A stretch of 33,647 nt of DNA from Gallionella sp. (GTDB taxonomy: Bacteria; Pseudomonadota; Gammaproteobacteria; Burkholderiales; Gallionellaceae): the NCBI GenBank assembly GCA_030652475.1, contig JAUSAO010000090.1, positions 1-33,647 of the forward strand. Reading direction: 5' to 3'. Shown one piece after another: positions 1-33,647 of this stretch. Position 1 is the first letter of the stretch, and each line of letters starts with the position of its first letter. A model generated the notes under the pieces. That model had not been told where the DNA came from and ran no database searches. It was given only the letters and a program-made list of their open reading frames with translations. Both the position numbers and the translations under genes were made by a program.

Positions 1-84
1 AAAAAACACGAACAAATTCAAATGCATATCCTGATTTGTTGCATCACCCGTTGGGTGCGTTGCTCAATTTATGTAGTCGATTGT

Positions 85-115
85 TTTCTTTCGTGAATTT
101 CGTGCTTTTCGTGGA
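85..115. repeat. short tandem TTCGTG-type repeat
   Basis: The sequence around 85-115 repeats a TTTCGTG-like unit three times at about 9-10 base spacing. Nothing else is recognised in positions 1-197 apart from the ribosome binding site of the next gene (GGAG at 187-190). No clear coding region is seen there. Confidence 0.35.
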
Positions 116-197
116 TGAAATGAGGTTTTAAGGTTAATCAATCTGCATGATGCGGTGAATGTCTGCCATAATGGGCGCATAAATTGCGGAGATTTAA

Positions 198-1298
198 ATG
201 TTCATCTGGGAGCAGTCTGATTGGCCACGTTGGCGCTTTGATGCGAGTGTGCTTTCAACCGCACTGGCCAGCGTTCGCCATTCGCAGGGGCGTTTGATGG
301 GACGAATGGAGGGGCTTGGTTTTGCGCTGCGCGACCAGGCTAACTTGCAGGTGTTGACAGAAGACGTATTAAAAACCAGCGAGATCGAAGGTCAGCAACT
401 GAACCCCGATGCGGTGCGTTCTTCCATTGCCAGACGTCTGGGGGTGGATATCGGCGCGCTGGTTACCGCCGATCGGCATGTGGATGGGGTGGTTGAAATG
501 GTGCTGGATGCAACCGGTGGCTTTGCCAATTCGCTGACTCGGGAGCGCTTGTTCGGCTGGCATGCAGCGCTTTTCCCAACAGGGTATAGCGGTCTTGCGA
601 AAATCAGGATAGCCGATTGGCGCGATGATGCAGATGGCCCGATGCAAGTTGTGTCGGGTTCTGTTGGTCGCCAAAAAATACATTATGAGGCGCCGCCTGC
701 TGAGCGCCTCGCGTCAGAAATGGACGAATTACTGCTTTGGTTCAATAGTGAGCAAGATATCGATCCGGTCATTAAGGCGGGACTAGCCCATCTATGGTTT
801 GTCACCCTCCATCCGTTTGACGATGGCAATGGGCGGATTGCCCGCGCTATCGGTGATATGGGACTGGCCAGGTCGGAGAAGTCCGCCCAACGCTTCTATA
901 GTTTATCTGCGCAAATTCAACGCGAGCGCCGCGAATACTACGATTTGCTTGAACAGACCCAGAAGAGCGAACTGGACGTGACGGCTTGGCTCGCGTGGTT
1001 TTTGGCGTGTCTGGGGCGTGCAATCGAGGGCGCTGAAAGCACGCTTGGAATGGTGATTGCCAAGGCGCGATTCTGGGAGCGGTGTGCAGGTATATCGCTG
1101 GGCGAGCGACAGGTTAAATTAATCAATCGGCTCCTTGATGGATTTGAAGGAAAACTTACCAGTTCCAAGTGGGCGGCAATTGCCAAGTGCTCCCCTGATT
1201 CTGCGCTGCGCGACATCAATGATTTAATTGAGCGCGGCGTGTTGAAAAAATCCGAGGGGGGTGGCAGGAGTACGAGTTACGAATTGCTGTTTGAATGA
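198..1298 (+). CDS. Fic-domain protein (predicted AMP-transferase) with N-terminal autoinhibitory motif
   Basis: This 366-residue protein carries the canonical Fic core HPFDDGNGRIAR at residues 205-216. H205 is the expected catalytic histidine and the GNGR stretch binds the nucleotide phosphates. Fic enzymes usually transfer AMP or another phosphate-containing group to hydroxyl side chains of target proteins. Residues 60-65 (TSEIEG) fit the inhibitory helix pattern (S/T)xxxE(G/N), placing it among Fic proteins that carry their own N-terminal inhibitor. The first 50 residues resemble the DUF4172-type N-terminus of long Fic proteins, and the C-terminus (about 300-366) looks like a winged helix. 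The ATG is preceded by GGAG at a good distance. It is monocistronic and its target is unknown. It could act as a regulator or a toxin-like effector. The family call is secure, the substrate is not. Confidence 0.93.
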   Translation: MFIWEQSDWPRWRFDASVLSTALASVRHSQGRLMGRMEGLGFALRDQANLQVLTEDVLKTSEIEGQQLNPDAVRSSIARRLGVDIGALVTADRHVDGVVEMVLDATGGFANSLTRERLFGWHAALFPTGYSGLAKIRIADWRDDADGPMQVVSGSVGRQKIHYEAPPAERLASEMDELLLWFNSEQDIDPVIKAGLAHLWFVTLHPFDDGNGRIARAIGDMGLARSEKSAQRFYSLSAQIQRERREYYDLLEQTQKSELDVTAWLAWFLACLGRAIEGAESTLGMVIAKARFWERCAGISLGERQVKLINRLLDGFEGKLTSSKWAAIAKCSPDSALRDINDLIERGVLKKSEGGGRSTSYELLFE

Positions 1299-1386
1299 GG
1301 ACAAGTTAAACAATGGTAAATAACCTGCTTACGCCTCATCAAAGCCAATACTTCGCCTGGTTTTGTTGTGATTCAAGCATTGAGCG

Positions 1387-1392
1387 TATAAT
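1387..1392 (+). promoter_or_regulatory. candidate -10 box of the rhlE promoter
   Basis: A perfect TATAAT lies 50 bases upstream of the rhlE start. The -35 is weak: TTGTTG at 1363-1368 or TTGTGA at 1366-1371, with a spacer of 18 or 15. It is the only promoter-like sequence in the 143-base gap after the fic gene. Confidence 0.45.
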
Positions 1393-1441
1393 GCAGCGGT
1401 TTTAGCTGACTCAGCCCGACTATCTTGAAGAGAATAGATCA

Positions 1442-2833
1442 TTGAATAACATCAGTTTTGAAGACTTGAATCTGGCGCCGGAAATCCTCAGGGCGCTTAC
1501 CGAATCCGGTTATACCGTCCCCACACCGATACAGGCACAAGCCATCCCCCTGGTACTCGAAGGGTGCGATTTGATGGCCGGGGCGCAAACGGGAACCGGA
1601 AAGACGGCGGCCTTTGCGTTGCCGATGCTACAAAAATTGCTGCCCTTGGCGACGCCCAGCCCGTCGCCGGCACGTCACCCGGTGCGTGCGCTGATACTGG
1701 TTCCGACCCGCGAACTGGCAATTCAGGTGGAAGCCAGTGTGCAGGCCTATGCAAAACACAGCCATTTGCGCTCCCTGGTGGTGTTTGGCGGGGTCGATAT
1801 CAAGACGCAAACGCCGCACCTGCGAACCGGGGTGGAGATACTGGTCGCGACGCCCGGTCGTCTGCTGGACCATATCGAGCAGAAAACGGTGCAGTTGAAT
1901 CAGGTGCAAATGCTGGTGCTGGACGAGGCGGATCGTATGCTGGATATGGGCTTCATGCCTGACCTGAAGCGCATACTCGCCCTGTTGCCAAAACAGCGCC
2001 AAACTCTGATGTTCTCTGCAACATTTTCAAATGAAATCAAACGATTGTCGGAAGATTTTCTGGTGAGTCCCAGGTTGATTGAGGTCGCACGCAGTAATGC
2101 CACCTCGGAAAATATTACGCAAAAAGTTTACCTGGTCGGACATGCAGAAAAGCATGATTTGCTGGCACAGTTGCTGCGTGGCAGCGATGCCAAGCAAACG
2201 CTGGTGTTTACCAAGACGAAATTGACCGCCAGCCGTCTGGCGCGTCAGTTGCACCGTGAAGGCTTTGCTGCCGATGCGATTCATGGCGATAAGAGTCAGT
2301 TGGAACGCATACAGGCGCTGGATGCCTTTAAACAAGGCAAGACTGCCGTGCTGATTGCGACCGATGTGGCCGCCCGTGGCCTGGATATCGATCATCTGCC
2401 CATGGTGATCAACTACGAAATACCCAGTGCCCCGGAAGACTATGTGCATCGCATAGGCCGCACTGGTCGCGCCGGGGCATCCGGCATGGCGGTTTCGCTG
2501 GTTGCGCCGGAAGAAGAAAAATACCTGCTTGAAATTGAAAAGCTGATTAAAACCACCATTCAACGGGAAGCGCCGCTGCCGACACGATCACCCGCGCCTG
2601 CCGCGCGCGCGCCGCGCGCCGAGTCTCGTCCCGAGCATCATGTGCATATCCGTGCGCAGCATACACCGGTATCGAAAACGCCTGTCCATGACGCGTGGTT
2701 CAACAAGCCTTATGAACCCTCTGCCAGCACCCGCGTGGTGACACCGCCGCGCGATCTGCCGAGCAAACCGAAAAGCCAGTTGCCGGCCTTATTTATGCGC
2801 AGGAAGGCAAATCCATCTGATGCAGAAGACTGA
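1442..2833 (+). CDS. rhlE: DEAD-box ATP-dependent RNA helicase, RhlE type
   Basis: This 463-residue protein has the full DEAD-box set in order: the Q-motif region PTPIQAQAIP near 27-36, motif I AQTGTGKT near 48-55, PTRELA, TPGR, DEAD, SAT, and HRIGRTGR in the second RecA lobe. Such enzymes unwind short RNA duplexes in the cytoplasm, and RhlE homologues act in ribosome assembly and mRNA turnover. The C-terminal 80 or so residues are basic and rich in Pro, Arg and Ala, a typical disordered RNA-binding tail. The start is TTG at 1442, since no in-frame ATG occurs before the conserved N-terminus. The preceding GAAGAG is a modest ribosome binding site. The 3' end overlaps the patatin gene by 14 bases, suggesting coupled translation. 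Confidence 0.93.
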   Translation: MNNISFEDLNLAPEILRALTESGYTVPTPIQAQAIPLVLEGCDLMAGAQTGTGKTAAFALPMLQKLLPLATPSPSPARHPVRALILVPTRELAIQVEASVQAYAKHSHLRSLVVFGGVDIKTQTPHLRTGVEILVATPGRLLDHIEQKTVQLNQVQMLVLDEADRMLDMGFMPDLKRILALLPKQRQTLMFSATFSNEIKRLSEDFLVSPRLIEVARSNATSENITQKVYLVGHAEKHDLLAQLLRGSDAKQTLVFTKTKLTASRLARQLHREGFAADAIHGDKSQLERIQALDAFKQGKTAVLIATDVAARGLDIDHLPMVINYEIPSAPEDYVHRIGRTGRAGASGMAVSLVAPEEEKYLLEIEKLIKTTIQREAPLPTRSPAPAARAPRAESRPEHHVHIRAQHTPVSKTPVHDAWFNKPYEPSASTRVVTPPRDLPSKPKSQLPALFMRRKANPSDAED

Positions 2834-3758
2834 TCCATCTAAGGTGCGCGCATTTTTGCAGAATGGCCTGAAGCGGCTCGGCTATTTTTTGCTTGCAACA
2901 CTCCTGGCCACGTCACTGACCGCCTGTAATAGCGTACCCAAGCCCGTCATTCCGGATACGCCCGTTGCAGTACGCCCGGCACCGAAAATTGCGCTGGTGC
3001 TGGGGGGGGGCGGGACGCGCGGTTTTGCCCATGTCGGTGTCATCAAGGCCTTGGAAGTGCAGGGCATCTACCCGGACATCATCGTCGGCACCAGTGTCGG
3101 CTCGGCGATAGGCGCGCTGTATGCGGCAGGTTACAACGGCTTTCAGTTGCAGGAGATGTCCATCCCGATGAAGGAAGAGCGGGTGATAGACTGGTCCTGG
3201 CCCAACCGCGGCCTGTTCACCGGCAAGCCCTTGCAGACTTTCATCAATCAGGCCGTAAAACAGGTTCCGCTGGAAAAGCTGCGCCGTACTTTCGCGGTCG
3301 TCGCCACGGATCTGGCCAGCGGTGAAAAAGTTGTTTTTCGTACCGGTAACACGGGCATGGCTGTCAGCGCGTCCTGCGCGGTGCCCGGTGTGTTTCAGCC
3401 TGTCGTCATCAACGGTCGCAGCTATGTAGATGGGGGCTTGGTCAGACCCGTGCCGGTTTCTGATGCGCGTGCGCTGGGTGCCGATTTCGTGATTGCCGTG
3501 AATATCTCCCATTTGCCGCAAAACAACAAAACGGAAACCACGGTGGAAGTGTTGATGCAAACTTTTGACATCATGAGTCAGACCATCAATCGCTACGAAT
3601 TATCGAATGCAGATGTGGTGATACGCCCAGTCACGAAAGAGATCGCCCAGAGCAGTCTGGATGACCGACACCTTGCGATACTGGAAGGCGAAAAAGCCGT
3701 CGCTGCTATCCTTCCTGAACTCAAAGCCAAGCTGGAAAAACTGCGTAAGGAACGTTGA
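2820..3758 (+). CDS. patatin-like phospholipase, predicted lipoprotein (RssA-like)
   Basis: This 312-residue protein has a basic N-terminus, a hydrophobic stretch at about 20-32 and a lipobox SLTAC with Cys36. It is therefore probably exported and lipid-anchored. The patatin domain follows, with the oxyanion hole GGGGTRG at 62-68, nucleophile elbow GTSVG with Ser92, and the dyad aspartate Asp204 in YVDGG. Patatin-like enzymes hydrolyse acyl esters of phospholipids. The substrate here is not known. It overlaps rhlE by 14 bases and ends 43 bases before the convergent hoxW. All three catalytic elements are present, so it is predicted active. Confidence 0.9.
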   Translation: MQKTDPSKVRAFLQNGLKRLGYFLLATLLATSLTACNSVPKPVIPDTPVAVRPAPKIALVLGGGGTRGFAHVGVIKALEVQGIYPDIIVGTSVGSAIGALYAAGYNGFQLQEMSIPMKEERVIDWSWPNRGLFTGKPLQTFINQAVKQVPLEKLRRTFAVVATDLASGEKVVFRTGNTGMAVSASCAVPGVFQPVVINGRSYVDGGLVRPVPVSDARALGADFVIAVNISHLPQNNKTETTVEVLMQTFDIMSQTINRYELSNADVVIRPVTKEIAQSSLDDRHLAILEGEKAVAAILPELKAKLEKLRKER

Positions 3759-3801
3759 GCGATCGCGGCAGCATGACAGAGAGACGCGCAACAGTGACGA
3801 G

Positions 3802-4353
3802 TCAGCGTATCTCGTGAGCAGACCTGATCGCTGTCCCCGGCGATTTCTGCGTACATAGCCTATCCCATACAGTGGCTTCCGCTTCAAGCAAGAGTTGCCC
3901 GGAAAATTCCAGTGCCGATGCCAGATGGGTTTCGGCTGGCGGGGAGGGCGACTCGCCCAATTCGAATCGTTCACCACGGATACACAGGACAAAGGCATCG
4001 GGTGATGGCTGACGGTAGAACTGCTCATACACCTTGAGCAGAGCCTCGGGTAGCAGTGCATGGCTGTAGAGTAACGCTTCCTTGCTCATTTGCGCGCGAT
4101 AAAAAGCGTAGGGTGCCGGCGTATCCATTCCCGCATCGATAAATAGAACTAATCGTCTGTCCTGCATATCCATGACGTGTTCGACTTGCAGCTGGAAGTC
4201 TTCTATCAGCTCGAACTGTTCAACGGGACTCAGCTCACTTTTCCACGCTCCTGAATTTAACCAGGCATCCAGTTTTCGCACCAGCATGGGGCCGAGTGCA
4301 TCGTCGCCGCGCGACTCGTTGCCGATGGCAAAAATCAGAACGGGTGCGACCAT
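3802..4353 (-). CDS. hoxW: HoxW, maturation endopeptidase of the NAD-linked hydrogenase
   Basis: This 183-residue protein begins with the signature of hydrogenase maturation proteases, IGNESRGDDALGP at 10-22. Glu13, Asp73 and His98 are the likely nickel-sensing ligands, by analogy with HyaD/HybD. The enzyme clips the C-terminal extension of HoxH after nickel insertion. Its ATG shares one base with the hoxH stop codon, so it is the last gene of hoxFUYHW and translationally coupled to its substrate. Members of this family are not classical proteases and recognise bound nickel. The call rests on the motif and on position next to hoxH. Confidence 0.93.
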   Translation of the reverse strand: MVAPVLIFAIGNESRGDDALGPMLVRKLDAWLNSGAWKSELSPVEQFELIEDFQLQVEHVMDMQDRRLVLFIDAGMDTPAPYAFYRAQMSKEALLYSHALLPEALLKVYEQFYRQPSPDAFVLCIRGERFELGESPSPPAETHLASALEFSGQLLLEAEATVWDRLCTQKSPGTAIRSAHEIR

Positions 4354-5834
4354 TAACCCAATACCCCATCGCCCGTGCGGGACAGAAAGGATAGCCGTTC
4401 ACCGGCTTCATTCAGCACTTCGACTTCCAGCGGCATCTTGCCCAGCGCATGGGTGGCGCAGGACAGGCACGGGTCGAAGGCGCGTACCGCCACTTCGATA
4501 TGATTGAGCAGGCCCTCGGTGATCTCGTGACCGTGCAGATATTGCTGCGCAACGCGGCGCACCGCTTCGTTCATCGCCTGATTGTTGTGGGTGGTGGAGA
4601 CGATCAAATTGCACATGGTGACCAGATCATTTTCGTCCACGCGATAGTGATGGATCAGTGTGCCGCGCGGTGCCTCAATCACGCCCACCCCCTCAAAGCC
4701 GCGCTCCCCCGTCACGATCAGATCGCTGCCGGTGATGTCATCGTTGTGCAGCAGGTCTTTGATCATCTCGGCGGCATGCAGCATCTCTATCATGCGCGTC
4801 CAGTGGTAGCCGAGCGGCGCGTGCATCGGCATTACGCCGCTGTAGGCGATGAATGCACGACGTTCGATCTCGGCCAGAGGGGTTGAGATGAAGTCGCAAT
4901 TCTGTATCCGCGACATCGGGCCGACGCGATACCAGCCTTTTTCTTTACCCAGCGGCTTGAGGTAGGGGAACTTCATGTAGCTCCAGTTCTTCACCTCCTC
5001 GCCAATCAGATCGGTGTAGTTCTGGTAGTCCACTCCGTCAAACAACATGTTGCCGTTTTCGTCCCGGCCGCGCAGCTGTCCGTGATACAAATCCAGCCCG
5101 CCGTCGAAACCGACCATGGACATAAAGTTGGCGCGGAAGGCGCCGAAGCTGTTGTACAGCGCGGGATTCCGGTGATGCAACTCTTTCACCATCTGCACCG
5201 CATCGCGGCTCCAGGCGACCATCTGGTAGATGTCACGGAGCAGTTCGTCGCGTTCCGCGATGGAAAGCGACTTGTTCACTCCGCCGGGAACCGCACCTGT
5301 GCCGTGCACGCGTTTGCCCGCCGTGTGACGGATTACCTCCTGGCCGAATTTGCGCAGCAGGATGCCGCGCCTGGCCGTCTCGGGGTATTTCTCGGCCACG
5401 CCGACGATGTTACGTTTGGCGACATCGCTGTCGAAACCGAACAGCAGGTCGGGCGAACACAAATGAAAAAAGTGAAGGGCGTGCGATTGCAGTATCTGGC
5501 CGTAGTGCATCAGTCGGCGATTCTTCTCGGCGGTCGGCGTCAGATATTTTGCGCCGACGATGGCATCCAGCGCCTTGCTTGCCGCCAGATGATGGCTCAC
5601 CGGACAGATGCCGCACAGGCGTTGCACCATCACTGGCACTTCCCAGTAGGGGCGTCCCTGGATGAATTTCTCGAAACCGCGAAACTCGACGATGTGCAGC
5701 CGTACCTGATGCACGCGGTTCTTGTCATCGAGCAGGATGGTGACCTTGCCGTGACCTTCGACCCGCGATATCGGGTCAATGGCGACGCGGCGCAGGTTCT
5801 CGGGATGGGCGGCAGTTTCTAACAGAGAAGACAT
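4353..5834 (-). CDS. hoxH: HoxH, large catalytic subunit of the bidirectional [NiFe] hydrogenase
   Basis: This 493-residue protein has both cysteine pairs that hold the NiFe centre: RLCGICP (Cys74, Cys77) and DPCLSCATH (Cys456, Cys459, ending at His462). A 31-residue tail after His462 is the extension expected to be removed by HoxW. Group 3d HoxH works with HoxY to cleave or form H2, electrons passing through HoxFU to NAD(H) in the cytoplasm. The ribosome binding site AGGAA precedes the ATG. Unlike typical hox operons, hoxH is separated from hoxY by 422 bases holding a palindromic repeat block. All active-site residues are intact. Confidence 0.97.
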
Positions 5835-5863
5835 GGTGTTTTCCTAAAGGCTAAAACTTTATC

Positions 5864-5890
5864 CGCAGATTACGCAGATTGACGCAGATT
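5864..5890. repeat. CGCAGATT triple repeat
   Basis: Three imperfect copies of CGCAGATT with 1-2 base separators lie just upstream of hoxH. Short repeats of this kind occur between genes in many proteobacteria. Function unknown. Confidence 0.5.
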
Positions 5891-5912
5891 TCATGATTCA
5901 ATATTTTTGTTT

Positions 5913-6159
5913 TTAACCCAAATTACCCATTGGGAAAATCTTCCCCCATCCCCCCTCCGACTCCCCCCTTGAAGGGGGGAGAGTATGCCACTGTGCCTTC
6001 CCCCTCCCCCTCCCCCTCCCCTTGAAGAGGGAGAGCATGTCACTGTGCCTGCCTTTCCCCTCCTCTTGAAGTGGAGTATGTCACTGTGCCTGCCTTTCCC
6101 CCTCCCCTTCAAGGGGAGGGTTGGGGTGGGGATGGGTTAAATTCAGCTAATGAACAATC
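5913..6159 (-). repeat. BIME-like palindromic repeat block, copy 1 (expanded)
   Basis: This block is made of C-rich and G-rich arms around the inverted core CCCCTTGAAGGGG or its variants. The sub-unit TTGAAG..GGAG.(A)TGTCACTGTGCC is reiterated about three times. Its right end (TTAAATTCAGCTAATGAACAATC, in part) is the reverse complement of the left end of the copy at 25674. Its left end (ACCCAAATTACCCATTGGGAAA) matches the right ends of copies 2 and 3 in reverse. It is therefore one member of a dispersed family, inverted relative to the others, with an internal expansion. It can form strong hairpins inside the hox transcript. Confidence 0.8.
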
Positions 6160-6256
6160 TGATTTTAATCTATTCAATCTACGAAATCTGATGGAACTAC
6201 TCAATTCTTGCTAAGAGCTATGTACTTTAACTTATTGATGCAGACGATAATTTTTC

Positions 6257-6805
6257 TTAATCGTAATGAATCAGCCCATGGCCCAGTTCGGGCTCACGGC
6301 CTGCCAGCAGATCGGTCAGCACTTTCCAGATGGCATCGGCGGAAGGCGGGCAGCCGGGGATGAAATAATCGACTTTCACCACTTCATGTATCGGATGCAC
6401 CTTGTCCAGAGGCAGCGGCAATTCGGGATCGTTCGGGATGAAGCCGTCCACCAGGCCGTGTTGTGCGTGATAGACCTCTTCCAGTATCGCAGCCAGAGAC
6501 AGATGGTTGCGCTGTGCAGGCAAACCGCCGTTGACGGCACAGGCACCCAATGCAATCAGTATGTTGCAGTTGGCGCGGAATTCGCGCAGCACATGCACGT
6601 TTTCAGCGTTGCACAAACCGCCCTCGATGATGCCGATGTCGCAGGGACCGCAGTGTTTGATGTCGGTCAGCGGCGAGCGGTCGAATTCGACTAGCTGCAG
6701 CAGATCCAGCAGGCGTTCGTCGATGTCGAGGAAAGACATGTGGCAGCCGAAGCAGCCCGCCAGAGAGGTGGTCGCAACCCGCAGTTTTTTACTCGGAATA
6801 TTCAT
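6257..6805 (-). CDS. hoxY: HoxY, small subunit of the bidirectional [NiFe] hydrogenase
   Basis: This 182-residue protein carries the proximal [4Fe-4S] ligands as GCFGC (Cys18, Cys21), GACAVNGG (Cys89) and PGCPPS (Cys152). That is the short single-cluster architecture of group 3d small subunits. It passes electrons between the HoxH active site and the HoxU clusters. There is no twin-arginine signal, consistent with a cytoplasmic enzyme. It starts one base after the hoxU stop codon. Confidence 0.96.
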   Translation of the reverse strand: MNIPSKKLRVATTSLAGCFGCHMSFLDIDERLLDLLQLVEFDRSPLTDIKHCGPCDIGIIEGGLCNAENVHVLREFRANCNILIALGACAVNGGLPAQRNHLSLAAILEEVYHAQHGLVDGFIPNDPELPLPLDKVHPIHEVVKVDYFIPGCPPSADAIWKVLTDLLAGREPELGHGLIHYD

Positions 6806-6806
6806 C

Positions 6807-7586
6807 TCAGACGTCTTTCACGGTCGGATGTGGCGGAAGGGTCGCAGCATTGCTGCGGGGACCCACCGGACATGCCCCTTGCGGGTGCGGTGTCGCGCTG
6901 ATGGGCTGTTCGTCGAAACTGCGCGATCCGATGGGGATGGCGAAACCGACACGTTTTTTAAGGATAACGCCGACCGGGCAGACATGGGCGGCCTTGTCCT
7001 CACCGGAAAATCCGGTATCCGCCAGTCGGCCGGATTTGGCATTAACAATCAAATGACTCTCGATGCCGCGCCCCGAGAGAGCGAACACATTCTTGCCATC
7101 CACATCGCGGCTGGCGCGCACACATAGCGAACACAGGATGCAGCGGTTGAAGTCGAGCAGGTAGTCGGGATGAGAAGCATCCAGAGGGCGATCAGGAAAA
7201 AAATGGTCGAAGTGAGGCGACATCATGCCCATTTCATAGGCGGTGGCCTGCAACTGGCAGCTGCCGCTCTTCTCGCAGGACGGGCAGAAGTGATTCCCTT
7301 CGACGAACAACATTTGTAGTAGCGCCCGGCGCTCGTCGTTGATTTCCCTGGTGTTGCTCTCGACCATCATGCCGTCCTGCGCCTGATGCGTACATGAGGA
7401 GGTCTGTCGTCCGTCGGCTTTCACCGTGCAAACCTTGCAGGAGCCATGCGGCTTGAATTCCGGGTTGAAACACAGGTGGGGGATATACACTCCCGCCGCC
7501 ATTGCGGCCTGAATGAGGGTCTGCCCTGGGCTGAACGGAATGGTCTTGCCGTCCAGAGTAAAGGTCGTCTGTTTATTCTGATTCAT
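6807..7586 (-). CDS. hoxU: HoxU, iron-sulfur diaphorase subunit
   Basis: This 259-residue protein has an N-terminal [2Fe-2S] ferredoxin fold (Cys39, Cys50, Cys53, Cys65), a His-ligated [4Fe-4S] site (His99, Cys101, Cys104, Cys110) and a further [4Fe-4S] motif (Cys149, Cys152, Cys155, Cys203). It wires HoxF to HoxY. The conserved fold ends near residue 230 (GSRSFDEQPIS). The last ~29 residues (rich in Pro and small residues) are a non-family extension encoded by a palindrome-rich stretch at 6844-6890. HoxU proteins are usually about 235-245 residues. Its start overlaps the hoxF end by 14 bases. Confidence 0.95.
   Translation of the reverse strand: MNQNKQTTFTLDGKTIPFSPGQTLIQAAMAAGVYIPHLCFNPEFKPHGSCKVCTVKADGRQTSSCTHQAQDGMMVESNTREINDERRALLQMLFVEGNHFCPSCEKSGSCQLQATAYEMGMMSPHFDHFFPDRPLDASHPDYLLDFNRCILCSLCVRASRDVDGKNVFALSGRGIESHLIVNAKSGRLADTGFSGEDKAAHVCPVGVILKKRVGFAIPIGSRSFDEQPISATPHPQGACPVGPRSNAATLPPHPTVKDV
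6844..6890. repeat. palindromic element forming the hoxU 3' end
   Basis: This stretch starts with GCAGCATTGCTGC (inverted repeat) and continues to ATGCCCCTTGCGGG. A related stretch with the same order of blocks (GCAGC.TTTGCTGC then GGATGCCCCTTCGC) lies at 12546-12585 between genes. This suggests a dispersed element that has extended the HoxU reading frame. Confidence 0.45.
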
Positions 7587-9450
7587 GGCTGCGCTCCAGG
7601 TGTGCGCCGGTATCGTCGCGTCCCGTCATCTGGCGCGCCTGCGACAAGGCGCGATCAAGATCGAATGCCGGGACGAAATCTTTTTGTGCCAGTCGTTTGT
7701 CGTAGGCGGGACGGAACTTGGCGATGGTATCCAGCACCGGGTTACAGGCCGAATGTCCCAACCCGCAATGGCTGGTGGACTGTAACAAGGCATTGAGTTT
7801 TTTAATTTCGGCAAAGTCATAGGGCGAACCGTGGCCCTCTGCCAGTTTGTCCATCATGTTGGATAACAAGGAGGTGCCGACCCGGCACGGCGTACAAAAA
7901 CCGCAGCTCTCATGCGCGAAAAAATGCACGAAGTTGCGTGCCACTTCAAACATGTCGCGGCTTTGATCGAACACCATGAAGGCACCCGCAGTCGGTATAT
8001 CGTCAAAAGCGATGCGTCTGTTGAATTCATCCGCTGCGATGCAGACGCCCGACGCGCCGCTGACCTGTACCGCCTGGGTATCATGCGCGCCACAATCGGC
8101 CAGCACCTGGGCAACCGTTACGCCAAACGGGTACTCGTATAGCCCCGGGCGCTCACAATCGCCCGATACCGAGAGTATCTTGGTGCCGTGGGAAGTGTCC
8201 GTGCCGATGCCGGCATACCAGGCTCCGCCGTGCAGTGCGATCAGGCTGGCCGCCGCAAAGGTCTCGACGTTGTTTACCACCGTCGGCTGGTCGAGATAAC
8301 CGTGCGTCACCGGAAAAGGCGGGCGATTGCGCGGCGTGCCGCGTTTACCTTCCAGCGATTCGATCAGCGCGGATTCTTCGCCACAGATATAGGCGCCTGC
8401 GCCGAGATGGATTTCTATGTCGAAGTTGAAACCGGCATGACCCAGTATGTTATTGCCCAGCAGATTCTGCTGGCGCCGGTGTTGCAGCACGGCCTGCAAA
8501 TGTTCCAGCAGATAACGATATTCTCCGCGCAGGTAGAGAAAGCCGCGATCTGCGCCTATGATACGGGCGCACAGCGTCATACCCTCAAACACCATGTCGG
8601 CATACCCGTTTAGCAGCACACGGTCCTTGAATGTGCCCGGCTCGCCTTCGTCGGCGTTGCACACCACGTAGTGTTGCTCGCCCCGTGCGTCACGACAGAA
8701 TTCCCATTTTAAGCCGGTAGAAAACCCCGCTCCGCCACGCCCACGCAGAGCGGATATCCTGATTTCATGTAAGGTTGCACGGGTTCCGCGCTGCAACAGG
8801 GCAGCCAGTGCCGATCCGGGCTTGGTGTGGCTATCAAGTAAAATATCGCGGCGGCGGATGTTATCTTCTATGGCGAAAAACATGGCAGGCCAGGCGGATA
8901 CCGGTACGCGTTCGCGTATTAATTCACAAATGGCGTTCACGCGCTCCCGGGTAAGACGGTTGATGGCGATGTTGTTCACCAGCAGCGCGGGGCCTTGATC
9001 GCACAGGCCGGTACAGGATGTGGTGTTAATGCTGAGCAACCCGTCTTCGGAAACCTTGCCGGGCTCTACCCACAACTGGCTGCACATGCTCTGCATCAGA
9101 TCCATGTTGCCCAGCATGCGGTCGGTAATGTTGTCGGAAAACAGCACGCGATATTCGCCGTTGGCTTGCAGATGGAGAAAGGAATAGAAACCGGATACGC
9201 CTTCGATCTTCGAGCGCGGCAGCTTTAGTTGCTCGCTCAGGTGATCGATGGCATCGGAATGGATATAGCCGTAATGGTCTTGCGCCGCGATGAGAATTTG
9301 TAGCAGGTCGTTGGCGTTGTGCCGGTGACGACCGAGTATCGGATCAAGATATTCTGCATGCGTGTCGATTGGACTGGCCATGAGCAGGCTTTCGATGGTT
9401 GCAAATTGGAAAAAACGGTTTTTCTGCTGTGCGGGCGATTCTACGCCCAT
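7573..9450 (-). CDS. hoxF: HoxF, NAD(H)/FMN-binding diaphorase subunit with fused HoxE-like N-terminus
   Basis: This 625-residue protein joins a thioredoxin-like [2Fe-2S] domain (residues ~40-185, ligands around Cys123, Cys146 and Cys150) to a NuoF-like domain. The latter has the FMN/NADH motif GRGGAGF (237-243), CNADEGEPGTFKDR, and [4Fe-4S] ligands ESCGFCTPC (Cys516, 519, 522) with Cys562. It oxidises or reduces NAD(H) for the HoxYH module. The fused arrangement is that of Ralstonia-type soluble hydrogenase, where no separate hoxE exists. Start is uncertain: ATG at 9450 gives 625 residues, the ATG at 9381 (MASPIDTHAEY) gives 602, and neither has a strong ribosome binding site. First gene of the hox operon. 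Confidence 0.96.
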   Translation of the reverse strand: MGVESPAQQKNRFFQFATIESLLMASPIDTHAEYLDPILGRHRHNANDLLQILIAAQDHYGYIHSDAIDHLSEQLKLPRSKIEGVSGFYSFLHLQANGEYRVLFSDNITDRMLGNMDLMQSMCSQLWVEPGKVSEDGLLSINTTSCTGLCDQGPALLVNNIAINRLTRERVNAICELIRERVPVSAWPAMFFAIEDNIRRRDILLDSHTKPGSALAALLQRGTRATLHEIRISALRGRGGAGFSTGLKWEFCRDARGEQHYVVCNADEGEPGTFKDRVLLNGYADMVFEGMTLCARIIGADRGFLYLRGEYRYLLEHLQAVLQHRRQQNLLGNNILGHAGFNFDIEIHLGAGAYICGEESALIESLEGKRGTPRNRPPFPVTHGYLDQPTVVNNVETFAAASLIALHGGAWYAGIGTDTSHGTKILSVSGDCERPGLYEYPFGVTVAQVLADCGAHDTQAVQVSGASGVCIAADEFNRRIAFDDIPTAGAFMVFDQSRDMFEVARNFVHFFAHESCGFCTPCRVGTSLLSNMMDKLAEGHGSPYDFAEIKKLNALLQSTSHCGLGHSACNPVLDTIAKFRPAYDKRLAQKDFVPAFDLDRALSQARQMTGRDDTGAHLERSHESE

Positions 9451-9460
9451 GAAAACTGAT

Positions 9461-9489
9461 TTGATAGTCAGGTTTGATCGTCATACAAT
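9461..9489 (+). promoter_or_regulatory. sigma-70 type promoter for hupE-hypABF
   Basis: TTGATA (9461-9466), a 17-base spacer and TACAAT (9484-9489) each match the consensus at 5 of 6 positions. Predicted transcription starts near 9496, about 45 bases before the hupE ATG. It sits in the 91-base divergent gap, so its -35 is close to the hoxF start. No equally good promoter was found for hoxF. Confidence 0.6.
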
Positions 9490-9541
9490 CGCAACCCGGA
9501 TGCATTAGGCTGTTCGCTTTGCGCAAGTTTAAGGAACTGAC

Positions 9542-10153
9542 ATGACAGCTTTGTTGCGTTATCGATTGATTTTCAGCTTGTTTTCGTTTCTTCTCGTTTT
9601 TGTGCCGGATATTGCCTACGCTCATGTCGGCATGGGGGTGGAGAGCTGGGCGCATGGCATGCTTCATCCTGTTGCAGGACTGGATCACCTGTGCGCCATG
9701 GTTGCTGTCGGTTTGTGGGCGGCGCAGATGGGCGGGCGCGCGCTGTGGTTGGCTCCGCTTGCCTTTGTGGGTGTGATGGCATTGGGCGGGTTGCCGGGCA
9801 TGGCCGCGATTGCGCTGCCCCCCATTGTTGAAGGCGGGATCGAGGGCGGCATACTGATGTCGCTGCTGGTGCTGGGTGTGTTGATTGCCGCTGCAATACG
9901 CCTGCCGCTGACCGTCAGCTTGGTGCTGGTCGGATTTTTCGCGCTGTTTCACGGCTATGCGCATGGTGCCGAGATGCCGCGCAGTGTGTCCGGTCTGAGT
10001 TATGCGCTGGGCTTTATGCTGTCCACCGCCGCGTTGCATGGCATCGGCATCGGCATGGCAACGCTGCTTGCCAAAACCGGTCGTCCGCGCTGGTTGCGTC
10101 TGGCGGGCGCGTCTGTCGCCCTGTTCGGCGGGGCGCTGTTTTTCGTCGGCTGA
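9542..10153 (+). CDS. hupE: HupE/UreJ family nickel transporter
   Basis: This 203-residue, very hydrophobic protein has a signal peptide ending at AYA (25-27), so the mature chain begins with His28. Several membrane segments follow. The family's histidine signature HPVAGLDHL (42-50) and a second HGYAHG motif are present. HupE proteins move nickel across the envelope for hydrogenase or urease maturation. AAGGAA precedes the ATG at an ideal distance. The gene ends one base before hypA and leads the hyp operon, supporting a nickel-supply role. Confidence 0.92.
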   Translation: MTALLRYRLIFSLFSFLLVFVPDIAYAHVGMGVESWAHGMLHPVAGLDHLCAMVAVGLWAAQMGGRALWLAPLAFVGVMALGGLPGMAAIALPPIVEGGIEGGILMSLLVLGVLIAAAIRLPLTVSLVLVGFFALFHGYAHGAEMPRSVSGLSYALGFMLSTAALHGIGIGMATLLAKTGRPRWLRLAGASVALFGGALFFVG

Positions 10154-10154
10154 C

Positions 10155-10496
10155 ATGCACGAAATGTCGCTGGCGGAGAATGTGCTGCAAATCATCGAGG
10201 AATCGGCGCGCTCACAAAATTTCCGGCGCGTGCGCGGTGTGGTGCTGGAAATAGGGCAACTGTCCGCTGTCGAACCCGACGCGATGCGTTTCTGTTTTGA
10301 TTCAGTGATGCGCGGCACGCTGGCCGAGGGCGCCGTGTTGCAAATCATCGAGACCCCCGGCGCGGGTCGTTGTCTGGCATGCGGCGCGACCGTGGCAATG
10401 CAGGAGCAATACGGATTGTGTCCATCCTGCGGCAGCCCGCGCTTGCAGATCACGGCGGGAAACCAGATGCGCGTAAAAGATTTGTCTGTGGAATAA
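10155..10496 (+). CDS. hypA: HypA, nickel metallochaperone
   Basis: This 113-residue protein starts with MHE, where His2 is the nickel-binding residue of HypA. It has the zinc site CLAC (Cys73, Cys76) and CPSC (Cys89, Cys92). HypA delivers nickel to the hydrogenase large subunit together with HypB. It starts one base after the hupE stop, with MHEMSL as the family's N-terminus. A longer upstream extension of the frame lies inside hupE and is rejected. Confidence 0.96.
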   Translation: MHEMSLAENVLQIIEESARSQNFRRVRGVVLEIGQLSAVEPDAMRFCFDSVMRGTLAEGAVLQIIETPGAGRCLACGATVAMQEQYGLCPSCGSPRLQITAGNQMRVKDLSVE

Positions 10497-10525
10497 TTAA
10501 ATAAAATCAATAAGTTGGAGTGGTT

Positions 10526-11356
10526 ATGTGCGGTACTTGTGGTTGTGGCGGTCGTGATGTGCTGATCGGGGGCAAACGCCCTGTGCGTGGCAGCGGAGTT
10601 CTGTCTTTCCGCAAGCCTGCGCCAGCCGGGGTGGAAACCGGACACGACCAGGAATCAACTGCGCAGTTACGCATCATTCAGGTCGAACGCGATCTGCTCG
10701 CCAAAAACAATGAGTATGCCAATGCCAACCGCTGCCAGTTGGCCGGGCAGGGCATATTTGCACTCAATCTGGTGTCCAGCCCCGGTTCCGGCAAGACCAC
10801 GCTGCTGGTCAAAACCATCACTGAACTGAATGGCGCGCTGCCGCTGGCGGTGATCGAAGGTGACCAGCAGACCGAAAACGATGCCGCACGTATTCGTGCC
10901 GCCGGTGCGCCGGCGCTGCAAATCAACACCGGCAAGGGCTGCCATCTGGATGCCCGGATGATCGCTCAGGCCATGCAACGTATGGATTTACAGGAGGACA
11001 GTCTGCTGCTGATCGAAAACGTCGGCAATCTGGTGTGTCCGGCCGGTTTTGATCTGGGTGAGGCGCATAAGGTGGTAATTCTGTCGGTGACCGAAGGCGA
11101 AGACAAACCGCTCAAATATCCCGACATGTTCCGCGCCGCCGACCTGATGCTGCTCAACAAATGCGATCTGCTGCCCTACCTGGAGTTTGATGCCGGGCTT
11201 GCTGTCGAATACGCGCAGCGCATCAATCCCGATCTGCGGGTGATCCGTATCTCGGCCAAGAGCGGCGAGGGTATGGCGGAGTGGCTGGACTGGATACGGG
11301 CGGGCTGCACGAAGACGGCGCAAGGCAGACAACGCCTCGCGCAAACCCTTGAGTAA
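10526..11356 (+). CDS. hypB: HypB, GTPase for nickel insertion
   Basis: This 276-residue protein starts MCGTCGCGG, where Cys2, Cys5 and Cys7 form the high-affinity N-terminal nickel site. The G-domain has Walker [10 protein letters not shown] (84-92), metal residues Cys139, His140 and Cys171, and NKCD (211-214). HypB hydrolyses GTP while nickel moves to HoxH. The histidine-rich store found in many HypB proteins is absent. The ATG at 10526 is preferred over the GTG at 10520 because of the conserved MCGTCGC start. GGAG precedes it. The 3' end overlaps hypF by 8 bases. Confidence 0.96.
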
Positions 11357-12431
11357 TCTGGTTTTATTACCCTTTTCCGGGCCGCCGGTGCTGGCTTGCG
11401 GCGCCTGGCTGAAGAACACGGTCTGCGTCTCGCAAGGCGATCAAGCGCATGTCTCGGAGTTGATCGGCGATCTGGGCACTGTCGAAGCGTGCAGCCTGTT
11501 GGAAACGACGGTGGCTGAGATGTGCGAGAGTGTGCAGCCCGCAATCGTCGCACACGACCTGCACCCCGATTTTTACAGTACGCAGTTTGCGCTCTCCTAT
11601 GCCGGGAAACATGGTTTGCCGACGCTCGCAGTGCAGCATCATCATGCCCATATTGCCGCGATCTGTGCAGAACATGGCCTTGCTGCACCCGTGCTGGGGC
11701 TGGCGCTGGACGGGGTGGGGCTGGGCACGGACGGTACGGCGTGGGGCGGCGAGTTGTTGCGCGTTGCCGGGGCAGATTTTCAGCGCCTTGGGTATCTGAG
11801 TCAGATAGCCATGCCGGGCGGCGACCGTGCCGCAACAGAGCCGTGGCGCATGGCGGCGGCGGTGCTGTTTCAGCTGGGGCGGGCTGACGAGATTGAGGCG
11901 CGTTTTTCGAATCAGCCGGGTGCGGCGACGGTGGTGGCGATGCTGCACCGTGGCCTGAATTGCCCGATGACTAGCAGCATGGGCAGACTGTTCGATGCCG
12001 CCGCCGGACTGCTGGGCGTGAATGAAATTCAGGCCTTTGAAGCCGAGGCCGCGATTTTGCTGCAAACACTGGCGCAGCATCATGGACGGGTTGACCCGAT
12101 GAACGCGGGTTACCGCATTACGCAAAACAACACGCTGGATTTTTTGCCGTTGCTCTCCATGCTGGCTGATTGCCGCGATGCCGCTTTCGGCGCGGCGCTG
12201 TTTCACGCCACGCTCGCTGTCGGGCTTGCCGAATGGGCACAACGTGCCGCCGATGAACATCACATCAACCACATCGCGCTGGGCGGCGGCTGCTTTTACA
12301 ACGAAATTTTATTGCGCAGCCTGTCGGATAAACTTGCCTCACAAGGGCTACAGGTACTGACCTCGCAACAACCCGGCGACAGCTTGATTTCACTTGGTCA
12401 GGCCTGGGTTGGAATGCAATCCATGCTCTGA
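11349..12431 (+). CDS. hypF: HypF, short form: Kae1-like carbamoyltransferase part only
   Basis: This 360-residue protein corresponds to the C-terminal half of ordinary (~750-residue) HypF. The Kae1-like metal site [10 protein letters not shown] is at 95-104, with DGTAWGGE and GGGCFYNE further on. The N-terminal acylphosphatase, zinc-finger and YrdC-like domains are missing, and the start sits within the end of hypB, so the gene was not simply cut there recently. A comparable short HypF1 is known from Ralstonia eutropha in hypA1B1F1, so this form may function, perhaps with a full HypF elsewhere. HypF makes the carbamoyl group that HypE turns into cyanide. The last residues (GMQSML) differ from those in the partial second copy at 24618. 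Confidence 0.9.
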
Positions 12432-12445
12432 TTAAAACTGGTAAA

Positions 12446-12475
12446 CCCACGGCTATGCCGGGGGACTCTCAGAGT
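12446..12475 (+). terminator. hairpin after hypF, possible weak terminator
   Basis: CCCACGGC-TAT-GCCGGGGG forms a stem with one mismatch, 15 bases after the hypF stop, followed by ACTCTCAGAGT. There is no T-run, so rho-independent termination is doubtful. Confidence 0.3.
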
Positions 12476-12540
12476 TTGACTGATGCGGAAATCAAAGTCA
12501 CTTGCTGGTTACAATTGCAATTCCCTCCCCTTTCACGCCA

Positions 12541-12590
12541 GTGCGAGCAGCTTTGCTGCCGCACTCGGCGGGGATGCCCCTTCGCTCAAA
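12541..12590. repeat. hairpin element related to the hoxU 3' end
   Basis: GTGCG-AGCAGC and GCTGC-CGCAC form a stem of about ten pairs (12541-12564), followed by GGATGCCCCTTCGC. Block order and partial identity match 6844-6890. Confidence 0.4.
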
Positions 12591-12649
12591 ACAAGAAGCG
12601 CATGGCGCGACTATGTTTTTAGGGGAAGACCCTTGCGATTTTGCGGGTA

Positions 12650-12750
12650 CAAGGGGAGGGGGAAAGGCAGGTGCAGTGGCATACTCTCCCCCCTTCAAGG
12701 GGGGAGTTGGAGGGGGGGTGGGGAAAGAATTTCCCAATGGATAATTTGGC
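12650..12750 (+). repeat. BIME-like palindromic repeat, copy 2
   Basis: It contains GGGGAGGGGGAAAGGCAGG, then GCAGTGGCATACTCTCC, the core CCCCTTCAAGGGG, and ends TTTCCCAATGGATAATTTGG. It is nearly identical to, and in the same orientation as, the copy at 25674-25830, but lacks that copy's left arm. With it, this copy brackets the accessory segment. Confidence 0.8.
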
Positions 12751-12785
12751 TTTAATCAACATGCACGCCTAAATCTAAGTGACAC

Positions 12786-12814
12786 TTGACAATGACAGTT
12801 TAGCTGTCCATGAT
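12786..12814 (+). promoter_or_regulatory. candidate MerR-type promoter/operator
   Basis: A consensus TTGACA (12786-12791) is followed after 17 bases by CATGAT (12809-12814). The spacer holds the inverted repeat GACAG-N5-CTGTC (12794-12808). An inverted repeat between -35 and -10 is the usual layout of MerR-family operators. It lies directly upstream of the merR-like gene, so autoregulation is plausible. The -10 is weak and would make the message almost leaderless. Confidence 0.4.
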
Positions 12815-12821
12815 GCGTGTT

Positions 12822-13259
12822 ATGAACGATACATCCACATCCAGCTACTCCATCGACGAACTGGCGACATTGACCGAGTTGCCTCGTCGCACCGTGCGTT
12901 ATTACATTCAGCAGGGCTTGGTTGACCGTCCTGTGGGTGAAAAACGCTCTGCCTATTACACAACAGCTCATTTGGAACAATTGCTGACCATCCGTAAATG
13001 GCAACAGGCAGGGCTATCCTTGGATCGCATCCGAGAAATCCTCGCCAGTGGAAAGGGCGTCGTGTTGCCGCCGCCGCGTCCGCGTGGCGCAGGCACCGTC
13101 GAGGTGTGGAGCCATCTTGTGGTTAGCGACGGACTGGAAATTACATTGGAACCCTCGCGCGCAGGACTCAGCCCCGAACAGGTGCGGAATTTCTTCCGTT
13201 CCGTTACCGCACTTTATGAACAACTCAAACAGGAAGCCCAGGATTATGACAACGAATAA
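12822..13259 (+). CDS. MerR-family transcriptional regulator
   Basis: The protein has a MerR winged helix-turn-helix: YSIDELATLTELPRRTVRYY with the RYY..GL wing region, then an R-x-Y-x2 segment and a short helix. About 145 residues follow from the ATG at 12822; ATGs at 12810 and 12813 are alternatives. The C-terminal half (about 80-145) lacks the cysteines of metal-sensing MerR proteins, so the effector is unknown. It overlaps the VIT/VWA gene by 14 bases and precedes a SprT-like gene. It is therefore probably the local regulator of this three-gene unit. Confidence 0.85.
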   Translation: MNDTSTSSYSIDELATLTELPRRTVRYYIQQGLVDRPVGEKRSAYYTTAHLEQLLTIRKWQQAGLSLDRIREILASGKGVVLPPPRPRGAGTVEVWSHLVVSDGLEITLEPSRAGLSPEQVRNFFRSVTALYEQLKQEAQDYDNE

Positions 13260-15561
13260 CCCAAATTTCGCGATCCTCAATGGCCCTGCCGGTAAGGAAG
13301 AAAATCCTGCCATCCTCAAGGATAAAAACGGTAATGACGTTGCGTTAGAGGGCGTGAAAGTGCGTGGTAGCTTGCAGGGATTAATGGCGTAAGTCGAGGT
13401 AGAGCAGGCTTATACCAACCCGCAGAACACCAATATTGAGACTATCTATACCTTTCCCTTGCCGATGGATGCCACACTGCTCGGGTTTGAAGTTGAAATT
13501 GACGGCAAAAAGTTGCTGGGCAGTGTTGTCGAAAAGAGACAGGCTGAACGGCGCTATGAAGATGCCATCACCGATGGCGATAGCGCCATCATGCTCGAAG
13601 AAGTGGGGCCCGGACTATATACGGTTAGTGTCGGTAACCTGATGGCGGGTGAGTCGGCAGTCATCCGCTATCGCTATGCCTTGCTGCTTTCATGGCAGGG
13701 AGATCAACTGCGATTCATGTTGCCCACCACGATTGCACCTCGTTACGGAGATCCAGAGGCCGCCGGATTTCAACCTCATCAAGTGCCGACAGCTTCACTG
13801 CTCGTTGATTATCCACTGGATATTGCTATATCGGTCGAGGGTGAACTCGCCCATGCGATTTTGTCGAGTCCGAGCCATGCGATTGCATTCGAGCGATTCG
13901 ACAGTAGTGTCGTGGTACAGCTAAATCGCAAGGCTTATCTCGATCGCGACTTTATCCTGATCCTTCAGTCGGAAACAGCTCAGTCATCCTGTGTACTGAC
14001 AGCAGATCGTGAAGGATACGTGGCGCTGGCTTCGCTGCGGATACCTCAGCTCAAAAATGCCACTCAGCTCCCGTTGGCGTTGAAGGTGGCTATCGATTGT
14101 TCCGGCTCCATGGCCGGTAGCAGCATTAACCAGGCACGCAAGGCTGCCCTGGAGATATTGAATCTGCTGCGACCTCATGACTATTTCAACATCACGCTTT
14201 TTGGAGACAGGCAGTCACATCTATTCCCGACGCTGGTTTCGGCGAGTGTGCAGAATATAACGGCAGCATCTGACAAGCTGGCAAGGCTTGATGCCGATAT
14301 GGGCGGTACTGAAATGGAGAATGCGCTGAAAGCCGTTTTTGCCATGCGCGGCGTCAAAGAAAACTCTACGGTGCTTCTGATTACTGATGGCGAAATTTAT
14401 GAGCATGAAAAACTTGTTGATCGTGCACGGGAATCCGCTCACTGCGTGTTTACGGTGGGCGTCGGTAATGCGGTGAATGAAGTTTTTCTGCATGCCCTGG
14501 CGGATGCCACGGGGGGTGCCTGTGAACTGGTCAGCCCCCAGGAGGGGATGGCCGAACGCGTGGTGATGCAATTTCACCGCATGCGTCAACCCAAACTCGG
14601 GGCGTTGTGTGTCGAATGGCCGGGCATGCCGAAGTGGCAAACTCCGTTGCCAAAAGCCGTTTTCGCGGGAGATACCGTGCAAGTATTCGCGGGTTTTTTG
14701 CAGCCGGTTAAGGGCGAGGTATCACTGGCCATTGTTGGCTCGAACAGCGTTATTTCTCCGATAGTTTCAATTCATAATGCCGAACTTCCTCGTGTGGCCG
14801 CAGCGCAACGATTGAGATTGGCAAGCGAAACTGAGGAGCTGAAACTGGCGCTTGATTATCAGCTGCTGTCCAAACGGACCAACTATCTGGTGATTGCGGA
14901 GCGTGCCGACAAAACTGATGATCTGCCTGAATTGCATCATGTCCCTCAAATGTTGGCAGCTGGATGGGGTGGTGTCGGAGACAGTTCAATGCTGCACGCT
15001 GCCCGATCTACAGTCAATTATTGTGAGCTGGACGGTCCCACCCTAATGAGAAGCGCTAGACGTGCCGCTGTTGATACAACAGGTAAGTCAGGTGTTGACA
15101 CCTACGATATACCCAGTTTCTTGCGTAAGCAGGAGAATAGTACAGGCCCTGAAAACTCCGTCATGGCAACTATAAAATCCAACTTTGCCAAATCAACACT
15201 GTCTGGCCCAGCAAAATTTATTTCAAACTTTGCAAACCATTACTCTTCTTTCCTGGGGCTGACCGAGTTGCCGAACTCCATTGCAGAATTGGTGGCAATT
15301 GAGATTGATGAAGAGATGGCATGCGCCTTGCGGGTGATGGTGGCTTCGGGGTATGACGAAGCCGAGGTGATTGCCGCCTTTATCTATGCGCTCTCAGAAT
15401 CGACGATCGGCAATAAATTCAGTCGCTCATTTAAGCGCACCATTCTCAAACACTGGAAAAACGTGGTCAAAAATCATGACATCGATGCTGAAATGAAAGA
15501 GGCGTTGGCAATGGTTACTTTGGAGTCGTGGAACTGGCAGTTTCAGACTGCGGAAGGCTAA
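13246..15561 (+). pseudogene. VIT + von Willebrand factor A domain protein, interrupted by one in-frame TAA
   Basis: Reading from the ATG at 13246 (MTTNNPNFAIL), the frame meets a single TAA at 13390-13392. It then stays open in the same frame to 15561, making a 771-codon gene. The VIT domain (about residues 25-160) spans the stop. The VWA domain follows with an intact MIDAS motif DCSGS at 284-288 and ITDGE later. The C-terminal ~200 residues are not recognised. VIT/VWA proteins bind partners through metal-dependent adhesion. No frameshift is present and the 700 codons after the stop show no decay. The options are a recent C-to-T change in a CAA codon, read-through, a sequencing error, or reinitiation (ATG at 13459, without an evident ribosome binding site). 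It overlaps the merR gene and is followed 2 bases later by the sprT-like gene. Confidence 0.8.
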
Positions 15562-15563
15562 AG

Positions 15564-16322
15564 ATGAATATTGCGAGTACGCCAACCAGCGTTTTTTATG
15601 CGGCACTCCAGTCCGCCTACGACCACTTCAATATCGAGCTGTTCGGCGGCAAACTTCCGCACTGCCTGATTACCTTGCGCTCGGCCAGCAGGGTATATGG
15701 TTATTACCACGCAGGGCGATTCGTCTCACCTGCCGGTGAACAGATTGATGAAATTGGCTTGCATCCAGGATTTTTCACCCTGCGGCCGATCGAATCGGTG
15801 TTGTCGACGCTGGTTCACGAAATGATCCACCACTGGCAGGAACACTTCGGCACACCAACGCAGACCAATGCGCATAACCAGGAATGGGCAAAAAAGATGG
15901 AATCCTTGGGCTTGATGCCATCCGGCACGGGACTACCCGGTGGCAAAAAAACGGGGCGTTCGGTGAGCCACCACATCATTCCCGATGGCGTATTCCTGAT
16001 TGCCTGTCAAAAACTGGTGGCAAGCGGATTTGCCATTCCCTGGCTGGACAGACATTTGCCAGCAGAACCGGAAAGTCAGACGATCGTGGCGCAGGTATTG
16101 AAAGAGGCGGGTATTGAATATCAGGCATCCCCCGCACCGATTGCGCAGTTACCGGAAGAAATCCAAGGCAAGACGGCAGTTTATCGACCCGCACCGAAGA
16201 AAGCGCCAACACGGGAAAAGCTGATTTGCCCGCAGTGCGCCAGCAAGGCTTGGGTAAGCCCGGAAACCAAAATAATCTGCGGGGTTTGCAATGTGGCGAT
16301 GCAAGGCGCTGGATCAAAATAG
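15564..16322 (+). CDS. SprT-like zinc metalloprotein
   Basis: This 252-residue protein has the SprT-like (Spartan-type) metal site HEMIHHW (His85, Glu86, His89), with a likely third ligand His106 in AHNQEW. A C-terminal zinc ribbon follows (Cys222, Cys225, Cys239, Cys242). Between them is a ~70-residue spacer rich in Pro and Ala. SprT-like domains are predicted metalloproteases, and the eukaryotic member Spartan cuts DNA-protein crosslinks. The bacterial role is unclear. GGAAGG precedes the ATG, two bases after the VIT/VWA stop, so the two are one operon. A decayed copy of its 3' part lies at 24727-24800. Confidence 0.85.
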   Translation: MNIASTPTSVFYAALQSAYDHFNIELFGGKLPHCLITLRSASRVYGYYHAGRFVSPAGEQIDEIGLHPGFFTLRPIESVLSTLVHEMIHHWQEHFGTPTQTNAHNQEWAKKMESLGLMPSGTGLPGGKKTGRSVSHHIIPDGVFLIACQKLVASGFAIPWLDRHLPAEPESQTIVAQVLKEAGIEYQASPAPIAQLPEEIQGKTAVYRPAPKKAPTREKLICPQCASKAWVSPETKIICGVCNVAMQGAGSK

Positions 16323-16420
16323 GCGATCAGTAATGAGTATTCACCGTACTTGTCAATGTAACAGCAAACCGGCTTAGCCTTCGTGTTAGCATCGTATGAA
16401 ACCAATGGCAGGTGCCAAAT

Positions 16421-19400
16421 ATGAATAATTTGTTGAGTTCTTTCACTGACGAACTAAGAAAACTCCTTAATTCGTGGTTGCCCCAATTGTCTACCGACTG
16501 GTGGAAGCGCAACGTAGTGGACATATTGACCTATCAACAACAAGAGCGGATAAAACAATCGCGCATTGTTGATTTATCCGGTCTCGATCTGGCTGCGTTG
16601 CTGCGAGTACTCGATCAAAACTGGTTTGAACTGTCACAACGATTCAACTGGCCGAAAGAGGCTAGAAACTGGCTTAAAGAGGCGCAGACGATACGCAACC
16701 GTTGGGCGCACGCACCTTCTGGCGATGCCGATCCGCACGATGCTTATCGCGATGCCGATACGATGGAGCGCCTGGCAAAAATGCTTATTGTCGGAGAGGC
16801 TGCACAAACTCAAATAACTCTTTATAAACAGCAGCAACTGGCGCGGCTTTCGCCACAGCCAGCTTCAACACCCTCTTCGCCGCCTGTCATAACTCCTATT
16901 CTTGAAACACCGTCAGCTCCCGTAGCACCTGAAGCTGCAATTCTGCCGCCAGCAGCTATCATCCAGCATGATTTTTCGCCCGGTCAGTTGGTGCGTCTCA
17001 AATCCAATCGGAACAAGATTTTTCCGATTCTTTCGGTATTGCCAAACTCGGGCGTGGAGCTTCGCTATCAGGTTTTTGAGGACAACAAGCTAACCAATTA
17101 TTACGAGAGCCAGCTTGAAAGTATTCCAGAGATACAGGATGAACGGACACCGATTCAGCTTGCGGAGTTTGACGCCCGCCTGACTTCTCTGTTGTTGTCA
17201 TCGCCATCTTCCGGCAATCTGTATTCGCTGCACTCCGGGCGTGTGCGTTTCGTGCCTTATCAATATCGTCCCGTACTCAAGTTATTGCGCTCAGACCGCC
17301 CGCGTTTACTGATCGCCGACGATGTAGGGGTCGGCAAGACCATCGAGGCAGGGCTGATTCTGAAAGAGCTGCAAGCACGCTCTGAAATCAAATCTGTACT
17401 GATTATCTGCCCGAAACCACTGGTGGCAGAAAGCAAGTGGCGCAACGAAATGAAGCGTTTCGGCGAGGAATTCACCCATCTTGACGGTGATACCTTGCGT
17501 CATTGCTTGCACGAAACAGACCTTGATGGCGAATGGCCGCGATCGCACAGCCGAGCCATTCTGCCGTTTTCCCTGATAGACGATGCCCTGCTCAATGGCA
17601 AACCGCAAAAACGCGGCAAAAAAACCAAGGGTTTGCTCGACCTCGATCCGCCGCCGCGTTTTGATCTGGTCATCGTGGATGAGGCGCATCACATTCGCAA
17701 CGCAAATACCTGGCTGCACCAAGGCGTAAAGTTTTTTTGCGACAACGCCGAAGCGGTGGTTTTTATGACTGCCACGCCTATCCAGATGGGCAATCAGGAT
17801 TTATTCACCCTGCTCAATGTGCTGCGTCCCGATCTGGTAATAGATCGCGCCAGTTTTGATTTTATGGCTGAACCCAATCCACACATTCACGCGGCGGCAA
17901 ATCATCTGCGCTCTGCGGCAGTTGATGGACAGCAAAACGCACTGGCCGAATTAAAAATGGCGGCAGGATGCTTCTCTTTCATAGAAACGCCGGATTTTCA
18001 GCGTGTACTCGACACGCTTACCGAACCGGAAATCAGCCCCGCTACACGGGTTGCCCTGATTCGTGAAGTTGAGCGGTTTTCCACCTTTGACAGCCTTATC
18101 AACCGCACGCGACGGCGCGACATCGGCAATTTCACCACCCGCAAGCCGGAGACAGTTTCCGTTCCCTTCACCGATGCCCAGCAGGTTTTTCACGACCAGT
18201 TACTCGCCACGGCGGTACGCATTTACAAACAAAACAACGGGCAGCAAGCGGTGTTGTTCATGCTGTCCACACTGCGTCGGCAGGCTTCCAGTTGCCTCTA
18301 CGCGCTGGCTCCGTTCATAGATCAATGGCTGGATGGCAAGCTGGACGCTCTTGGGCTGGCGGAAATCAACGATGATGAAACTGACGAAATGGAGGTTTTG
18401 CCGCCGGGCAGTTTGCAGTTGGAAATTGAGCAACTGCGCCTGACCGCAAGAATGCTAGATCCTGCCGATCCCAAACTGGAGGCTTTCCTTGCCATCGTGC
18501 GCGACAAACAAACCCTGCACAATAACAAGCTGCTGGTGTTCACCAGTTTTCGCCATACCCTGTCATATCTGGAGCGGAAGCTACTCGCCGCAGGCATCCG
18601 CGTCGGTGTGATTCACGGCGGCGTGGCGGACGAAGATCGCCGCGACATTCGCCGACGCTTTGCCCAAGCCAAGGAACAGCCTGATACGCTGGACGTGCTT
18701 CTTTCCACGGAAGTCGGCAGCGAAGGCCTGGACTTCCAGTTCTGTGATGGCATGGTCAATTATGATCTACCCTGGAATCCGATGCGCATCGAACAGCGCA
18801 TCGGGCGTATAGACCGCTACGGGCAGAAAAGCGAAGTAGTGGTCATTAACAATCTCATTACTCCTGGCACGGTGGATGCCGACATCTACGAACGCTGTTT
18901 GCTACGCATCGGTGTATTCCAGCAAGCGCTGGGCGCGAGCGAAGAAATTCTCGGCCAGATCAGCAAAGAACTGCACGCCATTTCCGAGAGCTTCGACCTG
19001 ACCCCACATCAACGCCAGGAACGGCTGCAACAACTGGCCGACAATGAACTGCGCGAGATTCAGGAACAGGAAACGCTGGAAATCCGCGCCACTGAGCTAT
19101 TCGGTTTGAGCCTGCCCAATGACGATGAACTGACCACCACGACCAGTGGCTGGCTCAAGCCAGAGGCATTGCAAGCGGCTGTTAGTCGTTATCTGCGCGA
19201 CCGCTCCGGCAAAGAGCAGGAAGTTATTCTGGGCAGCCAGGCTCTCAAGACTCTGCGACTGGATGCCGATGCGCGCACTCGTTTGCTGGAAGATTATCAG
19301 AAATTTAAAACCGATAATCAGGAAGCAAGAACCTGGGAACGCTGGCTCAAAGGAAACACGCCTCACCTGGAAATCACCTTCGATCAGGACTGTGCCAGTG

Positions 19401-19999
19401 ACAACACCAAGGCGGTTTTGCTGCACCCCGCACACCCCCTACTGCGCCAGGCAGCAGCTCACTTACAACCGCGCCAGCCGGTTTATGTTCAGTGTCGGGT
19501 GAAGGCAGTGGAACTGGCCGCTGGGGCATATCCCTTCGCGCTTTATCAGTGGCACAAACAAGGTGTGCGTGCTGATTGTGAACTGGTGGCGGTCGCGGAA
19601 TCGCCGGAGATCGAAGCGAAATTGTTTAGCTTGTTGCGCAATGCTGTTGCAACAGAACAAACGGCATTGCCCGCACAAACGGCATTTGACGCACTCGAAG
19701 CCACCCACCATCAACGCTGGCGTGATACGTTGGCCAATCACAAGGAAGCCAACCAGCAATTGGTGGATTACAGACTGAACAGTCTGACAGCCAGCACCGA
19801 AGCGAGACTGCGGCAGGCGCAAGACCAGTTGAGCAAGGCTACAGACGAAAAAATCCGTACCATGAAACAGGCTGAACACGACCGCATCAAGGCTGACTAT
19901 TCCCGCCGCAAGGAAAAGCTGGAAGCCGCCAAGGAAGCTGCTGACATTCGTGCCGAGGTGGTGGCGTTTGGGGTGGTGATCATTGAGGAAAAAAGATGA
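16421..19999 (+). CDS. large SNF2/RapA-like helicase with N-terminal Swt1-type HEPN domain
   Basis: This protein has 1192 residues from the ATG at 16421 (AGGTG 6 bases upstream; a GTG at 16412 is less likely). Order of parts: an all-helical N-terminus with RNRWAH at 92-97, matching the HEPN ribonuclease motif R-N-x3-H; a Pro/Ser/Thr-rich linker (~145-190); a small beta-rich VRLKSN module as in RapA/DrmD-type helicases (~195-240); and the SF2 core. The core has DDVGVGKT (301-307), DEAH (420-423), MTATP, SEGLDF near 767 and RIGRIDRYGQ near 793. The C-terminus ends in a charged coiled coil. The helicase is predicted to move on nucleic acid, and the HEPN part may cut RNA. Its stop overlaps the GHKL ATPase start by 4 bases. 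It resembles DISARM DrmD in part, but no other DISARM gene is present. Confidence 0.85.
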   Translation: MNNLLSSFTDELRKLLNSWLPQLSTDWWKRNVVDILTYQQQERIKQSRIVDLSGLDLAALLRVLDQNWFELSQRFNWPKEARNWLKEAQTIRNRWAHAPSGDADPHDAYRDADTMERLAKMLIVGEAAQTQITLYKQQQLARLSPQPASTPSSPPVITPILETPSAPVAPEAAILPPAAIIQHDFSPGQLVRLKSNRNKIFPILSVLPNSGVELRYQVFEDNKLTNYYESQLESIPEIQDERTPIQLAEFDARLTSLLLSSPSSGNLYSLHSGRVRFVPYQYRPVLKLLRSDRPRLLIADDVGVGKTIEAGLILKELQARSEIKSVLIICPKPLVAESKWRNEMKRFGEEFTHLDGDTLRHCLHETDLDGEWPRSHSRAILPFSLIDDALLNGKPQKRGKKTKGLLDLDPPPRFDLVIVDEAHHIRNANTWLHQGVKFFCDNAEAVVFMTATPIQMGNQDLFTLLNVLRPDLVIDRASFDFMAEPNPHIHAAANHLRSAAVDGQQNALAELKMAAGCFSFIETPDFQRVLDTLTEPEISPATRVALIREVERFSTFDSLINRTRRRDIGNFTTRKPETVSVPFTDAQQVFHDQLLATAVRIYKQNNGQQAVLFMLSTLRRQASSCLYALAPFIDQWLDGKLDALGLAEINDDETDEMEVLPPGSLQLEIEQLRLTARMLDPADPKLEAFLAIVRDKQTLHNNKLLVFTSFRHTLSYLERKLLAAGIRVGVIHGGVADEDRRDIRRRFAQAKEQPDTLDVLLSTEVGSEGLDFQFCDGMVNYDLPWNPMRIEQRIGRIDRYGQKSEVVVINNLITPGTVDADIYERCLLRIGVFQQALGASEEILGQISKELHAISESFDLTPHQRQERLQQLADNELREIQEQETLEIRATELFGLSLPNDDELTTTTSGWLKPEALQAAVSRYLRDRSGKEQEVILGSQALKTLRLDADARTRLLEDYQKFKTDNQEARTWERWLKGNTPHLEITFDQDCASDNTKAVLLHPAHPLLRQAAAHLQPRQPVYVQCRVKAVELAAGAYPFALYQWHKQGVRADCELVAVAESPEIEAKLFSLLRNAVATEQTALPAQTAFDALEATHHQRWRDTLANHKEANQQLVDYRLNSLTASTEARLRQAQDQLSKATDEKIRTMKQAEHDRIKADYSRRKEKLEAAKEAADIRAEVVAFGVVIIEEKR

Positions 20000-22900
20000 G
20001 CATTGTCGAAGAGGTAAGGCGTGAGCGGGAAGACTTGGCGCGTGTACTGAAAAAACACACAGGGATAAGGAAAATTGTAGAAGATCTATACCCCGATAGC
20101 GCACATTTTATTTATGAGTTATTGCAAAACGCCGAGGATACTGGTGCAACCGAGGCGCAGTTCACACTTACGAAAACAAGCCTAGTGTTCGAACACAATG
20201 GTCGCCCCTTTGAACCAGAGGATATCTATGCCATTACGGACATAGGAGAAGGAACCAAGGCCAATGATGACGACAAAATCGGACGCTTTGGTGTCGGCTT
20301 CAAGGCTGTGTTTGCCTATTCTGAAACGCCTCACATTTGGTCCCCAAGTTTTTCTTTCAAGATAACTGATCTGGTACTGCCAAGTGCGCTTGATCCAAAA
20401 GCTGCGCTGGGCAAAAAGACACGCTTTGAATTTCCGTTCAACAATCCGAAGAAAATTCCCAATATCGCCTATGACGAGGTTGATGCTGGCCTGAAGGAGC
20501 TGGCGGAAACAACGCTGCTCTTTCTTTCACATCTGGAATCAATCCGGTGGCAGAACGCAACAGACGAATCTGGGGAAGTTCTTCGGTTCAAACACTCCGA
20601 AAATCACTTCGAAGTTTTCAAACAGGCTGGTAACCAAACAACTTTCAGCTCCCATTTCCTAAAATTCGATCAACCAGTAGCGGGACTGGAAAAGCAGCGA
20701 ATCTCGGTAGCTTACGCACTCGATTTGCTGCCAAAAGTGCAAGATTTCGACCCAAAGAAAAAACTGGCTAATCAGCTAAAAATCATTCCTGCATCACCGG
20801 GGCGAGTGGCGGTATTCTTTCCTGCTAAGAGTGAAAAGTCTGGCCTTCGGTTTCATCTGCACGCACCCTTTGTGCCCGAGCTTAGCCGTGCCAGCATCAA
20901 GGAAACGGATGCGAATCTACCTCTCTTTCAGCAGCTTGCCACTTTGGCTGCGGCATCACTCCATCATATTCGCGATCTTGGCCTGCTCACTGCCGACTTT
21001 CTATCGGTATTACCCAATCTACAGGATGAAATTTCTAAGCCCTATCTGGGTATTCGCAAGGCCATCATCGAGGAGATGAACGAACAGCCACTTACGCCTA
21101 CATACGCAAAGACACATGCGCCAGCCAAGTATCTCCATCAGGCCAAAGCATCACTCAAGGAATTACTATTGAACGATGACATTGCGTTCCTCGTAGATTC
21201 CGACGACAAGCCGCCGCAATGGGCGTCGGCGCGTGCTCTACAAGGCACGAATATTGAGCGATTCATGACAGGGTTGGCGATAACCGATTGGGATGTCGAA
21301 CAGTTCGTTGATTTGTTGAGTAAGAAGGCATCAAATGCCAGACGACTAATTCTCAATCCCCCACATTTTATAACTGAACCAGACGCTGAATTTATGATAT
21401 GGCTTTCAGGAAAGTCGGTGGAATGGCATCAGGAGATGTATGCGTTGCTATACACCGACTATTTGTTGAACGCTGGGTGGCAAAAAGATAGCCGCATCAA
21501 TAACCTCAAAAAATTACGAATTATTCGCCTGAGTAATAACGATTACAGTATCAGCGCCCAATGTTTTTTCCCAAACGATGGAATCGAACAGAATGACGTG
21601 CTGCCGCGTGTGGATATACGAACTTATACAGCAGGCAAAAAAAAGGGGCAGCAGGAGTCTGCGAAGAAATTTCTCGAAGAGATCGGTGTCCGTGAGGTGG
21701 GAGAAGCTGAACAGGTCGAAGCAATTCTGAAACAGCGATACACGAAGATCAACCGCAAGCCGTCAAAGAAGGATTTGAAGCGCTTCATTGCGCTACTTGA
21801 AAAAGAGCCTGATAAGGCAAACCTATTTACTTCGTATTTTATTTTCGAGAGCCAGGACGGCAAGTGGGGCCAGCCATGTCAGATATTCCTTGATCAGCCT
21901 TTCATGGATACTGGGCTCAATGCCTACTACGATGCCTTGGGGGAAGGTGCAAAGCGTGTTGCTTTGGCGGAAAGCTATCAGGATTGCGGCGTTGCCATCA
22001 AGAAGCTGGTGAAATTTGCTGAGGCTGTTGGTGCGCAAACACGATTAGAGATTACCGAAACAATGTGCTATTCGAATCCGCAGTGGTCATATCTTCGCTC
22101 GGTCGGCGGCGAGCGGGAAACATCACCGATCAATCGAGATTATGTGATTGCAGGGATTGACAAGCTTCTGGCACAACCAACTTTGGCAATTTCGAAGCTC
22201 ATCTGGCAAACCATGTGCTCGTTACCCACGCATCCAGATTTTTTGTCGGCAACATATCGCCGGAATCAAAGCTCCGGTTCTCATCGTGCGGACTCACAAC
22301 TTGTTCATCGCCTCAAGGCAGTTGCATGGGTTCCGCAAGGTGATGGGGTATTTGTTCGCCCGGCAGAAGCTATTCGTGATTTGCTGCCTGAAGGGTTCCC
22401 GTTCGATCTAGGCTGGCCTTGGCTCAAAGCCATTCAGTTCGGGGAGGAAGCGGTCAAAAAATCTGTGGCATATCACCAGAAACAGACTGCCGCAGAGGAG
22501 TTGGGGTTTAACTCCGTAGAGGAGGCTGATAAATGGAAAAAAGTCAGGGATTCTGGCATCTCTCCTGATGAAATTCTTGCTCAACAGACACAACGTCAGC
22601 GTATCGCGCAACCAGAGGATTCTGTTCGTGATCCTGTCATCCGTCAAAAAAAGGTATTAGCCAACACCGCAGATGCTCCCAGCAAGGAAAGTGTCATGCT
22701 GGAACGCTCCATACAAAAAGGCATCTCTGACGTTACCGCGCAGGCTAGGGCATACCTACGCACCAAATGCAAAAACGCCGATGGGCAACTTGTCTGCCAG
22801 TGTTGTCACGATGAAATGCCATTCAAGCTGCGATCAGGCGATCACTATTTCGAAGCGGTTCAATGTGTGCGCGACCAGGATACCCACGATTTTCAAAATC

Positions 22901-23130
22901 GCCTCGCCCTTTGCCCAACCTGCGCCGCCATGTACCAGTACGCCCGTGAAACTGACGATGCTGAAATTCGTCGCCTCATCGTCGACCACGAAGCGCCAAA
23001 TACTGCGGCATCAGTTGAAATTCCTGTTCTCTTGGCGGGTAAGCAATATCAACTTCACTTCGTCGGCACTCACTGGTTTGATCTAAAAATAGTATTAAGT
23101 CAGCAAGGAATAATATGTCCGAGTACCTAA
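19996..23130 (+). CDS. sacsin-like GHKL ATPase with C-terminal degenerate HNH/zinc module
   Basis: This 1044-residue protein opens with a GHKL (Hsp90-type) ATPase of sacsin flavour. It has the N-box YELLQNAEDTGA (Glu41, Asn45, Asp48), FEHNGRPF (65-72) and the glycine-rich lid IGRFGVGFKAVF (95-106). A long helical middle without recognisable motifs follows. The C-terminus has CQCCH (934-938), a YFEAV segment and CPTC (973-976), the fold pattern of McrA-type HNH nucleases. The usual His-His after YxEV is Val-Gln, and the usual CxxCH is CPTCA, so nuclease activity is doubtful and a zinc-binding role more likely. Translation is coupled to the upstream helicase (4-base overlap) and it overlaps the start of a truncated gene. 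Function is unknown; the pairing suggests a two-component nucleic-acid-directed machine. Confidence 0.82.
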   Translation: MSIVEEVRREREDLARVLKKHTGIRKIVEDLYPDSAHFIYELLQNAEDTGATEAQFTLTKTSLVFEHNGRPFEPEDIYAITDIGEGTKANDDDKIGRFGVGFKAVFAYSETPHIWSPSFSFKITDLVLPSALDPKAALGKKTRFEFPFNNPKKIPNIAYDEVDAGLKELAETTLLFLSHLESIRWQNATDESGEVLRFKHSENHFEVFKQAGNQTTFSSHFLKFDQPVAGLEKQRISVAYALDLLPKVQDFDPKKKLANQLKIIPASPGRVAVFFPAKSEKSGLRFHLHAPFVPELSRASIKETDANLPLFQQLATLAAASLHHIRDLGLLTADFLSVLPNLQDEISKPYLGIRKAIIEEMNEQPLTPTYAKTHAPAKYLHQAKASLKELLLNDDIAFLVDSDDKPPQWASARALQGTNIERFMTGLAITDWDVEQFVDLLSKKASNARRLILNPPHFITEPDAEFMIWLSGKSVEWHQEMYALLYTDYLLNAGWQKDSRINNLKKLRIIRLSNNDYSISAQCFFPNDGIEQNDVLPRVDIRTYTAGKKKGQQESAKKFLEEIGVREVGEAEQVEAILKQRYTKINRKPSKKDLKRFIALLEKEPDKANLFTSYFIFESQDGKWGQPCQIFLDQPFMDTGLNAYYDALGEGAKRVALAESYQDCGVAIKKLVKFAEAVGAQTRLEITETMCYSNPQWSYLRSVGGERETSPINRDYVIAGIDKLLAQPTLAISKLIWQTMCSLPTHPDFLSATYRRNQSSGSHRADSQLVHRLKAVAWVPQGDGVFVRPAEAIRDLLPEGFPFDLGWPWLKAIQFGEEAVKKSVAYHQKQTAAEELGFNSVEEADKWKKVRDSGISPDEILAQQTQRQRIAQPEDSVRDPVIRQKKVLANTADAPSKESVMLERSIQKGISDVTAQARAYLRTKCKNADGQLVCQCCHDEMPFKLRSGDHYFEAVQCVRDQDTHDFQNRLALCPTCAAMYQYARETDDAEIRRLIVDHEAPNTAASVEIPVLLAGKQYQLHFVGTHWFDLKIVLSQQGIICPST

Positions 23131-23213
23131 AGCCCCCCAGGCCAGTTAATTCATATTGCAAACTACCGGAGAATCTTGACACCCCAGAGGCTCTTGCAAA
23201 ACGCCTCGCTTGA
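23115..23213 (+). pseudogene. 5' remnant of a third operon gene, cut by the IS
   Basis: An ATG at 23115, with AGGA 6 bases upstream, overlaps the GHKL ATPase gene by 16 bases, in the same coupled style as the preceding pair. It reads MSEYLKPPRPVNSYCKLPEN and onward for 24 native codons until the IS left end at 23187, then stops within the IS at 23211. The rest of the gene is not found on the other side of the IS. Its product cannot be identified from 24 residues. Confidence 0.6.
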
Positions 23214-24618
23214 GCGGAATTAATCGCCGGATAAAGGGCAAAAAAAGGTGGAAGTGGGCGGCCATTGCTGGCAAGATCAAGGTTCTAACGACTCAATCAA
23301 CGCCCGATATGAATACTACCCAACGAACCGGAATTATGCAACGCTGGCGCATCGTTCAAGAAGAATTGATGCCGGAATTGCGAGCCGAGGTTGGCGCCCT
23401 GACGCCGAAATTGGTGCAAGTGGTGCATACCCTGGAGTGGGTACGTATCGAGGAGTTTGTGAGTTCGGCTTGGGGCGGATATGGACGTCCCGAGCATGAT
23501 CGAAAAATGTTGGCGAGCGCCTTCGTAGCGAAGGCGGTATTGGGTTTGTCGACGACCGCAGGGTTGATTGAACGCTTGGCAATAGATGGTGCGTTGAGGC
23601 GCATCTGTGGTTTTTCGATGTGGAAGAAACTGCCGAGCGAATCGACTTTCTCGCGTGCCTTTGCCGAATTTGCTGAGGCCGGGTTGGCGGAGCGCACGCA
23701 CGCGGCCTTGGTGAAAGAGACGCTGGGCGAGCAGTTGATTGGCCATATCAGTCGTGATGGAACGGCAATTGAAGCGCGCGAGAAGCCGGCCAAAAGAGAC
23801 AAAGCCGCAGCGCCTGCGCCTGTCGTGGCGAAAAAGCGTGGCCGCCCATGCAAAGGTGAGGTTCGTGAAGTAAAACCGGGAAAGCTGGAATTGCAACGTG
23901 GCAAGCCACTGGCGGAACTCCTGAAAGAATTGCCGCGCGAGTGCGACCGTGGCAGCAAGTGCAATGCGCAGGGTTACAAGAATAGCTGGAATGGCTACAA
24001 ACTGCATATTGATACGGCGGATTGTGGTGTTCCGGTGAGTGCGCTGTTGTCGAGCGCGTCAATGCACGACAGTCTGGCGGCGATGCCGCTGGCCATGATG
24101 ACGGCAGAACGCGTGACGAACTGCTACGACTTGATGGATGCGGCTTATTGCAGCAGTGTGTTGCGGGCACACAGTCGCAGCCTGGGGCATGTGCCGCTGA
24201 TTGACCACAATCCGCGCAAAGGCGAGAAGATCGAATTCACGCTCAGCGAGGCGCAGCGTTACAAGGAGCGCAGTCAGGCGGAGCGGACAAATGCGCGACT
24301 GAAAGATGACTACGGTGGCCGATATATTCGGGTTAGAGGCAATGCCAAAGTAATGTCGCACTTGATGTTCGGCATACTGGCGCTGACGGCCAATCAGTTG
24401 ATGCGACTACTCACGTAGCCGCATCAAGACCGACAGGTAAAAAGCAGTAAAAGGTGCGTTGGCGAAAGTCGGCGCGTTAGCCCATGGGCATAACGGAGCA
24501 AGAACCATGATTCCGGACGGGTAAAACGCAAAATGTTGCTTGAATCGTGAAAAATCTCATCCTGGAATGAGACATTCCCCGCTGAAACCATTGGGTTCAG
24601 CTATTTTGCAAGAAGCTC
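23187..24618 (+). mobile_element. IS5/IS1182-like insertion sequence (about 1.43 kb)
   Basis: Terminal inverted repeats are GAGGCTCTTGCAAAA at 23187-23201 and, reversed, GAGCTTCTTGCAAAA at 24604-24618 (13 of 15 identical). One transposase gene lies between them, and the 185 bases after it hold two hairpins (TCTCAT-ATGAGA and CTGAAACC-GGGTTCAG). Flanking bases (CACCCCA left, AAGGGCT right) show no target duplication, so this is not a simple fresh insertion. The family name is by resemblance only. Confidence 0.8.
23309..24418 (+). CDS. DDE transposase, IS5/IS1182-like
   Basis: This 369-residue protein starts at the ATG at 23309 (MNTTQRTGIMQRW). The N-terminal ~130 residues resemble the DUF772-type helical domain of these transposases. 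The acidic triad is probably Asp150 (SRDGTAIEA), Asp277 (DLMDAAY) and Glu325 (SQAERTNARLKD), with the C-terminal YxRVRG..KV..HLMFGI block typical of the group. A basic insert around 160-185 separates the first two acids. The frame is intact, so the element may be active. An upstream in-frame extension to 23210 uses a TTG and is not favoured. Confidence 0.9.
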   Translation: MNTTQRTGIMQRWRIVQEELMPELRAEVGALTPKLVQVVHTLEWVRIEEFVSSAWGGYGRPEHDRKMLASAFVAKAVLGLSTTAGLIERLAIDGALRRICGFSMWKKLPSESTFSRAFAEFAEAGLAERTHAALVKETLGEQLIGHISRDGTAIEAREKPAKRDKAAAPAPVVAKKRGRPCKGEVREVKPGKLELQRGKPLAELLKELPRECDRGSKCNAQGYKNSWNGYKLHIDTADCGVPVSALLSSASMHDSLAAMPLAMMTAERVTNCYDLMDAAYCSSVLRAHSRSLGHVPLIDHNPRKGEKIEFTLSEAQRYKERSQAERTNARLKDDYGGRYIRVRGNAKVMSHLMFGILALTANQLMRLLT

Positions 24619-24719
24619 AAGGGCTACAGGTACTGACCTCGCAACAACCCGGCGACAGCTTGATTTCGCTCGGTCAGGCCTGGGTGGCAGCGCAATTGTT
24701 TAACGTGGAACTCGCGTAG
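24618..24719 (+). pseudogene. hypF: 3' fragment of a second hypF
   Basis: The first 68 bases match positions 12342-12409 of the intact hypF at 66 of 68 positions, in the hypF reading frame ([20 protein letters not shown]). The frame then continues AWVAAQLFNVELA to a TAG, where the intact gene ends AWVGMQSML. It begins exactly at the IS right end. It has no start and cannot be expressed as HypF. It is a scar of a duplicated or displaced hypF. Confidence 0.88.
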
Positions 24720-24726
24720 TTGAGGT

Positions 24727-24800
24727 AATCAAAGGCAAGACGGCGGTTTATCGGTCAACAGCGAAGCAAGCGCCAATCCGGAAAACTGACCTGTCCGACC
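24727..24800 (+). pseudogene. decayed fragment of the sprT-like gene 3' part
   Basis: This segment aligns with 16161-16235 of the sprT-like gene at roughly three quarters identity, including GGCAAGACGGC.GTTTATCG and AAGCGCCAA. There is one base missing, so the frame is lost. It follows the hypF fragment after 7 bases, whereas in the main locus the corresponding parts lie 3.7 kb apart. Confidence 0.7.
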
Positions 24801-24825
24801 AATTGTATAAATCAGGAGGCCAATA

Positions 24826-25668
24826 ATGAAACCTCAATCCGCGTTATTTGAAAACCATGAAATCCGCCGCGTATATGACGAGAGTACGGAGACGTGGTTT
24901 TTCTCGGTTATTGATATTATTCAGGTGCTTACTCAACAGTCCGATTATCAGACAGCGCGTAAGTATTGGAACAAACTGAAAGAGCGGCTGGATAAGGAAG
25001 GCAGTCAACTGGTGACAAATTGTCACCAGTTGAAAATGACCGCTGAGGATGGCAAGCAGCGGCTCACTGATGTCGCTACCGCCGAAACATTGTTGCGTCT
25101 GGTGCAGTCGGTGCCTAGCCCGAAGGCAGAGCCGATTAAGCTATGGCTGGCGAAGGTGGGCTATGAGCGGATGCAGGAGTTGGCGGATCCCGCCCGTTCA
25201 TTGGATCGCGCGCGCGAAACCTGGCAAAAGCACGGTCGCAGCGAGAAGTGGATACAGCAGCGCATGACTGGACAGGAGACGCGCAACAAGCTGACCGATT
25301 ACTGGGCAAATCACGACATCAGGCAAGGCGAGGAATATGCGATTCTCACCAACCTCATTCATCAGGAATGGGCGGACGTAGATGTGAAAGCGCACAAGAC
25401 GCTGAAGGGGCTGAAGTCGCAAAACTTGCGCGATCACATGAGCGAAGCCGAATTGATTTTTACCGCGCTGGCAGAATTGGCCACCCGCCAAATCGCCGAG
25501 AGTGTCGAGGCAACGGGGTTGGGCGAGAACAAGAAGGCCGCGAAGACCGGCGGCGGCATCGCCAAAAAAGCGCGCTTGGAACTGGAAGAAAAAACCGGCA
25601 ATAAAGTGGTCAGCGGTGATAACTATCTACCACCAAGTAAGCAAAAATTGGTGCAGAAAAAGGATTGA
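24826..25668 (+). CDS. Bro-N domain protein, DinD/antirepressor-like
   Basis: This 280-residue protein has an N-terminal Bro-N domain (residues ~10-105: IRRVYDESTETWFFSVIDII, then the conserved TNCHQLK and LTDVATAETLLRLVQSVPSP). A C-terminal part follows that resembles DinD (LKGLKSQNLRDHMSEAELIF, near 190-215). Bro-N domains bind DNA and occur in phage antirepressors. DinD of E. coli is SOS-induced and inhibits RecA. The present role is not known. An excellent AGGAGG (24814-24819) precedes the ATG. No LexA box was recognised upstream. Inside the gene lies a 12-base perfect inverted repeat (25006-25032). It stands alone between the hypF/sprT scars and repeat copy 3, consistent with an accessory gene. 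Confidence 0.85.
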   Translation: MKPQSALFENHEIRRVYDESTETWFFSVIDIIQVLTQQSDYQTARKYWNKLKERLDKEGSQLVTNCHQLKMTAEDGKQRLTDVATAETLLRLVQSVPSPKAEPIKLWLAKVGYERMQELADPARSLDRARETWQKHGRSEKWIQQRMTGQETRNKLTDYWANHDIRQGEEYAILTNLIHQEWADVDVKAHKTLKGLKSQNLRDHMSEAELIFTALAELATRQIAESVEATGLGENKKAAKTGGGIAKKARLELEEKTGNKVVSGDNYLPPSKQKLVQKKD

Positions 25669-25673
25669 ACCCG

Positions 25674-25830
25674 GATTGTTCATTAGCTGAATTTAACCCA
25701 TCCCCACCCCCAACCCTCCCCTTGAAGGGGAGGGGAAAAGGCAGGAACAGTGGCATACTCTCCCCCCTTCAAGGGGGGAGTTGGAGAGGGGATGGGGGAA
25801 GAATTTCCCAATGGATAATTTGGGTTGAAT
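25674..25830 (+). repeat. BIME-like palindromic repeat, copy 3
   Basis: It runs from GATTGTTCATTAGCTGAATT, identical to the reverse of the copy 1 end at 6159, through CCCTCCCCTTGAAGGGGAGG and GTGGCATACTCTCC, to TTTCCCAATGGATAATTTGG. It has two palindromic cores. It is in the same orientation as copy 2 and opposite to copy 1. Confidence 0.85.
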
Positions 25831-25974
25831 ATTCGCTGTACTTCTATCGCCGTACTGTAACGACTTGTTACCGCCGAAAAGGGAATCCGCATAAACACGC
25901 TCGTGAGGATCGAAGACGGATTTGATATTGGCTGCGCTGAACCGGTTCACTGATGAGTTGACCGTAACGTAGTT

Positions 25975-26105
25975 GGAGCAAGCTTGTCCTAGTGTGAGCC
26001 GCGATATGATTCGGCGTGTTTTACGTGAGCAGCAAAGTGAAAAAGTTGTTGAATGCCAGGGGCGCGGGCCTGCGGCGCGACGGAAGAAGAGGGTAATTAC
26101 CCTTT
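25975..26105 (+). pseudogene. C-terminal remnant of a winged-helix (Fic-type?) protein
   Basis: The open stretch reads LEQACPSVSRDMIRRVLREQ and continues with a GRGPAAR motif to a TAG near 26105. The pattern (CP.VSRDMIR.VLR..., then a GxGxxA wing) resembles the C-terminal winged helix of Fic-family and related proteins, recalled from memory and not tested. No upstream part is present. Confidence 0.4.
26003..26046 (+). repeat. 44-base direct repeat, unit A
   Basis: It is identical to 26140-26183 at 42 of 44 positions (GATATGATTCGGCGTGTTTT and onward to GTGAAAAAGT). It lies within the winged-helix remnant, so the second unit is a partial duplication of that debris. Confidence 0.9.
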
Positions 26106-26139
26106 AGTCAGGGTGATAATAAGGGTAGCAAGCCACGTT

Positions 26140-26183
26140 GATATGATTCGGCGTGTTTTATGTGAGCAGCAACGTGAAAAAGT
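26140..26183 (+). repeat. 44-base direct repeat, unit B
   Basis: This is the second unit of the pair starting 137 bases after the first, ending 46 bases before hypC. The palindrome GGGTAATTACCC (26091-26102) lies between the two units. Confidence 0.9.
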
Positions 26184-26229
26184 AGAGTTAACGACTTTTT
26201 TGAATAGGCGATAACAAAGGGAATCTGAA

Positions 26230-26472
26230 ATGTGTCTGGCTATACCTGCGCGAATCGAACAGCTTGTCGGTAAAGACAGTGCCATCGTCAATCTGGGCGG
26301 GGTGAAGAAGGAAATTTCGCTGGCGCTGGTCGAGGATGTCGCGGTGGGCGACTATGTGATTGTGCATGTTGGCTATGCGCTGCAAAAACTCGATGAGGAG
26401 GAGGCAGCACGTACTTTGGAGGTGTTCGCCGAATTTAACGCGATGAATGAGGCTGCGGGCGGATTGCCATGA
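26230..26472 (+). CDS. hypC: HypC, hydrogenase maturation chaperone
   Basis: This 80-residue protein begins MCLAIPARI, with the essential Cys2, and has the conserved His46 in VHVGYALQ. HypC carries the Fe(CN)2CO unit with HypD and hands it to the large subunit. AAGGGA precedes the ATG. It overlaps hypD by 4 bases (ATGA). In relatives hypC normally follows hypF directly; here 13.8 kb separates them. Confidence 0.96.
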   Translation: MCLAIPARIEQLVGKDSAIVNLGGVKKEISLALVEDVAVGDYVIVHVGYALQKLDEEEAARTLEVFAEFNAMNEAAGGLP

Positions 26473-27743
26473 AATATGTGGACGAATTCCGCGACGGTGA
26501 ACTGGCGAAAATCATCGCCGCCAACATTGTCCGCGAGGCAGACCCAAACGGGCATGCCCGTTCCCCTCTCCACAATCCTCTGGTGAAACAACTAGCCAAT
26601 CGACTAAGCCCGCGAGCGGGCAAGTCGCTGGTTATCCCGCAAGCGGGGAGAGCGCAGCGAGGGGGGCGAAGCCAGGCAATCGAATCGCTACGCGAATCTC
26701 AATTTAACCGCATTTATCGTTTGATGGAGTTCTGTGGCGGCCATACTCACGCGATTTCGCGTTATGGCCTCGCGGATTTGCTGCCCGCCAGTGTGCGGCT
26801 GATACATGGTCCGGGCTGTCCGGTGTGCGTGTTGCCCATCGGTCGCGTGGATCAGGCGATACGGTTGGCGACGGATCAGGGTGTGATTCTGTGTACTTAC
26901 GCCGATACCCTGCGCGTTCCCGCTTCGGATAATCTCACGCTGATGCGCGCCAAGGCGGGCGGTGCGGATGTGCGCATGATCTATTCGACGCAGGATGCGC
27001 TGAAGATTGCGCAAGCCTACCCGCAACGACAAGTGGTGTTTTTCGCCATCGGTTTCGAGACCACTACGCCGCCGACTGCCGTGGCAATCAAACAGGCACA
27101 GGCTGCGGGTTTGAAAAACTTCAGCATCCTGTGCAACCATGTGCTGACTCCGGCGGCGATGCATGCGATTCTTGCCGTGGAAGGCGGCGTGGCGCTGGAC
27201 GGCTTCATCGGCCCGGCGCATGTTTCCACCGTGATCGGCAGCCAGCCTTACGAGGTGTTCGCACACGACTACGCCAAGCCGGTGGTGATCGCCGGCTTCG
27301 AGCCGCTGGATGTGATGCAAGCCATTCTGATGTTGATACGCCAGATCAATGAGGGACGCGCCGCCGTTGAAAACGAATTTACCCGCGCGGTGACCCGCGA
27401 GGGGAATACAAAGGCGCAGGCACTGGTGGCAGAGGTGTTCGAGTTGCGCGAGGCGTTCGAGTGGCGCGGCCTGGGCAGTGTGCCGCACAGCGCGTTGAAG
27501 CTACGCGCCGGGTACGCAGAATATGATGCTGAACTGAGATTTGGCTGCGAATATGTGGCGGTGCCAGACCATAAGGCCTGCGAATGTGCAGCCATTTTGC
27601 GCGGCCAGAAACGTCCGCAGGAGTGCAAAATATTCGGCACGGTGTGCACCCCGGAGAATCCGGTTGGTTCCTGCATGGTGTCATCGGAGGGTGCGTGCGC
27701 GGCGCATTATTCTTATGGTCGGTTCAGGGAGGTTACACAATGA
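26469..27743 (+). CDS. hypD: HypD, Fe-S scaffold for Fe(CN)2CO assembly, with an N-terminal in-frame insertion
   Basis: This 424-residue protein is about 50 residues longer than usual HypD (~370-380). Residues 1-26 (MKYVDEFRDGELAKIIAANI and on to EADP) and from 81 on (IYRLMEFCGGHTHAISRYG) are normal family sequence. Residues ~27-79 are an extra Arg/Ser/Pro-rich stretch encoded by palindrome-bearing DNA. Functional residues are intact: Cys89 and GGHTH, GPGCPVC (Cys117, Cys120), and the C-terminal cluster ligands in CEYVAVPDHKACECA and GTVCTPENPVGSC. It is coupled to hypC and hypE by 4-base overlaps. Whether the inserted loop is tolerated is unknown, but the frame is fully preserved. Confidence 0.95.
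   Translation: MKYVDEFRDGELAKIIAANIVREADPNGHARSPLHNPLVKQLANRLSPRAGKSLVIPQAGRAQRGGRSQAIESLRESQFNRIYRLMEFCGGHTHAISRYGLADLLPASVRLIHGPGCPVCVLPIGRVDQAIRLATDQGVILCTYADTLRVPASDNLTLMRAKAGGADVRMIYSTQDALKIAQAYPQRQVVFFAIGFETTTPPTAVAIKQAQAAGLKNFSILCNHVLTPAAMHAILAVEGGVALDGFIGPAHVSTVIGSQPYEVFAHDYAKPVVIAGFEPLDVMQAILMLIRQINEGRAAVENEFTRAVTREGNTKAQALVAEVFELREAFEWRGLGSVPHSALKLRAGYAEYDAELRFGCEYVAVPDHKACECAAILRGQKRPQECKIFGTVCTPENPVGSCMVSSEGACAAHYSYGRFREVTQ
26547..26705. repeat. palindrome-bearing insertion inside hypD
   Basis: The insertion of about 159 bases keeps the hypD frame. It begins with a perfect 16-base palindrome AACGGGCATGCCCGTT (26547-26562) and contains GCCCGC-GA-GCGGGC (26608-26621) and CCCGC-AA-GCGGG (26636-26647). 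Boundaries are set by where family sequence stops and resumes, so they are approximate. Confidence 0.65.
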
Positions 27744-28783
27744 GCAAGCCCAACTACACCCGTCAGCTGGACTTTAAAAACGGGCGCGTCGAGATGTCGT
27801 ACGGTTCGGGTGGGCGTGCGATGGCGCAGCTTATCGATGAATTGTTTGCCAGAGCTTTCGATAATCCGTATCTGGCGCAGGGCAACGATGGCGCGTTGTT
27901 GCCGTCCGCCACAGGCCGGTTGGTGATATCCACCGACAGTCATGTGGTGTCACCGCTGTTTTTTGCCGGGGGCGACATCGGCTGCTTGTCGGTGCATGGC
28001 ACGATCAACGATGTGGCGATGATGGGTGCGATGCCTCTGTACCTGAGCGCAGCCTTTATTCTCGAAGAAGGTTTTCCGTTGGCAGACCTTAAACGCATCG
28101 TTATTTCGATGGCGCAGGCGGCGCGCGAGGCGGGCGTGCCCATCGTCACCGGCGATACCAAGGTGGTGGAGCAGGGCAAGGGCGACGGGGTGTTCATCAC
28201 CACCACGGGCGTGGGTGTGGTCAGGGACGGCATCACGCTGTCGGGGGACTTGGCACAGGCGGGCGATAAAATCCTGCTGTCCGGGGCGATAGGCGATCAC
28301 GGCATGGCGGTGCTGTCGCAACGCGAGGGGCTGAGCTTCGATGCGCCCATCGTATCGGATACCGCGGCGTTGCACGGGTTGGTCGCGGCGATGCTCGACA
28401 GCGGCGCATGTTTGCGCGTGCTGCGCGATCCGACACGCGGCGGCCTGGCCACCACGCTTAACGAGATCGTCAGGCAATCCGGCGTGGGTATGTTGTTGCA
28501 TGAGGCGGCGATTCCGGTGCATCAGCCGGTGGAAGCCGCCTGTGAATTTCTGGGGCTGGATCCTTTGTATGTCGCCAACGAGGGCAAGCTGGTGGCAATC
28601 TGTGCGGCTGAGGATGCGGCGCGTCTGCTGGAGGTGATGCGCGCACATCCGCAGGCAGTTGATGCGGCCATCATCGGCGAGGTGCTGGAAGATGCGCATG
28701 GTTTCGTGCAGATGACGACCAAACTGGGCGGTCGCCGTATCGTTGACTGGCTGGCGGGCGAACAATTGCCGAGAATCTGCTAG
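27740..28783 (+). CDS. hypE: HypE, carbamoyl dehydratase
   Basis: This 347-residue protein belongs to the PurM-like ATP-binding family. It has the N-terminal MSYGSGGRAM, GDTKVVE, DPTRGGLATTLNE and the C-terminal PRIC. The terminal Cys347 accepts the carbamoyl group from HypF and is converted to thiocyanate, giving the cyanide ligands. The ATG at 27740 overlaps the hypD stop by 4 bases and has GGGAGG upstream. It is the last gene of hypCDE and ends 21 bases from the convergent Sel1-repeat gene. Confidence 0.97.
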   Translation: MSKPNYTRQLDFKNGRVEMSYGSGGRAMAQLIDELFARAFDNPYLAQGNDGALLPSATGRLVISTDSHVVSPLFFAGGDIGCLSVHGTINDVAMMGAMPLYLSAAFILEEGFPLADLKRIVISMAQAAREAGVPIVTGDTKVVEQGKGDGVFITTTGVGVVRDGITLSGDLAQAGDKILLSGAIGDHGMAVLSQREGLSFDAPIVSDTAALHGLVAAMLDSGACLRVLRDPTRGGLATTLNEIVRQSGVGMLLHEAAIPVHQPVEAACEFLGLDPLYVANEGKLVAICAAEDAARLLEVMRAHPQAVDAAIIGEVLEDAHGFVQMTTKLGGRRIVDWLAGEQLPRIC

Positions 28784-28804
28784 CCGCGCCGGTTCCAGAC
28801 ACAG

Positions 28805-29479
28805 TCAGGGTTTTAAATTCGCGGTAGTGCCAGCCATTTGCCCGGGCGTCATTCGTCCGGCTAAATCGTTCATCAAGGCACGGGCTATTTCGTGCCCCTG
28901 GGCAGCGGCGAGTCCGGCCCACCGGTAAGACTCGACAAAATCCTGTTTCACGCCCTGACCATTGGCGTACATGACCCCCAGGTTAAATTGTGCCTGTGCC
29001 TCACCTTGCTCGGCGGCAAGGCGAGTCCACTCCGCTGCCTTGGAGGCGTTCTGCACTACGCCCTGACCCGTAGCGTAGGCCACGCCGAGATTGAGTTGCG
29101 CCACGGCAAGCCCATGATGGGCGGCAATGCGATACCACTTTGCCGCCTCGCCGTGGTCAGCTGGTACGCCCTGGCCCGTGGCATACATCATCCCCAGGTT
29201 GAACTGTGCCTGGGCGTGACCCTGGCGGGCGGCAAGGAGAAACCATTTTGCCGCTGCGCTGTAATCCTGCGCGACGTCTGTTCCTCTGAAATACAAGCCA
29301 CCCATATTCAACTGGGAATCTGCATCACCCGCTGTGGCGCGGGCGTGAAGCTCACGCACGTCGTGGCGGTGATCCGCTTTGCCAGTCTCTGCCAGTGCTT
29401 CGTCAAGGCCGGCACAGACTGCGGGGGCGGGTAACGCGGCAGACAGTAAGATGAAGAGCGTGAGTAAGGTTCTGATCAT
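28805..29479 (-). CDS. secreted Sel1-repeat protein
   Basis: This 224-residue protein has a signal peptide (MIRTLLTLFILLSAALPAPA, cleaved around VCAG) and then about four Sel1/TPR-like repeats of 36 residues. The repeats have the pattern A..NLG.MYA.GQGV..D...A..W...AA.QG. Such proteins are periplasmic or envelope scaffolds for protein contacts; the partner is not evident. The ATG at 29479 is chosen because GGAAG lies 6 bases upstream and the signal peptide follows. An upstream extension to 29614 lacks both. Confidence 0.9.
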   Translation of the reverse strand: MIRTLLTLFILLSAALPAPAVCAGLDEALAETGKADHRHDVRELHARATAGDADSQLNMGGLYFRGTDVAQDYSAAAKWFLLAARQGHAQAQFNLGMMYATGQGVPADHGEAAKWYRIAAHHGLAVAQLNLGVAYATGQGVVQNASKAAEWTRLAAEQGEAQAQFNLGVMYANGQGVKQDFVESYRWAGLAAAQGHEIARALMNDLAGRMTPGQMAGTTANLKP

Positions 29480-29665
29480 GATTGCTTCCTGCAAATTCGG
29501 GATTCGTCTATCAACATCGGGTCGAGTTAACGCTAAGCCGAAGTGTAGCAATAAATCCAACCGTGAAGAAAAATCCGGGTCACTGAGGTGTGATTTTTCA
29601 GCAAAGGAACGCAATCACGGCTTATTCGTTACAATCGACACATCTATTCTGTTTCCGTAAAGAAA

Positions 29666-32086
29666 ATGCCGAATTCAAAACTGACTCCCGCTGAGCTTCG
29701 TCTTGTTATCGCACCTGATGCGCTGGGTTTTTCGGATACGACCGAGCTGCTGTCATGTCCGTTGCCCTGGATAGGTCAGGAACGTGCGGAAATGGCTGCG
29801 CGGTTTGGTCTGTCCATGGATCAGGCGGATTACAACCTGTTTGTGCTGGGTGAAGTGGGCAGCGGACGTTCGTCGCTGCTCAAGCAGGCAATGTACGCCG
29901 CCGCCGCCACCCGGTCTGTTCCACCCGATCTGTGCTATCTGCACAACTTCGATACGCCGGAGCGACCGCGTGCCTTGCGTCTGCCTGCCGGGCAGGGGCG
30001 TGTGCTGCGTCAATTCATGGCGCATATGACGAAAATGCTGCAGACAGAAATCCCCCTGCGTCTGAACGGGCAGGATTTCAAGGCTGAGAGCGAACGCATT
30101 GAAAATGCCTACAAGGCGGATGAAGCCAAGGCTTATGCTTCACTGGATGCCTTTGCCGAAGCGCACCATTTTGTATTGCATCGCGAATCCGGTCATCTGG
30201 TGTTTACGCTGATGGGTGAAAAAAGGCATGCGATCACCGAGCATGAAGTGTATGCCTTGCCCAAGGAGCGCAGGGCGGAAATCGACAAGGCCGAGCAGGC
30301 GTTGCGTGCGGAAATCACCCGTTTTCTGGAACAGACACGGCCTATGGAGCGCGCCATGAACGAGTCGCTGGCGGCGTTACGGCGTCAGACGGTGAAGCCG
30401 TTGCTGGATCACGAGTTGCAGGAAATTCGTACCAAACTGAAGAAGCAGATCAAGGATTCCATCAAGCTAGGCGCCTACCTTGAACAGTTTTCGCAGGATG
30501 TGCTGGAAAATATTGATCTCTTTGTGACCTCTGATGACGATGAGGAAGGAAGGCTGGAAGAATTGAGCCGGGTGCTGTCCAGCTACCGGGTCAATCTGGT
30601 GGTGGATAATGAGGGTCTGGAAGGTGCGCCGGTGCTCATTGAAGATAATCCGCTGTTTCGCTCGCTGTTCGGCAGTATCGAATATCAGTCCGAAAACGAT
30701 ATGCTGGTAACGGATTTTTCCCGTATCCGTGCCGGCAGCCTGCTCAAGGCACATGGCGGATTTCTGCTGCTGCATTTGCGCGACCTGCTGGCCGATGGGC
30801 TGGTGTGGGAAAAGCTGCGGCGTTTTTTACGCAGCGGAAAGCTGCAGATCGAGGAGCCGGGTACGGCCTTTGCGCCGATTGCGGCTGTATCGCTGGAACC
30901 TGAGCCAGTTGACGTTGACGTCAAGATTATCCTGATCGCCTCGCGCGAACAGTATTATGAACTGCAGGAGGAAGACCCCGAATTCGCGCGGCGCTTCCGG
31001 GTCAAGGTGGATTTTGCGGAAAGCTTTTCATCCGGTGACGAAACGCGGCGTGCCTTTGCCATTTTCGTGGCACACAGCTGCCGGAATCTGGGCCTGGCGC
31101 ATTTTTCCAGCACGGGCGTCGCGCGTCTGCTGGAGAATACGCATCGCGAAGTGGAAGACCAGTCACGCCAGAGTGCAAACTTCGCACGCACCGAAGCGCT
31201 GGTGATGGAGAGTGCTGCACTATGCCATGCGCGTGCCGGCAGTCTGGTGGAGGCGGCGGATGTCGAAGCCGCACTTCGTGCGCATATCCGGCGTCATGAT
31301 TACCCCGATCAGCGCATGCGCGAATCGATTGCCGACGGGGTGGTGCTGATCAGTGTGCAGGGTGAGCAGGTGGGGCAGCTCAACGGCCTGACCGTGATGG
31401 ATCTGGGGGATTACCGTTTCGGTTTTCCGGTGCGGGTCAGCGCGCGCACCTTTGCCGGTAACGATGGCCTGCTCAATATCGAGCGTGAAGTGGAAATGTC
31501 CGGCCCCATTCATGACAAGGGCGTGCTGATATTGCACAACTACCTGTCTGCGCTGTTCGCCCATATCGCGCCGCTGGCGCTCAATGCATCCATCGTATTC
31601 GAACAGGAATATTTCGGCGTGGAAGGCGATTCGGCCTCCTGTGCGGAGTTTTATGTCTTGCTTTCGTCCTTGTCGGGCTTGCCGCTTAAACAGGGTATCG
31701 CCGTGACGGGCGCAATCAATCAACATGGCCAGGTGTTGCCGATAGGCGGGGTCAATGAAAAGATCGAGGGTTACTTCCGCATCTGCGAAACGGCCGGGCT
31801 GGATGGCAGCCAGGGCGTGCTGATACCATCAAGAAACCGTCGTCACCTGATGCTGGGTCGCGAGGTTGTCGAGGCTGTTGAACAGGGTTTGTTTCACATT
31901 TATTCTGCCGAGCATGTCAGCGAGGGTATGGAATTGCTCACTGGCCTGTCGGCGGGCATCACGGACGGGCAGGGGGATTATCCGCATGGCAGTGTGCTGG
32001 GCCGGGCCCAGAAAACCCTGCAGTCCTACCGTCGTGCCTGTCAGTTGTCCGAACATCCGAAAGCAGGTCGCAAACATTCGCGTTAG
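29666..32086 (+). CDS. AAA/Lon-type ATP-dependent protease (AAA_32 family)
   Basis: This 806-residue protein has an N-terminal ATP-binding region with GEVGSGRSSL, where Arg replaces the usual Walker A Lys. That substitution is, from memory, common in this Lon-like family. A coiled-coil insert lies at about 130-290, then the rest of the AAA module (FLRSGKLQIEEPG, ASREQYYELQ). A C-terminal Lon protease domain has the catalytic pair Ser656 (EGDSAS) and Lys699 (GGVNEKIEG). It probably degrades unfolded or specific substrate proteins in the cytoplasm. It is divergent from the Sel1 gene with a 186-base gap and is monocistronic. Canonical Lon is different (~800 residues with a Lon N-domain), so the symbol lon is not used. 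Confidence 0.92.
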   Translation: MPNSKLTPAELRLVIAPDALGFSDTTELLSCPLPWIGQERAEMAARFGLSMDQADYNLFVLGEVGSGRSSLLKQAMYAAAATRSVPPDLCYLHNFDTPERPRALRLPAGQGRVLRQFMAHMTKMLQTEIPLRLNGQDFKAESERIENAYKADEAKAYASLDAFAEAHHFVLHRESGHLVFTLMGEKRHAITEHEVYALPKERRAEIDKAEQALRAEITRFLEQTRPMERAMNESLAALRRQTVKPLLDHELQEIRTKLKKQIKDSIKLGAYLEQFSQDVLENIDLFVTSDDDEEGRLEELSRVLSSYRVNLVVDNEGLEGAPVLIEDNPLFRSLFGSIEYQSENDMLVTDFSRIRAGSLLKAHGGFLLLHLRDLLADGLVWEKLRRFLRSGKLQIEEPGTAFAPIAAVSLEPEPVDVDVKIILIASREQYYELQEEDPEFARRFRVKVDFAESFSSGDETRRAFAIFVAHSCRNLGLAHFSSTGVARLLENTHREVEDQSRQSANFARTEALVMESAALCHARAGSLVEAADVEAALRAHIRRHDYPDQRMRESIADGVVLISVQGEQVGQLNGLTVMDLGDYRFGFPVRVSARTFAGNDGLLNIEREVEMSGPIHDKGVLILHNYLSALFAHIAPLALNASIVFEQEYFGVEGDSASCAEFYVLLSSLSGLPLKQGIAVTGAINQHGQVLPIGGVNEKIEGYFRICETAGLDGSQGVLIPSRNRRHLMLGREVVEAVEQGLFHIYSAEHVSEGMELLTGLSAGITDGQGDYPHGSVLGRAQKTLQSYRRACQLSEHPKAGRKHSR

Positions 32087-32107
32087 CCTGAGGTCTCGTC
32101 CTTGTTT

Positions 32108-32608
32108 TCAGCGCGCCCAGTTTACGCGCAACAGGAGTTGATCCGGGTTGTAGTGGAATTCCAGCTCGCCCTGATAGGCATGGTGCAATGCCTCGCCAAT
32201 GCCGCGCGCCAGATGAATGTCAGTCGTGGTGATCTGTGTGCCTTGTTCTGTTTTTTCGATCGCCATGATGCGCTGCAAGGGATGGCTGATTTTTTCCTGC
32301 GCTTCCCGATGTTGTATCAGTTGCAGGATTTCGTGTTCATGTTCCGCGAAGAAATTTCCGCCTAACGAGACATAGCCTGCCGGAAAATGATCGCGTATCC
32401 GATGGCACGCCGGGCAGCATGTTTGATGTGCATTCGCTGGAGTCGGCAACCACTGCCAGCGCCCGTCGTGAAACACCGCGCCGCAGTCTGAACAGGCTGC
32501 GGGTTCGGGTAATTTACCCTTGATTTTGTAAGAGTCGTGCTCGGCTTCCTGCAACAGGCGGTCATGCCGGATGGGATGAAAGCCGGATTGCTGTGGTTGC
32601 TTATTCAT
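32108..32608 (-). CDS. BCAM0308-family protein with two CxxC pairs
   Basis: This 166-residue cytoplasmic protein has CSDC (Cys39, Cys42) and CPAC (Cys65, Cys68), probably one zinc site, around GRWQWLPTPANAH. A conserved second half follows (HPLQRIM, TTTDIHLARGIGEALHHAYQ, then LEFHYN). I recognise it as the conserved BCAM0308 family of beta- and gammaproteobacteria, whose function is not established. It is convergent with the Lon-like gene (21 bases between stops). No neighbour suggests a role. Confidence 0.78.
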   Translation of the reverse strand: MNKQPQQSGFHPIRHDRLLQEAEHDSYKIKGKLPEPAACSDCGAVFHDGRWQWLPTPANAHQTCCPACHRIRDHFPAGYVSLGGNFFAEHEHEILQLIQHREAQEKISHPLQRIMAIEKTEQGTQITTTDIHLARGIGEALHHAYQGELEFHYNPDQLLLRVNWAR

Positions 32609-32847
32609 GGTCGTTCCCCTCGTGTTTGCGTAATCAGATCGGCTGGTGCAGGCTTGCCGGGAATGATGTGATGTGCATTACGTACGACTTCCGATGTGTA
32701 TCTGTGCTCCTTTTGAAAATTGAATAACAAATACGCTATGGTTTGCAGTTAAAACGGCTGCATTATCGCTCTCGGAAAATTGGAATTGCAAATTATTTTT
32801 TAACGATTTCTTATCAGGATAAGCGGGGAAACGCGCTGTTTAAAAAG
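32609..32847. other. 239-base AT-rich intergenic stretch
   Basis: This stretch lies between two - strand genes, with AT-rich runs at 32700-32870. No RNA gene, repeat or convincing terminator was recognised. The open frame on the + strand here is not credible. Confidence 0.5.
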
Positions 32848-33453
32848 TTATTTTCCCGTTTTCTTATTCTTTATTTCAGCGAGATCAGCGCGGAAGTCTT
32901 CAAGCTTTCCATGAAAGTCCTCTGCATCGCCATAGTCCAGGAAATCCTTGTAGCGTGAGTGCGCGCTGAGGATTTTGCTGGCATGTTTGATCGGGCAGAA
33001 ATATTGTTCGGTGCGCGCCGTGACTTCGCGCGCATAGCCGAGCATGCCGACGGCATAGGAGCAGTACATGCAATGCACTTTTTCGATGATATTCAGATAG
33101 GCAAGTTGCTGATGATCCATGACGATATAGTCTGCGCGTCGTACTCTGGCTATGCCGTAAACAGGAAAGCAGGTCAGCTGATAGAACGTAACACACAGAT
33201 CGAACAAGACCAGTGGGACGATCAGACTGTAGATGACAGGCATGGTGAGGAAATTCTGCGGGCGTACGGTCAGGAACCAGCGAAATACCCCCAGCCTGAC
33301 GCGCCGGTGCGCGGCTCTGATGGTTTGCTCGAAAATAATGCGCTTATCTTCGATCTGATAGCGTAAGCGGCTGGCCTGCTCATCGAGTGCTGTTTGCAAT
33401 TCATCTTCGAGGCTGCTTAACTGCTCGAGAATCTGACGTATTCTGTTGTTCAT
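32848..33453 (-). CDS. small membrane protein of unknown function with CxxC
   Basis: This 201-residue protein has a helical, coiled-coil-like N-terminus (1-50: RIRQILEQLSSLEDELQTAL), one or two hydrophobic segments at about 68-95 (FLTMPVIYSLIVPLVLFDLC), and a soluble C-terminus with HCMYC (Cys128, Cys131) and YFCPIKH (Cys153). The cysteines and histidines could bind a metal, but this is inference. The ATG at 33453 has GGAAAGG upstream and is preferred to a longer frame starting at 33531. I do not recognise the family. Confidence 0.75.
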   Translation of the reverse strand: MNNRIRQILEQLSSLEDELQTALDEQASRLRYQIEDKRIIFEQTIRAAHRRVRLGVFRWFLTVRPQNFLTMPVIYSLIVPLVLFDLCVTFYQLTCFPVYGIARVRRADYIVMDHQQLAYLNIIEKVHCMYCSYAVGMLGYAREVTARTEQYFCPIKHASKILSAHSRYKDFLDYGDAEDFHGKLEDFRADLAEIKNKKTGK

Positions 33454-33647
33454 GCATAGCCTTTCCGGCGCGTATTCAAGTTGCAGTATAAGGGGTGGTG
33501 CAGGAATAAGGGATAAGGAAATTACAAACATACCACTTTAGGATGTATTGTTATATCCCACCAGTTTAAAACAGTGGAGCGTTGCAGCCGCTGTTCAAGT
33601 TCTGTTTTTTCGTTGCCACAAACCTTTACACCTTTCTCATATGGCGC

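Follow-up and report, generated by a model that had tools for sequence, protein, structure and literature searches.

A HEPN-SNF2 helicase gene paired with an exchangeable sacsin-type GHKL ATPase gene: a candidate mobile anti-invader module in Gallionella

Two very large overlapping genes of a Gallionella species raise the question of whether they form a system directed against invading nucleic acids, whether that system recurs in other genomes, and whether it already has a name. We analyzed the window, that is, the whole stretch of 33,647 nucleotides carrying these genes, and compared it with related loci. The pair probably constitutes a two-gene anti-invader module, with a presumed defence activity. 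The overall best explanation of the data, to which we assign a probability of about 0.45, is a mobile module in which a constant HEPN-translocase would work with a variable GHKL recognition subunit.

Two overlapping genes within an insertion

The entire insertion between hypF and hypC spans 13.8 kb (positions 12425-26218; all features are on the forward strand), and in sister genomes the hypF-hypC junction carries no insert. It contains two large genes that, as the original prediction had stated, overlap by 4 bases (19996-19999): gene 1, which encodes 1192 amino acids (16421-19999), and gene 2, which encodes 1044 (19996-23130). An SprT-like metalloprotease gene recognized by Pfam (15564-16322) lies directly upstream; such a gene also precedes the pair in locus L003, where DNA identity to the window is 82% across 15551-23097.

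The ORF and its Pfam, PADLOC and NCBIfam matches identify gene 1 as a fusion of a Swt1-type HEPN domain with a RapA/DrmD-like SNF2 motor, and Pfam bore out the domain reading first made from the sequence alone. The HEPN_Swt1 domain (PF18731; residues 8-120, positions 16442-16780) scored 48.5 bits (E = 1.3e-12) against a gathering cut-off of 27.5, and the motor core (residues 282-801, positions 17264-18823) matched SNF2-rel_dom (2.3e-18) and Helicase_C (3.8e-21). The window's copy has no internal stop, and each motor motif checked there (GxGKT, DEAH, TATP and QRxGRxDRxGQ) is intact. The HEPN domain carries R92-N-R-W-A-H97, which at the level of the motif agrees with the Rx4-6H pattern that the consulted part of one survey gives for active HEPN RNases (PMC3710099). 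RNxWAH was retained in all 12 aligned HEPN rows and also in L046, L055 and L085. The predicted structure of gene 1 was a poor model (mean pLDDT 61.5); among the VIA-align matches listed, most were SNF2-family motors and covered residues 281-832 only, leaving these rows uninformative on the HEPN and C-terminal parts.

Gene 2 encodes a sacsin-type GHKL ATPase, matching Pfam SACS at 1.2e-19 and the NCBIfam sacsin ATP-binding domain at 100 bits against a cut-off of 50. Its motifs E41..N45 and GRFGVGF are intact in the window, again with no internal stop, and among 18 aligned GHKL rows a single one (L084) does not fit the pattern GxFGxGF. At approximately residues 923-991 (22762-22968) lies a zinc domain resembling EcoKMcrA (6ghc, E = 1.8e-7). 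Catalytic histidines form the site of HNH endonucleases. The sacsin-like ATPase and HNH-like end that had been predicted were thus both found, but the histidines are absent: both Cys pairs are kept in the window, while LEVHHV and CPNCHRE of McrA align with FEAVQC and CPTCAAM.

A lost third gene had also been proposed. An ORF of 32 codons does begin at 23115 (23115-23213) and overlaps gene 2 by 16 bases, but its membership in the system did not hold up. A tblastn search with its peptide turned up nothing in the window or in the first 9 loci compared, and in 158 loci the best match, the window's own copies (L001, L016) aside, had an E value of 0.31. No homologue appeared in any locus examined. 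The genes downstream of the pair were unlike one another across the loci compared, and because they differ from locus to locus a lost third gene is unsupported; we do not count this ORF in the system. After about 22 of its codons, at approximately 23182, an inverted repeat begins. It is imperfect and sets the approximate ends of an IS1182-like element (23182-24623; transposase ORF 23210-24418, NCBIfam), present as one copy in the draft genome. Beyond it follow a second copy of the hypF 3' end (24618-24696, 92% identical to 12342-12420) and a scrap of a second SprT-like gene (24727-24785, 81% identical to 16160-16218). The mobile, defence-associated setting proposed for the genes was upheld, with the correction that the IS stands beside the pair.

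Recurrence of the pair and exchange of its ATPase

Co-occurrence searches found the pair in 20 other distinct loci. In all 21, plasmids of Rhizobium and of an archaeon among them, the helicase gene lies directly upstream of the GHKL gene in the same order, with the 4-base overlap in 13. HEPN is fused to the helicase in 15 loci, L003 and L005 being examples, absent in 5, which include Rhizobium L010 and Ensifer L011, and unreadable in 1. Among 18 aligned pairs, identity to the window falls to 27% for the helicase and 22% for the GHKL protein. Neither outcome that would have overturned the original prediction, confinement of the pair to close relatives or exact identity with a named system, came about.

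A Tiamat-like GHKL gene and a DrmD/RapA-like helicase gene could in principle be defence genes that act independently and are mere neighbours on an island. The nearest PADLOC models are indeed TmtA for the GHKL protein (196 bits) and DrmD for the helicase (394 bits), and GHKL relatives lacking such a helicase are about as common as relatives with one. The GHKL profile matched 8 genomes out of 398 and 9 out of 399, with the pair present in 4 of each, and it matched none of 6 other listed genomes of the genus. The helicase side reads differently. Every close-subfamily helicase among the matches listed was paired: 3 of 3 in 300 genomes of the order and 4 of 4, plus one remnant, in 398 genomes of the phylum (both counts include the window), and 3 of 3 on plasmids, although the profile was derived from paired loci and the genome searches scored only the two best candidates per genome, so that the appearance of constant pairing may be biased. 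In a viral collection, all 3 full-length helicase matches among those listed were likewise paired, whereas helicases one tier down (451-526 bits), taken as a control, had no GHKL match in any of 6 loci. The identity patterns of the two proteins also correlate (Mantel r 0.47, 0 of 5000 permutations), and gene order is conserved through the partner exchanges described below; independence is therefore quite improbable. Of 5426 E. coli genomes 82 gave a match; the 10 matches listed all consist of a 98-base stretch of the motor at 75.5%, and nowhere was 80% of the query covered; 1 of 50,697 phage records gave a partial GHKL match.

Helicases 84-89% identical to that of the window were accompanied by GHKL proteins of either 75-81% identity (L003, L005) or, where the helicase identity was 85-89%, only 23-27% (L043, L048). 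Compared with the window, DNA homology in the exchanged-partner loci ends at 19978, 18 nt before the GHKL start. Gene order was kept across the exchanges, as was the 4-base overlap in L043 and L048. The GHKL proteins of L005 and L042 share their C terminus (71%) but not their ATPase (35%) or middle part (17%). These results reveal repeated exchange of the GHKL gene next to a largely constant helicase, and a separate swapping of the GHKL C terminus. The two genes are linked and overlapping, as first supposed, but because the GHKL partner is exchanged they are not a fixed unit.

Defence neighbourhood and known systems

The pair lies on a conjugative plasmid in Ensifer. When flanking proteins hand-chosen as promising were compared with PADLOC models, 14 of 20, in 9 of 11 loci, gave a match, including HsdR, AbiEi, Vsr, DndH, Hachiman/Lamassu-like proteins and HEC-01AB. 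The chosen proteins of L047 (2 proteins) and L013 (1) had no PADLOC match, and the SprT and VIT/VWA proteins that flank the pair in the window had none either. By eye, the pair of L042, L043 and L046 stands among genes resembling housekeeping genes. A role outside defence, either in RapA-type recycling of RNA polymerase or as a chaperone module for stress, would accord with the motor being closest in sequence, among proteins of solved structure, to RapA (5.5e-52; its absence from the 50 VIA-align matches listed for the gene 1 model excludes nothing) and with a GHKL fold nearest to sacsin and Hsp90 in the VIA structural list (residues 13-433 only). However, rare and patchy presence, plasmid carriage, defence-gene neighbours, fusion to HEPN and exchange of one partner are unlike a housekeeping module, and we regard such a role as very unlikely.

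A restriction-like attack on DNA in the MORC/paraMORC sense deserves more weight, although it still seems somewhat unlikely. Here, the GHKL protein would loop DNA, the SNF2 protein would translocate, a nuclease in cis or from a neighbouring gene would cut, and HEPN would be a late backup. An earlier study predicted restriction systems in which GHKL ATPases join SWI2/SNF2 helicases and nucleases of the HNH or EcoRII-like type (PMC2292703); the McrA-HNH-like end, the restriction genes adjoining the pair in L015 (HsdR), L034 (Vsr) and L084 (Mrr), and the 5 of 21 loci without HEPN all point in this direction. Nevertheless, none of the 17 readable C-termini has the first HNH histidine pair, L013 alone keeps the histidine that follows CPNC, and the second Cys pair is missing as well from L015, L043 and L084. 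With the histidines missing, this end was rejected as the nuclease effector and, judging from the alignments, probably has no nuclease function; we identified no intact nuclease elsewhere in the pair. The recurrent unit also lacks a methylase, and a regular expression for the MORC-specific S5-domain motif GhXhhpXXRhl, as given in the consulted part of PMC2292703, matched 0 of 18 GHKL rows.

In line with the original prediction, comparison with PADLOC and NCBIfam models matched the pair to no named system: DrmD of DISARM and TmtA of Tiamat are related only distantly. DrmD is the best PADLOC (PDLC02623, 394.5 bits) and NCBIfam (NF038317) relative of gene 1, covering nearly the whole motor. However, the NF038317 score of 340 bits is below the cut-off of 610, and gene 1 has an N-terminal HEPN domain and a GHKL partner. 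DISARM loci carry DrmA, DrmB, DrmC and a methylase; a PADLOC scan that covered 6 further proteins of the window gave 0 hits, whether to DrmA, DrmB, DrmC or anything else. RapA is a housekeeping protein, and gene 1 scores 182 against the NCBIfam RapA cut-off of 576. TmtA, a single-gene system, resembles gene 2 as a sacsin-type GHKL ATPase. Its PADLOC model has no given cut-off, and gene 2 has a helicase partner in all 21 loci, although relatives without one exist, and a McrA-like C terminus. With scores under cut-offs or a model lacking one, DISARM, RapA and Tiamat were not adopted as names for the pair.

Some of its components had been predicted before, namely GHKL-SNF2 operons in 2008 and HEPN-SNF2 fusions in 2013. 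The MORC/paraMORC operons share the GHKL ATPase, the SWI2/SNF2 helicase, an HNH theme and lateral mobility, whereas the present GHKL protein is of the sacsin type without the MORC motif, HEPN is fused to the helicase, and the recurrent unit has no separate nuclease or methylase, in comparison with the accessible part of PMC2292703. The 2013 list includes as an active HEPN a Swt1-like HEPN fused to a SWI2/SNF2 ATPase, WQE_15321, which resembles gene 1 at the level of architecture; the part of the source consulted mentions no GHKL partner (PMC3710099). GHKL-Shedu VcSduA, a tested phage defence protein, contains a GHKL ATPase for which control of an effector has been proposed, but its nuclease is fused to the GHKL protein, and a helicase is not mentioned in the portion consulted (PMC12137116). 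In the open PMC literature, we found no name for the HEPN-SNF2/GHKL pair.

A possible mechanism and its meaning

Under the mobile-module reading, the constant part would be a HEPN-carrying RapA-like SNF2 translocase moving on double-stranded DNA, and its sacsin-type partner would be expected to act as an ATP-closed dimeric clamp. Because the GHKL protein is the variable, exchangeable part, it is most likely the recognition subunit. It may bind onto invader DNA or protein, after which ATP closure would license the translocase. Where HEPN is present, its activation might lead to RNA cleavage and stop the infected cell; since 5 of the 21 loci lack it, it cannot be the sole effector and would be a co-effector. 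The joint assignment of recognition to GHKL and of RNase effector to HEPN is tentative, at somewhat less than even odds. Alternatively, the GHKL protein could be changing fast because phage inhibitors target it, in which case it need not be the sensor.

To our knowledge, the triggers of GHKL ATPases (sacsin, MORC, Tiamat) are mostly unknown. If the mobile-module reading is true, near-identical helicases already joined to different GHKL partners would be a natural experiment, and comparison of such pairs would show, for this class of ATPases, which part of the pair sees the invader. More speculatively, the pair may be an unnamed immune module with interchangeable receptors, in which one conserved HEPN-translocase serves many very different sacsin-type clamps that are swapped whole or by domain, changing recognition much as type I restriction specificity subunits do; this would be a hint that sacsin-like proteins originated in immunity. 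Sacsin is linked to a human neurodegenerative ataxia (PMC3710099), and under the mobile-module reading its fold would gain a possible prokaryotic immune setting.

Recurrence and extent of the gene pair

The helicase gene (16421-19999) and the directly downstream GHKL ATPase gene (19996-23130) were placed by the original prediction in a possible defence module, with recurrence of the adjacent genes as a check on it. The pair did recur, in 20 loci besides the window, each confirmed with profiles: L003-L006, L014, L015, L032, L034, L042, L043, L046, L047, L048, L055, L084, L085, and L010-L013, which are plasmid-borne (Rhizobium, Ensifer and the archaeon Methanomethylovorans). None is a copy of another, and the top megablast identity over 500 bases among the 21 loci was 88%. 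A 4-base gene overlap was found in 13 of the 21, and the HEPN domain was present in 15, absent from five (L010-L013 and L015) and unreadable in L048. The helicase of L046 (5523-9028) is divided into a 361-aa HEPN-bearing ORF and a motor ORF of 806-808 aa, a split that probably reflects damage or sequencing error, and the GHKL gene of L055 is fragmented at the contig end. Locus L053 of genome G421 was left out of the count; there a single ORF (570-2495), apparently a deletion remnant, fuses the HEPN domain and the N-terminal third of the helicase to the C-terminal domain of the GHKL protein, and is followed by genes that by eye resemble a nucleotidyltransferase/HEPN pair.

In the Rhizobiaceae loci lacking HEPN, a conserved gene of 176-184 aa overlaps the helicase start (L010:6169-6699, L011:6160-6714 and L012:6173-6703); it is sigma-factor-like by eye, and a Pfam scan of the L010 and L011 copies was negative. 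In addition, an McrA-like GHKL C-terminal domain with no match to the ATPase part was observed at L052:9087-9680 and on three Proteus mirabilis plasmids (H25-H27).

A lost third gene had also been proposed. The ORF beginning at 23115 shares 16 bases with the end of gene 2 and stops after 32 codons, and an imperfect inverted repeat (23182-23201 and 24604-24623) flanks an IS1182-like transposase; because this element is single-copy in the window's draft genome, its ends are approximate. The 32-codon peptide had no homologue among 158 loci (best E 0.31), and the 82% DNA identity between L003 and the window spans 15551-23097 and ends there. Downstream genes vary between loci: L003 has a 206-aa ORF followed by HEC-01-like genes, L011 a RecB-like gene, L014 what by eye is a DUF262-type gene, and L005 a small ORF and what by eye is an AlbA-type gene, whereas ORFs on the opposite strand follow in L006, L010, L015, L034, L043, L046 and L047. 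Thus, we conclude that the recurrent unit consists of two genes, and the third is abandoned.

Linkage and exchange of partners

Helicase-led linkage to the GHKL gene was sharp, unlike that in GHKL-led searches. A GHKL protein query matched 4 of 274 genomes, three of them with the pair, and the GHKL profile matched 8 of 398 and 9 of 399 genomes, four with the pair in each case (window's genome included throughout). Helicase-free GHKL relatives were common (for example L033, L035, L036, L044, L045 and L049-L051), and the GHKL score alone does not tell paired from unpaired relatives. Close-subfamily helicases (over 1,100 bits), sought among the two best candidates per genome with a profile built from paired loci, numbered three in 300 genomes of the order and four in 398 of the phylum, the window's included, and all were paired; that of genome G810 is split, its larger piece by itself scoring 1239 bits. 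The bias of such a profile is eased by L085, which is divergent (helicase 38% identical; partner a 1570-aa sacsin-type protein from another lineage) yet paired. A helicase-led plasmid search at E 1e-80 found three of three paired, the same three plasmids having a full-length GHKL match, and among the matches listed for the viral collection all three full-length helicase matches were paired, one being the contig of L034. At the next helicase tier (451-526 bits), a GHKL match occurred in none of six stretches of 7-19 kb.

Three RapA/DrmD-like helicases of that tier (L154, L156 and L157) precede a protein with a stretch that is Hsp70/actin-like by eye (LDFGT-AFTK or LDFGT-SATK). A Pfam scan of five neighbours (L153, L154 and L156-L158) found no family. 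Next-tier helicases are perhaps in a parallel pairing with a chaperone-type ATPase.

Eighteen of the 21 pairs were aligned, excluding L046 and L055 (broken) and L085 (too divergent), and their helicase and GHKL identities were correlated (Mantel r 0.47, a value reached in none of 5000 permutations). Relative to the window, helicase and GHKL identities were concordant in L003 (87% and 81%) and L005 (84% and 75%), discordant in L043 (85% and 23%) and L048 (89% and 27%), and discordant in reverse in L004 (50% and 72%). DNA homology between the window and L043 covers 16419-19978, stopping 18 nt upstream of the GHKL ATG, and that with L048 also stops at 19978; because these loci come from two different genomes, one faulty assembly is not the cause. 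The GHKL gene itself is mosaic. That of L005 tracks the window as far as about 22485, beyond which it diverges (C-terminus 36%), L005 and L042 share 71% identity in the C-terminus, 35% in the ATPase and 17% in the middle, and L015 and L084 share 78% in the helicase, 69% in the C-terminus and 25% in the ATPase. Faster GHKL evolution alone would yield neither two classes at equal helicase distance nor these breakpoints.

Genomic setting

In the window, hydrogenase genes ending in hypF (11349-12431) lie to the left of the pair; on its right come hypC (identified by eye), hypD and a HypE-like gene. Eleven sister stretches were fetched from the best-matching of 26 genus genomes with hypD, and in five (L073, L077, L079, L081 and L082) hypF directly abuts hypC, with matches 8-39 nt apart; therefore, the window carries a 13.8-kb insertion (12425-26218). 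The hypF match stops early in L072, L078 and L080, and L074 and L075 match on the hypC side only. About 4.5 kb (about 10500-15030) separates the two matches in L076 (genome G1030); this may be another insertion at that junction, a possible hotspot. Besides the pair and the IS, the insertion encodes a MerR regulator, a SprT-like protease and proteins of the VIT/VWA and Bro-N types. It is composite, with a second copy of the hypF 3' end (24618-24696, 92%), a SprT scrap (24727-24785, 81%) and a 106-bp repeat, 92% identical, near both ends (12651-12756 and 25725-25830), which may mark its boundaries. Elsewhere in the window's genome there is a weak second GHKL match (G000:C87:4176-4463, L002).

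The original prediction suggested testing for other defence genes near the pair. PADLOC defence-system models matched, at 1e-5, 14 of 20 flanking proteins of our choosing, in 9 of 11 loci (the L005 match being weak). L012 adjoins Hachiman/Lamassu-like genes, L010 an ABC-three-component system, L015 HsdR and L032 AbiEi. No PADLOC match was found for the flanking proteins scanned in L013 and L047, for the window's nearest neighbours, SprT and VIT/VWA, or for four ORFs outside its insertion. These neighbours fit a defence setting, and the counts are not an enrichment estimate because the choice of proteins was not random.

Novelty and proposed mechanism

HEPN-SWI2/SNF2 fusions were already listed in 2013 (PMC3710099), and GHKL-SWI2/SNF2 operons were predicted as restriction systems in 2008 (PMC2292703). 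The original prediction did not recognise the pair as a named system, and no model of it was found in PADLOC or NCBIfam (for gene 1, among the best 25 of 47 PADLOC families). The portions of the open-access literature covered held no sacsin-type GHKL protein with this HEPN-helicase subfamily, no two-gene form and no partner exchange. Hence, the fusion and the operon type are known, while the sacsin-type pairing, the two-gene form and the partner exchange are new to the literature and models covered.

SNF2 proteins translocate along double-stranded DNA, and proteins with the GHKL/Hsp90 fold undergo ATP-driven closure as dimers. The gene 1 motor is RapA-like, and the HEPN motif RNxWAH is conserved in all 12 aligned HEPN rows and in L046, L055 and L085; Rx4-6H is described as the endoRNase site of HEPN domains in PMC3710099. 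The exchange pattern shows that the member of the pair that varies is the GHKL protein, and we infer that sensing belongs to it rather than to the helicase; phage inhibitors targeting the GHKL protein would also drive partner exchange. Because the HEPN motif is kept, the motor is RapA-like and the GHKL protein is variable by exchange, we propose that the GHKL protein may be the recognition part, that the helicase would be the engine common to the pairs, and that HEPN, where present, would act as an RNase co-effector.
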